Shown: positions 1 through 64,000 of the stretch, in pieces
Layout: the number at the start of each line of letters is the position of its first letter
How positions within the stretch are numbered: the first letter of the stretch is position 1
Source of the DNA: Komarekiella atlantica HA4396-MV6
Lineage (GTDB): Bacteria; Cyanobacteriota; Cyanobacteriia; Cyanobacteriales; Nostocaceae
Length of the DNA stretch: 64,000 nucleotides
NCBI GenBank assembly: GCA_019359395.1
Contig: JAHHHK010000008.1
Span: forward strand, 202,262 to 266,261
Reading direction: 5' to 3'
Notes under the pieces: model-generated
What the model saw: only the letters and a program-made list of their open reading frames with translations
The model's database searches: none
What the model was told of the DNA's origin: nothing
Made by a program: the position numbers and the translations under genes

Positions 1-129
1 CTTTGTTCAAAGTGTACTCGATTGAAGCTGGATAACAATATTCTCTATCTACCTGATGTCATTATAGAAAGGGGCGCTGCCAACAAGGAAGTATTTTCAA
101 TCCCCCTAAAACTAGCTATTCTCACCTAA
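1..129 (+). CDS. 3' end of an unidentified gene (partial)
   Basis: Frame 1 is open from the first base for 42 codons and ends in TAA at 127-129. The tail contains a CxxC pair (LCSKC) at its visible start and ends IPLKLAILT. A hairpin followed by a T-run lies 60 bp downstream on the same strand, as expected for the end of a transcription unit. I do not recognise the family; the 5' part is outside the window, and an open frame of this length could be chance. Confidence 0.35.
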   Translation, partial: LCSKCTRLKLDNNILYLPDVIIERGAANKEVFSIPLKLAILT

Positions 130-191
130 CCACGAGTAATCGGCTCATTCTTGCAGTGGTTATAGAAAAGTTACGTAAAAAGCATCCCAGA

Positions 192-228
192 AGTGTAGTT
201 GCAGTCCTTGTAACTACACTACTTTTTC
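192..228 (+). terminator. Rho-independent terminator-like hairpin
   Basis: Nine-base arms AGTGTAGTT (192-200) and AACTACACT (212-220) enclose an 11-nt loop and are followed by ACTTTTTC on the plus strand. It suits a plus-strand transcript entering from the left edge and lies between it and the convergent actin-like gene. Confidence 0.6.
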
Positions 229-236
229 TAAGCTAA

Positions 237-1481
237 TCAAACATTCTCGTTCACAGCAATAAAGGTACTAGGTCGCTCACAAGGCGTAAAATTATACTTA
301 CGTTTAACTTCTTCATCTTGATTATCTGTACTACCTTCAGCGGATTTAGTTAGCAGTACAACCTCAGAGCGGGTATAACCAGTCAACTCATCAAACTGAA
401 TAATCATATACTGGTAGAGCGCCCAGACATCCGCCATCCGATTGCCAATACCGGAAGATATCTCATCAGGTATAAAAATATTACCGTGCCAAGATACCTT
501 AATCCCCTCTTTCTGGAAGTAAGTGTCTATTTCAGGACGAATGTAATCCGCAGTCCCTCCGCAAAACACCAGTTCTTCAATATCCTCATCCATTTTCGAG
601 CGCAACCATCTGACGATCGCACGCCAATATTCATCTCTAGCAAGCAATAAAGCCTTGGACATGGACTCGCCATCAAGTTGAATTTCATCACCTTTGCGCT
701 TGCGTGAGAGTTTCTGCATCACCTGGGAGTCACAACTAACTCCAGCTTCTACCAATACCTTGATAATATTGGGATTATCAGGGCTTAGTCCCGATGTCTT
801 GGAAGTAAAATTATTCACTAGCCAAGACATACCAAAACTGCTGGTTATTCCCGCGCTAATTGAACCACTCCGAAAGGTGAAAACACTTGCGTTGCGATAA
901 CCAAGCATCACGTACATCGAAGCAGGCATATTATTGCCAAGGGATCGCCTACGGTGAAAAAATATCCCACTACCCTCAGAAGCTGCATCATAACGAAGCA
1001 TTTTTACCCGCATCTTACCTGCTGGTGTATCAAATCCTCGAAACGCATCCTTCAACCGAACTTGTAACTGTTCTTTGTCTTGCACTTCACCAGGCGGTAA
1101 CAGGATGCTCAAGTAAGCTGCAACATCATTACCCAGGTTCAACTTCTCCTTAGCCAGCCAAAATGCACCACAAATTTTAGGGATTGCCAGTTCGTACTTT
1201 AGCTCCTTCAGCTGCGATATACCCCCAAACCGACGACGGGCAAGCTCTCCCAAGGCGCAGTACTCATCACCTATTCCTACCCAAATACGAGATTCAGGAC
1301 TACCTTCTTGTTGAACGCTCTCAATCGAAGCTTTAGCAATATCTGCTACTTCTGAGTCGAAAAGTAAAACAACAGGCTTTCCTTCTGGATACTCTTGAAC
1401 GATCGCCTTGGTTTTACTTGCGCCCATGTCAATCGTAATTACTACCTTTTTTACGTCTGTTTTCTCCTTTGTTTTGGGCAT
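237..1481 (-). CDS. Actin-like plasmid segregation ATPase (ParM/StbA-type)
   Basis: A 414-aa protein with the actin/Hsp70-fold phosphate-1 motif near the N-terminus (ITIDMGASKTKAIV, about residues 16-29) and a C-terminal adenosine-binding-type motif (EELVFCGGTADYIRPE, about 305-320). The usual phosphate-2 loop is degenerate (MLGYRNASVFTFRSG). Actin-like ParM proteins form ATP-driven filaments that push plasmid copies apart, together with a small centromere-binding partner. No partner follows directly. The best candidate is the gene at 6352-6930, whose upstream region shares TACCCCAAT-type repeats with the region upstream of this gene. The start ATG at 1479-1481 lies just downstream of an AT-rich leader. 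The family call is by motif; which actin-like subfamily it belongs to is not clear. Confidence 0.8.
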   Translation of the reverse strand: MPKTKEKTDVKKVVITIDMGASKTKAIVQEYPEGKPVVLLFDSEVADIAKASIESVQQEGSPESRIWVGIGDEYCALGELARRRFGGISQLKELKYELAIPKICGAFWLAKEKLNLGNDVAAYLSILLPPGEVQDKEQLQVRLKDAFRGFDTPAGKMRVKMLRYDAASEGSGIFFHRRRSLGNNMPASMYVMLGYRNASVFTFRSGSISAGITSSFGMSWLVNNFTSKTSGLSPDNPNIIKVLVEAGVSCDSQVMQKLSRKRKGDEIQLDGESMSKALLLARDEYWRAIVRWLRSKMDEDIEELVFCGGTADYIRPEIDTYFQKEGIKVSWHGNIFIPDEISSGIGNRMADVWALYQYMIIQFDELTGYTRSEVVLLTKSAEGSTDNQDEEVKRKYNFTPCERPSTFIAVNENV

Positions 1482-1734
1482 ATCTTTATCTTTTATTACC
1501 TTTTACTATCGTTCCCAATTTAACCGAAATGGGAAAAATACTGTGGTCTAAAACACTTTCTTTACAGGGTTTAACAGCTTTTTTACATACAAAGTGCGTA
1601 GAGAAAAAACTATTACGGCGATGTTCTTCGATGGCGCTACAGCATTCATACTCAACTCCATTGAGTAGAGAGTCCACTGCAAACTGCCAGCAAGCAACCA
1701 AGTTCAAATTGCCACGGGGCTAACTGAAGTACCT

Positions 1735-2040
1735 CCATAGCACTAATACCAAATCAAAACCGTAAATCCTAAATACATCAAAGTACTAAATATTGCTTTA
1801 ATATCCACTGATCAAATCACCTCCTAAATCATGACTAAATTACCCCAATCACACCCAAATTCTGTATCAACTAAAAGTTTAATTATTAAACAAAATTAGC
1901 TTTTTGCCTGTAATTCAAACAATACGATTGTCATTATCACACCCCGTATTACCTCAACCATCCCCGCAATTACCCCAGTAAAAAGTATCGTAATTGTGCA
2001 GTCTTGGTCGATAACAAGGTATGTCAAATGGGGTTAATTA
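1735..2040. promoter_or_regulatory. Upstream module of the actin-like gene with TACCCCAAT-type repeats
   Basis: AT-rich intergenic DNA with TACCCCAAT (1841-1849), TACCCCAGT (1971-1979), CCCCGTATTACCTC (from 1942) and TCCCCGCAAT. The same words recur at 7018-7069 upstream of the gene at 6352-6930. At 2014-2023 the block ends with ACAAGGTATG, also found at 7302 and 7811. It may be a centromere-like (parC) or promoter region; that is inference from the shared words and position. Confidence 0.45.
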
Positions 2041-2108
2041 CACATTTGCTTTGCTGTAAAATTTTTGATCGCAGCTTTTACAGATGAGATACATGAAGTG
2101 ATTATTCC

Positions 2109-2145
2109 AGGCGATCGCACCTCTAAAACTAGAATGCGATCGCCT
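2109..2145 (-). terminator. HIP1-containing hairpin downstream of the AhpD-like gene
   Basis: Eleven-base arms AGGCGATCGCA (2109-2119) and TGCGATCGCCT (2135-2145), each holding a HIP1 octamer, lie just after the stop of the minus-strand gene at 2157. The stem is strong but there is no long T-run. Confidence 0.4.
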
Positions 2146-2156
2146 TTCCAGTTCCG

Positions 2157-2729
2157 TCAAATACTGTTGATGCCCTCGACCAAAGGCTTTGACCAAATGT
2201 ATGGCTGAAATGGTTTATCAAGGGGCGTTTTAGCAATGTGATTTGTGTAGTTGTGCATCACTTTAATTGCTATGCCCAGAATGACTTCTAGGACTTGCTG
2301 TTTACCATAACCAGCTGCTAAAAATTCCTCAATTTCACTATCTTCAACCCAACCCCGTGCTTGAATCATTCGTTGTGTAAAATGACGTAGTGCTTGTAAT
2401 TTTGGATCTTGGAGTGGGATGCCATCACGTAACGCTTGAATATCTTCACTCTTCATACCCATCATCTTTGCCAAGCCGGAATGGGCTGCCATGCAGTAGT
2501 GACACTCGTGTTCATAATTCACTGTTAAATAAATGATTTGCTGTTCAATTGGGCTGAAACTTGTCGTAGCAAACAAATCCCATAGTGCCATCGAACCTTT
2601 AAGTAATGCAGGTGCTTGGGCGAAAACTCCCTCTAAATTTGGAATAAACCCAAACGTTTGTTGTGCGTGAACTAATGCCGCTTTAGAGTCTTGAGGTGCG
2701 GTATCAATCGTGTGAATAGTAAATTCCAT
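2157..2729 (-). CDS. AhpD-like carboxymuconolactone decarboxylase family protein
   Basis: A 190-aa protein with the AhpD-type redox signature ECHYCMAAHS (C76, C79, H83), in which the CxxC pair and downstream His form the peroxidase/proton-relay centre. Length and the N-terminal helix pattern fit the uncharacterised peroxidase-related subfamily rather than true decarboxylases. It is divergent from a TetR regulator, and a perfect palindrome (2755-2776) sits in the 82-bp gap, so it is very likely the regulator's target. Such pairs usually respond to oxidative or electrophile stress; the inducer is not visible. Confidence 0.85.
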   Translation of the reverse strand: MEFTIHTIDTAPQDSKAALVHAQQTFGFIPNLEGVFAQAPALLKGSMALWDLFATTSFSPIEQQIIYLTVNYEHECHYCMAAHSGLAKMMGMKSEDIQALRDGIPLQDPKLQALRHFTQRMIQARGWVEDSEIEEFLAAGYGKQQVLEVILGIAIKVMHNYTNHIAKTPLDKPFQPYIWSKPLVEGINSI

Positions 2730-2754
2730 CGGTTGTTGTCTTAAATATGCGCTT

Positions 2755-2776
2755 AAGTAGACAAGCCTGTCTACTT
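2755..2776. promoter_or_regulatory. TetR-type operator
   Basis: Perfect 9-bp arms AAGTAGACA (2755-2763) and TGTCTACTT (2768-2776), 4-nt spacer, centred between two divergent genes. A third half-site, TGTCTACT, lies at 2813-2820 over the start of the tetR gene. This layout suggests control of both genes. Confidence 0.7.
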
Positions 2777-2811
2777 GAAATTGGTGCTATTGTATTTCAA
2801 AGGAGACAATA

Positions 2812-3405
2812 TTGTCTACTCATCCAACTATGACTGCCCAATCAAGCCACGCTCGACAACAAATCCTAGAAACGGCTTCTGAACTCTTTTATCAGAAGGG
2901 AATTCAGCATGTCGGCATTAATGAAGTCATTGCAGCATCGGGCGTTGCCAAACGAACACTTTACCGTTGGTTTCCGTCTAAAGACTTGTTAATTGAGGAA
3001 GTGATGAAATATCGCGCTGTTCAGTGGTTACGCTGGTTTGAAGATGCGGTGTCAGAGCGAGGCATTACACCCAAAGAACGCTTACTAGCAACGTTTGATG
3101 TGTTGCGTGAGTGGTACTCAAGTCCCAATTTTCGCGGTTGTCCGTTCATTAATGCTGTTTTGGAACTAGCCGATGCCTCTCATAAAGCACATCAGGTTTC
3201 AGTAGACCTACGTGAGTCGATTCGACAAATTATTGTGCGCTTGGCGGCTGAGGCTGGTGTCAAAAATCCAGAATTTTTTTCGCAACAGTACCTTCTGCTG
3301 ATTGGAGGAGCTAGCTTAATGGCAACAATCGAACAGTCAGCTAACGGAGCAACGTTTGCTCAAAGTGCGCTCTCGATTCTGATTGATGCAAATATAGGAA
3401 ATTAA
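2812..3405 (+). CDS. TetR/AcrR family transcriptional regulator
   Basis: A 197-aa protein with an N-terminal helix-turn-helix typical of TetR (ILETASELFYQKGIQHVG through VAKRTLYRWFPSKDLLIEEV, about residues 18-62) and a helical C-terminal ligand-binding domain of usual size. The start is TTG at 2812, supported by AAGGAG seven bases upstream; an internal ATG (residue 7) is the alternative. It is divergent from the AhpD-like gene with a perfect palindrome between. The ligand is unknown. Confidence 0.88.
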   Translation: MSTHPTMTAQSSHARQQILETASELFYQKGIQHVGINEVIAASGVAKRTLYRWFPSKDLLIEEVMKYRAVQWLRWFEDAVSERGITPKERLLATFDVLREWYSSPNFRGCPFINAVLELADASHKAHQVSVDLRESIRQIIVRLAAEAGVKNPEFFSQQYLLLIGGASLMATIEQSANGATFAQSALSILIDANIGN

Positions 3406-3570
3406 CATCGACACTGACATCAAGGAAATCAGGTAGGCTGAAAAGCTTTGCACGATTAGTGCGCGAATGCTCGATTCGATGCTCTATTTCAACAAGTTGC
3501 TTGTACTATAACTGAATGGCACTAAGAAAAGCTATAAACTATGCCCAGTAAGGGTTACAGCTTTAATACC

Positions 3571-3801
3571 CTACGAGTGCAGTAACAGTATGAGTAACTG
3601 CGATCGCTGAAGGAGAGATGATGTAGTTGTAATACCTTCAGGAGAGTCACTCAGCAGGTAGTAGGGATATTGGGCAGACATGAGGCGTGTTCGAGCAAGT
3701 GCGAGGGCAACGCGACTGGTATCAATGGTTATCCAGCGCCGTCCCCACTGTTCAGCAACGTAAGCTGTAGTGCCTGAGCCACCTTTTACTATAGAGTAGT
3801 A
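3571..3801 (-). pseudogene. C-terminal remnant of a site-specific DNA methyltransferase
   Basis: The minus strand between an in-frame TAA (3802-3804) and TAG (3571-3573) reads [19 protein letters not shown], then [17 protein letters not shown] and [15 protein letters not shown]. This is the SAM-binding GGSGTT motif and adjacent region of a DNA N4/N6 methyltransferase common in cyanobacteria. No start, target-recognition part or catalytic motif is left. The LRAT gene begins 33 bp beyond the remnant, so the cargo here was probably assembled by replacement of a restriction-modification locus. Confidence 0.75.
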
Positions 3802-3836
3802 TTACTGAGCAGTTTCGTTGCAGGAGTTATCACTAA

Positions 3837-4334
3837 ATGATGGGATTAGAGCCTGGTGATCAAATAAAGATTGGAATTTACTTCAAAGGCAACCCTTTTA
3901 CGCACCACGGTATTTACGTTGGGGATTATTATCTGCCAGATGGTACACCACCTAAAGTGGATGGTGTAGTTCACTTTAAAAAACAACATGATTTAGGTGA
4001 AGTTAAAGTAAAGCACACAGACTTAGAGGGTTTTTGTAAGGGTAGTGAACGTCTAAACGAAATAGAAGTTGTTAATTACGGCTCATTCTTTTCTGAGATA
4101 GAGCGTATGAAGGTGGTGGAAAATGCTCTTAAGTGTGCACAGAAATACGAAAGTTACGGTAACAATATCTTCAAAAAATTCTTTGGACTAGGTTATAACA
4201 TCGCTACTTTTAACTGTGAACATTTAGCTACCCAATGCAGGCTTGGGCATGCACAAAGCTTACAAGGAGACTTACTTAAAACAATCTTGTTCTATGGGCC
4301 AGAGATTCAAAAAGCACTCCAAAAGATGCATTAG
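3837..4334 (+). CDS. LRAT/NlpC-P60 superfamily domain protein
   Basis: A 165-aa protein with the circularly permuted NlpC/P60 (LRAT, H-rev107) signature: an N-terminal histidine block HHGIYVGD (H23, H24) and, about 100 residues later, the nucleophile motif NCEHLATQC (C127). The family includes thioester-forming acyltransferases, phospholipases and uncharacterised bacterial proteins. No signal peptide or membrane anchor is seen, so a cytoplasmic role is likely. An AGGAG lies about 10 nt before the ATG. Substrate unknown. It sits in a cargo block between a dead methyltransferase and a two-helix membrane protein, which makes a defence or stress role possible but unproven. Confidence 0.75.
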   Translation: MMGLEPGDQIKIGIYFKGNPFTHHGIYVGDYYLPDGTPPKVDGVVHFKKQHDLGEVKVKHTDLEGFCKGSERLNEIEVVNYGSFFSEIERMKVVENALKCAQKYESYGNNIFKKFFGLGYNIATFNCEHLATQCRLGHAQSLQGDLLKTILFYGPEIQKALQKMH

Positions 4335-4793
4335 CTCGATGATGTAAGAAAAGGACGATTTGTCAGAACCTGTGCGACACTGTTAGTGAACTCTTGTAGT
4401 GCGTTTCAACCACTCTGAAAACGACCGGATATTGTTGGCGAACTCGAAAGGCTTAGCCAAGCGACGGGTATGACAACGATTCGTGTAATTAGGTATAATC
4501 ACAGGGGCTAAAAGCTTGGTGAGTGAGCGTCTCAGCGATCAATCTTTTGTACTATCGACTCATCTTAATCAATCTAGGGCGGATGCCTGTATAAATGTGG
4601 CTCACGGTCGCTCAATGGGAACGTTAGAACGCTGGGTTATCGGTGAGGGCAAGGGCAGCGGTAGATCTTTTTGCTGGATGTCTTGAAAGTAAATTCTAGG
4701 GATATTTATCTGAAAGCTAGAAAATCTAAATGGTGAAGTAATGATAGTGATACAACTGATATCAAAACGTGTAAAAGGAGACTTAGTTAGGTA
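4335..4793. other. Gene-free stretch
   Basis: No convincing reading frame, hairpin terminator or repeat found on either strand. Its base composition is less AT-rich than the other intergenic regions, so it may be decayed coding sequence, but I could not recognise a protein. Confidence 0.4.
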
Positions 4794-5561
4794 ATGGCAA
4801 CTAGTCCTGAACCCAACATTACAGCCATAGCAAGCATCATTGCTGCCTTTATTGCTGCAACTCCCCCTACGCTTACAACCATAACTGATGTTGCTATAAA
4901 ATTAAGAGGCTTATTTCAAGAAAAGAGGAGTCCGCCTTTAAGGGTTCTCAAGATTACCAGGAAGCCAGTGGATGTAAAACATTGGAGAAGAGTTAGAAGA
5001 AATTTTCTAATTGGTATTTTTTTATTGGTGATAAGTATTCTCTTTGTCTTGATTAATACGTTGTTGTATCGCCTCGGCTTTCAGTACATCACACTGAGTA
5101 ATTTTGGAGTAATAGGTACAGTTTGGGGATTAAAAATAAATGTAATTGTTGTTGTAAACTTTTTCTTTCTTTGCTTTTACATTATTGCTTTTACTAAAGC
5201 CTACAAAAGAATGGGAAATGATCCCAATGACGCTCGTCACTTCTTATTTAAAAAGGCTTTCTTACTTGTAGAAGCTGACTTTAAAGACACTATCAATTAC
5301 TGCCAGGAAACACTAAAACTTTTAGATGCAAGAATTCTTGAATTTGATTCAGGGACTGCGGTGATAATAGAAGCTTACACTAATAATGAATTGGTCGCTG
5401 TTTTTGGAGGGCTTTATCGTATCAGAATAAACACAGAGGATATCAAAGCTGATAGAACCGAGTTAGAAGTAGAATTTTTTCCCTATGTGTCAGACGACAT
5501 TGCAAAGTTAACTAAATCCTCCAATATAAATAGATTCATTAAGGTTTTTACAAATAGATGA
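4794..5561 (+). CDS. Two-helix membrane protein of unknown function
   Basis: A 255-aa protein. Residues about 10-27 are mildly hydrophobic and Ala/Thr-rich, followed by a basic stretch, then two strong transmembrane segments (about 72-95 and 110-132). A C-terminal soluble domain of about 110 residues is rich in beta-strand patterns (RILEFDSGTAVIIEAY, ELVAVFGGLYRIRI). AGGAG lies a dozen bases upstream of the ATG. I do not recognise a family. It stands alone between the LRAT gene and a CPBP protease in opposite orientation. Confidence 0.65.
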   Translation: MATSPEPNITAIASIIAAFIAATPPTLTTITDVAIKLRGLFQEKRSPPLRVLKITRKPVDVKHWRRVRRNFLIGIFLLVISILFVLINTLLYRLGFQYITLSNFGVIGTVWGLKINVIVVVNFFFLCFYIIAFTKAYKRMGNDPNDARHFLFKKAFLLVEADFKDTINYCQETLKLLDARILEFDSGTAVIIEAYTNNELVAVFGGLYRIRINTEDIKADRTELEVEFFPYVSDDIAKLTKSSNINRFIKVFTNR

Positions 5562-5598
5562 CACTTCTTCTATTCTCAAAATCCTCTATTCTCAAAAA

Positions 5599-6159
5599 TT
5601 ACTTAGATTGGTTATTAAGTCTTTGATATCCCCCAAAGCCTAAAAGCCAGCTTACAACAAATACCCAGTGAAGCATTACGGGAGGGTAAATGGAACCACT
5701 TTTTAAGTAAGCAATGGTACAAACAATAGCTAAAATTGCTGCTGAAGTCAGAAAAGCAAAGCTACTGAATGTCGTTCTCGCATTCCGAATAAAAAAAGTT
5801 GCATTCAACGGATGGTAAATAACAAATAGTACTAAGCTAATGCTTCCGGCAATCCATTGATACGCTAGAGATGCTTGCTCAGTCTTGTGCGGTAATAATA
5901 GAACGCGAAAGAACACTTCTTCTGCTGTAGCGGGAAGAAGTAAGGTTATTAAGGTTAAGCGGAATATAACTTTCCAGGAAATTTCGGGAATCTCAGCTTT
6001 CAAAAAATTAAGTTTGAAACCTAGTGGTATGACAATCAAGGAAAAAATTAGCAAAAGTATGGCTGTCCAAATCCAATCATTGCTACCGGGAAGAGTTGAA
6101 AAGGAATTAATTAGACGAGATTGCACTAGAGAAACTAGTTCATTTAGTGAAAATGTCAT
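5599..6159 (-). CDS. CPBP family intramembrane metalloprotease
   Basis: A 186-aa, hydrophobic protein with the CPBP (CAAX protease/bacteriocin-processing) motifs: the Glu-Glu pair in TAEEVFFRVLL (EExxxR type) and a later histidine motif in a membrane segment (VIYHPLNATFF, HxxxN). About five transmembrane segments. These enzymes cleave within membranes and in bacteria are tied to bacteriocin maturation or immunity and to stress. No bacteriocin gene is adjacent. The protein is shorter than many relatives but the catalytic pieces are present. Confidence 0.8.
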   Translation of the reverse strand: MTFSLNELVSLVQSRLINSFSTLPGSNDWIWTAILLLIFSLIVIPLGFKLNFLKAEIPEISWKVIFRLTLITLLLPATAEEVFFRVLLLPHKTEQASLAYQWIAGSISLVLFVIYHPLNATFFIRNARTTFSSFAFLTSAAILAIVCTIAYLKSGSIYPPVMLHWVFVVSWLLGFGGYQRLNNQSK

Positions 6160-6351
6160 GATTTTGCAGCCAGATTTGTGAAAGTATGACCGCTGTTGTT
6201 CAAATCATAAAATAATACTCATAAATAAGCAACTCTGGGATTATTGCCCACAACGACAAACAGGACAAGTACAGGAATTACGCAAGTATCACAAGCGAAG
6301 GCAGAGAGTACACTTTTCTCTAACACTTAACACCCATTCCTCATAATCCCC

Positions 6352-6930
6352 TCACTCCAAACGAAATCCTGCATCAACTTCTATTTCTGCCTTAGCAATT
6401 GGGTCATCCTCGTCATCATTAAAAAATCCATCATCTTCAGAATCTTCTGATAAAACATTTGATACGGATGGATCTGCCGTAACAGCTAATGAGTCAGGAC
6501 TTGGCCCAGTGACATCAAAAAAAGAAACCGAAGGGGGAACCAAATTAGGTGAAACAGGAGTTATTCCTACTCCGTTAGTTCCAATTGTTGGTTGTAAGCC
6601 ACTTGCACCTTGCGAGAAAACTCCACTATGAGGATTAACAAGAACTACTTGGGGCAACCCCTCCATCCCAAACGTCCGTTTCATCTTAATGATCTGAACT
6701 TCAAGTTGCGCGATCGCATCATGGAGGGCTGACTGCAATTCTACACCAGATACCCCCGCAGCAGATAGCGCAAACGGTAGGTAATACGCCCGCAGCGCCT
6801 CACATACTAACTCAGTTTGCCCTCGCTTCTTCGACTGGAGATAACTAATTACTATACCGTCCTCCATATCTTTATTCCGCATGATACGCGCCAACTCAAC
6901 CGAATCAGCTGGCTTACTCGCTCTTGCCAT
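6352..6930 (-). CDS. Plasmid-borne protein of unknown function, possible partner of the actin-like ATPase
   Basis: A 192-aa protein using the ATG at 6928-6930, preceded by an AGAAGAGAAG purine run; a longer frame to 7002 adds a Leu/Arg-rich stretch that looks untranslated. Residues 1-60 contain a charged helix pair followed by KKRGQTELVCEALRAYYLPFA, which resembles a compact DNA-binding head. The middle is Gly/Pro-rich and the C-terminus strongly acidic (EDSEDDGFFNDDEDDP). ParR/StbB-like adaptor proteins have a DNA-binding head and a disordered tail that touches the filament, so an adaptor role with the actin-like protein at 237-1481 is plausible. The shared upstream repeats support this. It is inference only. 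Confidence 0.6.
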   Translation of the reverse strand: MARASKPADSVELARIMRNKDMEDGIVISYLQSKKRGQTELVCEALRAYYLPFALSAAGVSGVELQSALHDAIAQLEVQIIKMKRTFGMEGLPQVVLVNPHSGVFSQGASGLQPTIGTNGVGITPVSPNLVPPSVSFFDVTGPSPDSLAVTADPSVSNVLSEDSEDDGFFNDDEDDPIAKAEIEVDAGFRLE

Positions 6931-7013
6931 AACTTCTCTTCTATATAACGTGCAAATCAAGCTTCTCAGTAAGCTATTTGTCAATACTCTTACTTTAACC
7001 ATACAGTGGGAGA

Positions 7014-7330
7014 ACTCACCCCCGTATTTACTCCTAACTACCCCAATTCACACACTAATTACCCCAATTAAGTGAAATTTGGTTTGATTTTTGTCAATCA
7101 AAATAAATAATTAACTGAAAAATAAACTCTAACAATCTCCATAATTGAGGTATTCTGAGGGCAAATTAACCCAATTATTTCAGCATTACGTCAAAGGTTA
7201 ATCGGCTTAGGGAATAACCCCACAATCCGCTCTGCATCTGATTTACTACAGTCGCACTCCACAACAGACTATTGCTGTCGCCGTACAGTCCTGTAACTAA
7301 AACAAGGTATGTTTAGTAGGGTCATTTTAT
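7014..7330. promoter_or_regulatory. Second TACCCCAAT-type module, paralogous to 1735-2040
   Basis: Contains CCCCCGTATTTACTCC (from 7017), TACCCCAAT at 7039-7047 and 7060-7068, a weaker TAACCCAAT at about 7160, and ends with CAGTC ... AACAAGGTATG at 7286-7311. The order matches the module upstream of the actin-like gene, and both modules sit directly upstream of minus-strand genes. I read it as a duplicated centromere/promoter region. Confidence 0.45.
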
Positions 7331-7816
7331 TACTAAAGCTATTATCAATAAACTAGATTAATTGACAGTGTCTTTAATACCAATCGTCTTATTTTGTATT
7401 ACAAAATGCTACCTTTGTAATATATCTACTGTTTAATAAATAAACAGATTGAAAAATAATACCTATAAATAATTGTAATTACGTATAATTTAATTCACGA
7501 TAATGGATAGCACCCACTACGCGATCGCACGCTGGCGACATAACCATACAATCTCTACAACCCAACAATTGCATCATTAAAAACAAGGTTTACGGCTTCA
7601 GTGTCAGTTACAAGACGAACTATAAGATATTACCTTGTATTATCACAAGTTACAGTACTCTCACTGGCGGCATCTAAATCAAGTATAGTTTATACCAAAA
7701 GTAGCAGCGATATTGTCCGCAATTGAGCCCATACACTGTTGTCAGATTTCCGGTTATCCCCAACTCCCTCAATGCAGTCTCTAACTATGCCACTCAGTCC
7801 CGCAGTGAAACAAGGT
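7331..7816. other. AT-rich region upstream of the mobilization genes; oriT candidate area
   Basis: No protein-coding frame is convincing. It includes one HIP1 site (about 7521), AAAACAAGGTTTACGG at 7579 and, at its right end, CAGTC...GAAACAAGGTATG running into the start codon of the MobC-like gene. Origins of transfer usually lie just upstream of mobC/relaxase genes, so this is the place to look; no nick-site consensus could be assigned. Confidence 0.35.
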
Positions 7817-8173
7817 ATGGTAAGTAACCCCATAAAGCGAACTAAATCTATCAAGGTATACCTCTTTGAGGAAGAGAAAACTACCATTGAGGAAAAAGCG
7901 ATCGCCACAGGGGTAACTGCATCTGAGTATTTACGTTCCTGTGGGTTAAGGCGGGTACTAACGGCAAAACCATCTGCCGACTTGATAACTATCCGCGCGA
8001 CTGCTGGAAACCTCAAAAGCGAACTGATGATGTTATCTCACTTAGCAAAGGAAACAAACAACCAGCAAATTTTGGATACTGTCAATAATGCGATCGCACT
8101 CGTAGATCAGACTATCGCAGCTGCATTTAACCTAGACGTTCTAGATAAATCACCCTCAAGCCAAGATAAATAA
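7817..8173 (+). CDS. MobC-like plasmid mobilization accessory protein
   Basis: A 118-aa protein starting MVSNPIKRTKSIKVYLFEEE, with the ribbon-helix-helix-like MobC pattern KTTIEEKAIATGVTASEYLR and then SCGLRR, and a C-terminal helix containing LMMLSHLAKETNNQQ. MobC-type proteins bind oriT and help the relaxase open DNA. It lies 42 bp upstream of the MOBP relaxase. An upstream TTG (7739) is possible, but the ATG at 7817 is embedded in the ACAAGGTATG word that is repeated elsewhere in the plasmid, and the family begins here. Confidence 0.75.
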   Translation: MVSNPIKRTKSIKVYLFEEEKTTIEEKAIATGVTASEYLRSCGLRRVLTAKPSADLITIRATAGNLKSELMMLSHLAKETNNQQILDTVNNAIALVDQTIAAAFNLDVLDKSPSSQDK

Positions 8174-8215
8174 GGCATTACAGGTTCTATATCCCCCACT
8201 TTCAACTCCTTCAAT

Positions 8216-9706
8216 TTGATTCCCGTCATCTATAAAAAACCCAATTTTCTCGACACGCTCAAGTATGTCTTGGGGAAAGATGATGCTGCGATTGTCGATA
8301 CTAATATGATGGGAACAAACCCAGATGAATTCAACCAGCAGTTTCTCAACATCAAGTACACCAAAAAAGCAGTTAAACGGCAGTGTGCCCACCTCATTAT
8401 CTCGATAGCACACCGCTCTAACTATCATGAGCATTTATCAGACAGTCAGTACAGTTATGTAGCAAGGGAATATCTCAAAGATATGGGATACTTACCGAAG
8501 GAAGAATCATCTGTAGCAGCTACGAGTCAGTTCGTTGCAGTACGCCACCACGATCGCGACCACGAACACCTGCATATAATCGCCTCCCGAATTCGGTTAG
8601 ATGGCAGTTTAGTTAATGATTCCTATGATTATTTCAACTCCCAAGTCTCAACTAGACGCATCGCGGCGGAACTAGGGTTAGAGGTGACACCGACAACGAA
8701 TGAAGCCGTCGCCTTTAAGTTACAGCAAGAGTATGGCATAACTGCACTCACCAGCCCCAACCGCTCGAAAAGTATTAGAGCAGTCAATAGTAAGCACAAA
8801 ACCCCAACAAGTAAGGAAATTATTCGCCAAGCAATAGGAGAAGCCATCAAGGATAGTCCCACTGTCTCCACGTTCATCCAACGCTTGGAGGAAAACAACA
8901 TTGGGGTATTGCCTAAAATGCGGGGGGAGGAACTACTAGGCTTTACCTACATCCATAATGATGTGAAAATCGCTGGTTATCAAATATACAAACCCTATAG
9001 TTGGAACAAACTGCTGTCTGAATACGGAATAACATACGACCAAGAGAAAGATAAGGAAGTAATTCAACAAGCTAAAGCCAGAGCAATTAACCGCATAAAT
9101 ATTAATACTATAAGTAATAATGAGTACTTGTATGCTGATAAACCTACTAGCAGCAGTAGAAGTGATGGTAATGGCGATACCGATAGTAATTCCAAAATAC
9201 TTGAGAGTACAAAAGTACTAAATAGTAATTATCCAGATCAAATTTCGACAATACAACCAAAATTAGAAGATAAACCCACGTCGGAAGCAAATAAGGTTAA
9301 GAAAAAAGTACAGCCGTATCTGAAGGAGCAACATCCACAACAGGATATTTCAGAAGAAAACCGTCTATCCGCTGAGCAATCTTCCCCTACTCCCCCTTTT
9401 CCTAACCTTCTCCCTTCTAACCTCAAACATCTGCCTTCTACAATCACTGACTATATGCTTGTTACCAATAATTTCCGTATCAAGGGACGGGAATTGAGTA
9501 CCAGCTTAGATGCCAATATTCTGATTGTTTACCGTCATGGGGATAATACTCCTGTGATGCAAACCTGCTATAGTCAGGGAAACTGGCACGAAGAGATACC
9601 AACTCGACTAACAACAAACGAAATCGAGCAGATTGAAAGCTTGCGTGTCTTTACCCAACAAGCGTTAATGAATAAATTGCGATCACAAAGAGGTATTGAG
9701 CAATAG
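8216..9706 (+). CDS. MOBP-type relaxase (mobilization nuclease)
   Basis: A 496-aa protein with a TTG start (MIPVIYKKPNFLDTLKYVLG), which matches the usual relaxase N-terminus; Y17 in the YVL motif is the likely nicking tyrosine. The metal-binding histidine motif is intact: H111, D113, H116, H118, H120 (HHDRDHEHLHIIASRI). The enzyme would nick oriT, stay bound to the 5' end and lead the strand into a recipient. Residues 290-390 are Ser/Asn-rich and likely disordered, and the C-terminal 90 residues form a separate small domain found in other cyanobacterial plasmid relaxases (inference). No type IV secretion or coupling genes are in the window, so the plasmid may be mobilizable rather than self-transmissible, or those genes lie elsewhere. 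Confidence 0.9.
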   Translation: MIPVIYKKPNFLDTLKYVLGKDDAAIVDTNMMGTNPDEFNQQFLNIKYTKKAVKRQCAHLIISIAHRSNYHEHLSDSQYSYVAREYLKDMGYLPKEESSVAATSQFVAVRHHDRDHEHLHIIASRIRLDGSLVNDSYDYFNSQVSTRRIAAELGLEVTPTTNEAVAFKLQQEYGITALTSPNRSKSIRAVNSKHKTPTSKEIIRQAIGEAIKDSPTVSTFIQRLEENNIGVLPKMRGEELLGFTYIHNDVKIAGYQIYKPYSWNKLLSEYGITYDQEKDKEVIQQAKARAINRININTISNNEYLYADKPTSSSRSDGNGDTDSNSKILESTKVLNSNYPDQISTIQPKLEDKPTSEANKVKKKVQPYLKEQHPQQDISEENRLSAEQSSPTPPFPNLLPSNLKHLPSTITDYMLVTNNFRIKGRELSTSLDANILIVYRHGDNTPVMQTCYSQGNWHEEIPTRLTTNEIEQIESLRVFTQQALMNKLRSQRGIEQ

Positions 9707-9791
9707 TAAATCTGTTGGTAGAGAAAACTTAATCCACAGTGCCTCTCTGACTGTGGGTAAATACAAAGCCGTTGGGAATTACTATCGTCTT

Positions 9792-9821
9792 TACGAAGTA
9801 TTCAAATTTGAACACTTCGTA
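9792..9821. repeat. 30-bp near-perfect palindrome
   Basis: Arms TACGAAGT (9792-9799) and ACTTCGTA (9814-9821) flank TTCAAATTTGAA, itself a palindrome; only one of 15 pairs mismatches (9800/9813). It lies 85 bp after the relaxase stop and 130 bp before the next gene. There is no following T-run, so an operator or cruciform fits better than a terminator. A 7-bp inverted repeat CCACAGT/ACTGTGG lies just upstream (about 9734-9756). Confidence 0.7.
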
Positions 9822-9901
9822 GAAACGATGTCTTGCTCAGGTGCAAAAATCCTAATATCCTTTATCTCGCCGATAACTCCATAGGAAATAACTCCTTCTT
9901 A

Positions 9902-9937
9902 TTCTAGCTATATTAAATTATAAAAGTAACTAGAACT
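9902..9937. repeat. Inverted AT-rich element, copy 1
   Basis: Begins TTCTAGCTATATTAAA and ends AGTAACTAGAAC. Its reverse complement closely resembles the element at 11207-11252 (TTCTAGTTACTTT ... ATAGCTAGAA). The two copies face each other and enclose the genes at 9952-10632 and 10806-11162. Confidence 0.5.
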
Positions 9938-9951
9938 AAAAGATGTAACCT

Positions 9952-10632
9952 ATGCCCAAGAAAAAATGCGGACTTGGCTTTGACTGTGCCAGCATGATGC
10001 AATACCCAGGCATAGACCCTGCCGACTGTTTAAATTACAAAATTTGTGGAAGTGCTGTTCAACTAAGCCCCGATCAAGAACTCGAACTTGTTCGTATTCG
10101 GGAAGAACAAATGCGCCAGTATCAAGAACAAATTCGCCTAACCCGTCGTTCTGCCGCTATCATGATGCTGATGAGGCGCGGTTGCCCACAATCACCAGAA
10201 TCGTTAGGTGTTATCCCCGCCATTGAGGCGATCGCCACCACATTGGATAATATTCGTACTGGACTTACCAACTTCGACGGACAGTACATCGCGCCACCTG
10301 GTTGCGAACTCCACATCTACAATGTCAAACGGCCGAGTGGTACGTACTCGTACTATAAACTAACCGCCGAAAACGCAATATTTGCACCTTCAGAGAAAGA
10401 ACAAGAAGTACGGGTAATTCACCTCAGCCATCAGCATGATGCGCGGTATATAGAAGCACAACTTGGTATCGAACGGCGGAACAAGTTAACCCAAGTGCGA
10501 ACACTGCTTCACAACGCAAGCACATTGCTTGAGGAAGCAACACGCCTACTCGAACAAACCACAGATATGAACAGTCCAAATACTACAGTTGAAGTTTTCA
10601 ACAGTGATGAAATTATACCCATCGACTCATAA
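9952..10632 (+). CDS. Conserved-looking plasmid protein with Cys-rich N-terminus
   Basis: A 226-aa protein. Four N-terminal cysteines (C6, C12, C26, C32) in CGLGFDCASMMQYPG...DCLNYKIC could bind zinc or iron-sulfur. A long charged helix follows (EQELELVRIREEQMRQYQEQ, shown from DQELEL onward), then a region rich in aromatic/Gly residues around 100-130 and a second helical segment at 160-205. I do not recognise a family. It sits between the relaxase and the giant multidomain gene on the same strand, so a role in transfer or plasmid establishment is plausible but not shown. Confidence 0.65.
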   Translation: MPKKKCGLGFDCASMMQYPGIDPADCLNYKICGSAVQLSPDQELELVRIREEQMRQYQEQIRLTRRSAAIMMLMRRGCPQSPESLGVIPAIEAIATTLDNIRTGLTNFDGQYIAPPGCELHIYNVKRPSGTYSYYKLTAENAIFAPSEKEQEVRVIHLSHQHDARYIEAQLGIERRNKLTQVRTLLHNASTLLEEATRLLEQTTDMNSPNTTVEVFNSDEIIPIDS

Positions 10633-10805
10633 AACCAGCAAAAAGGGAAAATTTACTTCATTACTGCCACAAAATATAGATACTGAAATACAGGATTATC
10701 TTATCTGTAAAGCTGCTTTATCTACCAGTACGCTGTGACGGTTACGATCGAATTGCTCTGATAGGTATGCCAACAGGCTAAAAACCGACTAGGGAGAAAT
10801 GAAAA

Positions 10806-11162
10806 ATGACCATAAGTTTTAGAGAATGGCTCAAACAATTTAAAAATCAAGATGCACCCTTTGGTGATTTATGGAGTGATGCCACATCGACTAAAAGAGG
10901 AAGATTTCAAGATAAGATTTCAGACTCTTGGCAGGGTGACACTATAGAAAGCTTGATAGAGTTTATGGTTAAAAACGAAGCATCATATCAATCTCATAGT
11001 GTTCTTAATGAAGCTAATGAGGCGTATCATAATTATTTAGGTTTAGAACCTATAAAATCATCTAAATTGGAAGAGTTAGAGAACCAACTTAAAGCTAAAT
11101 ATTACGCAGAACGTCTACAACACTATACAAAATTATGTATTTTATATAGGAATCCTACTTGA
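10806..11162 (+). CDS. Small protein resembling YozE/SAM-like fold
   Basis: A 118-aa acidic/basic balanced protein. SFREWLKQFKNQDAPFGDLW at residues 4-23 resembles the start of the YozE SAM-like family (short N-terminal helix, FxxWL pattern, GDLxxD). The second half is a long helix (LEELENQLKAKYYAERLQHY). AGGGAGAAATGAAAA precedes the ATG. Function unknown; the family call is tentative. It is the last small gene before the giant multidomain gene, in the same orientation. Confidence 0.55.
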   Translation: MTISFREWLKQFKNQDAPFGDLWSDATSTKRGRFQDKISDSWQGDTIESLIEFMVKNEASYQSHSVLNEANEAYHNYLGLEPIKSSKLEELENQLKAKYYAERLQHYTKLCILYRNPT

Positions 11163-11627
11163 ATCTTGCTCAGTATACTGAGAAGTCAAGCTTTGTATCT
11201 CAAGCCACTTTGTTCTAGTTACTTTAAATAAAAATAATAGCTAGAACAAAGTACAGATCCAAAGACATAAAATTATCAACCTGCTGCCACACTAATTTAG
11301 CTTTCTCTCTCAAACTACAAACATCGGCACAATGGCAAACATTAAGAATGTTACTACTGATTCAGCATTAAGCAAGAAGTAATTGAGAAGTTTGTATATT
11401 TTTTTCATACTTAAATTTTGAGATCACGCCGAATAGGTCTTCAGGAGACTGGATCTAAGTAATAACTGCATTAGCTTGTATTAAAAATTACATTTATTTT
11501 GGAAATAGAAATTAGAAAATTGTTTAATAAATTACCGATATAGAGAAAGTAAAATCAAGCTCTAAGGGTATTTTAGTGCCAAAAAGTAAAAATTTATATT
11601 TAAATTTATAAGTTTAATTGTTTATAT
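11163..11627. other. AT-rich leader region of the giant gene
   Basis: Apart from the hairpin-forming element at 11207-11252 I see no gene. Several TATAAT-like words are scattered near 11540-11610. No clear ribosome binding site precedes the ATG at 11628. Confidence 0.4.
11207..11252. repeat. Inverted AT-rich element, copy 2 (12-bp arms)
   Basis: Perfect arms ACTTTGTTCTAG (11207-11218) and CTAGAACAAAGT (11241-11252) with a 22-nt AT-rich loop. It is an inverted relative of 9902-9937. Confidence 0.6.
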
Positions 11628-14600
11628 ATGACAATTCAAGCTAAACATTTTGACACTAGGTTAAATCAGTGGATTCATACAGATGGTAATACGGTTAATC
11701 CAGCTTCACTGTTAAAAGAAGAACTTAATAATACCTTAATAGAACATTTCTTTCGTGGGGTTAACTTTTCGTTCGGACATATGGACGAAAAGTCTAGTGT
11801 GGAACAATTAATTAATCATCCTGAAGGTCACAAATTATTATTATCATCAAAAACACGGTTGCTATATGGGCCTGAAAAATGTCTAGATAGAATTAAACAA
11901 TTATGCCCTGATAACAAAGATAGAGGTGCTTACGGATCTATTTTTCTCGGTTCGTGTAAAAATAGCGTCAATAAAGAGTTAAATATTCTAATTGTTGATG
12001 ACAGTAATGGTGAAAATGGCAGCGTTATTAGTAATGACCAAGTATATCGGCTAACCGGAGACTGTTACGGGCAAATATCCACAGACCTATATCACGAATT
12101 AACAAAACATCAAAAAGGTGATAAATATCGAGTAATTCAGCACCGTTTCGGCTGGACTGACCAAGACGGAAACGATAACAAATACCGCTTTGGCAAAGGT
12201 ACACTACGCCCTGCAAACCTTGACCAAATCCTCAATTATTCAGATCCCAACAACTCAACTAAAATTGACTTAATTCTTCCCTTATCTGCATTCAAGGGAA
12301 CTGATAAAGACAACCCTAATGGGCCAAGCAAGCCCCAAATTCAACCTGGACTGTACAGGCAAAATATCTGGCTAGGTGAAAAATCACAATCTGAACTCGG
12401 TAAAACAGCTATCTCGCAGTTACTCGCTTCATTCCCTAACGGGCTGAAAGACTTTACCGAACAGCTAGAACTTGAAGCCAAAAAGCTTAAGGAAGTACAG
12501 GACGACCCCCGGCAACTTGCACAACTTTACTGCGAAAAGTACGAGAAACGGAAAGCTTTTCTTGAAGAACAAGCAACCACGCTAGAAGAACAAGCAGCAA
12601 AAGATCCAACAGTAGTAGAAGAGTTAGAAACTTTGCGCGATGGCGCGGGAGCGCCCGCCGTAGGCGATCGCATTGCTACTGACTCGTTTATTTACAAACT
12701 TATCAAAGCTGACCTGCAAGAAGAGGGTCAACTTCTTGAAACTGAGAAAGTACAGCGCGAACTTGCCCGGTTCGTCCAAAACGAGTGGAAAGAAATCGCC
12801 ATCGGCAAGACGCTCACATTTGAGCGGGCAATGGTCATTCCCTCCAAAGACCTGCAAAATGGGGAAATCTGCATCCCGCATTATCAAGACGGGGAAGAAG
12901 TTCTCAACTTCCGCTCACCCTTCCTCAACTCAAATGGTCTGTGCGTCTCAACTAACAAAGTTGTAGAAGACGTCCTTGGGCCTGATGGTAAAGCTCTTGT
13001 AGGTGCGATCGCTGTCTCGGACGAAACAAGCGATCGCATTTATAACCGTCTAAACGAGCAAATTAAATCTGTCCTACCCGAAGCCCAAAGTAAAAATATT
13101 CAGTTAGAAGGTATTGAAAATTATTTAGATAAAAATATCAGCAAGCTCGAAACTAAAGACAAAATCGAGTTTACCAACAAATTTAATGAGTATATTTCAG
13201 AACTAAAGTCAGCTGGTTACGAATTAGAAATTCTTCCTCAAGAGTCCGAACAAGAGCGGCAGGCACGCGACTACGATGGTGATTGTATTGGCTTCGAGCG
13301 GGCAAGCAGGTATCCAAACCTCACCGCCGAGGCAAGGGAGCGCAACCTGCCTGAAAACGCTTACGATCCAACTGTTAAACTCAAAAAACAATCTTTTTAC
13401 CAGGAAGATGGCAGTCAGCCAGAATTTGAAGAAATCGCCATCCACATGAGCGATGGCATTAGTGTCGGTGTCATCAACAATCACCTGACCTCAATCGAGG
13501 CGTTAGAGTCAGAAATTACTATCCTGAAAAACTTTGGTAGCGAGAGAGAGCAAATTGAGTACGTACAGCAGGTAGCGAAACACTACGAAGATTTATTTAA
13601 AACAGAAGCCTGGGCAAAATCCAAAGGTATTGAAGGGAAGGAGGTTCCTGTCAAGTATCGCGGTTACATGGAAGAGTTTGTCCAAATTGTTCGGCAAGAG
13701 CCTCTAAACCGGGTAAATGCACTAGTGGCGATGAACACTAACACCCAGATGTACCGCGAAATAATTGCTGAGGCAGCATTTCAAAATCAAATTGCAGTTG
13801 ACCTCTTCAAGAGTGCCAAAAAACCCGAAATGGAAATTATCCGCAATAACAGTCGGATTCTCCACCGGGAAGTCAACTACATTAAGGATAAGAAGAAAGA
13901 TGTCTATGTTGACAATACAATTCAACCGGCGGGATACTCGCCTGTTGAATTACTAATTGCTCAAACCAACCAGTATTTTGAAAAAGCTCGTCTCGAATCG
14001 CGTGAAATCGTTCAATTTCAAGCTTTATTTAAATGGATTGAATTTTCTCATGAACAGCGATTAAGAGCTACTATTGTCAAAAAAGAATTCGATAAATCAT
14101 TCAACCGAGCGAGTGAGCTATCTAAACAAAAGGAAACTGAGAAAGGGCCATCTGTAAATATTACCCTTGCTAATGGCAATCAAATAAGTATAACTAACCT
14201 TCTACAGTATGATAATGAATTTATCTGGAAAGCTAATAAAATTACACTAAAACTATCAGAAATATCTGAAGATAAACGTAACAGTAACCGCCCGCATAGA
14301 TATTTAGTTTCTGCCCAAATTAACGATGAAACTGAGAATGGTAAATCTAAGTTTAGGGCATTAGGAACACTGACGAGGGAGCAAGAAAATAAACTCGAAG
14401 AGATAGGAATTGCACCTGGACAAGAAGTAACATCTAACAAAATATCCTTCCAACCTGAACTAAGTGAAGGTCAAATTAAACTTCTTTACCAAAAAGCTTA
14501 CCAGGTAGCAGAGGAATTTTACAATTCGATTCCAGAAGACCAAAGACTAGTAATGGCAGCTGCCACTTGGGCAGTATCAACTACTCGTGAGAGTAGTAAT

Positions 14601-17600
14601 GATAAAAGTAGCGATCGCCAGAACAAAGTTTCTAATTTCGCCTTTGCTGCCTTTCCTCAAGAGATTATCAGTCAGTTAGACAAACTCAAATTTAACGAGT
14701 TTAGTATCACTGGATTCGACCGTAGTAGTGAATTATTTAATGAAAATCAACCTCAGAATATTCGATTTAATTTAGCTGAAGATGGAAAAAGTGTAATTGA
14801 AATCCAGAATCAAGAGGAGAGTTACGAAACATTTGGAAATATTGAACAAAGTAATGCCCGATTACCAATTGGTACTACTGCTATTGCCAGTGTTGAAAAA
14901 GGTGAAGTATACACCACCTCTGTTACAACCAAAGTACCCGGACTACCAGAACTCACTTTCAAAGTAGGCGAAGTTAATAAGTTTGGAAACTCTCAAAGGT
15001 TTAATAATGAACCCGTAATGTTAACAATCGAAAAGGTTGACTTGATTCGGGAAGACTATAGTATTTATCTTCAAAATGGTAATAAACCTGAGAAACTAGG
15101 CAATATTGATAAGGAATCAATCAAAGAAGGTATTACCCAAGGCTGGCTAGCGGAAAAGCCTGGGAATGGGCAAAAGTTACAGCTTAAAATTCAAAGTATC
15201 ATCATTGGACAAAATGCCTATGCTATAGCAGAAACATCTCAAGGAAATTTATTACGAATAAATATTACGAATCAAAAGTATAAAAAACAGGAAATTAGCA
15301 ACCAAGTATTTCAAGAAACTTTAGTTAGAGCATTTGATAAAAAGCACGTTTACATTGCTAAAATTGGCGACCAATCACTCGGTATTATTGGTCAGCATAC
15401 TGAACGCCTCGAAGCTGAATTAAATAAAGAGAATGTACAAAAACAGTGGCAAAGGAAAGAAAGTAGCACTGTACAAAAACTAATTGATGCAGGTATTATT
15501 CGCCTAAACCAACAACGAACCACTATCCCTGTACAGATTACCAGTAATGAAAGTACCTGTAAAATAATTATTAATCCAGAAACAGTACAATATCCCGACA
15601 AATGGGTTAAACGCAGTCAGCTTATAAGTAATGAAAAGCCTGTCAGAGACGAGCAGCAGGAAAAACACAACCAAATACTCGGTAAAATTAACGAACGCCC
15701 TACAATCATGTTCCAAGATAAAGAGCAAAAATTAGTAGGGCTTTTAGGATTAGCAGTTGATGAAAATATAGCCGAAAAAACCAAAAAGTATCTCGAAAAA
15801 GTAGGAGTATCATACGAACAGCTTCCTATATCACAAGCTCGGTTAGAAGCTAAAAAAGGTATGACTGTATTCTTACTCGATGAAAGTACTATTAGCCATG
15901 AATTAAAACAAACATTCGTTGACCGTGCTGGTGGTAATATCAAGAGCGCAGATACACCGTCACAACCCACTCCAATCATTCCAGAACAAACTGTATATTT
16001 TTATAATCCAAATCAACAATATAGTTCCCCGTATGGATCGCTCTTAGAAACTAAAGAAGCTGTTGGATTAGTAGTTCCCGCACAAGACGCGATCGCTGTA
16101 GCTACTTGGCTAGAATCAAAATCTACTGAAAATCATTATTTTATTGAGAGTAACACAGCTACATTTATTTTTAATAAAAATGAGATTAGTGAAAAAATAA
16201 ACGAAGAATTAAATAGTTTACTTGGAGAACCGATTAATATCGGTAAAGTTGATGGATTTGACCGCTACGAACAGCTTAGTGCAGAGTTAAATCAAAAAGT
16301 TGCGGCTGAAGGTAGTCGTTTAGAATTAAACCAAATTCCAGAAAATAGTGAGTACAAAAAAGCTCTACAAGCACTACCTAACCGTCCCAGAGAGCTTAAT
16401 CAAGAAGATTCTCCAGTACCAATTATTCCTGCAAAAGCTGTACCAGAAAATAATATAACTAACATTCAATCAAATACTAACGCTACAGTTGCAGGTATTT
16501 CACAAGTTTACAAAAACGCAGTTGATATACAAGTATCAACAAACACAAAATTAAAAGCTGATAACCAAGCAATATTACTACCAAACTCGCGCCAAGCTGA
16601 TCAAACCAAAGCTATCGAAATATTGGGTAAGATAAGCGAGGAAAAAGTAGAACAATTGCGATCGCACCTTGAAACCCACCTCAAATGCGTACTTGAAAGC
16701 GATAAATCCAACTATGCACTACTGAGACAAGTTGCATGGGTCGGTGCAAAATGGGATTTGAAAGATAAAGCCTTCAAGCCAGGAGTACAGGACGACAAGT
16801 TAATAGAACTTGTCAAACAAATATATCCTGATGCAGATATTGTGCTGGTCACTTATTCTGAAAACCCCGGCGCTGGCATCAACTACCACCGTGATGACTC
16901 CTACGCTGCGACGGAGGCCCGCAGCATTAATATCGGAAATTCTGACTGGGGGTATCGCGCTGCTAAAGAACGAATGGCATGGACTAGGGAAGAGAATCAG
17001 GACGCACCATACCAAGAGTTTAAACTTGAGTCGGGTACAGTAACCCGGTTTAACTGCAAGAACGAACATGCTGCACTTAATACTGAGGCTGGCAGATGGT
17101 CTATCAACATCTGGTCAATCAAAAATGACCTGGGTAGAGAAAACAGCGTTCGCAAAAAATTTGAAAACTTCCTCGCTTCAAACCAACCTCCTCGTGCGGT
17201 AGTCCAAAGCAACAGCGACCTCACCATCAAAACTAACGAGTGGACTCTTGGGGGAGAAATTAAAGTAGAGCGCAGTTATACCAGCCTCAGAGAAGTCGCC
17301 CGAAGCATACCCTTAAACTCTTCAAACCAACTAACTGTCGAAGAAATTATCACCATCGGTAATTCCACTGCGGCACGCGCTGCTAACCCTCAGATTCCAG
17401 ACAACCCGACTATATCTGGAAAACCAGTACCAATGGTTTCTTCGCTGCATCTGCACGGCGAACCTTCCACAGTAGCAGTTGATACAACCATTGATGCCAT
17501 GCGCGGACACGGTAGGATACACACCACCAGAGGTGTAGACTACCAAAAAACTTATGGTATCAATGAGGGAGATATTGCGATCGCCCAAGGTAAAAACGGC

Positions 17601-19454
17601 GAGCAAGTTGCTTTCCGGGTGGGTAAGCAGTACAAAATTACCCCCGAAATGATTCAAGACCCAAGTTACCAGCAAGCCTGGGCGAAATGGGAAAAGCATT
17701 CACCGAAAGAACTTACCCAAACCCAGGCGAGTAAGAGTCAGGTATATGGCTTATTCATGGAGCCGCTAGGGGATTATGTCAATGGCAGAATTGTTCCATT
17801 CCCAGCCATCCAAAAACAAACTCTCACTCCGGTAAATATCAGCCCCGACTCCAAAGATGGACTTGGAGTAGCACTCAGCCTTGCAACTGCATTCGCAAAA
17901 GAACAAGGCAAGCTACAAAACGATTACCAAGTTTCAGTCAATAATAATCCAGAAGCCCCCGCCGGGCAGTATGGAGTAGAGAACCACAGCCAAAAACCTG
18001 AAGGAGTAGCATACGCATCCGCCGAACACGCATTTAATCACAAAAAGCAGTTGCATCCATCAGCTAATGAATACAAGTTAATGGTAGAAGTGCTTCAGGC
18101 TAAACTCGAACAACACCCCCGGCTAACAGAGGCGATCGCCAAACGTGGAGGAACTGAGTGGCTGGAAAACTGTACGGCAGTTGCTACAACGGGGGGAACC
18201 CCCGCAACGCACTGCCTCACCAATATAACTAACGCCCAGGATAAACAGTGGGAGGGTAAGGGTAAAGAATCCGCATTTATTCAAGCCCTCAGCGAAGCAT
18301 ATACCAATGTAGTTGAAAAGTCACAACAAACTACAGTACAAACCCAGCAGGAAAAGTCCCAACAGACTGCTCTGCCACTCACAAATCCACTGTCCCAACT
18401 CGAACCCATAAACGCCGCCGTCGCTGAACACATGAAAAAAGATATTGCGATGGCCCAAATAGCTACCCAGTTTATCGGTAAATCAGCTGCGTCCCCCAGT
18501 ACACCTTCAAGCACTCGTAATTATGAGCAAGCATGGAGAGAACGCGCCAACACAGGAAATTACTCAAAAGAAGACATCATTATGGTATCCGGGTCTGGTC
18601 CGTGGCGCGGAGTGACAAGCGAGCAAATTGCTCAAACATTTGAAAATCACTACAAACCGTTACTTGATAAGGCAATAGAAGCGAAAAGCTCTTTCATAGT
18701 CGGAAACGCACAAGGAACCGATCAATTAGTTCAAAATTATCTTCAAGAAAAAGGGTACAAAATAGAACAAACTTCCCAAGGATACGCTGTATTTAATCCT
18801 ATAGAAAATATCAAAATTAGTACCAACACTATTTCTTCCAATACACAAGTATCAGATAACCCATTTATTACTAATGACAAGAGCATTTTCTCTCCACAAC
18901 AAAGTCAACAACCAAATATTGACCAAGCACTCACATCACCTTCTCAACCAAGAATACAGCAGGTTGGAGCGATGGATAACATTATCGAGCGGATGAAAGC
19001 TAATACAGTGCAAAATCTTCAAGACTGGTATGTAGCATCTGAAAAGCTCGGTAAATCAGAAACATATCTCAATAGAATTCAGGAGGTAACTGATTTATAC
19101 ATCAAAGAAAATATCAGTCTTGAGAACGCTTTTAAGGCAATGGAGCGAGATATTAAGGAGTTAGAAAAAATTAATAAAATGACCAGTCTTGCCCAAAATT
19201 TAGTTAAAATCATTGGACAGGAAGATATCAATGGTATTATGTCAGTACAAACAGAAAAATACCAAATTGCTACAAAAGCCCAAGACAAAATCTACTTAGT
19301 TAAAGATAAAAATGACAAGATATTATTATATATCAAAGAAGGGAGAACCCAAGTAAGTAACATCAGTGATGAAACATTACAGGACTTTCAACTCATGAAT
19401 TCCCGTATCGATAATGCTCTCAAAGATGTCAAAAAAGATTTAGTGGAGAGGTAA
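11628..19454 (+). CDS. Giant polyvalent protein: RdRP/QDE-1-like RNA polymerase core plus AlkB-, PUA/ASCH-, NADAR- and SLOG-like domains
   Basis: A 2608-aa protein. Residues about 400-760 carry the ordered motifs of the cellular RDR/QDE-1 polymerase family: a R429-S-P431 strand (NFRSPFLNSNGLCVSTN), the metal-binding loop RDYDGDCIGFE (D548, D550, D552), ISVGVINNHL (G614, N617, H619) and IAVDLFKSAKKPEM (D725, K728). Residues about 1690-1850 look like an AlkB-type 2-oxoglutarate/Fe(II) oxygenase (H1754-x-D1756, H1814, R1823). About 1935-2060 resembles a PUA/ASCH-type domain (DAMRGHGRIHTTRG...YGINEGDIA). About 2090-2245 resembles NADAR (ASAEHAFNHKK, QWEGKGKESAFIQALSEAY). About 2318-2400 is SLOG/YspA-like (IMVSGSGPWRG; VGNAQGTDQL). 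The rest is unassigned. Giant mixed-enzyme proteins of this kind are known from phages and conjugative elements as polyvalent proteins that protect or establish incoming DNA. The 258-aa gene starts 14 bp downstream. Domain calls are by eye; the polymerase is the best supported because four separate motifs occur in order. Confidence 0.85.
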   Translation: MTIQAKHFDTRLNQWIHTDGNTVNPASLLKEELNNTLIEHFFRGVNFSFGHMDEKSSVEQLINHPEGHKLLLSSKTRLLYGPEKCLDRIKQLCPDNKDRGAYGSIFLGSCKNSVNKELNILIVDDSNGENGSVISNDQVYRLTGDCYGQISTDLYHELTKHQKGDKYRVIQHRFGWTDQDGNDNKYRFGKGTLRPANLDQILNYSDPNNSTKIDLILPLSAFKGTDKDNPNGPSKPQIQPGLYRQNIWLGEKSQSELGKTAISQLLASFPNGLKDFTEQLELEAKKLKEVQDDPRQLAQLYCEKYEKRKAFLEEQATTLEEQAAKDPTVVEELETLRDGAGAPAVGDRIATDSFIYKLIKADLQEEGQLLETEKVQRELARFVQNEWKEIAIGKTLTFERAMVIPSKDLQNGEICIPHYQDGEEVLNFRSPFLNSNGLCVSTNKVVEDVLGPDGKALVGAIAVSDETSDRIYNRLNEQIKSVLPEAQSKNIQLEGIENYLDKNISKLETKDKIEFTNKFNEYISELKSAGYELEILPQESEQERQARDYDGDCIGFERASRYPNLTAEARERNLPENAYDPTVKLKKQSFYQEDGSQPEFEEIAIHMSDGISVGVINNHLTSIEALESEITILKNFGSEREQIEYVQQVAKHYEDLFKTEAWAKSKGIEGKEVPVKYRGYMEEFVQIVRQEPLNRVNALVAMNTNTQMYREIIAEAAFQNQIAVDLFKSAKKPEMEIIRNNSRILHREVNYIKDKKKDVYVDNTIQPAGYSPVELLIAQTNQYFEKARLESREIVQFQALFKWIEFSHEQRLRATIVKKEFDKSFNRASELSKQKETEKGPSVNITLANGNQISITNLLQYDNEFIWKANKITLKLSEISEDKRNSNRPHRYLVSAQINDETENGKSKFRALGTLTREQENKLEEIGIAPGQEVTSNKISFQPELSEGQIKLLYQKAYQVAEEFYNSIPEDQRLVMAAATWAVSTTRESSNDKSSDRQNKVSNFAFAAFPQEIISQLDKLKFNEFSITGFDRSSELFNENQPQNIRFNLAEDGKSVIEIQNQEESYETFGNIEQSNARLPIGTTAIASVEKGEVYTTSVTTKVPGLPELTFKVGEVNKFGNSQRFNNEPVMLTIEKVDLIREDYSIYLQNGNKPEKLGNIDKESIKEGITQGWLAEKPGNGQKLQLKIQSIIIGQNAYAIAETSQGNLLRINITNQKYKKQEISNQVFQETLVRAFDKKHVYIAKIGDQSLGIIGQHTERLEAELNKENVQKQWQRKESSTVQKLIDAGIIRLNQQRTTIPVQITSNESTCKIIINPETVQYPDKWVKRSQLISNEKPVRDEQQEKHNQILGKINERPTIMFQDKEQKLVGLLGLAVDENIAEKTKKYLEKVGVSYEQLPISQARLEAKKGMTVFLLDESTISHELKQTFVDRAGGNIKSADTPSQPTPIIPEQTVYFYNPNQQYSSPYGSLLETKEAVGLVVPAQDAIAVATWLESKSTENHYFIESNTATFIFNKNEISEKINEELNSLLGEPINIGKVDGFDRYEQLSAELNQKVAAEGSRLELNQIPENSEYKKALQALPNRPRELNQEDSPVPIIPAKAVPENNITNIQSNTNATVAGISQVYKNAVDIQVSTNTKLKADNQAILLPNSRQADQTKAIEILGKISEEKVEQLRSHLETHLKCVLESDKSNYALLRQVAWVGAKWDLKDKAFKPGVQDDKLIELVKQIYPDADIVLVTYSENPGAGINYHRDDSYAATEARSINIGNSDWGYRAAKERMAWTREENQDAPYQEFKLESGTVTRFNCKNEHAALNTEAGRWSINIWSIKNDLGRENSVRKKFENFLASNQPPRAVVQSNSDLTIKTNEWTLGGEIKVERSYTSLREVARSIPLNSSNQLTVEEIITIGNSTAARAANPQIPDNPTISGKPVPMVSSLHLHGEPSTVAVDTTIDAMRGHGRIHTTRGVDYQKTYGINEGDIAIAQGKNGEQVAFRVGKQYKITPEMIQDPSYQQAWAKWEKHSPKELTQTQASKSQVYGLFMEPLGDYVNGRIVPFPAIQKQTLTPVNISPDSKDGLGVALSLATAFAKEQGKLQNDYQVSVNNNPEAPAGQYGVENHSQKPEGVAYASAEHAFNHKKQLHPSANEYKLMVEVLQAKLEQHPRLTEAIAKRGGTEWLENCTAVATTGGTPATHCLTNITNAQDKQWEGKGKESAFIQALSEAYTNVVEKSQQTTVQTQQEKSQQTALPLTNPLSQLEPINAAVAEHMKKDIAMAQIATQFIGKSAASPSTPSSTRNYEQAWRERANTGNYSKEDIIMVSGSGPWRGVTSEQIAQTFENHYKPLLDKAIEAKSSFIVGNAQGTDQLVQNYLQEKGYKIEQTSQGYAVFNPIENIKISTNTISSNTQVSDNPFITNDKSIFSPQQSQQPNIDQALTSPSQPRIQQVGAMDNIIERMKANTVQNLQDWYVASEKLGKSETYLNRIQEVTDLYIKENISLENAFKAMERDIKELEKINKMTSLAQNLVKIIGQEDINGIMSVQTEKYQIATKAQDKIYLVKDKNDKILLYIKEGRTQVSNISDETLQDFQLMNSRIDNALKDVKKDLVER
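12636..12672 (+). repeat. Small GC-rich repeat in frame within the giant gene
   Basis: GCGATGGCGCGGGAGCGCCC followed by GCCGTAGGCGATCGC encodes RDGAGAPAVGDRIA. It is far more GC-rich than the surrounding gene and has the palindromic, HIP1-containing look of the small dispersed repeats of Nostocales. Confidence 0.6.
18178..18222 (+). repeat. Second small repeat in frame within the NADAR-like part of the giant gene
   Basis: GTTGCTACAACGGGGGGAAC then CCCCGCAACGCACTGCC encodes VATTGGTPATHCL. GTTGC...GCAAC arms and composition unlike the neighbours suggest an inserted repeat between the conserved WLENC and WEGKG segments. Confidence 0.5.
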
Positions 19455-19467
19455 TTTTATTTTTAGT

Positions 19468-20244
19468 ATGAAAGAACTAATCGAACTTCCAGTAGAAGGT
19501 TTAACTCCAGCGATGCAAGCTAGTCTCCTCAGAGAATTGATCAAACAGCTTAACATCCATGATGATAAATTTGAAGAATCTGCAAAAAAGCCTCCAACTG
19601 CTGAGGAAACAAAAGAGGCTGTGCTAAGGTTGAATTCGGAAATTAACAGAATCAGTGAAGTAGTGCAAAATGAAGTAAAAGTAAAAGTAAACTCTACAGA
19701 AATTAAACTTATCACTTTTGTTAATCAAGTTAATCAAGAGTCATCTTCACAAGCCGAAGCAAGCCAGTTTACACGAACGACAATTGAACCAGAGGCTCTA
19801 AAAAACCCCACAAATAAAAATGACGACAATAATGGCAACCCAGTAGAAGAGAGTCCAGAAGATAGAGTACAATCTCTTACCGCCGATTCTCAAATTAGAC
19901 AGTTTGTTATTCCTGTAATTTTAGACCGCTTAGATATATTTGGAAAATCAGATAAAGAGACAAAAGGTATCATTTATAAAGGTGAAGCATATACTGCAAG
20001 TCTAAAATTAGAAGAAGATTCGCAAACTCTTAGCCTTGATAGAAATTTGCCTAATTCCGAACAAAGTCGAGAAGCACTCTTGGCATCTCGTGACAATAAC
20101 TCAGAAGAGTACTCTATCACCATTAATAATCTCACCAAAGAGGAATTTGAACGTTTCAAGACTCTGTTCAATGAGCAACAAGCACGCCGCGAACAGAGTC
20201 AACAACAATTCAAAAACCAGGATTCTGCTAAAGAGCTAGATTAA
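19468..20244 (+). CDS. Companion protein of the giant gene, unknown function
   Basis: A 258-aa, Glu/Asn/Gln-rich hydrophilic protein starting 14 bp after the giant gene's stop, so almost certainly co-transcribed. Residues 1-90 are helical with heptad-like spacing (LLRELIKQLNIHDDKFEE), the middle (100-145) is low-complexity and probably disordered, and 150-250 looks like a small alpha/beta domain (IRQFVIPVILDRLDIFG, IIYKGEAYTASLKLEE, ITINNLTKEEFERFKTLF). I do not recognise a family. Position suggests a chaperone, loader or regulator of the giant protein, as inference. Confidence 0.65.
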   Translation: MKELIELPVEGLTPAMQASLLRELIKQLNIHDDKFEESAKKPPTAEETKEAVLRLNSEINRISEVVQNEVKVKVNSTEIKLITFVNQVNQESSSQAEASQFTRTTIEPEALKNPTNKNDDNNGNPVEESPEDRVQSLTADSQIRQFVIPVILDRLDIFGKSDKETKGIIYKGEAYTASLKLEEDSQTLSLDRNLPNSEQSREALLASRDNNSEEYSITINNLTKEEFERFKTLFNEQQARREQSQQQFKNQDSAKELD

Positions 20245-20486
20245 ATCAACCCAAACCACACGCCATACATAAAAGCTATAAATCCAAAAATCAGCTTTTT
20301 ATTAAAACTCAGGGGGGTCTTAGGACAAATAACAACCGCAACAGCAAAATAGTAAAAAGACGCAGTAAAGTCAAACAAACTCGTCGGGTTAACAGGCAAT
20401 CTGCCTAACCCGACCAAACATAGCATCCCCATTAAAGACCAAACAACAATCTTTTCTATCCATCCTAAAATTTTATTGCTCTTCAT
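20241..20486 (-). CDS. Small membrane protein
   Basis: An 81-aa protein with a basic N-terminus (MKSNKILGWIEK) and three hydrophobic segments (about 12-28, 39-54 and 63-80). It converges on, and overlaps by 4 bp, the end of the 258-aa gene. No motif that I recognise. Small multi-helix proteins next to plasmid maintenance genes can be entry-exclusion or immunity factors, but nothing here proves that. Confidence 0.55.
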   Translation of the reverse strand: MKSNKILGWIEKIVVWSLMGMLCLVGLGRLPVNPTSLFDFTASFYYFAVAVVICPKTPLSFNKKLIFGFIAFMYGVWFGLI

Positions 20487-20744
20487 AAAAAATTATTTAT
20501 TCCTCCATCAATTCGCTGATAACTATTAAAACCAGTACTGATAAATAAAATCATCTAGTAAATAGATTGCTTAATGAAAACTACATAAACCACCCAATTA
20601 CTTTGTAAAGTTTTTACAAATAATAATAAAAATTTTAAATAAGCTAATTATTTTATAGTAATTGTAAAGATTGAAAATTCTAAAAAAGGTAAGTGCTATA
20701 AGTATTATTATCAGGGACAATACCAAACCAAAAAAGCATATAAT

Positions 20745-21533
20745 ATGAAACCTATTAATGTTGTCATCATTGAAAATGAGAACATATCTAGGATTGGCGC
20801 GGCAACAATATTATCTGAAACTAGTGCAATCCAAGTCTGTGGCCTTGCCAAATACGGAAAACAAGGAATAGAAATTGTTGACAAAGAAAAGCCAGATATC
20901 GTAATTATAAATATTGATTTACCTGATATCGATGGCATTGATGTAATAAGCACAATTAAATCCAGACACGCATCAATTAGAATTGTGGTTATAACTGCAA
21001 ATAGCAGCCGAGATACCATTAACGCGGCAATTAGTAATGGCGCAGACTGCTACTACGCTAAAAATAGCCTTAGAGAAGAAGTAGGAGAAAGATTCGTTGA
21101 AGCAGTAATGGCTGCGTACAATAATGAATCATGGATTGACCCAACTATTAATCGTATTCTGATCGATAGTCTCAGGTCAAATGACACACCCGATAGAAAT
21201 GCACTAGATTTGTTAAGTGATTTCTCTAATAAAGAAATCACAGTTCTTCAATTAGCTGCCGGAGGCATGAAAAATAATGAAATTGCCAATGTAATGTATG
21301 TTTCTGAAGGTACAGTAAGGTCATATCTACATAATTCATTTATCAAACTAGGAGTCAAAGATAGGTTAAACGCTATCCGCGAAGCAATCCGCCTGGGAAT
21401 CCTCAGTTTTACAGACATGAAAATCGAAGAAGAAGTTACTCAAGAAACCCACACAAGAGTCAAAACAAACCAAAAAAGTCAAAAAGATACAGCTAAAACG
21501 AGTAATAAGGGATACAAAGGCTGGGTTGCCTAA
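20745..21533 (+). CDS. NarL/FixJ-type response regulator
   Basis: A 262-aa protein. Receiver domain 1-125 with acidic residues ENEN in place of the usual DD pair after beta-1, phospho-acceptor Asp in INIDLPDIDG, Thr in VVITAN and Lys in YYAKNS. LuxR-type helix-turn-helix at about 165-225 (LSDFSNKEITVLQLAAGGMKN... then IANVMYVSEGTVRSYLHN). A 35-residue basic, Thr/Lys-rich tail follows. No histidine kinase is adjacent, so it is an orphan. The weakened acidic pocket may mean atypical phosphorylation. It stands divergent to nothing and convergent with the 206-aa gene, in the plasmid-maintenance block. Confidence 0.85.
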   Translation: MKPINVVIIENENISRIGAATILSETSAIQVCGLAKYGKQGIEIVDKEKPDIVIINIDLPDIDGIDVISTIKSRHASIRIVVITANSSRDTINAAISNGADCYYAKNSLREEVGERFVEAVMAAYNNESWIDPTINRILIDSLRSNDTPDRNALDLLSDFSNKEITVLQLAAGGMKNNEIANVMYVSEGTVRSYLHNSFIKLGVKDRLNAIREAIRLGILSFTDMKIEEEVTQETHTRVKTNQKSQKDTAKTSNKGYKGWVA

Positions 21534-21537
21534 AAAA

Positions 21538-22158
21538 TTAATCAACTGCAATTATGCAGCCACCTGAATACTTTTTCTGCTGGCGGCAAGTTTTAATGAT
21601 GGCGGCGTTTTTAACATAAATACTACGTGCTATCTTACCTTCCTTGGATTTAGCCCAATCCAGAAGCTTTTTATCTTCGGGTTGTAAAATGGCAGATTCA
21701 GAAGCCGCCTGCTGAAAAGTTACACTTCCAACGATAGTCTTGTGTGTAAAAACACCAATTGCAGTTCCTAAAGCCAGTACAAAACCCAATACCCCCGCCA
21801 CTTGTGCTAATCGCCAATTACTTAAATTTAAGTGAGGTATAGCCACACCAGCTTGTTTAGTCATCTTAACTAGTTCCTTGGCTGCTTCTGCGATCGCACT
21901 TTTTTGTTGTTGTATAGCCACCTTAGAAGCACTGTTAAGCTTATCGTCTACCATGTCAGTCCAACCCACCACAAGCGAGTCAAGCCTACCTGGTAGCTGC
22001 TGCAACGCAAACTGAGTTGTACCCAGTTCCGCATATAGGTTAAATAAGGGGTCATCAGGCCGAACACCCAATTTCAGTATCCAATCAGTAACCTCTGCTT
22101 TTTTCTCTTCAGAATATTCTGCAACAACTTTTTCAACAACTTTTGCAATATTGGTCAT
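21538..22158 (-). CDS. Single-pass membrane protein of the plasmid block, unknown function
   Basis: A 206-aa protein: helical N-terminal half (MTNIAKVVEKVVAEYSEEKK..., VGWTDMVDDKLNSASKVAIQ), one transmembrane segment at about 119-138 (VAGVLGFVLALGTAIGVF) and a C-terminal cysteine pair (TCRQQKKYSGGC). The layout, a coiled region next to one membrane helix, recalls small mobilization or partition accessory proteins. It lies 55 bp downstream of the two P-loop ATPase genes on the same strand, so the three probably form one operon. Confidence 0.6.
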   Translation of the reverse strand: MTNIAKVVEKVVAEYSEEKKAEVTDWILKLGVRPDDPLFNLYAELGTTQFALQQLPGRLDSLVVGWTDMVDDKLNSASKVAIQQQKSAIAEAAKELVKMTKQAGVAIPHLNLSNWRLAQVAGVLGFVLALGTAIGVFTHKTIVGSVTFQQAASESAILQPEDKKLLDWAKSKEGKIARSIYVKNAAIIKTCRQQKKYSGGCIIAVD

Positions 22159-22213
22159 AGATTATTTAAACAGTCAATTTAAAATTTTCCTATTAATTTG
22201 GTAAAGCAAATAC

Positions 22214-23020
22214 CTACCATTTTTCAGATTCAATATCTTCAGTTACATCAAGATTGGAAAGACTTTGTTGATTTGCACCTACAGAAGCTAATTCTGCACA
22301 GTTAATAGTCAACCCTAAATAATTAGAAGCTATCCCATTAGAAACAATAGAGTTATGAAAATTTTCCATCCAGTTGAATACTATCGAACGCTGAATAGTA
22401 TTAATAGGAGAGTTAGTTTCAATCAGTTGAGCATAAGGTAAACCAGTATCCTCAAGCAACTGGTAAAAGTCATTATCTAACCCACCTAAAACTAGTTCCA
22501 AGCCGTTTATTTTTTTAATATCAGCTTGGAATTGACTACCTTCATAGTATCGAAATTGCTTGCTAAAGTAATAATTTTTGATAACAACATAGTCAACCTG
22601 ACTACCAAAATGCTGATACAAATCCTGAAGATACTCTTCAACACAATCTTTACGATGTGATATCGGGTGCAAGAAAGTAACACGATATCCCAGACACTTA
22701 AGATTTTCTATCAGTGAAACATCTTTATCAAAGAACTTAAATTCTCGGAAGTTTTGACCTGGCATATCAGTCAAAACCACATCAATATTTGGAAACATTT
22801 CTAAGTCGAGTAATAACCTATCAGAATCACCCCTGGAGAATCCTAAATGATTTATCTCAAAGCCTTTTGTTTGATACATCGATAGTTTGTTACGATGTCC
22901 ATGATAGAAAACACGCACATTGAGTTTATTCTTCAAGTACAACTCTAGCAAGAGTCTAGAAGTTGTGGATTTACCCACACGAGCATCACCCAATGTAATA
23001 ACAAAACGCTTTTTAAACAT
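22214..23020 (-). CDS. P-loop ATPase, ParA/StbB-like (second of a pair)
   Basis: A 268-aa protein with an N-terminal Walker A loop GDARVGKSTTSRLL (about residues 11-24) and a Walker B-like DVVLTDMPGQ at about 80-90. The Walker A lacks the KGG signature lysine of ParA/MinD. It is similar in plan to the upstream ATPase at 23044-23967 (shared DYVVIKN and C-terminal helical layout), so the two are probably tandem paralogues. ParA/StbB-type ATPases position plasmids or act in conjugation. The start follows the upstream gene by 23 bp, consistent with one operon. Confidence 0.75.
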   Translation of the reverse strand: MFKKRFVITLGDARVGKSTTSRLLLELYLKNKLNVRVFYHGHRNKLSMYQTKGFEINHLGFSRGDSDRLLLDLEMFPNIDVVLTDMPGQNFREFKFFDKDVSLIENLKCLGYRVTFLHPISHRKDCVEEYLQDLYQHFGSQVDYVVIKNYYFSKQFRYYEGSQFQADIKKINGLELVLGGLDNDFYQLLEDTGLPYAQLIETNSPINTIQRSIVFNWMENFHNSIVSNGIASNYLGLTINCAELASVGANQQSLSNLDVTEDIESEKW

Positions 23021-23043
23021 AACAAACCAAGCAACCTATTCAA

Positions 23044-23967
23044 TTAAGCAGCTATATTTTGAGATGGTAAATTTGAATCTTGGTTTTTAGCTTTTTCTTT
23101 TTCTTCATTTTCTCTAAGTTCTTTAGATTTTTCAACAACTGCTGGGTAGTAACCATCATCTGGTTGTATATCAAAACCCAATAAATTAAATGCTGGCTTA
23201 ATTTGCGTTTCAAACTCAGCAAGCCAAGATTTAATTCTTGACTTAATTACAATATTTGTTGCTTTATGAGTCTGACCTTCATTAAACGTTAAAGCATGGC
23301 GATCAATAAAGTCGTAAGACTTGTAGAATAAGTCTGGCATTACAAGTTCTATCAGACCTGTTGCAAGCATATTTTGACGTAGAGAAGCGTCATTATAACG
23401 CTCAAATTTTTCTTCTTCACCATGAAATAAGTTCTTGACAACAATATAATCTACTTGATCTTTACAAAGTTCACGCAGTTTTTCTAAAACATTTATTGAA
23501 TCAAGAACCCTACTAATCACCGAAATCATTGTAACTCGACAATTAATATCGGTTTTAAGCACTTCAAAAAATGAAAGCTCTTTGACATAACTTTCAAAGA
23601 AACCTCCAGATTGTGCTGGTAAGTCTAATAGCGTAATAGGACAATCACTCTCATCTAAATTAATTAATAAATCGTCAGCACCACCTCTATGGAAAATATC
23701 AATGTAACGTATTATCGGTCGGTAGTCTTTTTTGAAATATCTTTCTAACTGAGGATTTCTTAAGTCAGCTTCATAAGTAACACAGGGTAAATTTTTATTA
23801 ATGTACAGTTGAAAAAGCGCTCGTGCAAAGGTGCTTTTTCCCACGCCACCTTTATCACCTGTGACAATTATTAGCCGCTTTTGAGGTTTACTATTACTAT
23901 TATTAGTATTGGTTGTATTATCATCAGACATGACTTTCTTACCCTTATTGGTTCTATTTTGAGACAT
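23044..23967 (-). CDS. ParA/MinD-like P-loop ATPase (first of a pair)
   Basis: A 307-aa protein with a deviant Walker A motif GDKGGVGKSTFAR (about residues 37-49), which is the ParA/MinD hallmark, and a Walker B-like ITLLDLPAQSGG. A conserved DYIVVKNLF follows at about 165. The N-terminal 30 residues are Asn/Thr-rich and could be avoided by starting at the second Met (23931). Both starts have purine-rich leaders. It heads a probable three-gene operon with 22214-23020 and 21538-22158. Likely job: plasmid partition or localisation, in addition to the actin-like system at the left end. Confidence 0.8.
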   Translation of the reverse strand: MSQNRTNKGKKVMSDDNTTNTNNSNSKPQKRLIIVTGDKGGVGKSTFARALFQLYINKNLPCVTYEADLRNPQLERYFKKDYRPIIRYIDIFHRGGADDLLINLDESDCPITLLDLPAQSGGFFESYVKELSFFEVLKTDINCRVTMISVISRVLDSINVLEKLRELCKDQVDYIVVKNLFHGEEEKFERYNDASLRQNMLATGLIELVMPDLFYKSYDFIDRHALTFNEGQTHKATNIVIKSRIKSWLAEFETQIKPAFNLLGFDIQPDDGYYPAVVEKSKELRENEEKEKAKNQDSNLPSQNIAA

Positions 23968-24641
23968 AACAATTCTCTACAAAGCAAATACACTTTGTTG
24001 ATGTAAATCGAAGGTTTTAAACATTATTTTGAAGCAGATAATTCATTTATGATAGTTGATAATTATTTGATATAAGCAACATTTAATAATAAAATTAGTT
24101 GATTATACAGGTTCCCAGTAAACCACTTAAAATGACTGCATTCCTTCATCAATCCTCCCATAACAAATAATTAGAATTACAAAAATGTCAATGCCTGAAT
24201 CAATTTTAAAATGCTCATATAGTTGTCGTGAAAATTAGCTATATGAGGAAGCCAATAAATACTCATTATTCAATGAAACCTGACTACTCTGTTTTACATA
24301 GATTGCTTTTAGTATGTAACCTTTAGCTCAAAAAGCCAATCGACAAAATTTCAATATTTAATTAACATCTGTTGATATATAAATTAGTAATAGATTTCAT
24401 ATAGTTTGCTTTGAACAGGGGTAGTTGGATGTTTCTTTAGTAAGCATTTCGCCCTTCTCGGCGATAGCTGACTAAACGCATAGCTTTCAATAATCGCAGT
24501 TGATGACAAAAAGATTTAGCTTATAAAACTGGTCAAACGATCTATCAAATTAAGCATGGATTGTTATCAAATTATTTGGTTCAGCAACTAAAACGTCCCG
24601 ACATAGCCATGTCTATAATTTAGGGTTCTTACGTTACTTTT
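23968..24641. other. AT-rich gene-free stretch
   Basis: Contains the promoter region of the ParA-like operon and otherwise only short open frames. I see no recognisable protein, although the 24420-24600 part is less AT-rich and could be decayed coding sequence. Confidence 0.4.
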
Positions 24642-24682
24642 ATGGTGAGAATGAAAATTGGCTCAATTTTCATTCTCACCAT
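24642..24682. repeat. Perfect 19-bp hairpin
   Basis: Arms ATGGTGAGAATGAAAATTG (24642-24660) and its exact complement (24664-24682) with a 3-nt loop GCT. No T-run follows on either side. It lies 120 bp upstream of an ISL3 transposase remnant and may be part of a mobile element end, a MITE or a processed RNA. Confidence 0.75.
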
Positions 24683-24801
24683 TTAGTATATTCGATGTCT
24701 GAAGTTGAGATACTGCAATAGGTTACAAATTTCAAAATCCTATCAAATAGCACAGATACTACCATATAAATGGTAACATCATAAATTTTTATGCAAGCGC
24801 T

Positions 24802-24990
24802 ATGAAATTTCCCGTAGATAAAATTCTGAATCTCCCAGAGATGAAAGTGTTAGACTCTTAAGAAATTGAAGGCATGGGAATAGTTATAACAATAGAGAAA
24901 TCTGTGAATTATTTTACTTGTTCCTCGTGTAGACAAATTACTCACAGTATACATTAAAATCATTGTGGCAATGGGGTGGGAGGATACTCA
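24802..24990 (+). pseudogene. N-terminal remnant of an ISL3-family transposase
   Basis: Reads MKFPVDKILNLPEMKVLDS, stop, EIEGMGIVITIEKSVNYFTC, SSCRQITHSIH, stop, then NHCGNG. This is the typical ISL3 transposase start with its zinc-binding C-x2-C. Two in-frame stops and loss of everything after about residue 60 show it is dead. No complete terminal inverted repeats were found. Confidence 0.8.
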
Positions 24991-25175
24991 CCTGCATCTA
25001 GTCTAAACAGCAAAATTGAGATTAGCGGGCGTAAATTGACCGAAAAAATGGGGTTTTGTGTCTGCTAATGCTCCTCAAAACCCCAAAAAATTATGTCATC
25101 TCAGGTAAGTGGAACTATTTCACATGTATGTCAGTTCGACTACTACAAAACTACTCAGACCATAGCTTTCCTGAC

Positions 25176-25346
25176 TTAGTACCAATGTTGGTACTTTTTA
25201 CGTTTTTTGCCATGGTATTTTTTGGGATAATACTCGTAGTCTTTGTTTTTGTCGTAGTCGTCTTTGTGGTATCCCCCAGATAAAAGCTGCTGTTCCTGTA
25301 TGGATAAATCCACAAGTAAATCAGACGTGATGATTGAATCAGACAT
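25176..25346 (-). CDS. Double-glycine leader peptide, putative RiPP/bacteriocin precursor
   Basis: A 56-aa frame missed by a 60-aa cutoff. The leader MSDSIITSDLLVDLSIQEQQ-LLSGG has the LS-x-EQQxLSGG pattern of peptides cleaved by C39-peptidase ABC exporters. The core after GG is about 31 residues, very rich in Tyr, Lys, Asp and His (YHKDDYDKNKDYEYYPKKYH and a KKRKKYQHWY end), with no Cys. GAGG lies nine bases before the ATG. A copy of the RppA-type direct repeat is 370 bp upstream in the right orientation (25717-25734). No exporter is in the window. The Tyr/Lys/Asp/His core could bind metal; a bacteriocin role is the family default. Confidence 0.65.
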   Translation of the reverse strand: MSDSIITSDLLVDLSIQEQQLLSGGYHKDDYDKNKDYEYYPKKYHGKKRKKYQHWY

Positions 25347-25716
25347 ATTTTTACCTCACTTACTTCATTGAGATTACACACCTACGCAAGAAAAACCAGG
25401 TGTGTAACACTACGCTTTCATTTTTAAACCCGTTTTATAAAGATTAAATTCTCCTAAAGTAAGAAAATAAAAATTTGTATTTTAGGCTATAGAGTTATAC
25501 CAAATACTATCTTAAGCTATTGAAAAACTTTATACATGCTATTATAATCTGTTATTTTTTATTTGCCATTCTGACAGTAGTTTGATAAAAAATAAATCTG
25601 AATATATAAAGATATTTACATATTTTTACATACTGCTGAAATCTTTATTATGTAAGCTTTTTAGCTTATTCTATTACCTATCTTATCTATAAATCAAATA
25701 GTTGATGCATATCAAG

Positions 25717-25734
25717 ATGAAATTAGGATGAAAT
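25717..25734 (-). promoter_or_regulatory. RppA-type direct repeat, upstream of the double-glycine peptide
   Basis: On the minus strand two TTTCAT words 11 bp apart (plus-strand ATGAAAT at 25717 and 25728). TGTCA is not conserved here (TGCAT). The nearest minus-strand gene is the 56-aa peptide 370 bp away. Confidence 0.55.
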
Positions 25735-26097
25735 TCTCGTATGTAATTAGTAAGAAATATTTTTAATGTCATTAGGCAGACGTAAACGCGCTGACAATTT
25801 CTTAAAGTAGGTGATTATGGACTCGAATCAAGTCACCAACATTACGAACTAAGCAAAACTAACCCAAACGCAAACAAGCTAAAGAATACTGCCAATCAAA
25901 CGTTACAGCAGCCGAATTAGGTAATATGCACTTATTGCGAGTTATAGTATGAACAACATATCAAGAATTATGAACTATTTAATTATGTCCTAAAAATAGA
26001 TTAGTTATATGAAAAACTTCATATACACTCTGATTAAATTCAGATTGATAAAGTAGAATTTAAGAAGTAAATTTCTAAAGGATTCCAAGGTACAGTT

Positions 26098-26358
26098 GTG
26101 GATAAAATAGTAGTTTTTGACTTTCATTTTAGTCATACAGATACATTTTTATATGATTTGACTCCAGCGCAAGTAGACACTGTATTGGGTGGTGTTGATG
26201 CTTCTGATTATCCCTATAATGCTGCTTATATATTGAGTATTCATGATGGCATAAATCGTGTACAATTCAACACTTACGGTGTAGGCAGCAGTTACAGAAA
26301 TAAATATAGCTCCGTAAACAATTCCGATCAGGTTTTCATTAATTACTATCCGATTTAA
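26098..26358 (+). CDS. Small double-glycine leader-like peptide
   Basis: An 86-aa frame with a GTG start. Residues 19-32 read LYDLTPAQVDTVLGGV, resembling a double-glycine leader, followed by an aromatic, Ser/Asn-rich core (YPYNAAYILSIHDGINRVQF, SYRNKYSSVNN). No clear ribosome site. The nearby 56-aa peptide and the absence of other genes make a second RiPP-like precursor plausible, but the evidence is weak. Confidence 0.4.
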   Translation: MDKIVVFDFHFSHTDTFLYDLTPAQVDTVLGGVDASDYPYNAAYILSIHDGINRVQFNTYGVGSSYRNKYSSVNNSDQVFINYYPI

Positions 26359-26502
26359 TTATTAGTAATTGATGTGGTTGTCTTGCAGACTTAGAGTTTA
26401 GTGGGTCATCAACTTATAGTTGATGACCCACAGATAAAAATTTATTTTCAGATGGCTAAGTAGCAAGAAACGATCTAGCAAGGTTTATATAAGTATCTGT
26501 TT

Positions 26503-27903
26503 TTAACGATACAATATTTTAAATGGGTAAATAAAGCGAACAGTTTTAAGTGGGGGTATATTAAAAGGTAGCTTGATAGTGAAAGTGCTGCCTTCACCTA
26601 AGTTACTTTGCACATCTATGCTGCCGTGGTGTGACTGGATAATTGCTTGAACAATAGCTAGTCCTAAACCAGAACCGCCAGTACTACGGGAGCGATCGCT
26701 ACTCACCCGATAAAAGCGATCAAAAATTCGAGTAAGTTCGTGTTTTGGAATACCAATTCCTGTATCTTGAACTTTAATTACAGCATTATGGTCGTTGCGG
26801 TCTAAGAAAACCGTTACCTCCCCTCCTCTGGGTGTGTATTGAATTGCATTGACAATTAAATTAGAAAACAAGCGATAAAGCTGGTCAGAATTACCTATAA
26901 TATTTAAGGGTTCATGCACTCGTATTAAAGATGTTAGCTTTACCCCTGCGGCAGTTGCCATCGCCTCAAACTCCTCAACTAAATCGCTAACAATATCATT
27001 TAGGGAACAAACTTCACGTTGTAACTTTTGGGCTTGTCTATCTATACGTGCCAACATTAATAAATCAACAACTAAAGCTGTTAGCCGCTGATTCTGACGC
27101 TGTATAGTTTGCAAAATATCCCTTGTCTCTTCTTCGTCTATTCGTGACATTAAAAGTGCTGATTCCACCGTCGCACCTGTTGCAGCTAAAGGCGTTCGTA
27201 ATTCATGTGCTGCATCTGCTGTAAATTGCTGAATTTGTCGATAGGATTGATAAATTGGCTGCATAGCTAATCCTGATAGCCACCAACTAGCACCAGCAAT
27301 CATACCCATTGCAACTAAAAGCCCGAATACCAAGACTAATTTCACACTGTCCAAGTAATGATTAAACTCTTGTAGACTTCGCCCTACTTGCATATATCCC
27401 CAATCTTGATAATTTTGGGTGTGCAGCGCTAGAGTAATTTGATGGTAATCTTTGCCCTTGCTGTCTTTGAGAAATTGCCAAGTTTTTTGATTAAAAACGT
27501 CAGATAATCCTTCTGGATAATAACCAGCAGTAGCAATTAATTTTCCAGAAGTATCAAAAAAACGTATATAGTAGCTAGTTTTAGTAACGATACCAAGAAG
27601 ATGACGTTTAGAATCTGACTGTTGTTGAATACAATTAGTAGCTCCAGTTCCACAGTTATCTATATTTGGGAATAACTGATGTACCAATGGTTCTAAATGT
27701 CCAGGTGACTGTAGTTTTAGTTCGATACTATCGTGTAATGTTCCCGCTACAGACTCGATTTCACTATCTAAAGCCACCACATGGGCATGGAACACTGCTC
27801 GATAAAAACCGAAGGCACATAAGCTTAAAATTAAACCCATAACGATGGCATAATACAGAGCCAAACGAATACGGGTAAGCCGAAACAGCTTATTCTGATT
27901 CAT
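26503..27903 (-). CDS. RppB-like sensor histidine kinase (copy 1)
   Basis: A 466-aa kinase using the ATG at 27901-27903 (MNQNKLFRLTRIRLALYY), the start supported by its paralogue at 57749-59146. Two membrane helices (about 12-35 and 185-208) bracket a periplasmic sensor of roughly 145 residues. The dimerisation/phosphoacceptor box is AADAAHELRTPLAA. The ATPase domain shows NLIVNAIQYTP (N box), DTGIGIP (G1) and GGSGLGLAIV (G2). It overlaps the regulator gene by 14 bp, so the pair is translationally coupled. Relatives in cyanobacteria sense copper, nickel or redox state; the metal island points to a metal signal. Confidence 0.9.
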   Translation of the reverse strand: MNQNKLFRLTRIRLALYYAIVMGLILSLCAFGFYRAVFHAHVVALDSEIESVAGTLHDSIELKLQSPGHLEPLVHQLFPNIDNCGTGATNCIQQQSDSKRHLLGIVTKTSYYIRFFDTSGKLIATAGYYPEGLSDVFNQKTWQFLKDSKGKDYHQITLALHTQNYQDWGYMQVGRSLQEFNHYLDSVKLVLVFGLLVAMGMIAGASWWLSGLAMQPIYQSYRQIQQFTADAAHELRTPLAATGATVESALLMSRIDEEETRDILQTIQRQNQRLTALVVDLLMLARIDRQAQKLQREVCSLNDIVSDLVEEFEAMATAAGVKLTSLIRVHEPLNIIGNSDQLYRLFSNLIVNAIQYTPRGGEVTVFLDRNDHNAVIKVQDTGIGIPKHELTRIFDRFYRVSSDRSRSTGGSGLGLAIVQAIIQSHHGSIDVQSNLGEGSTFTIKLPFNIPPLKTVRFIYPFKILYR

Positions 27904-28642
27904 TGTTAAGATTAAGACGATATCCCATACCGTGCAAAGTTTCAATCAAGTTAGGACAGTCGCTATTGGTGAGTTTGCGACGTAACAAACGTATTTGCGC
28001 CGCTACTACATTGCTACTAGATTCCGCATTAACTTCCCAAATCTGATTACGAATTTGTTCGGTAGTAACAATTTGGTTGGGGTGCTTCATAAAATACTCT
28101 AACAGTTGGAATTCTTTATTAGTTAAAGGAATCCTTTGTTGTTCACCTATAGCATTTTGTCTTACAACTGTACTGTTGCCATAATCTAGAGTCAAGTTAT
28201 CAACAGTCAATTGTTGTGGTTGAAAGTGCGGAGAACGACGCTGCAAAGCCCGCAATCGTGCCAGTAGTTCTATCATACTAAATGGTTTTACTAAGTAATC
28301 GTCAGCACCCGCATCTAGTCCAGCAACTTTATCTTCCATTCTATCTTTGGCAGTTAGCATCAAGATAGGAAGAGGATTTCCTTTGTAACGCAGTCTTTTG
28401 CACAATTCTAAACCAGTAATTCCTGGAAGCATCCAGTCAAGAATCGCTACTGTATATTGTGTCGAACGATTTTCTAAATATGCCCATGCATCATTACCAT
28501 CCATGATCCAATCAACTAAGTACTTATGTTGATTTAGGATGCGCTTAATAGCAGCCCCCAAATCTGGCTCATCTTCGACTAGCAGCATCCTCATATCAAG
28601 TTGAGTAGTTAAAGGTTCGTTGTAAATTTGTGATGTAAGCAT
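27890..28642 (-). CDS. RppA-like OmpR-family response regulator (copy 1)
   Basis: About 250 aa. Receiver domain starts MRMLLVEDEPDLGAAI with the phospho-acceptor in AILDWMLPG, Thr in LMLTAKD and Lys in YLVKPF. C-terminal winged helix of OmpR type (TNKEFQLLEYFMKHPNQIVT, VVAAQIRLLRRKL). A longer frame reaches 28732, but that extension contains the direct repeat at 28687-28704 and the likely promoter, so the start is at 28642 or at Met 28594. It is the best candidate to bind the TTTCAT repeats found throughout the island, including those in front of itself (autoregulation). Confidence 0.88.
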   Translation of the reverse strand: MLTSQIYNEPLTTQLDMRMLLVEDEPDLGAAIKRILNQHKYLVDWIMDGNDAWAYLENRSTQYTVAILDWMLPGITGLELCKRLRYKGNPLPILMLTAKDRMEDKVAGLDAGADDYLVKPFSMIELLARLRALQRRSPHFQPQQLTVDNLTLDYGNSTVVRQNAIGEQQRIPLTNKEFQLLEYFMKHPNQIVTTEQIRNQIWEVNAESSSNVVAAQIRLLRRKLTNSDCPNLIETLHGMGYRLNLNNESE

Positions 28643-28686
28643 AGTTTGCAATAGGGATACCCCTATAAACAGGTTGACATTTAGAT

Positions 28687-28704
28687 ATGAAATTAGGATG
28701 AAAT
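28687..28704 (-). promoter_or_regulatory. RppA-type direct repeat upstream of regulator copy 1
   Basis: TTTCAT-N5-TTTCAT-N7-TGTCA on the minus strand, followed by TTTATAGGG as a plausible -10 region with the second TTTCAT about 18 bp upstream of it. Confidence 0.75.
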
Positions 28705-28876
28705 TCTTACAAATTAGGATTAAGCTATACAAGACATAACAGCAGTTTAGTATCTTACAGATACATAATTAAGTAGAGCAACTTGCCAAAATAGGGTGTG
28801 AACTTAGTTTGAGGAGTTACAGAAACTAAGTTTTGCAAGATATCTAGTGAGTCAATAATAATTTTGACACGTAAAT

Positions 28877-28894
28877 ATGAAATTAAGATGAAAT
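28877..28894 (-). promoter_or_regulatory. Second RppA-type direct repeat upstream of regulator copy 1
   Basis: TTTCATCTTAATTTCAT core with TGTCA seven bases downstream. About 110 bp around this site (28795-28905) align closely with 32518-32632, so promoter and leader were duplicated together. Confidence 0.75.
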
Positions 28895-28904
28895 TTCAAC
28901 TATA

Positions 28905-29568
28905 GGACTCCTATTTAATTTTTGAAATAACTCAGTACACCTCTACTTCCATTCTTTCTTGTTCCCTATTCCCAGTTAAGAGTTCACTCCTTACACAAAC
29001 AATTTTAGAAATCAAAGCGGATTGCTATAGTTCAATAATATTTATAAGTTTTGTTGTCATTAATTAGTTGATATCTAACTAAGGTTAGTTTTTCTCTCTA
29101 ACTTAAGTTAGATATTATGCAAAATATATTATAATCAATGTAATTAATTTATACGTATTTAAGAACATTTTGTTGTTAATCTTTTATATCAAGACAAAGT
29201 TAATTAAATAACAATAAAAAAACTATTAATACTGATTTTTGGAAAAGATTAAAGACCAAACAAAAAATTTCATCTTTATTTCATATTTATACTTCAATAT
29301 AAAAAATAGGTCGATTCCATGATGGATCTCGATATTTTTGTGGACATCAGTTAAAAACTTGCTCAGGTAGTTATCATTTAGACCTAATTGATATTTACTT
29401 TTGGTCAAATTGAAACAGGTTTAGGCGGTGACGAGCTATACAAAAAATATTCCTTATAATTCGTATCGTCAATAAAACAATGTAGTAGTGATATTGGAAG
29501 TAAAAACCCGATCAAGTGAGCAAGTTCACGTAGTCATGATAATTCCTACTACTTTTTAAATTTTTTGG
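28905..29568. other. AT-rich gene-free stretch upstream of the SbnA-like gene
   Basis: Contains an inverted repeat TATCTAACT (29072-29080) / AGTTAGATA (29106-29114) enclosing AT-rich DNA, possibly an operator. No coding frame that I trust. Confidence 0.4.
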
Positions 29569-30672
29569 ATGGTAAATATGAATCAGCTTGCAAAATCTTC
29601 ATCATTCGAGAACATTTCTAACTGTCAATGGAACAATCATAGTAAATGGAAAAAGATTACTGCCACTGATGTTACCCAGGCAATAGGAAATGTACCGATT
29701 GTAAAACTTAGAAATATTTCTCCTGTATGTATTGTCTCAGAATGTTTCTTGAAGTTAGAGAGCTGCAATCCAGGAGGGTCTATTAAGGAGAAAAATGCAG
29801 TCTATCTCGTGACGCGTGCAGAGGAGGAAGGGCTTCTTATACCTGGTGGTACGATTATCGAGTCAAGCTCAGGAAATTTCGGTGTTGGCCTGGCTATGGT
29901 AGGAGCAGTTCGAGGGTATCGGGTCATAATTGTTGTCGATGCAAAAACTGCTCCACCTTTTAAACGAATGCTGAAAGCATACGGTGCTGAACTTGTGGAT
30001 GTACCCCTACATGAGGCAGACGAATCAGGCTCTATGCAGAAGGCAAGAATGAAACGAGCGCGTGAGCTTGCCGCAACCATTCCTCATGCTTGGTATCCAT
30101 GTCAGCACTTGAATCCTCTGAATGCTGAGGCACACTCACATTACACTGCGCGTGAGATTGAAGCTCACTTTTCCTCCAACCTTGATGCTGTAGTAGTCGG
30201 TGTTAGCACTGCGGGACAAATAATGGGAATTGCTCGTTATCTTCGACCGCGATTTCCAGAAATACGTATTGTTGGCGTTGATGTTGAAGGTTCAGTCATT
30301 ATGGGAACCCCAGCAAAACCATACAAGATGACGGGTGTTGGATTATCGTTCTTTCCACCTAATCTGGAGCTTTCGCTGCTTAATCGTGGTTACGTGGTGC
30401 CAGAGGCGATCGCTTACTCCGTGTGTCATGCACTCGCACGTCGTGAGGGTTTGCTTCTGGGTGCTTCCACAGGGGCAATTGTGGCTGGTGGCTTACATCT
30501 GGCGCGCTCTCTTGGTGATGGTGCGCGAATTCTGATGATCAATCCAGACGGAGGCGATCGCTATCTTGAAACAGTCTACGACTCCAATTGGCTTGACCAT
30601 AATCGATTCACCCTCAAACAGGGAGAGCATCTTGATGATGCGATCGCCTCATTGACTCCTCTGTATTTTTAG
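29569..30672 (+). CDS. SbnA-like PLP-dependent synthase
   Basis: A 367-aa fold-type II PLP enzyme of the cysteine synthase group. The PLP lysine lies in NPGGSIKEKNA (K73); the substrate loop is SSSGNFGVGLAM; the phosphate-binding loop is VGVSTAGQIMG. Two segments match SbnA-type N-(2-amino-2-carboxyethyl)-L-glutamate synthases better than CysK: VGVDVEGSVIMG and NPDGGDRYLETVYDSNWLD. SbnA, with SbnB, makes L-2,3-diaminopropionate for siderophores and some antibiotics from O-phosphoserine and glutamate. No SbnB is in the window. The next gene, starting within its stop codon region, encodes a MOP-type flippase, so the product may be exported. An alternative start is the ATG at 29578. Confidence 0.8.
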   Translation: MVNMNQLAKSSSFENISNCQWNNHSKWKKITATDVTQAIGNVPIVKLRNISPVCIVSECFLKLESCNPGGSIKEKNAVYLVTRAEEEGLLIPGGTIIESSSGNFGVGLAMVGAVRGYRVIIVVDAKTAPPFKRMLKAYGAELVDVPLHEADESGSMQKARMKRARELAATIPHAWYPCQHLNPLNAEAHSHYTAREIEAHFSSNLDAVVVGVSTAGQIMGIARYLRPRFPEIRIVGVDVEGSVIMGTPAKPYKMTGVGLSFFPPNLELSLLNRGYVVPEAIAYSVCHALARREGLLLGASTGAIVAGGLHLARSLGDGARILMINPDGGDRYLETVYDSNWLDHNRFTLKQGEHLDDAIASLTPLYF

Positions 30673-32030
30673 TGACTCATTATATAGTGCTGAAAAATTT
30701 CATGAACACCTCACCCCAGCAGGAACAGGAAGGTAATAAAATAGCTTCCCAGCGATCGCTATTGATGTTACTCGCTCAGTTCATACCTCTTTCCTTAACT
30801 GATGTGGCAATGACTCTCGGCGATCCACTTCAGACTGCTGCACTCAGTCGCCTGGCCTTTCCACAAGAGACATTAGCCGGAGTTGGGGTAGTCAAAGGGG
30901 TTGCCGTATTTCTAGAAAGCCCCATTATCATGATTCTTCACGCCTCAACCGCTCTTGGAGGGCAAGTCAAATCTCGCCGCGCACTTTGGCAATTTACAGT
31001 AATTGCAGGACTTTCTCTCAGTGGCATTTTTCTTTTACTCACTTGGAAGCCTTTGTATAACTGGCTTCTTTTAGAGGTATTTGGCGTTAGCCCATTTATT
31101 GCAGCGCAAGGGAGAACTGCTTTTTTATTGATGTTCTTGTGGCCTTTCGTTATTGCTTGGCGACGATTCTTTCAGGGGTTGCTTATTCGCGCTCAAAAGA
31201 GCGTAGCTGTAGGATGGGCAGGTGTGGCGCGATTGACTTGGGTAATTGTGGCACTGGCAGTGGGGGTTAGTCTTAGAAGTGACGGGGCCTTTCTTGCAGG
31301 TATTACCATGATGGGAGCCATACTTATTGAAGCAGTATTGGTCACATGGTTTTGTTTGCGTCTTGGCATTATTTCTATTCTTAAAGAGGAAGTAGATTCT
31401 GAAACTAAGAAACTGCCTAAAACCTTTCGAGGAGTCACATTTTACTATCTTCCTTTAGCCTCAACAATGCTTATTGTTTGGGGTGCAAGGGCAATACTCT
31501 TAAGTCTGATTGCTCGCTCATTCGATGGCAGCCTTGCACTCGCTGTATGGCCCGCTGCTTGGGGATTACTTCTTTCGATCGCTAACGGTACACGCATGAT
31601 TCAACAAGTGGTAATTTCTACTTATGAAGAAACTTCTAGGCGTACACTTGTTGCTTTTGTGGTTCTTGTGGGTTTAGGCTTTACTGTGATACCAATTTTT
31701 CTTGGGTTTACGGACAAAGGATTCTTATTACTTGGTCAGTTTTTGGGAAATAATACATCTCTTGTTGAAGCGGCTCGTCCAGTTGTACAAATACTGTCAT
31801 TTTTCCCTCTGCTCTTAGCACTGCAAAATACGTTTCAAGGGCTGCTGATTCACCGCGCAAAGAACTGGTTCATCAATCTTGCAACATTAGTTGCCGCAGC
31901 TTTCACCCTGATAGTATGTGGAAGTCTGATCTTTACTAGACATAATGGAGCGACTTCAGCAGCGTATGGAATGCTTGCGGGTACTATCAGTGAAATTATA
32001 GTGCTTTTTTTCGCACTGCAACGTAAATAA
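30672..32030 (+). CDS. MOP-superfamily (MATE/ANKH-like) membrane transporter
   Basis: A 452-aa protein (or 442 aa from the ATG at 30702) with about 12 hydrophobic segments in two similar halves. The first half carries FIPLSLTDVAMTLGDPLQTA and the second FYYLPLASTMLIVWGARAIL, in keeping with the multidrug/oligosaccharidyl-lipid/polysaccharide flippase fold. The GTG at 30672 overlaps the stop of the SbnA-like gene by one base, so the two are translationally coupled. It may export the amino acid or small molecule made by that enzyme, or import a metal chelate; both are inference. Confidence 0.75.
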   Translation: MTHYIVLKNFMNTSPQQEQEGNKIASQRSLLMLLAQFIPLSLTDVAMTLGDPLQTAALSRLAFPQETLAGVGVVKGVAVFLESPIIMILHASTALGGQVKSRRALWQFTVIAGLSLSGIFLLLTWKPLYNWLLLEVFGVSPFIAAQGRTAFLLMFLWPFVIAWRRFFQGLLIRAQKSVAVGWAGVARLTWVIVALAVGVSLRSDGAFLAGITMMGAILIEAVLVTWFCLRLGIISILKEEVDSETKKLPKTFRGVTFYYLPLASTMLIVWGARAILLSLIARSFDGSLALAVWPAAWGLLLSIANGTRMIQQVVISTYEETSRRTLVAFVVLVGLGFTVIPIFLGFTDKGFLLLGQFLGNNTSLVEAARPVVQILSFFPLLLALQNTFQGLLIHRAKNWFINLATLVAAAFTLIVCGSLIFTRHNGATSAAYGMLAGTISEIIVLFFALQRK

Positions 32031-32606
32031 GAGGGTCAAAATACGGGCAGTACTTTTTCCTTGCAGAAGGATAGGAAATTGAAAAAATTCAAGTCTTCTG
32101 CATTTTTGATGAAAAGAGATATACTTTGCGATCGCACTATATAAACTACTGCAACGTTGAATAATTTATAGAAGAAAAGGAGCGCTATAGCTTCTCTTCT
32201 CTACGAGAGGCTGCGCCAACAATACGCTACGCGAACGCTCGCCGCAGACATCACACTCCTTTTGTTACTTTGGTAATTTTAAGCAGTATTACGTATGGTA
32301 AATTTAATAAGATATACGCTACTACTATCAGCTAATTAAATAGTCTTAGTGCCGTATAACTCCTAAAAATCCAATAATTATACTTAAAAGCATACAAGGT
32401 TCATTTTCAGTTAATTTATATAATCTTTTATTATTTATAATAAAACTAAAGCAGTGAAATATTAATAGCTATAAAAAACTCAATAGACTCCATCGCCATA
32501 AATCATTATAAGTTGGTGTGAGTGAAAGTCAGTTAGATAAGTTACGGAAACTAACTAACTGCTAGCAAGAAATCTATTGAGTTACTTTCTATTGTGACAA
32601 ATAAGT

Positions 32607-32624
32607 ATGAAATTAAGATGAAAT
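32607..32624 (-). promoter_or_regulatory. Orphan RppA-type direct repeat
   Basis: TTTCAT-N5-TTTCAT-N7-TGTCA, followed by AATAGAAAG as a weak -10. Same leader as 28877-28894 but without an obvious gene downstream on the minus strand. Confidence 0.7.
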
Positions 32625-32660
32625 ATCAAACTGTATGAGAAAATTTATAGTTACCTAAAT

Positions 32661-32697
32661 AATACAACACCCTAATTAAAGATTAAGGTGTTGTATT
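32661..32697 (-). terminator. Hairpin downstream of the porin gene
   Basis: Arms AATACAACACC (32661-32671) and GGTGTTGTATT (32687-32697), 11 bp, AT-rich on both sides. It ends the porin transcript or works in both directions. Confidence 0.65.
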
Positions 32698-32719
32698 CAA
32701 CACATAATACTAGACAGAA

Positions 32720-32789
32720 TTAAAACTCGAAAACAGTTCTAGGTGTACCAAGGACAATATTGTTGTTGAAATCATGATGATTAGCAGTT
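32720..32789 (-). pseudogene. 3' tail of a second, lost porin gene
   Basis: Directly after the porin stop the minus strand reads KTANHHDFNNNIVLGTPRTVFEF and a stop. This is a porin C-terminal strand in a different frame, equivalent to NDTVYVGTLRTTFTF at the end of the intact gene. It looks like the leftover of a tandem porin array after recombination. Confidence 0.7.
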
Positions 32790-34463
32790 TTAGAAAGTGA
32801 AGGTGGTACGCAGTGTACCAACGTAAACGGTATCGTTTGTATCATTATGCTCAGGATTGAAGATGACCAATAAACCGGGGGTAACGGCAATATTGTCAGT
32901 GAGTTGCAGTTTGTACAGCCCCTCCAGGTGATAGGATGTGCCGTCATCTTCACGACGTACACCGTTTGCCTGGATAAAATCGTTGTCAGTCGCTTTAGGT
33001 GGTTGACCAAAAATAAAACCAAGCACGTTACCTTCTTTGCCAAAGTCTCTGAAAGCAAGGGTAGCCGCCCAATAGTTAAAGTCTGCTTCATCGCCCTGTT
33101 GAGCACCACTCTTAGCTTGTGCATCGCTGAGACCATACCAACCACCAATAGTAATATTAGGGCTTGGTTTGAAGCTAGCTTCTACACCGTAGTGGTTAGC
33201 AGTCAAAGCAGCACCTTGGAAGGGATTATTTGCATAGACGCTGCCTGTGGAGCTAAATAAGTTAATTTGTCCTCCATTTTGGTAGGTGCGGGCGTAGGTT
33301 AAACCAATATTTAATGCCTGAGTGGGTTGGAAGGATATCTGACCGAAGGCTGCATAAGAACCATCGAAAAGACCGGAACCATTGCCAGGATCGTTAGCTC
33401 TGCCAGCTAAATAAGCTACAGATGCAGTGAAAGCTCCTTTGGGATTGAAGATTAGGGTTGCACCTGCACCGCCCTCTCCTTGACGATAAATAGGGCTGAA
33501 CCGACCATAACGGGAAATAGAACCTTTACCACTGCTTTGAAGATCAGGGTTGAAGGTGTTGATGTTGTTTTCGTACAACAAACCACCAGCAGCATCAACC
33601 TGGACGCGCACTGCATCGCTCAGGTTAAAAGCGTAGTTAACTTTATCGATCAAAGCATCGTTATTTTCATTCCCGTCAAACGCCAGACGGGTCATGTTTG
33701 TACCTGTTACACTCGTACCGTATGGGATAATGTTCCGGCTTTGGATACGAATTTCCAAATTGTCTTTTCCAGTGAAGCTAGAGTTGAATCTCAGACGAAC
33801 CCGGTTAGCAAAAATAGTATTGGTGTCTAAGTCGGGAGCCGTAGCCTGATCAACACCAGAAGGAACCGCCCTCTGATCGCTGCCAAAAACATCAGAGATG
33901 TTAAAAATTGCTTCTCCAGTCAGCTTGGTAGTAGTGGAAAATTGATTAGCTTCTAGATCAGAAGTACGAGCTTCTAAGGAATCCACACGACCGCGCAGAG
34001 TTGCTAGTTCAGCGGAAAATTCTTCTTGTAAGCGTTGTAAGGTAGCTAAATCTTGCTTAGTTACCAAGTCAGCTGTAGCAGTGGCAATCAATTCGTTAAC
34101 TCGGTCTAAACAGGCATTCAAACCTGCGGCAAATTCGTAACGGGTCAAAGCGCGATTACCACGATAAGTGCCATTCGGATAACCTGCAATACAACCGTAG
34201 CGTTCAACTAAAGACTGCAAAGCTTGGAATGCCCAGTCTGTGGGTTGCACGTCAGAAAACTGAGAAACTGATGTGACTTGACCGAAGTTGTTTGATTGGG
34301 CAGTCAACTGGTCTACAGTTATTACCTGTTCATTAGCTTCAACTGCTAAGGCACTGTTAGCAGCAAAAAATGTAGCGGCAACAACTGGACTGAGCCTTAG
34401 AACATTCCAGAATGGCTTGGTCATGATTCTTTTTTCACTCACACCTAAATTTGATTCCGACAT
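32790..34463 (-). CDS. SLH-domain outer-membrane porin (cyanobacterial OprB/iron-uptake porin type)
   Basis: A 557-aa protein from the ATG at 34461-34463. Signal peptide (FWNVLRLSPVVAATFFAANS-ALA), one SLH domain (FSDVQPTDWAFQALQSLVER...NRALTRYEFAAGLNACLDRV), a coiled-coil spacer (about 115-155, LATLQRLQEEFSAELATLRG) and a beta-barrel ending in Phe (VGTLRTTFTF). The longer frame to a GTG at 34508 would overlap the predicted -10 region (TTATAGGGG), so the downstream start is preferred; Met at 34424 is another option. An RppA-type box lies 75-90 bp upstream. Such porins pass ions and small solutes, and metal control would fit adjusting outer-membrane permeability. Confidence 0.9.
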   Translation of the reverse strand: MSESNLGVSEKRIMTKPFWNVLRLSPVVAATFFAANSALAVEANEQVITVDQLTAQSNNFGQVTSVSQFSDVQPTDWAFQALQSLVERYGCIAGYPNGTYRGNRALTRYEFAAGLNACLDRVNELIATATADLVTKQDLATLQRLQEEFSAELATLRGRVDSLEARTSDLEANQFSTTTKLTGEAIFNISDVFGSDQRAVPSGVDQATAPDLDTNTIFANRVRLRFNSSFTGKDNLEIRIQSRNIIPYGTSVTGTNMTRLAFDGNENNDALIDKVNYAFNLSDAVRVQVDAAGGLLYENNINTFNPDLQSSGKGSISRYGRFSPIYRQGEGGAGATLIFNPKGAFTASVAYLAGRANDPGNGSGLFDGSYAAFGQISFQPTQALNIGLTYARTYQNGGQINLFSSTGSVYANNPFQGAALTANHYGVEASFKPSPNITIGGWYGLSDAQAKSGAQQGDEADFNYWAATLAFRDFGKEGNVLGFIFGQPPKATDNDFIQANGVRREDDGTSYHLEGLYKLQLTDNIAVTPGLLVIFNPEHNDTNDTVYVGTLRTTFTF

Positions 34464-34534
34464 GATTTCTTGTCTCTTCAAACCTGAAAATCTATTTACA
34501 GGATTCACCCCTATAACTAGATTCTCAGAGCATG

Positions 34535-34552
34535 ATGAAATTAGGATGAAAT
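34535..34552 (-). promoter_or_regulatory. RppA-type direct repeat of the porin promoter
   Basis: TTTCAT-N5-TTTCAT on the minus strand with TGAGA seven bases on and GTTATAG 17 bp on as the likely -10. Confidence 0.75.
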
Positions 34553-34679
34553 CACAGGTTAATGATAGGTTAATGAATCAAAAAACCACCAAACGCGCAT
34601 CTATCACAATTTACATCCCTACTTCTGTCAACATGACATCCCTAGACATCAGCTCCTTACACTCTAAGAATTGCTCTGC

Positions 34680-35165
34680 CTAGGGGTAAGTCTGAATCAG
34701 AGCTAGACCAAGTGGGATTTCTTGCGTGAATCCAACTTGATTGGCATAGACTTGGTACTGCCAAGTTGCACCATAGCCTGGTTCATAGGTTTGAGTATTG
34801 ACTCCTCTCATTAAAATTGAGAGCTTTGTCTCAGGGTCTATTGGTTGTGAAAAAGCTACAGTAGCTTTTTGTCCATTCATAGAAACTGTCGTGGGAATTT
34901 TTTGCCCTGATTGATTTTTTACCTCAATTCCTCTATCAATTTTCACTCCTTCAGGCAAATTAATTGTAAGTCTTGCTAGAGGTTTCCCTTGTACATGGAC
35001 TTCAAATTTATGAGTAGCATCTGTGGCATAAGTAGTATTAGGAGTAGCAGCACTTTTCATTAAATGGGAAGCGCTAAAATCACCTGGTTTACCGCTAGCA
35101 AAAACAGCATCAACTGAAGATGTGAATGCTACTGTGAATGCAACAGCATAAATCAAACTTTTCAT
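34680..35165 (-). CDS. DUF2808 family secreted protein (1)
   Basis: A 161-aa protein with a signal peptide (MKSLIYAVAFTVAFTSSVDA-VFA) and the DUF2808 beta-sandwich pattern: HKFEVHVQGKPLARLTINLP, a central IEVKNQSGQKI, and VAFSQPIDPETKL, ending GFTQEIPLGLALIQTY. The family is almost confined to cyanobacteria and has no established function. AAGGAG precedes the ATG. It is the most diverged of four copies here. An RppA-type box with all three elements lies 60-77 bp upstream of its start. Confidence 0.85.
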   Translation of the reverse strand: MKSLIYAVAFTVAFTSSVDAVFASGKPGDFSASHLMKSAATPNTTYATDATHKFEVHVQGKPLARLTINLPEGVKIDRGIEVKNQSGQKIPTTVSMNGQKATVAFSQPIDPETKLSILMRGVNTQTYEPGYGATWQYQVYANQVGFTQEIPLGLALIQTYP

Positions 35166-35224
35166 TTTGATTCTCCTTAAAAGTTAGTTCAATTTACTTT
35201 CTATTATCAGTTTGACATTCACAA

Positions 35225-35242
35225 ATGAAATTTCAATGAAAT
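35225..35242 (-). promoter_or_regulatory. RppA-type direct repeat, DUF2808 (1)
   Basis: TTTCAT-N5-TTTCAT-N7-TGTCA, then TGATAATAG as a good -10 with the second TTTCAT at -35 spacing (17 bp). Confidence 0.8.
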
Positions 35243-35272
35243 CCCATAGTTTTTCAGTAAAAAAAGGTTGCA

Positions 35273-35758
35273 TTAGTAAGTACGAAACCAAGCAACACCT
35301 ATGGGAATTTCTGCATCAATGCCAACCTCTCTAGCTGAGAATCTGTAGACAGAACCATTACCAAGATTTCGTCTTTTTATTTTGTTAAGGTCAACATCAA
35401 ACTTAGTGTTAGGAGCAACTGGTTCGGCGAAAGCTAGTAGTATTGTTTTATCGTTGACAGATACATTAGTGTTAATTTTCTGCCCCTTTTTATCCACGAC
35501 ATCGATGTCCTGAATGTTATTACTTATAGTTATATTATCTGGAACCTTGATAAGTAGTTGGGTAACAGCTTTGCTATTTTGGGGAACGTGTAAACGGAAA
35601 GTATGTCTAAAAATTCCCCAGCGTGTGGGAGGGAATTGTGAATTTCCATCAATATGGGGAACCCTACCATCATCTGTTCCAGCACTTGCATAGCTAGGAG
35701 CAATAATAGCTGTGCTACTCAGAGTCAACACAATGGTGTAAATCAATGACCTCTTCAT
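35273..35758 (-). CDS. DUF2808 family secreted protein (2)
   Basis: A 161-aa protein from the ATG at 35756-35758, preceded by TTGGAG; the longer TTG frame would bury that ribosome site. Signal peptide MKRSLIYTIVLTLSSTAIIA then PSYA. DUF2808 pattern: FPPTRWGIFRHTFRLHVPQN, SKAVTQLLIKVPDNITISNN, VVDKKGQKI, LAFAEPVAPNTKFDVDL, GIDAEIPIGVAWFRTY. The last segment (polar G-x-D-x-E-x-P-I-G-x-A) is the most conserved among the four copies. An RppA-type box lies 239 bp upstream. Confidence 0.88.
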   Translation of the reverse strand: MKRSLIYTIVLTLSSTAIIAPSYASAGTDDGRVPHIDGNSQFPPTRWGIFRHTFRLHVPQNSKAVTQLLIKVPDNITISNNIQDIDVVDKKGQKINTNVSVNDKTILLAFAEPVAPNTKFDVDLNKIKRRNLGNGSVYRFSAREVGIDAEIPIGVAWFRTY

Positions 35759-35996
35759 ATTTATCTCCAAAATAATTAAACACGTTAGTTAAAGTGCAGG
35801 TTCATGCATTGTCAGTGAATCTGCTCTTAATAGATAGATCAAAATTTGGCAAAGCCACATTCAACTTGCCCTTTTATAAGGCAAAGCCGTTGCTCAGAGA
35901 AGTAGGTAGTTAGCTTGCCCTTCTGAGGTTCAAATTGTCGGTGATGTTTTTACTAAAGAGGTATGCTACCTCTATCTACTAGCATGACAAGTCAGA

Positions 35997-36014
35997 ATGA
36001 AATCAAGATGAAAT
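35997..36014 (-). promoter_or_regulatory. RppA-type direct repeat, DUF2808 (2)
   Basis: TTTCAT-N5-TTTCAT-N7-TGTCA; TAGATAG follows as a possible -10. The leader to the gene is about 210 nt and contains an inverted repeat AGAGGTA/TACCTCT. Confidence 0.75.
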
Positions 36015-36042
36015 TTAAGCAATTATCGTTAGAATATATAAA

Positions 36043-36522
36043 TTAAAATGTGGGAAATTGAGCTACACCTACAGGAATTTCTGTATCACTACCAACGACT
36101 TTGACGGAAAGATGGAAAATAGAAGTAGAATCAAGAGTTGATTGGTATATTTTGTTAAGATTTATTAGTAACTTGGTAGTGCTAGAAGTAACTGGTTCAG
36201 GAAAATCTATAATAATTTTTCTACTATTTAAAGAAACATTAATTTTGATTTTTTGACCTTTATCATCCAAGACATCAATATCATTACTTATAGCTACTGT
36301 GGATGGAGAATTAATAATTAGCTGGGAAAGAGCCTTACCTTTTTTAGGAACGTGTAACTGGAAGGCCAATTTAACTAGTTGCCAACCAGCAGGAGTAGAT
36401 TGCATATTATTTTCAATACTAGCAACCTTATTATTAGTTATTTTCGCATTTGCATAGCCAGTATACATCAGAGCTGCGGTAGCTACACTACATATAGCAA
36501 CATAAACCAGTGTTCTCTTCAT
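36043..36522 (-). CDS. DUF2808 family secreted protein (3)
   Basis: A 159-aa protein with signal peptide MKRTLVYVAICSVATAALMY then TGYA, and the DUF2808 pattern: TPAGWQLVKLAFQLHVPKKG, KALSQLIINSPSTVAISNDI, DVLDDKGQKI, IIDFPEPVTSSTTKLLINL, GSDTEIPVGVAQFPTF. Tandem with two other copies on the same strand, each with its own promoter. Function unknown; co-control with metal genes suggests envelope protection or metal binding, though no Met/His/Cys-rich tract is seen. Confidence 0.88.
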   Translation of the reverse strand: MKRTLVYVAICSVATAALMYTGYANAKITNNKVASIENNMQSTPAGWQLVKLAFQLHVPKKGKALSQLIINSPSTVAISNDIDVLDDKGQKIKINVSLNSRKIIIDFPEPVTSSTTKLLINLNKIYQSTLDSTSIFHLSVKVVGSDTEIPVGVAQFPTF

Positions 36523-36611
36523 CTCGACTGTTAAATAAATAAACTATGTCAACTAGATTGAAGATTTATTCGCTAAAAATAATCTTTACAAAACCAGCAT
36601 GACAGATCACT

Positions 36612-36629
36612 ATGAAATTAAGATGAAAT
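36612..36629 (-). promoter_or_regulatory. RppA-type direct repeat, DUF2808 (3)
   Basis: TTTCAT-N5-TTTCAT-N7-TGTCA about 90 bp upstream of the start codon. Confidence 0.75.
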
Positions 36630-36649
36630 AACTAACTTGCAAAAAAAAT

Positions 36650-36865
36650 TTAAGATTGCAAAGCATAAAGTCTAAAAAATCCCACTTTCATTAAGAAAAC
36701 GGGGTTGGACTTTTGCAAGGAAGTTATTTCTAGATTGAGAACTACGATTAGAACAGGTATAACGGCAATGTTGTCGGTAAATTGATAGCGATATAAAGCC
36801 TCTAAGTGTAAATAAATATCCGGTTCTGCACCACCACCTTTTGCTTCATTATGGAAGATAAACCG
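36650..36865 (-). pseudogene. Porin C-terminal fragment
   Basis: Minus-strand frame reads RFIFHNEAKGGGAEPDIYLH then LEALYRYQFTDNIAVIPVLI, matching HLEGLYKLQLTDNIAVTPGL of the intact porin at 32790-34463, then diverges and stops at 36650. Neither the start nor the terminal Phe strand is left. Confidence 0.75.
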
Positions 36866-36868
36866 ATA

Positions 36869-36935
36869 AAAAATAGGCTTATAGTAAAACTATAAGCCCA
36901 TCAAAGTTATGAAACATAAGGAGCATGTTCTTAAT
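36869..36935 (-). ncRNA. Candidate metal-regulated small RNA
   Basis: On the minus strand an RppA-type box (36956-36973) is followed by an AT-rich -10 region (TATAATAAAT) and, about 60 nt later, by a perfect 9-bp terminator hairpin with T-run (36876-36898, then TATTTTTTA). No frame longer than a few codons fits between. Either a short RNA or the leftover promoter and unrelated terminator of a deleted gene. Confidence 0.35.
36876..36898 (-). terminator. Rho-independent terminator
   Basis: GGCTTATAG/CTATAAGCC, 9-bp perfect arms, 5-nt loop, followed on the minus strand by TATTTTTTATC. Confidence 0.8.
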
Positions 36936-36955
36936 ATTTATTATAAATAATTAAA

Positions 36956-36973
36956 ATGAAATTAAAATGAAAT
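36956..36973 (-). promoter_or_regulatory. RppA-type direct repeat without a gene
   Basis: TTTCAT-N5-TTTCAT on the minus strand; the TGTCA element is not conserved. Drives the candidate small RNA or was the promoter of a lost gene. Confidence 0.6.
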
Positions 36974-37019
36974 TTTCCAGTTTATTTACTCATTAAATTA
37001 GATTAATCCTAAAAATAGC

Positions 37020-37147
37020 CAGGGCGAACGCACGGTATTTCTGAAAGCCTTGCTAGATAAAGATCTTGACGAAAAAATAGGCTAAATTTAAAAACGCTGA
37101 AACCATTGCTATTAAAAGATTCTTATACTTTAGATGCGTTTGCCCTG
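37020..37147. mobile_element. 128-bp MITE with 10-bp target-site duplication
   Basis: Terminal inverted repeats CAGGGCGAACGCAC (37020-37033) and, reverse-complemented, CAGGGCAAACGCAT (37134-37147), 12 of 14 matching. Flanked by perfect direct repeats TAAAAATAGC at 37010-37019 and 37148-37157. No coding capacity, so it must have been moved by a transposase from elsewhere. Confidence 0.85.
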
Positions 37148-37299
37148 TAAAAATAGCTAGTTTCTTTGACTGATTAATAATATAAATTAAGGCTTTCAGC
37201 CATACCATAGTGGCACAACTAAAAAGCCTAAAATGACTATCAAAGCATAAGTTTATATGACATATTAGTATATAAGCATCAAGATTAAATTTGAGATAA

Positions 37300-38238
37300 C
37301 TATTGTACTTCTACCCAAAAATCAGCCGTGATAATTTTACTGTTTCGGTTAAATTGTCCCCACATTTTATATTTTCCTGCTTTTGGGAAACTAGTTATAA
37401 AATGAACCTCAGCAGTTGGAGTATTTTTCATCGCATGAGCATGAATATAGTCTGCTTGTGTTAACGACGATGACTGCTTGAGGATGACTAAATGTCCTCT
37501 TTCTCCTAAATAAGGTTTCAAATCTTTCAGCGGTTGATTGCTAGCAGCATCTTGTAAGTTAAAAATTAAGTGAACTTCTTGTCCAATTTTGATTGTGGAT
37601 TGAGATAACTTGAGATTAGCTTTAGTATTGCCAAAAGTCTTTGTAGTAGCTAAATCAATCTTGGGTGTAGCTGGACTGGTACCTGGAACTTCTGCTTTTA
37701 ACACCGAAACTTGTTCTGCTTTTCCTGCTACTTTGTAATCGCTAAAAAGGGTATAATTGCCTGGATGGGGAAAATTTGCTTGGACTTCAAAGCGTCCATT
37801 TCCTTTATATGTGGGATGAATATGATTGAAAGATTGGAAGTCATTACTAACGACAATTAAGTGCATTATTTTTTCTTGAAATTGGTCAAAACGAGCAATT
37901 ATTTTACCTTCTTTGTCTGTTACATTAATCGCTAAAGATACAGGTGTTTTAGGAGTAATTTTAGCGGGGAGGGTTATCTTTGCAATTGCGTTAGCTGGTT
38001 CTAACTTAGAATGACCAGAATGCTCATCCTGAGAGTTCTCAATATTGTGACCGCCATGAGAGTTTTTCTCAGCTTTTGGTGTTTGAGAATCACTCATATT
38101 ATGACCCGCACGGGAATTCGCACCACTCACGGTGGTAGCATTAGAGTCTGGCATTTCACCAGATTTAACTTGTGAGGCGCAAGCTTGAGTAATAACAAAA
38201 GTTGAAGTGATGGCAAGTGCAGTAAAACAATTCTTCAT
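37300..38238 (-). CDS. His/Met-rich secreted lipoprotein, putative periplasmic metal-binding protein
   Basis: A 312-aa protein with a lipobox-like signal (TSTFVITQACAS, Cys about residue 20). Residues 35-80 are rich in His/Met/Gly (RAGHNMSDSQTPK, SHGGHNIENSQDEHSGHSK) and look like a metal-binding tail. Two Ig-like repeats follow: about 85-185 (IMHLIVVSNDFQSFNHIHPT) and 205-312 (GHLVILKQSSSLTQADYIHA, ending FWVEVQ), each with a conserved His-x-His pair. This layout occurs in proteins beside copper and RND efflux systems. Two RppA-type boxes lie 450-550 bp upstream, separated by an FtsH remnant. Confidence 0.8.
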   Translation of the reverse strand: MKNCFTALAITSTFVITQACASQVKSGEMPDSNATTVSGANSRAGHNMSDSQTPKAEKNSHGGHNIENSQDEHSGHSKLEPANAIAKITLPAKITPKTPVSLAINVTDKEGKIIARFDQFQEKIMHLIVVSNDFQSFNHIHPTYKGNGRFEVQANFPHPGNYTLFSDYKVAGKAEQVSVLKAEVPGTSPATPKIDLATTKTFGNTKANLKLSQSTIKIGQEVHLIFNLQDAASNQPLKDLKPYLGERGHLVILKQSSSLTQADYIHAHAMKNTPTAEVHFITSFPKAGKYKMWGQFNRNSKIITADFWVEVQ

Positions 38239-38301
38239 TTTTTTCTTTAATTAGTAACTGTAAGTTGGAAAAACCCAGAACCAAAATATTTTATAGCTTC
38301 T

Positions 38302-38613
38302 GTGCAAATCTTAGCAATAAAAACCTTTTCAGCAGAACGTCCTACAAGCAGCGTGGCAATTCCAGCGCAAACTTCATCTTCTGCTATCAAAAAGCAGTTT
38401 TTTTCTGATGTTGCAAGTGTAACCCAAAGCTCTTACGCCACAGGGAACAGTAGAAATTTTCTCCACTTTGCCAGCCCCAGGCATTAAGGCTCCCACAATA
38501 GCATAACTTCCTTCATAGTGAACAACGGTTCTTTTTTCTATCTCGTTGAGAACGTAGGACTTTTACTGCAAACTCGCACTCATTCGTTCAATCGCTTCAT
38601 TAAAATTAGCCAT
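38302..38613 (-). pseudogene. FtsH protease fragment
   Basis: The minus strand reads MANFNEAIERMSASLQ, stop, KSYVLNEIEKRTVVHYEGSY, AIVGALMPGAGKVEKIS, then after a frameshift IAEDEVCAGIATLLVGRSAE. This is the peptidase region of FtsH; the zinc motif HEVGH is broken to HYEGS. N-terminal membrane and AAA parts are gone. Confidence 0.8.
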
Positions 38614-38688
38614 CCTTACTGTATATATATGTTGTGTTTGTCGTCCACAGCTAAAGAGAGAACTCTATAACCAAGTTCTCATAAGAAA

Positions 38689-38706
38689 ATGAAATTAAGA
38701 TGAAAT
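38689..38706 (-). promoter_or_regulatory. RppA-type direct repeat upstream of the FtsH remnant and lipoprotein
   Basis: TTTCAT-N5-TTTCAT, TGAGA seven bases on, GTTATAGAG at -10 distance. A transcript would run through the FtsH remnant into the lipoprotein gene. Confidence 0.75.
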
Positions 38707-38761
38707 ACTTTGCCAACTTTCACTTGAAAGATAGCAGACAAGACTGCAATATCATATCAAG

Positions 38762-38790
38762 ATGAAATCAGGATGAAATTAGCATGAAAT
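38762..38790 (-). promoter_or_regulatory. Triple RppA-type direct repeat
   Basis: Three TTTCAT words at exact 11-bp spacing (plus-strand ATGAAAT at 38762, 38773 and 38784), upstream of the double site at 38689. The only triple copy in the window. Confidence 0.75.
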
Positions 38791-38927
38791 TTAGACATCT
38801 CATTAGGAAGAAATTAGCATCGTATCATTAGGTAGATGCTCTTACACCAACAATTGCCTAGTGTTAATTATTAGAAGCGTAACTACAGCTTCATAACTGA
38901 TTCATTTATTTAGCCAAGGAGAAAATT

Positions 38928-38996
38928 ATGACTACAATTACGAATCTATCCTTGAAACTTGCATTCAAGCTTGTTTAAAATGCCTGTGTGACTGCG
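38928..38996 (+). pseudogene. Remnant of a DUF326-type four-helix copper-binding protein
   Basis: AAGGAG and an ATG at 38928 start a frame that ends after 16 codons. One base out of frame the sequence reads NYESILETCIQACLKCLCDC, the Cys-x3-Cys-x2-Cys pattern of the cysteine-rich four-helix-bundle copper proteins. A frameshift near codon 4 and replacement of the rest by GC-rich repeats (from about 38996) killed it. Confidence 0.6.
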
Positions 38997-39135
38997 ATAA
39001 GCGAAGCTTAAGCCTTCGGCGATCGCTATGCTGAGTCCTGTCCGTAGGTGACAAAAGCCGTGGCATGGGACATTACCCTCCTGTATGGGAAAGAAACGCG
39101 ATGGGCTACGCCCCACCGGAGGCGATCGCATTCCT
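38996..39135. repeat. Cluster of GC-rich Nostoc-type repeats with HIP1 sites
   Basis: Segments such as GCGATAAGCGAAGCTTAAGC, CTTCGGCGATCGCTATGC, GATGGGCTACGCCCCACC and GGAGGCGATCGCATTCC follow the DUF326 remnant. They resemble small dispersed repeats also seen at 32200 and 40355-40395. Confidence 0.55.
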
Positions 39136-39364
39136 AAGTTGAACAATATTGCAAGGTAGCTACGGGAGCAGGTGTAGCTTAACTCATGTGAAGCAACAGA
39201 GCTGAATACATACTGCCGATTTGCCTTTCAAGTAAGCAAGGACAGATAAGGGCAGCAGTATCTTTCTTAGCAAACTATTTCAGGTGCGTATCGAGATAAA
39301 CCACAGCAGAATCACTGGTTGGGAGTACGCATTCTCTAAACCATTTATTTCTTTGAATGAAGTC

Positions 39365-40051
39365 ATGAAAATGAACAAAAAAGTTTTAACCTACAGTCTT
39401 ATTGCTCTACTGACAGGCACCACTATCACAGCTTTTTCCACCATCGACAGCGCCAAAGCCAACGATCGCAATCAAGTGGAAGCTCCCAATCGAACGAACA
39501 CAAGCCTTATGCATGGTGGAATGAACATGAGGGCTGAAGTGGATAAATCGTTTATCGAAATGATGATTCCTCATCATCAAAGCGCTAATGAGATGGCTCA
39601 GATGGCTTTGAGCCGAGCCAAAAGCCCAGAAGTTAAAAAGCTAGCTCAATCCATCATCTCAGACCAAACACGCGAAATCCAGCAGATGCAGACTTGGTAC
39701 AAGCAGTGGTATGGCAAAGAAGTCCCTATGAGTGGCATGAATATAGGTAACGGGATGGATGAGGCAATGAAGATTTCCATGCAACAGCAAGAGATGATGG
39801 ATAAGGAGATGATGACAGCCTTAGAAAATGCGCCTAACTTTGACCAGGAATTTCTTCGTCAAATGACTCGCCATCACCAAATGGCGACCATGATGGCTGG
39901 CATGGTTGGTAATAGTGCTAGGCATCCTGAGATTAGAAATTTAGCTCAATCCATTGCCAAGAGTCAAAGTGCTGAAATTGCTCAAATGCAAGAGTTGCTC
40001 CAAGCAATGAATACTCAAAATCGAAATACTTCTAATCGTTCGAGTAGGTAG
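39365..40051 (+). CDS. DUF305 copper-binding protein (CopM-like)
   Basis: A 228-aa protein from the ATG at 39365 (MKMNKKVLTYSLIALLTGTT), giving a clean signal peptide; the longer frame from 39284 has no such start. Two DUF305 repeats (about 60-125 and 140-215), each with FxxMMxxHHQxAxxMAxMxxxxxxxxE, including FIEMMIPHHQSANEMAQMAL and FLRQMTRHHQMATMMAGMVG. Met-rich linker MSGMNIGNGMDEAMK. Periplasmic DUF305 proteins such as CopM bind copper through Met and His. It lies between the metal lipoprotein and the CopZ/CopA genes. No TTTCAT box is evident in front of it on the plus strand. Confidence 0.88.
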   Translation: MKMNKKVLTYSLIALLTGTTITAFSTIDSAKANDRNQVEAPNRTNTSLMHGGMNMRAEVDKSFIEMMIPHHQSANEMAQMALSRAKSPEVKKLAQSIISDQTREIQQMQTWYKQWYGKEVPMSGMNIGNGMDEAMKISMQQQEMMDKEMMTALENAPNFDQEFLRQMTRHHQMATMMAGMVGNSARHPEIRNLAQSIAKSQSAEIAQMQELLQAMNTQNRNTSNRSSR

Positions 40052-40492
40052 TAACTTAGTTTCTCCAAAGAGGACTGACCTAGCTAAAAGCAGTAATGGT
40101 GGGCAGGCTTCTACCCACCCCAACCTCATTAGTAGGGAAATATAGGTGCAACGACGCAATTCTCGTCGCAGATGCTTTAGGCGCATCTCATGCGATGTTT
40201 TTGAAACCATTAATAAAGAATTTGGCAAAATCCCTTGACTCTCTAGCTGGCTGGAGAGTCTAAGATGAATCCATGAAGTAAGACATTTTAGGCAATCTAA
40301 AGCTGTAGCAGTTCGTGTACTTTCAGTTATGCCATCCAAAACAGCAATTACTGAAGCGCGATGTCTACGACGGGCTACGCCTACGCTAACTCTGGTTAAC
40401 CTACTAGCTAAAGCAGTAAACCATTGAAGTCTTCAACTCCTAATTTTCTTAGCTCAATCTTTTTACTATCCAAGTTCAAGGTTTTTAACATT
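40052..40492. other. Leader region of the CopZ/CopA genes
   Basis: Contains the MerR-type promoter at 40235-40266 and, at 40355-40395, a GC-rich repeat (GCGCGATGTCTACGACGGG...). A 32-codon frame from 40330 spans the repeat and is probably not a gene. Confidence 0.5.
40235..40266 (+). promoter_or_regulatory. MerR-type promoter/operator (copZ-copA side)
   Basis: TTGACT (40235-40240) and TAAGAT (40261-40266) with a 20-nt spacer holding the dyad GACTCTC/GAGAGTC. The overlong spacer and the dyad between -35 and -10 are diagnostic for MerR-family activation. Confidence 0.8.
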
Positions 40493-40687
40493 ATGACACT
40501 CCAACTAAAAGTTCCTAACATGGCTTGTTCTGCTTGTGGAGACACCATTAATAAAGCAGTTAAAACAGTCGATCCTACTGCTACGGTTCAAGCAGATCCA
40601 AAAACAAAAGTTGTCTTAGTGGACACAAATGCTGACGAAACAGTTATTAAAGAAGCAATTACTACTGCTGGCTATTCTGTCACTTAA
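40493..40687 (+). CDS. CopZ-like copper chaperone
   Basis: A 64-aa heavy-metal-associated (HMA) domain protein from the ATG at 40493. The metal site is NMACSACGDTI (M-x-C-x2-C at C12/C15), and the fold pattern ends AITTAGYSV. It would carry Cu(I) to the ATPase encoded 165 bp downstream. The longer frame from 40424 adds a hydrophobic extension without a ribosome site. Confidence 0.9.
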   Translation: MTLQLKVPNMACSACGDTINKAVKTVDPTATVQADPKTKVVLVDTNADETVIKEAITTAGYSVT

Positions 40688-40852
40688 AAATTATCAACAA
40701 ATAATAGACCAGCAAACAGAGTAAGACAACGCTTAGTAACTTTGCCTGAAAAGGACACAGGCAAAGCTAAGTATCGGTACTCGGCTATCAACCACACCAA
40801 AACTCCGTTCTTAGAACTTAGTTAAAGCAGCGGCTAAAGAGCATATATAGCT

Positions 40853-43114
40853 ATGGATACTCTGAGTCTTAAACTTCGAGGCATGAGTTGTGCCTCATGT
40901 GCCAACAACATTGAAGAAGCAATTCGTTCTGTTCCTGGGGTGAGTAACTGTAACGTCAACTTTGGCGTGGAGCAGGCTACTATCCAGTATGATCCCAAGC
41001 GCACCAATCTGGAAACAATCCAAGCCGCTATAAATGCTGCCGGATACTCATCTTACTCACTCCAGGAACAAGAAATGATTACTGGAGAGGATGATGCGGA
41101 AAAAACCGCCCGTGAAGCAGAATTACGCACACTTACCCGCAAGCTAATTGTCGGAGCAATCCTCAGCGCTTTGATTGTACTGGGGTCAATTTCTGCCATG
41201 ACAGGGCTAAACTTGCCTTGGATTCGGACGTTGTGGCTAGACAATCCTTGGGTACAGTTGGTACTGACAACCCCTGTCTTGTTCTGGTGCGGTGCAGACT
41301 TCTTCAAAAATGCTTGGAAAGCCTTTAAACGGCATACAGCAACGATGGACACTTTGGTTGCTATCGGTACTGGTGCAGCGTATTTTTATTCACTTCTTGC
41401 TACTGTTTTCCCAGGATTTTTTACGGCTGCTGGACTAATGCCTGATGTGTACTATGAAGCAGCAGCAGTCATTACGACCTTAATTTTGCTAGGAAGGCTA
41501 TTTGAGAATCGCGCTAAGGGACAAACTTCTGAAGCCATCCGTAAACTCATCGGTTTGCAAGCCAGAGATGCCAGAGTAATCAGAAATGGGCAAGAAATTG
41601 ATGTTCCCATCCAGGAAGTTCAAATTGGTGATGTAATTTTGGTGCGTCCGGGCGAAAAAATTCCTGTTGACGGAGAAGTGATAGAAGGTGCTTCCAATGT
41701 TGATGAAGCGATGGTGACTGGTGAGAGTTTGCCAGTCAAAAAGCAACCGGGGGATGAAGTCATTGGAGCCACAATTAACAAAACAGGTAGCTTTAAATTC
41801 CGGGCAACTCGCGTCGGAAAAGACACTTTTTTGTCTCAAATCGTCAAAATGGTGCAACAAGCTCAAGGCTCCAAGGCACCTATTCAACGTTTAGCAGATC
41901 AAGTAACGGGATGGTTTGTGCCAGTAGTGATAGCTATTGCGATCGCTTCCTTCATTATTTGGTTTAATGTCATGGGCAATTTCACACTTGCTCTAATTAC
42001 CACAGTCGGAGTGTTGATTATCGCTTGTCCCTGTGCCTTAGGTTTAGCTACTCCAACTTCAGTGATGGTAGGAACGGGCAAGGGAGCAGAAAATGGTATT
42101 TTAATTAAAGGTGCAGAAAGTTTAGAACTTGCTCATAGAATCCAGACCATTGTGCTGGATAAAACTGGAACTTTAACACAGGGAAAACCCACTGTTACTG
42201 ACTTTGTTACTGTCAACGGCACAGCTAATAGTAACGAGTTAAAACTTTTGCAATTGGCAACGTCTGTAGAACGAAATTCAGAACATCCATTAGCTGAAGC
42301 GGTGGTTAGATATGCCCAATCTCAGCAAGTAGAACTGACAGAGGCTAAGAAATTTGAAGCGATCGCTGGGAGTGGTGTCCAAGGCATTGTTTCAAACCAC
42401 TTAGTGCAAATTGGTACTCAACGTTGGATGGAAGAATTAGGTATCAACACCCGCACCCTCCAAGAGCGCAAAGCCTCTCTAGAAGCTGCTGGTAAAACGG
42501 CTATTTTAATCGCTGTAGATGGGCAAATTCAAGGCTTGATGGGAATTGCGGATGCACTCAAACCCTCTTCAGTGGAAGTTGTGAGAACGCTACAGAAGTT
42601 AGGTTTAGAGGTAGTTATGCTAACAGGGGATAATCGCAAAACAGCAGAAGCGATCGCCAGTGAAGTTGGTATTAGACGAGTATTTGCAGAAGTTCGACCC
42701 GACCAAAAAGCGTCTCAAGTACAAGCATTGCAAGCAGAGGGGAAAATTGTGGCAATGGTGGGTGATGGCATCAATGATGCTCCAGCACTGGCTCAGGCAA
42801 ACGTGGGGATTGCAATTGGTACGGGGACAGATGTGGCGATCGCTGCCAGCGATATTACTCTCATCTCTGGAGACTTGCAAGGTATTATTACCGCAATTCA
42901 ATTGAGCCGTGCCACTATTCGCAATATCCGCCAAAATCTCTTCTTTGCCTTTATTTACAATGTTGCTGGGATTCCCATTGCTGCTGGAGTTTTGTTTCCT
43001 ATCTTTGGCTGGTTACTCAACCCAATTATTGCGGGTGGGGCGATGGCTTTTAGTTCTGTTTCTGTTGTTACGAATGCCTTACGCTTGCGTAACTTTCACC
43101 CCAAAACTATCTAA
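40853..43114 (+). CDS. copA: P1B-1 type copper-exporting ATPase (CopA-like)
   Basis: A 753-aa ATPase. N-terminal HMA domain with [15 protein letters not shown] (C13, C16); eight membrane helices; transduction loop TGESLPV; transmembrane metal site CPC (C392-P-C394); phosphorylated Asp436 in [22 protein letters not shown] (HP motif); [10 protein letters not shown] hinge. The last helix holds [16 protein letters not shown] (MxSS), which with CPC assigns the Cu(I)/Ag(I) class. It pumps Cu(I) out of the cytoplasm or into internal membranes. No TTTCAT box precedes it; expression probably comes from the MerR-type promoter at 40235. The cupredoxin-like gene begins 22 bp after its stop. Confidence 0.95.
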
Positions 43115-43136
43115 TAATTCTGGAGGAATTTAGCAA

Positions 43137-43646
43137 ATGTTTAACAAAAGTAAGATTTTGGGGAGCATTGCTGGGCTAGGACTTCTGTTTGGTACAGCAT
43201 CAAGTGTAGCAACAGCACAAATGCCAACACATTCATCAGAACAGACCAGTCAATTTCGCCGCATTGAGCAACCATTACCATTAAAAGTCGGCGTTACTTT
43301 AGGTGGTTTGGGGTTAATTGGATTGGAACTGTGGTGGTTTCTATTCAGTAAAAATAAAGCCACAAAAGCTAATTCTGAGCAAGGAATACAGGAGCTAATA
43401 ATTAATGTAGACGGCGGTTATGAACCTTCTCGTGTGATTGTGAAATCTGGTCAACCTGTACGGCTAAATTTCTTTCGCCGCGACCCTAGTAGCTGTCTGG
43501 AGAAAGTGTTGTTACCTGATTTTCACATTGCTCAAGATTTGCCTCTTAACCATATCACTCCCATTGAATTTACACCTCCTAAACCAGGTCAATATCAATT
43601 TACTTGTGGCATGAATATGTTTCGTGGTGTGGTGGAAGTCCAGTAG
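43137..43646 (+). CDS. Membrane-anchored cupredoxin-like protein
   Basis: A 169-aa protein with signal peptide (to about TASSVATAQA-type site near 27), a membrane helix (about 49-68, VGVTLGGLGLIGLELWWFLF) and a C-terminal cupredoxin fold (about 85-169). Likely copper ligands: SSCLEKVLLPDFHI (Cys, His) and TCGMNMFRG (Cys, Met, Met). It starts 22 bp after copA with GGAGG before the ATG, so it is co-expressed. Probable role: accept copper from CopA on the outer face. Confidence 0.85.
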   Translation: MFNKSKILGSIAGLGLLFGTASSVATAQMPTHSSEQTSQFRRIEQPLPLKVGVTLGGLGLIGLELWWFLFSKNKATKANSEQGIQELIINVDGGYEPSRVIVKSGQPVRLNFFRRDPSSCLEKVLLPDFHIAQDLPLNHITPIEFTPPKPGQYQFTCGMNMFRGVVEVQ

Positions 43647-43839
43647 GGAGGTAGCAATAAACTTTACCTTTGGCTACTTTTACCTCAACGCTCCAAGAGC
43701 TTAAGCTTCTCTAACTAATCTCAAATATTATGCCTTATTACTTACCAAAAAATGGTAATTGCTGCAACTTGGATAACGACTGAAAAGACAACCAAGAAGC
43801 CAACAGAGCGTTCATTCTCAAATGAGTAAAACTTGTGAT

Positions 43840-44079
43840 TCAGCGACTAGCTGTTATTACCATCAATCCCCATATCAAGCCAAAACGAACCTTAGTAGCA
43901 CGACAAATGTTAAAACCTGCGGATGTAAGCAGGTGATGAAATTTAGCTTGGGAGTAACACTGCCTGTATGCTAGATCAAAAACTTTTAGCATGATGTCGC
44001 ATATTTGGCATTGTAAATAATCTCTGCACCAATCTAAAATCACTAATTTACCATCAGCTTTCAGAACCTTGATTGCTAT
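43840..44079 (-). pseudogene. C-terminal fragment of a SAM-dependent methyltransferase
   Basis: Minus-strand frame reads IAIKVLKADGKLVILDWCRD, YLQCQICDIMLKVFDLAYRQ and HHLLTSAGFNICRATKVRFG, ending LIWGLMVITASR. This is the post-SAM-motif half of a UbiE/type 11 methyltransferase. The SAM-binding N-terminal half is missing, cut off by a stop at 44080-44082. It may be a partial relative of the intact gene at 47201-47866. Confidence 0.6.
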
Positions 44080-44281
44080 TTATCCTAAATTTTTTATATA
44101 TTTTAGTTCATAAAATTAATATCACTATGAGGAAAAACAAAACCATAAAACAGATTTAGGGTTCATAAGCTAATGTGCTTTTCAGTTGCGTAATTAGGGC
44201 GGGCGATGCCCACCCTACAATAGATTTAATTTTTTGCAAATTGAAGGTCTTTCAGCTTATTTACCTTCTGTTTCAACTATT
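44080..44281. other. Short gene-free stretch
   Basis: AT-rich, includes GGGCGGGCGATGCCCACCC, a short hairpin-forming word at about 44196-44214 that could end the thioredoxin-like transcript. Confidence 0.35.
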
Positions 44282-44533
44282 TCAACTCAAGGGCTGACCT
44301 ACACCAGCAACTTGGAGTTGCTCTCTACTGGGTTTGCCAGTCATAACTAGTTTTCCATTAATAGCGATCGCAGGCACTGCATTCACTCCATACTGCTGGG
44401 CTTTCTCCTGCTCTTGTCGCAGGTTATAGACTGATACTTCACAATTAGGGCAAGTCAATTCTTGCACCAATTGAACTGTTTCATCGCAAAGAGGACAGTC
44501 AGCAGTAAAAATTTCAACTTGACGTTTTGTCAT
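44282..44533 (-). CDS. Thioredoxin-fold small redox protein
   Basis: An 83-aa protein from the ATG at 44531-44533. CPLCDETVQLVQEL (CxxC at about C12/C15), a second TCPNCEV pair, and the cis-Pro segment VNAVPAIAINGKLV typical of glutaredoxin-like thioredoxin folds. It is divergent from the merR gene and has its own MerR-type promoter (44564-44595). Small proteins of this kind reside in mercury, arsenic and copper clusters; the two CxxC pairs could bind metal or reduce a metal site. Confidence 0.8.
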   Translation of the reverse strand: MTKRQVEIFTADCPLCDETVQLVQELTCPNCEVSVYNLRQEQEKAQQYGVNAVPAIAINGKLVMTGKPSREQLQVAGVGQPLS

Positions 44534-44563
44534 GATGTCTACCAAAATTCTTTTTACTCATTC

Positions 44564-44595
44564 ATTCTGAAGCCTCTAGCTAACTATAGAGTCAA
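44564..44595 (-). promoter_or_regulatory. MerR-type promoter of the thioredoxin-like gene
   Basis: Minus-strand TTGACTCT (from 44595) with a 19-nt spacer to TCAGAAT; the dyad CTCTATAG/CTAGAG lies within the spacer. Confidence 0.75.
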
Positions 44596-44751
44596 CCCCA
44601 TAGGTGAACATTTTTTCCAAATAACCTTAATTAAAATTCCTTAGACATATCATCCCCTTAAATTTGTAAGCCTAGCTCATCAAGTTTTAAGCTAATATTT
44701 TTGGCAACAAGTATTGTAATTAAACTTTACCTAAAGTTTTCAATGTATCAC

Positions 44752-44782
44752 TTGACTCTCTAGCCGACTATAGACTTTAAAG
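44752..44782 (+). promoter_or_regulatory. MerR-type promoter of the merR gene
   Basis: TTGACT (44752-44757), 19-nt spacer with CTCTAG...TATAGACT, then TTAAAG (44777-44782). Same architecture as the other three sites; suggests autoregulation. Confidence 0.75.
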
Positions 44783-44810
44783 TTATAACAACACATAGTA
44801 GTAAATAACT

Positions 44811-45299
44811 ATGATTGCTGTCGTGGAACAAGTTTGCTGTGAGGTATCATCCCCAAAAAAGCTGCTGAAAATTGGTGAGCTAGCAAAGCAAACTGATGTG
44901 GCAGTGGGAACAATTCGGTATTACGAAGGCTTGGGCTTGATAAAACCAGTTGAAAGAAGTGAAAGTGGCTACCGTTATTACGACTGTGAAGCAATCAACA
45001 GGCTACAATTCATCAAAAAAGCCCAATCCTTACAGTTTTCCCTGTCTGAAATTCAACAAGTGTTAGGCATCCGTTCCCAAGGCGACCCTGCTTGTCCACT
45101 AGTTCGGGATTTACTCAAACAGAAAATTGCTCATCTTGAGGAGCAGATTTATCGCATGAAGGAACTGAAGGATGAGCTAGAGACATATCAACAACGTTGG
45201 GAAAACCGACCTTTGGATAATCCCTGTAATAAAGAGCTTTGTAGCTTGATTGAGGAAGTTGCTTGCTCTGATATACCTGCTCACAATTTCCGAGACTAG
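44811..45299 (+). CDS. MerR-family metal-responsive regulator
   Basis: A 162-aa protein. N-terminal winged helix LLKIGELAKQTDVAVGTIRY (about 18-37) with YEGLGLIKPVERSESGYRYY, followed by a long dimerisation helix (about 100-130). Candidate metal ligands: C9/C10 at the N-terminus, C95 (GDPACPLV), C139, C144 and C152 near the C-terminus. This spacing is closer to the ZntR/CadR-like branch than to CueR, whose pair is separated by seven residues. It probably controls the four MerR-type promoters at 40235, 44595, 44752 and 45312. The metal could be Cu, Zn, Cd or Hg. Confidence 0.88.
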   Translation: MIAVVEQVCCEVSSPKKLLKIGELAKQTDVAVGTIRYYEGLGLIKPVERSESGYRYYDCEAINRLQFIKKAQSLQFSLSEIQQVLGIRSQGDPACPLVRDLLKQKIAHLEEQIYRMKELKDELETYQQRWENRPLDNPCNKELCSLIEEVACSDIPAHNFRD

Positions 45300-45311
45300 T
45301 AAATTTATGAC

Positions 45312-45342
45312 TTGACTCTATACCCGAATAGAGACTTTAAAA
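45312..45342 (+). promoter_or_regulatory. MerR-type promoter of the Met/Cys-rich peptide
   Basis: TTGACT (45312-45317), 19-nt spacer with CTATA...AATAGAG, TTAAAA (45337-45342). Confidence 0.8.
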
Positions 45343-45395
45343 TGGCCTTAGTTTCTCAGAAACTACCAAATTAACAGAATAATGGAGAGTAAAAA

Positions 45396-45710
45396 ATGAA
45401 CATTAGTACAGGCGTTAAGACAGTATTGAGCGGAGCTGTAGCTAGTTTTGCATTACTTACGTTAACCACTACTGCTTCCTTTGCCAACACTCCCAAGGGA
45501 ACTGTGACACCGAATCAATCCGCCAGGGCTATAAACGAAGCAAAACTAATTCAAGTGCTGACCAGTCAAAGAACAGCGCCAACGCATCAAACGCCACAGC
45601 AGTCAAACCAAACGGGATGTAAGTGTTGCCAAGCAATGATGAATAAGATGCCAGGAATGATGAACAATATGCCGGGAATGATGAACAACCAAGACAGTCC
45701 ATCAAGATAG
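45396..45710 (+). CDS. Secreted Met/Cys-rich metal-binding peptide
   Basis: A 104-aa protein with a signal peptide (to about TTTASFA-NT, residue 30). The tail has GCKCCQAMMN and three Met-rich repeats (MMNKMPGMMNN, MPGMMNN), which suits Cu(I) binding outside the cytoplasm. AATGGAGAG precedes the ATG. It lies 97 bp after merR with its own MerR-type promoter. No known family. Confidence 0.75.
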   Translation: MNISTGVKTVLSGAVASFALLTLTTTASFANTPKGTVTPNQSARAINEAKLIQVLTSQRTAPTHQTPQQSNQTGCKCCQAMMNKMPGMMNNMPGMMNNQDSPSR

Positions 45711-45796
45711 AGCTTGATAAATCCATCGGCGAGAAACACATTTGAAATGTCAGAACAAACTAGGAATGTTTAGAGAAATCTCGCCGAAAAAGGCTA

Positions 45797-45976
45797 ATGA
45801 ATTCATTGCTAAGGAAGCTATCTTATGGTTTGGCAAAGGAACTTAAGGTAAACCAAGATGACTATCGAACTCGCTCCTTTTATCCAGAAGCTCAAATTGC
45901 ACTTGCTTTTGCGTTTCATCATAAGTCAATAGCTTTATTACAGCAGAAAACTTACTCAGGAGAAACACAATTATGA
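45797..45976 (+). CDS. Small ORF of unknown function
   Basis: A 59-aa frame: MNSLLRKLSYGLAKELKVNQ, DDYRTRSFYPEAQIALAFAF, HHKSIALLQQKTYSGETQL. It looks amphipathic and helical. It is short enough to be missed by a 60-aa cutoff, and lies in the same orientation between two metal genes. The ribosome site is weak. Confidence 0.4.
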   Translation: MNSLLRKLSYGLAKELKVNQDDYRTRSFYPEAQIALAFAFHHKSIALLQQKTYSGETQL

Positions 45977-46002
45977 GTCAGCCTGACTAAAAAGACTACA
46001 AC

Positions 46003-47013
46003 ATGATGAAATGGATGGGAATTGCCATGGTAGCTTGCTGTGCTATATCCGTAGCATTTTTCCTCTTTTTAGGCGGAGGCTTGGGAGTGTGGTTCGGTCG
46101 TTCTATCCAGTAGCCTACTAGCAATCAGTCAACCAACCAGCCACTCTCCACCAACCAGCCAAACAACCAGGCTCAACCAAAGGCTGTAAATGTATTCCTA
46201 GAAAAAGCAGTCAATTGGCAAGTAAATAATCACGTTCATGGTTTGACCGTGAATCGAGATAATCCCAACATTATTTATGTTGCAAGTCATAATGGACTCT
46301 TGCAACGTTCTGAAACTGGAGAATGGTTTTGGATGGGAAAAGAGCGAGCTGATTATATGGGCTTCACTGCCGATCCAATTAACAGTAAGCGCTTTTATTC
46401 TAGCGGACATCCACACACAGGAGGTAATCTAGGATTCCAGATCAGTGAAAATCAAGGGCAAGATTGGAAACAGATTTCTATGCCTGGGGTAGATTTTCAT
46501 GCTATGGCGATCGCACCCAGTAACCCCAACGTTTTTTATGGATGGCCCGCTTCTGGGGCGCAGGGGCTGCATACTTCTAACAATCGTGGAAAAACTTGGG
46601 TCAAAACCCGCATGACTGGATTAGGCGATGCTCCTTTTGACCTTGCAGTTGACCCACAAAACCCTAAGCATTTGTTTGCAACTACCCGTTCGGGAATGTA
46701 TGAAAGCACCAACAGCGGCAATTATTGGACATTAGTACCTAGTACACGGGAAGCTCCTGTTATCAGTTTGGCTCTACAAAAAGAAGGTAATAATCTTATA
46801 ATGTATGGCTATCGCTTTCTCAAATCAGCACCCGGTATTTATCGTAGCAGTGATGGTGGTAAAACCTGGGCGAAACTTTGGATTGAAACTAATGGTGTAG
46901 TTGTAAAACTAGCGATCGCCCCTAGCAATCCCCAAATATTTTATACAGTAAATGATAACAATGCTGTCTTTCAATCCCAAGATAGCGGCAAGACATGGAA
47001 AGAACTGAAATAA
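46003..47013 (+). pseudogene. Beta-propeller (BNR/F510_1955-like) secreted protein split by an in-frame amber codon
   Basis: From the ATG at 46003 a 36-residue membrane anchor (MMKWMGIAMVACCAISVAFF, then LFLGGGLGVWFGRSIQ) ends at TAG (46111-46113). The same frame continues without another stop through a Gln/Asn/Pro linker (TNQPLSTNQPNNQAQPK) into a 290-residue propeller with Asp-box/BNR repeats (SNNRGKTWVKTR, SSDGGKTWAKLW, SQDSGKTWKELK). CAG to TAG is the likely mutation. An internal start could make the propeller without its anchor (257 aa from about 46243). Such proteins accompany copper resistance genes in several bacteria. Readthrough, mutation or a sequencing error are all possible. Confidence 0.7.
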
Positions 47014-47200
47014 ATTTGAAGACTATCTACATAGCTATAATAACTTGAAATACTAATCGGTCAAATCTGCAATCAAGGCATTTTGAACGTTACGATTATT
47101 TGTAATTAAGTTACAGTTCAGCCATTACCTTAGTTAATCAGTAGAGAGTAATAATGATAGCTTGAGCAACGCCAGCTATAGTTCCAGAATTGAGAAAATA

Positions 47201-47866
47201 ATGATGGCGAAAATACATACTGTAGCGTCAAATACAAAAGGTTCTCCAGACTGGTATAAACGTTTATTTGCCTGGATGATGGCTCATGGCAACGCTAAAT
47301 ACGAGGAGGAGATAGCAGACCGAAAACGAGCTTTGTTTGCCCAACTGCATGGCAACGTTTTAGAAATTGGGCCTGGTACGGGCCCCAACTTGTCTTACTA
47401 TCCGTCCGACATTCATTGGATTGGTATTGAGCCAAACCCTTTCATGCATCCATATCTACAGCAAGAAGCTGAGCGGCTCGGCTTAGATATTGACCTCCGC
47501 AGTGGACCTGCCGAACACCTGGAAGTCGAGGATAACAGCATGGATGCTGTCGTAAGTACGCTTGTTTTATGTTCTGTAAATAATCTAGCTGCTGTATTGC
47601 AAGAAGTTATACGAGTACTTAAGCCTGGTGGACGCTTCTTTTTCCTTGAACACGTTGCGGCACCTCAAGGAACAATGTTACGATGGATACAGCATGGAAT
47701 AAAACCGCTTTGGAAAACGCTTGGTGATGGTTGCCATCCTGACCGCGAAACCTGGTTAGCATTGGAGAATGCAGGGTTTGAGCAAGTAGATTATCAACAT
47801 TTTCGGGCAAACCTCCCTGCGATCGTCAGCCCTCAAATAATTGGTATAGCAGTAAAGAAAGGCTAA
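47201..47866 (+). CDS. Class I SAM-dependent methyltransferase
   Basis: A 221-aa protein from the ATG at 47201 (an upstream TTG at 47162 lacks a ribosome site). SAM motif I LEIGPGTGPNLSYYP, motif II IGIEPNP, AVVSTLVLCSVN and LKPGGRFFFLEHVA. The layout resembles the METTL7/UbiE-like group with a DCxP-less C-terminus. Substrate unknown. It is the last plus-strand gene of this run; no TTTCAT or MerR site is seen in front of it. Confidence 0.85.
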   Translation: MMAKIHTVASNTKGSPDWYKRLFAWMMAHGNAKYEEEIADRKRALFAQLHGNVLEIGPGTGPNLSYYPSDIHWIGIEPNPFMHPYLQQEAERLGLDIDLRSGPAEHLEVEDNSMDAVVSTLVLCSVNNLAAVLQEVIRVLKPGGRFFFLEHVAAPQGTMLRWIQHGIKPLWKTLGDGCHPDRETWLALENAGFEQVDYQHFRANLPAIVSPQIIGIAVKKG

Positions 47867-47975
47867 ACTGAGGCACTTGCCTATGAGTACAGAAGCCCAG
47901 CTTTCAGCCATTTTTAATAAGTTGATTTTAAGGGTGGGCAAGCAAAGCTTACCCTTAAATTTAGCCTAACTTAGA

Positions 47976-48464
47976 TTACTGATTAAAACTAAACCGACCG
48001 TTGACCTTTTCTGTGCCAACATTCGCAGTAACTTTCACTTGATATTGACCTGCCGTAACTCCATCGAGCTTCGCAGCATAATGTTTACCATCAGCATCGT
48101 ATGTTAGATAAACTATTTTTTGCTTTCCATCTGGTGATTGAATATCAGCAGTAACTTTGGCATTTGGAATTGCTTGGTGATTATCACCCGTTTGCAAATA
48201 TAAATCTAAATGAGTCGTGCTACCTTCTTTCTCAGGCACTAACTCTAAGTGATATTTTCCTGCTTCAACGACTTGAGCATTTTTACCATGTGAGTCGCCA
48301 TGAGCAGATGTTTCAGTTTTGGCGGCTGGTTCGGTTTTATTAGTATTTTCTGTAGAAGGACTAGAAGGATTACTACTGGACTCAGAAGCTTGATTACCAC
48401 AAGCTCCCAAAAAAAGTAATCCGACACTGGCGAAAACAACAAAGCCTAATTTGAATGATTGCAT
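47976..48464 (-). CDS. Secreted lipoprotein near the RND pump
   Basis: A 162-aa protein from the ATG at 48462-48464, preceded by GAGGAG. Lipobox LLFLGAC (Cys about residue 21). A Ser/Asn/Thr linker with AHGDSHGK, then a YtkA/FixH-like beta-sandwich (GKYHLELVPEKEGSTTHLDL; YLTYDADGKHYAAKLDGVTA). It lies 110 bp downstream of the RND gene on the same strand, so it is likely part of the same operon. It may stand in as a periplasmic metal carrier; it is too short to be a CusB-type adaptor. Confidence 0.8.
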   Translation of the reverse strand: MQSFKLGFVVFASVGLLFLGACGNQASESSSNPSSPSTENTNKTEPAAKTETSAHGDSHGKNAQVVEAGKYHLELVPEKEGSTTHLDLYLQTGDNHQAIPNAKVTADIQSPDGKQKIVYLTYDADGKHYAAKLDGVTAGQYQVKVTANVGTEKVNGRFSFNQ

Positions 48465-48574
48465 TGATTTACTCCTCATTGATTATTAGAAAAATTTCGC
48501 TCAATCCCATACGTAGTGCATGAATATCTCTACATTCTCAGGTGGGCATCTGGGAAGAATTAATAATTTAAGTG

Positions 48575-51500
48575 TCATACAACTGAACCTTGAGTAACAT
48601 CGATTTCTTGTACTTGTGTAGTCTTTTTGGGAACCAAAAATTTACCAAATAGCGAATATAAAGCCGGCAAAACTAAGAGTGTTAAAGCAGTGGAAGTAAC
48701 CAAGCCACCTAACACTACCACAGCCAAAGGTTGTAAAATTTCCTTACCTGCACCAGAACCAATTACTAATGGAACCATACCTAGTGCTGACGAAAGTGCT
48801 GTCAGGAGAATCGCAACTAATCGTTCCATCGAACCATCAACAATTACTTGTTTGAGCGGTATTCCCTCTGCTAGGCGATTGTTATAGTTATCCACTAACA
48901 GCAATCCGTTACGCGTAGCAACACCAAATAGAGTGATAAAACCAACCATAGAAGCAACAGAAATAATACCACCACCCAAGGCTACAGAGATGACACCTCC
49001 AATTAATGCCAGTGGCAAGTTAATCATTATCATGACTGTGGCAGGAATTGACTTAACCGCAAAGTAAATCAGTACAGAAATTACAGCGATCGCAACTGCA
49101 CCTGCAATAATTAATGTCTGCGTTGCTTGTTCCTGTGCCTGAAACTGACCGCCAAATTGGACATAGTAGCCTCCAGGAAGTTGAATTTGTTTGACGCGAT
49201 TGCGTACATCCTTAATTACAGAACCCAAATCCTTTCTAGCAACGTTGGCAGAAACCACAATCAGCCGGGAAACATTTTCACGATTGATGGTACTTGGCCC
49301 CGTGCCATAATCAACTTTAGCAACCTGAGATAAGGGAATTTTCTGCCCGTTTGGTGTATCTACCAACAAGTTACCAATTACGTCCAAATTGTTACGGGAG
49401 CTATCTTGCAACCACACAACGAGATTAAACGTTAGTTGCTTCTCCAACACTTGAGAAACTGCTTTTCCATTCAATCCAGTCTCTATAGTTTCTGCCAGTT
49501 CTCCCACAGTTAACCCATAACGAGCGGCTGCATCGCGGTCAAATTGAATTTGAATTTGTTTGACTGGGACTTGGGGTTCAAGTTGCAGATCCACAATGCC
49601 GGGAATACCACTCATGGCGGATTGTACCTGTTTACCAATGGTACGGAGTTGTTCAAGTTCGGAGCCGTAAATTTTGACAGCGATCGCACTTCTGACTCCT
49701 GATAAAATTTCATCCATGCGGTGTGAGATAAACCCGCCGATATTAGTTGCAACACCAGGAAGTTTTTCAAACTCTTTACGGAGTACTTCAACAGTCTTCT
49801 CTCGATCCTTTCCTCCTTCTTCGCTAATTTGCACATCCAACTCGCCAAAGTTTACCCCTGCCACATCCGGGTCTCCTTGAGCAAACCCAGAGCGGAACGC
49901 AATGGCATCGAAGCGCTGATCATTTTTGAGAGCATCCATCACTGCCAAAGCGGCTTGGTCAGTTGCATCTAAGGATTCACCAGGTAAAAGAATTATTGCA
50001 TTGACCAAAGAGCGGTCTTGGAACTCTGGCAGGAAGACTTTTCCTAATCCAGGTAGAATGATCATAGATGCAACAAAACCCGCAAGTGCAACTCCTAAAA
50101 CTACCTGGGGGCGACGAATTGAAAACTTCAACGCTGGACGATAAAATTGATGTACTTTGCGCTCTAGCCAAGTTTCCGTACTAGGTAAACGTCGATTTGC
50201 CAGTAATAAGGCACATAGCGCTGGAGTTAATGTTAATGCAACTAAGGTAGAAGCGAGAATCGATAGCAAATACGCCATTCCCATTGGTGTGAAAATGCGA
50301 CCTTCTACCCCAGACAGAACAAAAATCGGTGCAAAGACTACTGCAATAATTACTGTTGAAAATAGAACACTAACACGTACTTCTACTGAACCATCAAACA
50401 CGACTTGTAAAGAATTTTTCGGGTTGCCTGCTATTTGGTTCTCCCTCAATCGGCGGTAGACGTTTTCCATATCAACGATGGCATCATCAACCACAGAACC
50501 AATAGCAACCACCAGTCCACCCAAGGTCATGGTGTTAATGCCCTGTCCAGTCCAGCTAAGAATAATCATCCCCAACAGTAACGACACAGGCAGCGCACTA
50601 AGGCTAATAATAACCGTGCGCCAGTTCATCAAGAAGATAATCAGAATAACTGAAACAATAATTACGCCATCCCGCAGGGCTTCCTCAACGTTTTTGACCG
50701 AAGCTTCAATGAATAAATTCTGGTCAAAGGTCTTAGTAAACTTGACATCCTTCGGTAGCCCTGGTTTAATCTCTTCCATTGCTGCTTCCACAGCTTTGAT
50801 AACGGTGGGAGTATCTGCCACAGGCTGCTTGGAGACAGTTAAAATCACCGCTCGTTTGCCTTGAAATAGTCCATCTCCACGTCTTAGTGCTGGGCCAATT
50901 TTGACCTCTGCTACCTGTTCTAATAGTACGGGTATACCTTTCGTCGCCTTGATCACTGAACGCTTGAGCTTGTCAATCGACTCGATCCGCCCAATTCCCC
51001 GAATCAGTGTTTCTTGGTCAGGAGTAATTAAAAATCCTCCCGGCACGTTGACGTTGGCATTCTGCACTGCCTTAGTAACTTCTGGCAGGGAAACACTATA
51101 AGCTTTGAGCTTGTCTGGGTCAACCAAAACTTGATACTGTCGCTCATCCCCACCGTAGAGAAATACGTTACTCACCCCTGGTACAGCCAGCAAGCGATTT
51201 TTTACATCCCAATTGACAATGCGCCACACCTCCATCATGTCGGTGCTTTCAGCAGAAAAAGCGTATTTAACGGCCCATCCCAAGGGCGAGTTAACAGGCA
51301 GAATTTCTGGCTGCTCAACCCCTTGTGGCAGTTGCGCCCCTTGTAATCGCTCTGTCACCAGTTGACGCGCACGGTATATATCAGTGTCCCAGCTAAAGAC
51401 GGCTTTAATAGCAGAAATTCCGACAGCGGAAGCAGAGCGAAGCGATTCTAGTCCTGGTGTGCCATTAATCACGCTCTCAATCGGGCGAGTTACCAAGGAC

Positions 51501-51685
51501 TCGATTTCTTCTGGTGCTAAACCAGAAGCTTGAACTTGAATTTCTACTTGAGGCGGAGCAAAGGCAGGAAATACGTCTAGCGGCATTTGTGTGATGACGC
51601 GCAATCCCCACAGACTAATTAATATCGAGGCAATAACGATTAGCCACCGTTGCGCGATCGACCATTTAACAATGGAATTGAGCAT
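48575..51685 (-). CDS. HME-family RND heavy-metal efflux pump (CusA/CzcA-like)
   Basis: A 1036-aa protein from the ATG at 51683-51685. Twelve membrane helices, two large periplasmic loops (about 35-335 and 560-870). Helix 4 reads GGLVVAIGSVVDDAIVDMEN, the HME signature with proton-relay Asp pair. Substrate class is unclear: neither the CusA Met pattern nor the classical CzcA D-G-A-V-V version is present. The typical neighbours CusB (adaptor) and CusC (outer-membrane channel) are absent from the window. An RppA-type box lies 105-120 bp upstream, so it is part of the same regulon. Confidence 0.92.
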   Translation of the reverse strand: MLNSIVKWSIAQRWLIVIASILISLWGLRVITQMPLDVFPAFAPPQVEIQVQASGLAPEEIESLVTRPIESVINGTPGLESLRSASAVGISAIKAVFSWDTDIYRARQLVTERLQGAQLPQGVEQPEILPVNSPLGWAVKYAFSAESTDMMEVWRIVNWDVKNRLLAVPGVSNVFLYGGDERQYQVLVDPDKLKAYSVSLPEVTKAVQNANVNVPGGFLITPDQETLIRGIGRIESIDKLKRSVIKATKGIPVLLEQVAEVKIGPALRRGDGLFQGKRAVILTVSKQPVADTPTVIKAVEAAMEEIKPGLPKDVKFTKTFDQNLFIEASVKNVEEALRDGVIIVSVILIIFLMNWRTVIISLSALPVSLLLGMIILSWTGQGINTMTLGGLVVAIGSVVDDAIVDMENVYRRLRENQIAGNPKNSLQVVFDGSVEVRVSVLFSTVIIAVVFAPIFVLSGVEGRIFTPMGMAYLLSILASTLVALTLTPALCALLLANRRLPSTETWLERKVHQFYRPALKFSIRRPQVVLGVALAGFVASMIILPGLGKVFLPEFQDRSLVNAIILLPGESLDATDQAALAVMDALKNDQRFDAIAFRSGFAQGDPDVAGVNFGELDVQISEEGGKDREKTVEVLRKEFEKLPGVATNIGGFISHRMDEILSGVRSAIAVKIYGSELEQLRTIGKQVQSAMSGIPGIVDLQLEPQVPVKQIQIQFDRDAAARYGLTVGELAETIETGLNGKAVSQVLEKQLTFNLVVWLQDSSRNNLDVIGNLLVDTPNGQKIPLSQVAKVDYGTGPSTINRENVSRLIVVSANVARKDLGSVIKDVRNRVKQIQLPGGYYVQFGGQFQAQEQATQTLIIAGAVAIAVISVLIYFAVKSIPATVMIMINLPLALIGGVISVALGGGIISVASMVGFITLFGVATRNGLLLVDNYNNRLAEGIPLKQVIVDGSMERLVAILLTALSSALGMVPLVIGSGAGKEILQPLAVVVLGGLVTSTALTLLVLPALYSLFGKFLVPKKTTQVQEIDVTQGSVV

Positions 51686-51788
51686 TTTTGAGACCAATCA
51701 AGGGTTTTTGCTTGACGATACAGTTAATCCATCTGGAATAATCTGTAATTATGACAATCTGGCACTGTATTTAATGTCTCAAATGAAA

Positions 51789-51806
51789 ATGAAATCAAGA
51801 TGAAAT
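51789..51806 (-). promoter_or_regulatory. RppA-type direct repeat of the RND gene
   Basis: TTTCAT-N5-TTTCAT, TGAGA in place of TGTCA, then CATTAAATAC as a possible -10. Confidence 0.7.
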
Positions 51807-52031
51807 CAAGGTTGAAGATTTGTGATGTTGTGTAGCTAGGATTTTGTTGCACTCAATATCATCAAGACTTAAATGCTTTATGTGAAGCTAAACAAGGAAA
51901 AAATTAGTGTCCGCTCTTAAAGAAAATTCAGTCAGGCAAATTACACTATCTTTGCGAGGGTTGGCAGCTTGCAAAAGAGACTTAATGGGAAAAGTCAGGG
52001 CTTCTATATCGTGCAATGGAAGACTGCACTG
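51807..52031. other. Gene-free stretch
   Basis: Nothing recognisable besides a HIP1-less AT-rich spacer. Confidence 0.3.
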
Positions 52032-52151
52032 ATGCTGAAGTTTCTGTGTATTCTTCTGACTTCAAGTATTAGTATTCTTGTGGCTTACCATTTTTTGATA
52101 AAACGATTCAATCTGACACGAATGTTATTTTGTATGAAACTCAAAAAATAA
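52032..52151 (+). pseudogene. C-terminal remnant of an acyltransferase-3-like membrane protein
   Basis: MLKFLCILLTSSISILVAYH then FLIKRFNLTRMLFCMKLKK resembles the last membrane helix and basic tail of the acyltransferase 3 family (YxxxEKPF-type ending). Only about 40 residues are left. Could also be a short membrane peptide. Confidence 0.35.
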
Positions 52152-52261
52152 TCTTGTTACTCACAAAAATCTAAATCATTGTGTGCATTTAAATTTTTAC
52201 GAACCCGATTCGTAAGGAAACCGGGTTTATTAACACTTATATCATTACCCTAAACAAACTA

Positions 52262-52987
52262 CTAACGCTGAATTTGCTGAATCAGGGCTTGTGTTTGTTG
52301 ATAAGCTTGGGTATCGCCTTGTTTAAGAAACAGTTTTGCAGCTTGCTGAAGGTCTGTAACAGCACTCTTACTGTCTCCTGAAGCATATTGTGCCAGTCCT
52401 CGGTTGCCATAGGCATCAGCTAGATTGGGATTGATTTGTAGTGCTTGGTTAAAATCTGCGTTAGCGAAGCTGTCCGAAGGAATCGCTTGCTGATGATTTC
52501 CCTGTCTAAAATGGGCTAGTCCTAGATTGTAATAACCATCTTGTGAGTTTGGATCAATTTTCACTGTCTGATTAAAGTCGGCAATGGCTTTCTGAAAATC
52601 TCCTAGTTCTACATAAGAAATTCCCCGACCATTATAAGCATCTGTATGCTTGGGATTTAACCGCAGCGCTAGGTTAAAGTCAGAAATGGCTGCACTGAAA
52701 TCTCTCAATTGAGATTTAGCTAAACCACGAAGGCAAAAACCTTCATAAAACCGTGGATTCATCTGTACTACAGAGTTAAAATCTGCGTAGACGCGAAGCG
52801 GCTTGTCGTCAGACATCGCACCATTGAAGTTGCCTTGCTCAAGATTTTGCACTCCTTGGTTATAGTACTCTTGAAAGTTCGTCGCCTTCAAAGGTATTTG
52901 TGCTTCTCGCGCAGAAACAGCAGCAGGCATTACACCCAGTAGACTTGTTATTCCCAGGATGGCTATTGTTCGCTTGATATATTTCAT
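52262..52987 (-). CDS. Secreted TPR-repeat protein
   Basis: A 241-aa protein with a signal peptide (to SAREAQ, about 27) and five TPR units, the clearest being AYNGRGISYVELGDFQKAIA and YYNLGLAHFRQGNHQQAI. Two units are broken by extra residues exactly before the ADFN element: SDDKPLRVY in the first and PSDSFAN in the fourth; removing them restores 34-residue units. The insertions are encoded by GC-rich repeats at 52787-52813 and 52460-52480. Ligand unknown; TPRs mediate protein contacts, here in the periplasm. Confidence 0.85.
   Translation of the reverse strand: MKYIKRTIAILGITSLLGVMPAAVSAREAQIPLKATNFQEYYNQGVQNLEQGNFNGAMSDDKPLRVYADFNSVVQMNPRFYEGFCLRGLAKSQLRDFSAAISDFNLALRLNPKHTDAYNGRGISYVELGDFQKAIADFNQTVKIDPNSQDGYYNLGLAHFRQGNHQQAIPSDSFANADFNQALQINPNLADAYGNRGLAQYASGDSKSAVTDLQQAAKLFLKQGDTQAYQQTQALIQQIQR
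52460..52480 (-). repeat. 21-bp in-frame insertion in the TPR gene
   Basis: Encodes PSDSFAN between QQAI and ADFNQAL. Length is a multiple of three. Confidence 0.65.
52787..52813 (-). repeat. 27-bp in-frame insertion in the TPR gene
   Basis: Encodes SDDKPLRVY between NGAM and ADFNSVV; GTAGACGCGAAGCGGC is typical of small Nostoc repeats. Confidence 0.7.
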
Positions 52988-53047
52988 GGCTTTACCCCTT
53001 CATTCTTGCAGCATGACATTGGATTGCCACGGATCTGTTCCTTTATT

Positions 53048-54376
53048 TTAACTGGGAACTTGTAATAGCCATCCCCAAAGACTTTGTAATAGCAACCAAG
53101 CATTTAAGCCAACGATGACAATAGCAACTAACCAAGCTAAAGATTTTAACCACACGGGATTAACAAACTCACCCATCAAGCGGCGATTACTAGTAAATAT
53201 CACCAATGGAATCACTGCAAACGGTAACTGTAAACTGAGGATGACTTGACTGAGAACTATGAGGCTGCTTGTACTATTTTCACCAAACAGAATGATTGTA
53301 ATTAACGCTGGAATGATGGCAAGCAGACGGGTTATTAAACGGCGTAACCACGACGGAAGGCGAAATTGCAAAAAGCCTTCCATAACAATTTGTCCTGCCA
53401 GAGTTGCAGTTAATGTAGAACTTTGCCCAGAAGCAAGTAAAGCGATGCCAAAAATAGCACTAGCAGCACTGACTCCTAACAGTGGTGAAAGTAATTTATA
53501 AGCATCTTGAATTTCTGCCACATTCTGATTACCAGAAAAATGAAATGTTGCAGCAGACACAATTAAAATCGCTGAGTTGATGAATAGTGCTAATGACAAA
53601 GCAAAAGTTGAATCAATTGTGCCGAACTTAATCGCTTCCCATCTTTTTTCAGTACTAGGTTGCCAATTACGGGTTTGCACAATAGAGGAGTGTAAATATA
53701 AATTGTGAGGCATCACTGTTGCCCCTAAAATGCCAATAGCAATGTATAGCATCTCTGGATTTTGTAAAATTTCTTTCTTGGGTAGATATCCCAATAAAAT
53801 CCCACCCATATCAGGTCGAGAGAACAAAATTTCTGCTGTAAAACAGATACCTACGGTTGCTACTAGCATTATTACTAAGGCTTCTGTATAGCGAAAGCCT
53901 TTATGTTGCAGGAATAGCAATACCAGGACATCAAGGGCTGTGATGCATACACCCCATATCAAGGGAATACCGAATAAAAGTTGTAGGGCGATCGCACTTC
54001 CCAGTAGTTCCGCTAAATCACAAGCAGCGATCGCAATCTCACACAGTACCCACAAACAAAAGCTTACCTTTGGGCTGAAATAGTCTCGACAAGCCTGCGC
54101 TAAATCTCGCCCTGTAGCAACTCCCAAACGCACACATAGAGATTGGAGTAATATCGCCATCAGGTTGGACAGCAGGATTACTGTTAACAACGTGTACCCG
54201 AACTTTGACCCTCCAGCAATGTCTGTTGCCCAGTTGCCAGGGTTCATGTATCCGACTGAAACCAAATACCCTGGCCCTGCATAAGCCAGCATCTTGCGCC
54301 AAAAGCTGTTGCTGTTGGGGACTCTAATACTACGGTGAACCTCTGGTAAACTAGGCCTGTTTTCTGGGGGAGTCAT
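53048..54376 (-). CDS. Nramp-family divalent metal transporter (MntH-like) with altered DPGN motif
   Basis: A 442-aa protein with 11 membrane helices. Helix 1 reads GYLVSVGYMNPGNWATD, where the usual DPGN is NPGN (N45). Helix 6 is intact (VMPHNLYLHSSIV). Nramp proteins import Mn2+/Fe2+ with protons; the helix-1 Asp, Asn and helix-6 Met coordinate the metal. The Asp-to-Asn change removes a charge from the site, so transport, proton coupling or selectivity may differ. Neighbours are metal genes. No RppA box is seen directly upstream. Size is normal. Confidence 0.9.
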   Translation of the reverse strand: MTPPENRPSLPEVHRSIRVPNSNSFWRKMLAYAGPGYLVSVGYMNPGNWATDIAGGSKFGYTLLTVILLSNLMAILLQSLCVRLGVATGRDLAQACRDYFSPKVSFCLWVLCEIAIAACDLAELLGSAIALQLLFGIPLIWGVCITALDVLVLLFLQHKGFRYTEALVIMLVATVGICFTAEILFSRPDMGGILLGYLPKKEILQNPEMLYIAIGILGATVMPHNLYLHSSIVQTRNWQPSTEKRWEAIKFGTIDSTFALSLALFINSAILIVSAATFHFSGNQNVAEIQDAYKLLSPLLGVSAASAIFGIALLASGQSSTLTATLAGQIVMEGFLQFRLPSWLRRLITRLLAIIPALITIILFGENSTSSLIVLSQVILSLQLPFAVIPLVIFTSNRRLMGEFVNPVWLKSLAWLVAIVIVGLNAWLLLQSLWGWLLQVPS

Positions 54377-54530
54377 TTACTTTGCTATGAAATATTCTCA
54401 TATTCTTTTCATAATCTCAGAAAATGTAGAATAAACATCAACCTTTAGACAAGTAGGGATGTTGTGTGTGACTTCAGCCAAAAGTTGTCCGATTTTGACA
54501 ACTTTTGGCTTGGATTGAACTCGGACAACT
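54377..54530 (-). terminator. Hairpin between Nramp and a gene remnant
   Basis: AAAAGTTGTC (54481-54490) pairs with GACAACTTTT (54498-54507) around a 7-nt loop, with partial pairing beyond (GCC/GGC). It lies just downstream of a minus-strand open remnant that ends at 54531. Confidence 0.5.
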
Positions 54531-54700
54531 TATGCTTGGATTTTCGGGTCTAAAGTAGATGCAAACGGCTGAATGTCGAGCCAGCTTAAACCCTCGACAG
54601 GAGATAGACCAAGCTTGTAACACCATCTCAAAAACTTGTATAAAGTAGGCAATCGTCGTTCACGGATAACTTGAGTTTTCTGTTTGAGGGAATTCGTGAG
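54531..54700 (-). pseudogene. C-terminal end of an unidentified gene
   Basis: Minus-strand frame reads LKQKTQVIRERRLPTLYKFL, RWCYKLGLSPVEGLSWLDIQ and PFASTLDPKIQA, then TAA. It has the look of a real protein tail (aromatic, charged, helical) but no start and I do not recognise it. Confidence 0.35.
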
Positions 54701-54899
54701 GAGTGAGGGAGTAGGGACAAATTATACCTTATGTCCATCTCATATTGTGCTTAAAGTTACATTGTTGTTATCCTAAAAGCATAAGATGAGCAACTTGCTC
54801 ACGTTATCCTTTCAGTGACGTGAACACAGTTTGATATGTAACTAAAATTTGAACAGCTTACTTATGCTGAGTCAACGCAGCAATAAACACTTTTATAAC
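54701..54899. other. Short gene-free stretch
   Basis: Nothing recognisable. Confidence 0.3.
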
Positions 54900-55283
54900 T
54901 CAGTACACTAAGTTTCCACTACCACGTAACAGACGCAAAGAATTTAGACAGTACGGACAGTCGCAACTAAATAAACGAATCGCAGCATCACTTTCTTCAT
55001 CTGTGAAGTTTAGTACAGCAACCTTGCTATCAGATGGCTGCGCTGAGATAACTGCCGATGCAGGTACAGGGGGTGCGCCTAGCTTTCTTTCTGAATCCCG
55101 AATACATACAAAAGAGGTGTTACCGTGAGGATGAGTTATGCAGGTACGACCATCATTTGTATGAACTAATCGTTGAGTCATCGTAGCTGCGGCGTAGGCA
55201 GGGTGAACTACTGTCAGCGTAGACATTAGCGAAGTAAAAATTGTGGAACTGGAAAGCAAAGTAAGTAGAAATTTTTTGTTCAT
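54900..55283 (-). CDS. Small secreted Cys-containing protein
   Basis: A 127-aa protein from the ATG at 55281-55283, with a signal peptide (MNKKFLLTLLSSSTIFTSLM... to about AYA-AA, residue 33). Residues 40-70 hold CITHPHGNTSFVCIRDSERK, where paired Cys and His could bind metal; SCDCPYCLNSLRLL near the C-terminus holds three more Cys. I do not recognise a family. The leader GAGTAAATCA before its ATG matches that of the lipoprotein at 47976-48464. Confidence 0.65.
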   Translation of the reverse strand: MNKKFLLTLLSSSTIFTSLMSTLTVVHPAYAAATMTQRLVHTNDGRTCITHPHGNTSFVCIRDSERKLGAPPVPASAVISAQPSDSKVAVLNFTDEESDAAIRLFSCDCPYCLNSLRLLRGSGNLVY

Positions 55284-55316
55284 TGATTTACTCAAAAAGT
55301 ATATTTGAATGCTCAT

Positions 55317-55968
55317 AATAACTGCTATCTTTCTATATTTCCAATAGGTTTGTATTAAAGATACTAGGTTAAAAAAATATATTAAGAATAAAATTAAATA
55401 TATTCAAACTTAATTGAATAAAAAATAAGCTATAGATAAATAGCATTGCACATTCTTTTGAAAAAGTTATTACAAAGTTATGACGAAAGTATGACTAAAC
55501 TAAATATTCTGCACGAGAACATAGATAAATGAATGATAGAGCGTATGAGATTCTTTATCTGGAGGCTGTCATGATAATTATCATGATAATCAAATATTAG
55601 AGTGGTATTACCGGATTAAGAAAATTGCTGTTAGTTTGGCAACAAGCAACCCTATACAATTGAACAAATTGAGCGATCGCCTACCGTGGGCGGTTCGTCA
55701 TTGCACCTTGTTTTCGCTTCTTAGTAGCCCTAAATAGATAAGAGAAAAGCAATTAAGAATATTCAGTCATGTCCAAGTTATAATCTTTATTTGATAGATG
55801 TTTCGTCGGCTTTCAAAATCACTTTTAGAAATTTTACAGAAGCAAACTAACTAATACATTTTATACACTCTTGTCAAACAGAAAGTTTATGGTATATCTT
55901 TACTTGCAATCGAGCAGCAAAATGCTTTTGATTAATGAATCACCCAAATTAGTTTTCAGAGGTCAAAA
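55317..55968. other. Gene-free region upstream of cbtB
   Basis: Includes the palindrome at 55570-55592 and a HIP1 site near 55674. I looked for a cobalamin riboswitch, as cbtB genes often have one, and did not see its conserved boxes. Confidence 0.4.
55570..55592 (+). promoter_or_regulatory. Fur/Zur-like palindrome
   Basis: CATGATAATTATCATGATAATCA: a 14-bp palindrome ATGATAATTATCAT followed by a third GATAAT word, close to the repeated GATAAT/ATTATC hexamers of Fur-family sites. It lies 380 bp upstream of cbtB. Confidence 0.4.
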
Positions 55969-56160
55969 ATGACTAATTTTTCTTCTACTTCAGTGTTGCG
56001 GAAGACCGCAGGTCTTACTTTGTCTAAACCGGTACAAGTAACACTTTATATGCTGCTATCTTCTTTGGTTATCTGGACTGTTTTGTTCTCTACCTATCCT
56101 GCGGCTCATAACACGGCACATTCAGCGCGTCACCACACTTTAGGCGTTGCGTGTCATTAA
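55969..56160 (+). CDS. CbtB-domain protein
   Basis: A 63-aa single-pass membrane protein (helix about 24-44) ending in the His-rich CbtB signature TYPAAHNTAHSARHHTLGVA-CH. CbtB is a small subunit of predicted cobalt transporters and normally pairs with the multi-helix CbtA. No CbtA is found here; the next gene encodes a different two-helix protein. Followed by a strong terminator (56233-56258), so it is a monocistronic unit. Confidence 0.85.
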   Translation: MTNFSSTSVLRKTAGLTLSKPVQVTLYMLLSSLVIWTVLFSTYPAAHNTAHSARHHTLGVACH

Positions 56161-56232
56161 ATTATCATAATCTCAAGATTTTTCGGATATATGAGATTTT
56201 GCTAAAACACTCGATAAAATAACGCCACGAGG

Positions 56233-56258
56233 ATGGCGCAGATTTCGCGCCATTTTTT
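56233..56258 (+). terminator. Rho-independent terminator after cbtB
   Basis: ATGGCGC/GCGCCAT, 7-bp arms with a 7-nt loop, followed by TTTTT. Confidence 0.8.
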
Positions 56259-56465
56259 GAGATAGAAGTAATTTCAAGTTTTGTAAAGTAAAGATACTTT
56301 GTATTTCATCTCTGCATTATTTTGCTTTGATTTCATACCATCTCTGATTTATTGTCAATATTTTTACTGGAATTCTTCACTCTGTAGTGAATAGAAGCTG
56401 ATAAGGTAACTTTTACTAACAACTATCAAATATTAACCGAAGATACATAGTTTACGTAAGGTTTT
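56259..56465. other. Promoter region of the 388-aa gene
   Basis: AT-rich; no clear operator found. Confidence 0.3.
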
Positions 56466-57632
56466 ATGAAAAAATATCGACTGTTTGGGGCGATCAGTGC
56501 TGTTTGTGCTGCGTTGTCAATTCTTTATTCCTTTGTAGGAGTTTCCCAAACTCCTATACCCAGAGTACAACTCTCTACCAACCCACCTTTAGAACAGATT
56601 CATCCCTTTGAAGCAGGAACAGATAAACCACAATCTCCCGTTACACTAACGCTACAAGCTCTTGATGCTATAGGTAAACCCTTAGAAAATACCAAAATTA
56701 GCTTACAAATTCTGACACCACCATCTAATTCTTGGTTGACTACAGATTTCCCCATTGTCGAGGGAACAAAATTACTACAAATGGATGCGGCTGCACCTGA
56801 TGGTAAGTTAGAAATTCAGCAGATGTTACCTATCCGTGGGAACTACCAACTGCGGGTAAATGTGTCACCCTTAGTAGCAAATGCTTTTACCCCCTATGAA
56901 CAAACCTTGAATTTGAATATCCAAGAAAATCCAGTTAAATACAAATATTTTGCTGTTGTTGCAGCTATCTTACTATCAGTTGGATTATTAGGTGGTTGGG
57001 TTATCGGCGGACAAGAAGAACTACGACAAGGAGAAATTGCGCCACAATCTGTGCGTCTGTTGTTAAGTGCATTGACAGTGGTGGCTATAGTAACTTTATT
57101 GTTTATTAACATTAGTGCAGAAGTTGCAGAGGCTCACGGTAGTGGACACTCAAGCGGTAAAGAAGAAATCGCACCATCAGTCCAAAAATCTCAAGGGTTG
57201 GAAGTCCGCGTTGAGGGAAATAAAAGCGCAACGGTAGGAAAACTTGCTAATTTGATAGTAAATGTTAAAGATGCTACCACAGGACAACCCATCAAGGATG
57301 TAGTGTTGCAGGTGAAGGCGATCGCTCTAGAAGATAATTTAACAATCTTTGCCTACAAGGGAGTTACTGACCAAGAAGGCAAGTTAACGTGGCAAGAGCA
57401 ATTTTTTGATGGCGCACCTCACAAAGTTGAGGTCGAAGCAACTCCTAGCCCTGGATCTAAGCGTCAATTTCCACTGGTGAAAGTCGCACAAGAAGTTGAA
57501 GTTGAAGGAATTGCACCGCCAATGTACATCCGGTTGATTGGTTTATTCTACTTTACTGCTATTGTCGGCATTGGTATGGCGATGGGATTGCTAATACAGC
57601 ACCGACGAAAACCACAAGCTGGGGCAAATTAA
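56466..57632 (+). CDS. Membrane protein with Ig-like domains, next to cbtB
   Basis: A 388-aa protein: signal/anchor helix (about 7-25), first extracellular Ig-like domain (about 35-155), two membrane helices (about 162-182 and 203-222), a His-rich patch EAHGSGHSSG, a second Ig-like domain (about 235-345, with VEVRVEGNKSATVGKLANL-like strands) and a final membrane helix (about 357-377). It may carry metal-binding domains on the periplasmic side. It could take the place of CbtA in a metal uptake or sensing complex, but that is speculation. Family not recognised. Confidence 0.75.
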   Translation: MKKYRLFGAISAVCAALSILYSFVGVSQTPIPRVQLSTNPPLEQIHPFEAGTDKPQSPVTLTLQALDAIGKPLENTKISLQILTPPSNSWLTTDFPIVEGTKLLQMDAAAPDGKLEIQQMLPIRGNYQLRVNVSPLVANAFTPYEQTLNLNIQENPVKYKYFAVVAAILLSVGLLGGWVIGGQEELRQGEIAPQSVRLLLSALTVVAIVTLLFINISAEVAEAHGSGHSSGKEEIAPSVQKSQGLEVRVEGNKSATVGKLANLIVNVKDATTGQPIKDVVLQVKAIALEDNLTIFAYKGVTDQEGKLTWQEQFFDGAPHKVEVEATPSPGSKRQFPLVKVAQEVEVEGIAPPMYIRLIGLFYFTAIVGIGMAMGLLIQHRRKPQAGAN

Positions 57633-57637
57633 AAGCA

Positions 57638-57748
57638 TCAAGGCTTAACACTACGCCGTATCAATATTCCTAAAATGCCTAGTCCTAAGAATACAGCACT
57701 AGCGATCGCCGGAATATTCCACTCTTGTTTAGTCGTTGAGCAGCGTAT
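57638..57748 (-). other. Open continuation of the histidine kinase frame
   Basis: Directly after the TGA of the kinase at 57749 the same frame stays open for 36 codons and encodes KQEWNIPAIASAVFLGLGIL then GILIRRSVKP, a membrane helix with a basic end. Probably the tail of a lost gene such as a sorting-anchored protein; readthrough would add a third membrane helix to the kinase. Confidence 0.3.
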
Positions 57749-59146
57749 TCAATTCTCATCTGTTGATGAACAGACAAGTTGCTTTCGTTCTCCTGTCAAG
57801 GGTAAGTGAACGATGAAGGTGCTACCTTTACCAACTTGGCTTTGCACCTGTATACTACCTCCATCAGCCTGAACAATTGCTTGCGCGATCGCTAATCCCA
57901 AACCAGATCCACCAGTACGACGCGAGCGATCGCTATTCACTCGATAAAAACGGTCAAAAATCCGCTTTTGCTCGTGCGATGCAATACCAATACCTGTATC
58001 TTGAACTTCAATTACAGCATTACCGTTGCTGCGTTTGAGGATAACAGTTATATAACCGCCAGCAGGGGTATATTGAATAGCATTGGCAATTAGATTAGAA
58101 AGCACACGCAACAGTTGATCTTCATCTCCCATCACGTATAAAAGCTCTTGGCATAAAATCAAAGATGTTAGCTGCAAAGAAGCCGCAGCCGCTAACGCTG
58201 AAAATTCTTCTATTAGGTCATTTATCAAAATATTCAGACAGCAATGTACTTGTTGTGTCGCCAGCGTTTGCTGTTCCAATCGAGACAGTAACAGCATATC
58301 CTGAACTAGTTCAGCTAGTCGATGATTCTGACGTTGAATAGATGCCAAAACATCTCGCGCTTCCTCAGACAGATACTCCATATCAAATAAAGTTTCTACC
58401 GTTGCATTAATCGCTGCTAGAGGAGTACGCAACTCATGAGAAGCATCAGACGTAAACTGTTGCATTTGTTTATACGAAGAGTCAATTGGTCGCATTGCTA
58501 ACCCTGCCAGCCACCAACTAGAACCGCCAACTAACAATACCGTAATTGGCAATCCCACGGCTAAAATTAATTTCAAAGCAGCGAGACGATTATCAAGGTC
58601 ATTGAGATTGCGCCCTACCTGAATATAGCCCCAATCTTGATTATCTTGAGTGTGCAGCAGTAGAGACTTTTGACTGTAACGATTGCCTTGCAAGTCTTTG
58701 ACTGTTTGCCACACTTGGGTTTGCACAGTCGGTGGCAATTCATCAGGTTGGAAACCTGCCACTGCAATTAACCGTCCTGAACCATCGACAAAACGGATGT
58801 AATATTGCTTATCTTTATATACAGTACTAAAAATGCCGTGTTCATTATGGGTGCTTTGACTGTGACTCAGGATATTTTGGGTAGGACAACTGGACTCAGC
58901 TAAACAAATATTTGGTAAAATCTGCTGGAAAACTAGCTCTGTAATACCAGGTTGTTTCAAATTCGGTTCAATTACATCATGTAGTGTACCTGCTACCGAT
59001 TCCAGTTCCCGGTTGATAGAAGCCACATAAGCATCAATGATTACCTTGTAAACCACAAAACCGCATAAGGATAGAATCAGAGCCATAACTACTGCATACC
59101 AGGTAGCCAATTGCCAGCGAGTCTTACGAAATAGTCGAATCTGCAT
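57749..59146 (-). CDS. RppB-like sensor histidine kinase (copy 2)
   Basis: A 465-aa kinase parallel to copy 1 (26503-27903): N-terminal MQIRLFRKTRWQLATWYAVV, membrane helices at about 13-36 and 186-210, periplasmic sensor of about 150 residues. DASHELRTPLAA (phosphoacceptor His), NLIANAIQYTP, DTGIGIA and GGSGLGLAIA. The sensor domains of the two copies are clearly diverged while the kinase cores are close, so they may respond to different metals or levels. It overlaps the regulator gene by 23 bp. Confidence 0.9.
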   Translation of the reverse strand: MQIRLFRKTRWQLATWYAVVMALILSLCGFVVYKVIIDAYVASINRELESVAGTLHDVIEPNLKQPGITELVFQQILPNICLAESSCPTQNILSHSQSTHNEHGIFSTVYKDKQYYIRFVDGSGRLIAVAGFQPDELPPTVQTQVWQTVKDLQGNRYSQKSLLLHTQDNQDWGYIQVGRNLNDLDNRLAALKLILAVGLPITVLLVGGSSWWLAGLAMRPIDSSYKQMQQFTSDASHELRTPLAAINATVETLFDMEYLSEEARDVLASIQRQNHRLAELVQDMLLLSRLEQQTLATQQVHCCLNILINDLIEEFSALAAAASLQLTSLILCQELLYVMGDEDQLLRVLSNLIANAIQYTPAGGYITVILKRSNGNAVIEVQDTGIGIASHEQKRIFDRFYRVNSDRSRRTGGSGLGLAIAQAIVQADGGSIQVQSQVGKGSTFIVHLPLTGERKQLVCSSTDEN

Positions 59147-59861
59147 TGCCAGGATTGAAACGATAGCCCATACTAGGGACAGTTTCGATTAGCCCATCAC
59201 AACCATATTCCGATAATTTGCGTCGCAAAAGTCGGATTTGAGCTGCTACTACATTACTAACGCGTTCTGCACTAAAGGCATACAGATGATTCAAAATTTG
59301 GTCGCGGGTAATAACTGTATTAGGACGTTTCATCAAGTATTCTAATAATTGGAATTCTTTTTTTGTTAAATAAATTACCTTATTTTCACCATTAGGGTAC
59401 TGTCGAGAAAGTGTACAATTACCGCAGTCTAGGATCAGACCACCAACTTGCAATTGTAAAGGCTGGATCTGAGACGTAAGCGATGCACCTCCTAAAGCAG
59501 CTCGCCTTTGCAAAGCACGCAATCGTGCCAATAGTTCTGCCATGCCAAACGGCTTGATTAGATAATCATCTGCCCCTGCATCTAGACCAGCTACCTTATC
59601 TGCCATGCTATCTTTAGCGGTTAGCATCAGCACTGGTAAAGCATTACCCCGATTCCGTAATCTCTTACACAATTCCAAACCTGACATTCCCGGTAACAAC
59701 CAATCAAAAATTGCCAGTGTATATTGAGTCCAATTATGTTCTAGATAAATCCAGGCTTCATTTCCATCCAAAACCCAGTCAACAATATATCTTTCTTTAC
59801 TCAACTTTCGCTGAATTGACGCACCTAGATCCGGCTCATCTTCAACTAACAGAACTTTCAT
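59124..59861 (-). CDS. RppA-like OmpR-family response regulator (copy 2)
   Basis: A 245-aa protein. Receiver MKVLLVEDEPDLGASIQRKL, phospho-Asp in AIFDWLLPG, VLMLTAKD and YLIKPF. OmpR winged helix LTKKEFQLLEYLMKRPNTVI and VVAAQIRLLRRKLSEYG. Its recognition helix region VSNVVAAQIRLLRRKL is the same as in copy 1 (SSNVVAAQIRLLRRKL), so both likely bind the same TTTCAT repeats. No box is seen right before this gene, but a DUF2808 gene with a box lies 31 bp upstream and reads into it. Confidence 0.9.
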   Translation of the reverse strand: MKVLLVEDEPDLGASIQRKLSKERYIVDWVLDGNEAWIYLEHNWTQYTLAIFDWLLPGMSGLELCKRLRNRGNALPVLMLTAKDSMADKVAGLDAGADDYLIKPFGMAELLARLRALQRRAALGGASLTSQIQPLQLQVGGLILDCGNCTLSRQYPNGENKVIYLTKKEFQLLEYLMKRPNTVITRDQILNHLYAFSAERVSNVVAAQIRLLRRKLSEYGCDGLIETVPSMGYRFNPGNADSTIS

Positions 59862-59892
59862 AAGCAGTAGATTTACTCTAGAAATTTGTTCA

Positions 59893-60378
59893 TTAAATTA
59901 CACGCAATTGAACAATTCCAATGGGTAACTCTACATTCATACCAGCGAGAATAGTAGATATTTTGTAGAACTTATCACCAGTAGTCACTGCTGTTTTTTT
60001 AACATTCTTCATTTCTACGATAATGACAGTTCCAGGAGCGACTGATTCGGCAAACTCTAGCGTAGCTTTTTTGCCTTGAATAAAAACTTTTGCCGCAATT
60101 TCTTTACCAGATTGCTCGAACACATCAATACTTTCTCTGAGGACAATATTAGCTGGAGCTTCGATAATTAGCTGAGAAATAGCCTTGCTGTTTTCGGGAA
60201 CTGCTATTTTTAAAGTATGTCTGAGAATTCTCCAGTGGCGAATACCTTGAGGAGATTCTCCTAAGCTAATAACGTGAGGAAAGTTACTAGATTGTGGTGT
60301 AGGATTTGCATAAGTAGCTGGAACTACAACTGCCATAGTTAAGGCTAAAATCGTAGTATGTATCAATTTTCTATTCAT
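59893..60378 (-). CDS. DUF2808 family secreted protein (4)
   Basis: A 161-aa protein with signal peptide MNRKLIHTTILALTMAVVVP then ATYA. DUF2808 pattern: GIRHWRILRHTLKIAVPENS, KAISQLIIEAPANIVLRESI, DVFEQSGKEI, LEFAESVAPGTVIIVEM and GMNVELPIGIVQLRVI. It stands directly upstream of regulator copy 2 and kinase copy 2 on the same strand (31 bp), so it is probably the first gene of that operon, linking DUF2808 to the two-component system. Confidence 0.88.
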   Translation of the reverse strand: MNRKLIHTTILALTMAVVVPATYANPTPQSSNFPHVISLGESPQGIRHWRILRHTLKIAVPENSKAISQLIIEAPANIVLRESIDVFEQSGKEIAAKVFIQGKKATLEFAESVAPGTVIIVEMKNVKKTAVTTGDKFYKISTILAGMNVELPIGIVQLRVI

Positions 60379-60468
60379 TATGCTTTTATGATTACCTCAC
60401 TATATCCATCAATTATTAGAATCATCTTCGGTGAAAGATGTTACCTCTTAATAGCTTGACAAAGTGAG

Positions 60469-60486
60469 ATGAAATTTGGGTGAAAT
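60469..60486 (-). promoter_or_regulatory. RppA-type direct repeat of the DUF2808 (4)/RppAB copy 2 operon
   Basis: TTTCAC-N5-TTTCAT-N7-TGTCA, then TATTAAG at -10 distance. One mismatch in the first half. Confidence 0.7.
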
Positions 60487-60672
60487 TTTAGCTAGTTCAA
60501 GAGATTTTTTAAAAATAAAAATAAATCAGTGACCTTTAGTGGAGCAATAATACTTTCGTAACCGTACACTTTTTTATAGTCTCAAAGCTCTCTCTAACCT
60601 CGTTTCAACTTATAACGATATTGACAAACAGTTGAAGAAGCAAGATGTTCGTACTGATGTTTTGTCATACAT

Positions 60673-61641
60673 TTAACTGAAAATATAGTGTTGTAGATTT
60701 GTGTGGCAACGACGGAGGTAACTCAGTGCTTGTTTTTCTATGTAACGAACTCTCCTCTCACTAATGTTGAGATTTTGAGCTATTTGCGTCAAGGTGAGTT
60801 CGCAATTATCTTCCAAGCCATAATGCAAAATTAGGACTTGTTGCTGCTGTGGAGTTAATTCTCTCAGTGAGAGATAGATATCTTGACGCATTAAATTTTG
60901 AGTTACTTGGATTTCAGGCGAGGCTTCTGGAACTTCTGTTAAAAGTTCTTGCAATTCTGTATCTTCGTTATCGCCCACTTGTTTATCTAATGAGACAGGT
61001 TGACGAGATATCATCAGCAGTTCGCGGACTTGAGCAGGGTTTAATTTCATCTTTTCTGCAATTTCAGGTACACTAGGACTGCACTTTAATTTTTGAGATA
61101 ATTCCCTTTGCACTTTTTTAAGTTTATTCAACTTTTCGGTAAGATGAATTGGCAGTCTAATAGTTCGTGATTGCTGAGATATTGCTCGTGTCATTCCCTG
61201 GCTAATCCACCAATAAGCATAGGTAGAAAACTTATAGCCACGAGTGGGGTCAAATTTCTCTACACCACGCTCTAAACCTAGTGAACCTTCCTGAATTAAA
61301 TCCATAAACTCCACATTTCGTCCTTGATATTTTTTGGCGATAGAAACCACTAAACGAAGATTTGCTACCATCATCTTTTGCTTTGCCTGTGTACCTTGCT
61401 GAAAAATCTCCTTCACTTCTATTTCACTAAGCTGTACATATTTAGCTAATTCTTTTTGAGATGGTTCGTGGTTGAGTTGTTTCTTCAAAGTTTCCTTTTT
61501 ATTTTGTAACGTAATCATCTGCTGTACCTGTTTGCTAGATGAAATTTCTTCCTCATGAGTCAACAATGGTACACGAACAATATCTTGCAGGTAATTCCAA
61601 ACTATATCTGTGCTGAATTTAATATTTGACGTTGTTGTCAT
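60673..61641 (-). CDS. Group 2 sigma-70 family factor (SigB-type)
   Basis: A 322-aa sigma factor from the ATG at 61639-61641. Region 1.2 (DIVWNYLQDIVRVPLLTHEEE), region 2 (MVANLRLVVSIAKKYQGRNV, DLIQEGSLGLERGVEKFDPT, FSTYAYWWISQGMTRAIS), region 3, and region 4 (LTLTQIAQNLNISERRVRYI). Length and region 2.4 fit the non-essential group 2 sigma factors of cyanobacteria, which act in stress and nutrient responses. Region 4.2 has variant residues at its end (RYIEKQALSYLRRCH). Plasmid-borne and placed between two-component and proton-extrusion genes, it may redirect RNA polymerase under metal stress. Confidence 0.92.
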   Translation of the reverse strand: MTTTSNIKFSTDIVWNYLQDIVRVPLLTHEEEISSSKQVQQMITLQNKKETLKKQLNHEPSQKELAKYVQLSEIEVKEIFQQGTQAKQKMMVANLRLVVSIAKKYQGRNVEFMDLIQEGSLGLERGVEKFDPTRGYKFSTYAYWWISQGMTRAISQQSRTIRLPIHLTEKLNKLKKVQRELSQKLKCSPSVPEIAEKMKLNPAQVRELLMISRQPVSLDKQVGDNEDTELQELLTEVPEASPEIQVTQNLMRQDIYLSLRELTPQQQQVLILHYGLEDNCELTLTQIAQNLNISERRVRYIEKQALSYLRRCHTNLQHYIFS

Positions 61642-61700
61642 GTTACAAATCGGCATAATTTTAGTATTTTTTGTTTATATAAAAATATGTTTAATAAACA

Positions 61701-62516
61701 TTATTCATTCATGTTACGGTAAGTAGCCACGGCTGAAGGAGAACTGCGATTGAGGTAGCGAAATATCCAATATTTAAAAACTGTATCCATGATGACTGGA
61801 ACAGTAGCAATAAATAAAGAAGCAAGATTTTTATTTTCTGGTAAACCGTAATTTTGGAAAGTACTTTCTATAATTATTTGCCAACCATAAGGAGAGTGAA
61901 AACCGACAAATATATCTGTAAATAGAATAATTAAAAAAGCCTTAGCGGAGTCGCTTAGACTATAAGTTATATCGCCAGCAAAAGACATAAAAATGGATAG
62001 CTGCTGCTTACCTGTTAAGATTAAAATAATTAATGTAATGGCTGTAAGTATATCTGTAAAAACATTTGTTACTGCATTAATACTTTTAATTTTATTTTCT
62101 GCTACTAACGCGATAGCTTTTTTCTTAATCTTCTTTTGAACAAGCTCGTCAGAGAATGTGGTGATTTTACCTATTCGAGCTTCAAAATAAACACTTTGCT
62201 CAAATCTTTTGAGTTCCGCTAAAGCTTTTTCTTCTTGAGAAAAATTTAAGAAAATATTTAACTCTTGTGAATTCCAAAACTTCTCAATTATGGGAGCAAT
62301 AAAAAAGTTTCTAGAAAGCTGACTTATAAGTAATGGAACTACAATCAGAATTAACAGAAAACGGAGGGAGGAAATTGTTTGCAGTCGAGAAGCGCGAAAC
62401 TCTTCAATAACCTTTGCTTCGGCATTTGGATCTAACGTGTGTTGAAATTTTCCTATTGTCCGCAGGATAGAGCGAGGAATAAAGCTCATCTTTTGAGATG
62501 ATGACTTTGATTTCAT
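61701..62516 (-). CDS. PcxA/CemA-like proton extrusion protein
   Basis: A 271-aa protein. Helical N-terminal part (IPRSILRTIGKFQHTLDPNA, VIEEFRASRLQTISSLRFLL) and four membrane helices. C-terminal CemA signature: HSPYGWQIIIESTFQNYGLP, FIATVPVIMDTVFKYWIF and RYLNRSSPSAVATYRNMNE. PcxA/CemA proteins affect light-driven H+ release and inorganic carbon uptake. A short version (usual PcxA is above 400 aa) with an RppA-type box 120-135 bp upstream, so metal control of proton extrusion is suggested; a plasmid copy is unusual. Confidence 0.88.
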   Translation of the reverse strand: MKSKSSSQKMSFIPRSILRTIGKFQHTLDPNAEAKVIEEFRASRLQTISSLRFLLILIVVPLLISQLSRNFFIAPIIEKFWNSQELNIFLNFSQEEKALAELKRFEQSVYFEARIGKITTFSDELVQKKIKKKAIALVAENKIKSINAVTNVFTDILTAITLIILILTGKQQLSIFMSFAGDITYSLSDSAKAFLIILFTDIFVGFHSPYGWQIIIESTFQNYGLPENKNLASLFIATVPVIMDTVFKYWIFRYLNRSSPSAVATYRNMNE

Positions 62517-62844
62517 CTTAATTTATAAGCATCACAATTCTAGTTGCACCCATAATTTAGTGAGACAACTGTGGCATTTTAAAGACCTATAAGATTTAAA
62601 CTTTAAATCTCTAAATTCTACTTTACAAAAATAGGATGAAATTAAGATGAAAAATCAGTATTTTATAGATTTTTTTCTAAATTTAGTTATTTTGGTATAT
62701 ATTAAAATCAGCAACTTTACTTAAATAACTATTACTTTGGGGATTTATTCTCACAAAGCTAAGATGATTAGGTATTCGGTTACAGTAATTGCTCTAAATG
62801 CGATCGCCACCAAATTTTCTATCCATATACTCAACTAAATTGAT
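62517..62844. other. Promoter regions
   Basis: Holds the RppA-type box at 62636-62653 and a HIP1 site near 62800. No gene found. Confidence 0.4.
62636..62653 (-). promoter_or_regulatory. RppA-type direct repeat of the PcxA-like gene
   Basis: TTTCAT-N5-TTTCAT (first copy TTTTCAT), TTGTA in place of TGTCA, TAGAAT as a -10 fifteen bases on. Confidence 0.65.
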
Positions 62845-63759
62845 TTAAACCACATTTTCTTGAGCAAGAGGACATGGATAACTTGGATCGCCTGTTTCTA
62901 TCTGAATTGTAGTGTGTTCGATACCGAAATGGTCGTGAAGTTGTTGATTTACCTGAACTAAAAAAGCATCACTAGGATTTCCAGCAGGCATAATTAAGTG
63001 AGCAGTGAGAGCTGTTTCTGTGGTACTCATTGCCCAGATGTGCAAGTCATGAACACTAGATACACCGGGAAGTTCAGCTAAGAATGTACGGACTGCAAGT
63101 GGTTCAATACCTGCTGGTACTGCATCTGTGACTAAGTTCAAAGATTCTTGGAACAATTGCCAAGTACTCACAATAATCACCACAACGATCATCAAACTTA
63201 CAACTGGGTCAAACCATAGCCAACCAGTGGTAACAATTGCAATACCAGCCAGGACTGCACCTAAAGATACTGCTGCGTCAGCAACCAAATGGAGAAAAGC
63301 TCCTCTAATGTTCAAGTCTCTTTCACGACCAGATAAGAACATTAAGGCACTTCCCATATTGATGGCAATACCTACCGCAGCCACGCCGATAATTGTACTA
63401 CCTGATACTGGACTAGGTTGAGCAAAACGCTGTATGGCTTCCCAGGCAACTGCGCCAGAAGCTACGAGTACGAGAACAGCGTTCAAAAGAGCTGCCAAAA
63501 TAGAGGAGCGACGTAACCCGTAAGTGCGGCGTGGTGTTGGTTGGCGACGACCGAGGAAGCTTGCTCCCCAGGCGAGTAACAAACCTAGAACATCACTCAA
63601 ATTGTGACCAGCATCGGCAAGTAGGGCAAGGGAATTGGCAGCTAACCCATAAACTACTTCAATGACAACAAATCCAGTGTTGAGAGCAACGCTAATAATG
63701 AAGGCACGGTTGTAATTAGTCGGTTCGTGGCTGTGTCCGTGACTGTGATTGTGAGACAT
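62845..63759 (-). CDS. CDF-family zinc/divalent cation exporter
   Basis: A 304-aa protein from the ATG at 63757-63759. His-rich N-terminus MSHNHSHGHSHEP, six membrane helices; helix 2 site AADAGHNLSD-type (LLADAGHNLSDVLGLLLAWG; HxxxD) and helix 5 HLVADAAVSLGAV (HxxxD). Cytoplasmic C-terminal domain with GVSSVHDLHIWAMSTTETAL. The H/D metal site of both helices fits Zn2+ (ZitB/ZnT-like). The longer frame to 63897 runs into an IS element and is not real. The IS end lies 13 bp upstream of the ATG, so the native promoter is probably cut off. Confidence 0.92.
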   Translation of the reverse strand: MSHNHSHGHSHEPTNYNRAFIISVALNTGFVVIEVVYGLAANSLALLADAGHNLSDVLGLLLAWGASFLGRRQPTPRRTYGLRRSSILAALLNAVLVLVASGAVAWEAIQRFAQPSPVSGSTIIGVAAVGIAINMGSALMFLSGRERDLNIRGAFLHLVADAAVSLGAVLAGIAIVTTGWLWFDPVVSLMIVVVIIVSTWQLFQESLNLVTDAVPAGIEPLAVRTFLAELPGVSSVHDLHIWAMSTTETALTAHLIMPAGNPSDAFLVQVNQQLHDHFGIEHTTIQIETGDPSYPCPLAQENVV

Positions 63760-63772
63760 GAATACTGCCCTT

Positions 63773-64000
63773 AGAGGCTGTTTGAAAAGTTGGGGATGTT
63801 GTAAAAAAGCTCTCTCAGTATAGGCTGTGAATAGATAATAAACAGCACCGAGAGAGCGACATGAGTAAAGCTGACCCCAGTAACCTAACTCGCGCACAAT
63901 ATGAATTTCTTAGCGACTTGATTCCAGAACCTAAAAAAGGTGGTCGTCATCGGGAAGTCGATATGTGGGAAGTCCTCAACGCCATTTTCTACGTTCTATA
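63773..64000 (+). mobile_element. Left end of an IS5-family insertion sequence (partial)
   Basis: Begins about 63773 with GAGGCTGTTTGAAAAGTTGG as the probable terminal inverted repeat and continues past the window edge. The right end is outside. Confidence 0.75.
63861..64000 (+). CDS. IS5-family transposase, N-terminal part
   Basis: Starts MSKADPSNLTRAQYEFLSDL then IPEPKKGGRHREVDMWEVLN and AIFYVL, which is the typical IS5-group transposase start (DUF4096-like N-terminal domain, L-x-x-L-I-P-x-x-x-x-GGR). The DDE catalytic part is beyond the window. Confidence 0.88.
   Translation, partial: MSKADPSNLTRAQYEFLSDLIPEPKKGGRHREVDMWEVLNAIFYVL

Follow-up and report, generated by a model that had tools for sequence, protein, structure and literature searches.

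Single-subunit RNA polymerases of phages and plasmids with two double-psi beta barrels have been described as one clade together with the polymerases of RNA interference (PMC10770324), and phage and plasmid enzymes of this type are also described in PMC7281927. In QDE-1, the first barrel (DPBB1, residues 690-792) has the invariant residues Q736, K743 and K767, and the second (DPBB2, residues 916-1018) has the catalytic aspartates D1007, D1009 and D1011 (PMC1750930). The paper on RDR2 describes an Asp-Gly element, the bridge-helix glycine G886 and the trigger-loop lysine K923, equivalent to K1119 of QDE-1 (PMC8713982). YonO of phage SPbeta, a stand-alone protein of about 100 kDa, is a proven DNA-dependent RNA polymerase of the single-chain two-barrel type on a mobile element, and the same report mentions YonO-like proteins, possibly of the family described here, in cyanobacterial genomes (PMC5467207). 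Gp96 of Thermus phage P23-45 is a giant mobile-element protein whose N-terminal part is a two-barrel RNA polymerase; for this tail-tape-fused virion enzyme, transcription during DNA entry has been proposed (PMC10770324). Gp64 of the same phage is another two-barrel RNA polymerase for comparison.

Polyvalent proteins of conjugative elements are multi-domain plasmid giants with shuffled enzymatic modules; the part of the survey available to us (Iyer et al. 2017) names Toprim and Primpol primases and N4-type virion RNA polymerases, and not a two-barrel RNA polymerase. The conjugative primases RP4 TraC and SogL are comparable in role only, as enzymes that would act on the transferred single strand, and are described with a Toprim domain.

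We analyzed a window of 64,000 nucleotides (the whole stretch of DNA, to which the coordinates below refer) from a plasmid of the cyanobacterium Komarekiella atlantica HA4396-MV6. An open frame from the ATG at 11628 to the stop at 19454 (+ strand) encodes a 2608-residue protein, P0001, as the first-pass annotation had it; the protein has a predicted N-terminal polymerase core and variable C-terminal modules. The plasmid had also been called mobilizable, in agreement with a NikA-like oriT-binding accessory protein (7739..8173, +; PF21983, E 4e-14), a MobA/VirD2-type relaxase (8216..9706, +; PF03432, E 1.8e-21) whose gene ends 1921 bp before the polymerase gene, and a T4SS coupling protein encoded elsewhere on the contig (C72:152866-154023). 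The relaxase is the only match of the whole assembly to PF03432, the relaxase family covered by the search. Two genes of 226 aa (9952..10632, +) and 118 aa (10806..11162, +) lie between relaxase and polymerase and a 258-aa gene (19468..20244, +) lies directly downstream; all three are kept in many close relatives and were assigned to no family. The promoter scan upstream of the polymerase gene detected 1 site, with 3.6 expected. A second polymerase gene copy is present in the host assembly (C37:23290-26112), on a contig with its own coupling-protein gene.

Whereas the conjugative primases carry Toprim, no Toprim or AEP domain was found in P0001 by Pfam search, and Toprim_2 (PF13155) had no match on the polymerase contig, its assembly matches being only on C59 and C60. 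A Prim-Pol primase is encoded on the polymerase's contig as a separate gene (C72:174020-174607; PF09250 match). Because of this gene, the polymerase is not needed as the plasmid's only primer maker and ordinary replication priming would not be its only use.

For residues 1-1000 of P0001 (11628..14627, +), the predicted fold is that of a complete single-chain two-barrel RNA polymerase resembling RDR, QDE-1 and YonO, and this predicted intact polymerase is the best-supported part of our explanation. Residues 1..990 of the model align with maize RDR2 370-1088 and residues 1..1000 with QDE-1 486-1319; these two were the best structural matches, at low Foldseek scores (TM-score 0.34-0.36, rmsd 10-13 Å). 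We read two barrels in the model because the aligned QDE-1 range spans both DPBB1 and DPBB2, so that the RDR/QDE-1 architecture is judged from the aligned range of a predicted model and not from individually traced barrels. Read in this way, the model supports the single-chain QDE-1/RDR-like polymerase proposed in the first-pass annotation: a fold without two double-psi barrels was not seen. The location of DxDGD in an unrelated domain was ruled out by the predicted fold. The phage P32 gp64 and P74 gp62 structures were rows 7 and 8 among the 50 structure matches listed for the model.

Sequence comparison also supported the family relation. PF05183 was above the cut-off in two stand-alone relatives (L009 and L011), and hhalign to a PF05183-type protein gave E 3.3e-6 and 1.2e-5. 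P0001 itself had no Pfam (PF05183 included) or NCBIfam match above the cut-off, and we therefore file it only as a branch of the superfamily, not as a PF05183 member. The PDB sequence search with the polymerase part of P0001 gave no match, and no polymerase was found with the family profiles A1 and A5 against PDB sequences. A different, phage-type PF05183 protein with DWDGD was seen in a distant genome of the phylum (L106, G297).

P0001 shares with RDR2 and QDE-1 the predicted fold and the motif order D, Q..R, KG, K(G), R.P, DxDGD, bridge Gly and D..K. It differs from them in a lineage-specific insertion, about 75 residues long and directly ahead of the metal loop (residues about 466-540; 13023..13247, +), which is not in the stand-alone relatives aligned, and in that its core is the N-terminus of a giant fusion; its family is found on bacterial plasmids, with no RNAi context seen. 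All four motifs named in the first-pass annotation were found in P0001 in the order given. R429-S-P431 (12912..12920, +), on the strand before the metal loop, and D548-Y-D-G-D552 (13269..13283, +), the predicted metal-binding loop of the second barrel, are exactly where they had been placed. ISVGVINNHL and IAVDLFKSAKKPEM are also present, each off by one, at 611-620 rather than 612-620 and at 722-735 rather than 723-736.

The alignment A3 (61 rows, identity down to about 20%) was used to evaluate conservation. Invariant in all rows are D98, Y102, D145, C146, Q171, R173, K190, G191, K223, G224, Q264, P405, R429, P431, D548, D550, G551, D552, E568, G614, Q721, D725, K728 and F797. The proposed GxxxNxH segment held in part in the same 61 rows, with N618 in 56/61 but H619 in only 5/61, mostly replaced by Q or E. 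The first-barrel motifs D145, Q171/R173, K190-G191 and K223-G224, each 61/61, had been missed by the earlier reader. D145-C146 (12060..12065, +) takes, by motif order, the position of the Asp-Gly element of RDRs; Q171-H-R173 (12138..12146, +), K190-G191 (12195..12200, +) and K223-G224 (12294..12299, +) are the proposed equivalents of QDE-1 Q736, K743 and K767. After the metal loop, the helix 600-636 (13425..13535, +; DSSP of the model), with G614, is the predicted bridge helix, and Q721...D725..K728-S-A730 (13788..13817, +) contains the proposed trigger-loop lysine (RDR2 K923, QDE-1 K1119). These equivalences are based on motif order and local resemblance rather than superposed coordinates. 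The residues D145, Q171, K190, K223, D548/D550/D552, G614 and K728 thus appear to match the QDE-1/RDR list in order and kind. The features of single-chain two-barrel RNA polymerases found in P0001 are DxDGD, the first-barrel glutamine with two lysines and, with equivalence by order, the bridge glycine with the trigger lysine.

The D.DGD pattern was found in 241/241 proteins, namely P0001 and the 240 best-scoring listed homologues (the best 120 of 257 from the residues 1-800 search and the best 120 of 200 from the profile search). From the composition of P0001, 0.014 occurrences of D.DGD would be expected by chance, but it is the invariance among homologues that gives the pattern its meaning. 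A chance motif was ruled out, by the expectation and then by the invariance. Metal-dependent RNA synthesis by the polymerase core is, in our estimate, highly probable.

A polyvalent protein could also keep an inactive core as a nucleic-acid-binding scaffold. Such loss does occur, since in L010, a plasmid relative outside both homologue lists, NFGGD and AINGHAA replace the motifs, but the loop kept in P0001 and every listed homologue, together with the other proposed catalytic positions at 61/61, makes a scaffold role of P0001 very hard to credit. The L010 gene (L010:5725-8499, Leptolyngbya boryana pLBX) represents a natural inactive member with the catalytic motifs lost. We likewise considered a two-barrel DNA polymerase like archaeal PolD, which would copy the incoming strand directly. 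PolD has a two-barrel core too (PMC10770324, PMC7281927), but the motif set of P0001 is that of the RDRs, and we regard a PolD-like enzyme as highly improbable; the 50 structure matches listed contain no PolD chain, an absence that by itself excludes nothing.

The template has to be considered separately. The structural matches to RDR2 and QDE-1 and the PF05183 matches in relatives would suit an RNA-copying enzyme that turns transcripts of plasmid or host into dsRNA, with a use in regulation or counter-defence, but PDB structures of QDE-1 with DNA templates exist (7y7r, 7y7s), so the fold does not decide the template. No Dicer or Argonaute was named in the 24 annotated neighbourhoods viewed. 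RNase H acts on RNA-DNA hybrids, and it is to such hybrids that the RNase H fusions of relatives point. RNA copying therefore seems improbable to us, and since relatives fuse the core to RNase H and helicases, DNA is probably the template rather than RNA.

The proteins of the family vary widely in length, with 924-1484 aa in stand-alone members and 3964 aa in P0035. Among the best 120 of 257 homologues, 52 have at least 2000 residues, the N-terminal core is common and the middle is reshuffled. RNase H-like, helicase and SLOG modules are fused in some relatives, and P0001 resembles the polyvalent proteins in that several unrelated modules stand in one plasmid protein and are reshuffled between relatives. 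One homologue, P0198, carries DUF3991 (PF13154, 1.6e-10), a domain known from plasmid Toprim primases.

In P0001, an AlkB-like 2OG-Fe(II) dioxygenase domain is predicted at residues 1662-1832 (16611..17123, +), with H1754-x-D1756, H1814 and R1823. The AF2 model of residues 1560-2608 was poor (pLDDT 62.7, pTM 0.29), with an interpretable match for the AlkB-like part alone; for this reason NADAR (E 0.047 in P0001, 0.012 in P0024) and SLOG-like DUF6873 (E 0.00022 for the P0001 segment), both below the cut-off, are tentative assignments in P0001. The C-terminal module (residues 2461-2599; 19008..19424, +; taken as residues 2454-2608 in the homologue comparison) was found by sequence in 112 of the best 120 of 257 homologues versus 11 of the best 120 of 200 stand-alone-type ones, and within the assembly only in P0001 and its C37 paralogue. 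Because it is confined to the polymerase family there, this module gives no evidence of a general secretion signal, an idea that we rejected since neither the relaxase nor any protein of the assembly outside the family has this part. With the full-length query, four Variovorax plasmids matched as well; they are not among the rows listed for residues 1-1000, and a C-terminal module is possibly the cause of these matches.

The search with residues 1-800 detected 257 homologues at E<=0.001 and the profile of ten plasmid relatives 200 proteins, each search scoring only about 8,000 candidates. Most named members among the homologues listed are called 'hypothetical protein'. By tblastn with residues 1-1000, 82 of 72,556 plasmid records matched, and all 60 listed of the 82 bear cyanobacterial names; MOB-suite typed the 82 plasmids as conjugative (38), mobilizable (15) and non-mobilizable (29). 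A relative is encoded in 199 genome-contig stretches, and the 80 kept all have cyanobacterial titles; 40/386 sampled genomes of the phylum have a match. A virus origin of the family was rejected, as no match was found among 50,697 phage records (tblastn) and two pattern scans of IMG/VR detected no relative. The system had been called undescribed, which is too strong, given that YonO-like proteins of cyanobacteria (PMC5467207) and the phage and plasmid two-barrel clade (PMC10770324) are in print. Among the papers listed by our literature searches, no title or start of an abstract describes the plasmid family of P0001.

The 80 loci scanned for neighbours comprise 35 closer ones and 45 in the group of <57% identity. 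A same-strand MOBP relaxase match within 6 kb upstream was detected in 21/31 close relatives with full flank (one of them weak, L045, 24% identity) and in 0/4 with incomplete flank. The more distant loci had MOBP in 7/32 and MOBF in 7/32 with full flank and MOBP in 1/13 with incomplete flank. According to annotation, a relaxase is present in 14/24 plasmid regions (MOBP 5, MOBF 4, MOBV 5, one MOBV case being a gene with the annotation 'plasmid recombination enzyme', whose plasmid was typed MOBV), versus 2.1/24 expected for random placement with one relaxase per plasmid. The gaps between relaxase and polymerase are 846 to 11,387 bp, 10/14 under 6 kb. No relaxase was annotated in the other 10/24 stretches (flanks 6-9 kb, compared with 9-15 kb for most positives), eight of which belong to more divergent members. 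The 14 positives are not independent because related plasmids share a backbone, and the linkage argument consequently rests on the three relaxase types.

Taking the core, the template and the linkage together, we suggest a two-barrel polymerase that acts about the time of conjugative transfer and makes RNA on the plasmid's single-stranded DNA, a proposal whose chances we put at about even. The relaxase linkage and the AlkB-like module suggest work on single-stranded DNA at transfer, in analogy to the P23-45 tail-tape RNA polymerase (PMC10770324). With the transferred single strand as template, the polymerase core would make early transcripts or primers, and the AlkB-like part would repair the same strand, the protein either travelling with the DNA or being made afterwards. 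For the narrower point, a role in recipient or donor at transfer, before the strand is double-stranded, the chances appear to fall slightly short of even.

A real polymerase could alternatively serve the resident plasmid, transcribing its gene set or priming vegetative replication. A characterised single-chain enzyme, YonO, transcribes late genes of its phage SPbeta (PMC5467207). At least one relative (L046) is on a chromosome record, although a relaxase match lies upstream of it at about 1 kb, and the more divergent members L006, L007, L009-L012, L014 and L015 had no relaxase (0/8) in the stretches viewed (flanks 6-9 kb). On the other side, three relaxase types are found nearby in the wider lineage of P0001, the RNase H-like, helicase and AlkB-like fusions suit the handling of DNA better than transcription from promoters, and vegetative priming could already be done by the Prim-Pol encoded on the P0001 contig; we consider a purely resident role unlikely.

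The transfer-related proposal has a further form, in which P0001 would be an entry protein. The plasmid-borne RDR/QDE-1-type RNA polymerase would transcribe or prime the incoming strand, while repairing, cleaning and guarding that strand would fall to the AlkB, RNase H, helicase and SLOG parts, as a conjugative counterpart of the N4 and P23-45 virion RNA polymerases. This form seems rather unlikely to us. Gp96 belongs to phage ejection and a tape measure, whereas the setting of P0001 is conjugation with AlkB, SLOG, RNase H and helicase modules. In known NikA plasmids oriT lies upstream of nikA, and if this holds here, the polymerase gene is on the relaxase side and need not enter first.

The first RNA made from the single strand of a conjugated plasmid is an open question, for which a plasmid polymerase tied to three relaxase types is a testable candidate; if the transfer role is true, the plasmid would likely make RNA on its own DNA when moving between cells. 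The two-barrel superfamily, the source of the eukaryotic silencing polymerases, also gains from this family a large plasmid branch with intact catalytic positions, in which some stand-alone members score above the Pfam cut-off for eukaryotic RdRPs.

Several additional neighbours were observed. In 44/45 loci of the <57%-identity group, versus 4/35 of the closer group, the start of a divergent gene of about 176 aa (L124:13423-13953, - strand, and equivalents) is found about 40-60 bp before the polymerase gene; it matched no family above the cut-off and is possibly a regulator or partner of the polymerase. Five divergent plasmids (L007, L009, L012, L014 and L015) have a ThiF gene on the upstream side of the stand-alone polymerase gene, at a distance of 0.1-4.5 kb; in L015 and, apart from one small reverse ORF, in L014, but in none of the other three, it directly precedes the polymerase gene. 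E2-like or Mov34 genes accompany ThiF in some of the five, a cassette that we presume to be PRTRC-like, and L007 has DncV-like and SAVED genes between ThiF and the polymerase gene. Separate alkylation-repair genes (AlkB, MGMT) occur near the polymerase gene (L012:2716-3399, L125:18855-19646), and two Gloeothece plasmids have an ssb gene 2-5 kb upstream of it (L013:1285-1662, L138:12515-12928). The Komarekiella plasmid carries metal-handling cargo, with P-type ATPase, RND pump, Nramp and cation-efflux genes (window 40853-43114, 48575-51697, 53048-54376, 62845-63897), and a sigma-70 factor gene (window 60673-61656); sigma genes are annotated near the polymerase gene also in L124, L133 and L137.
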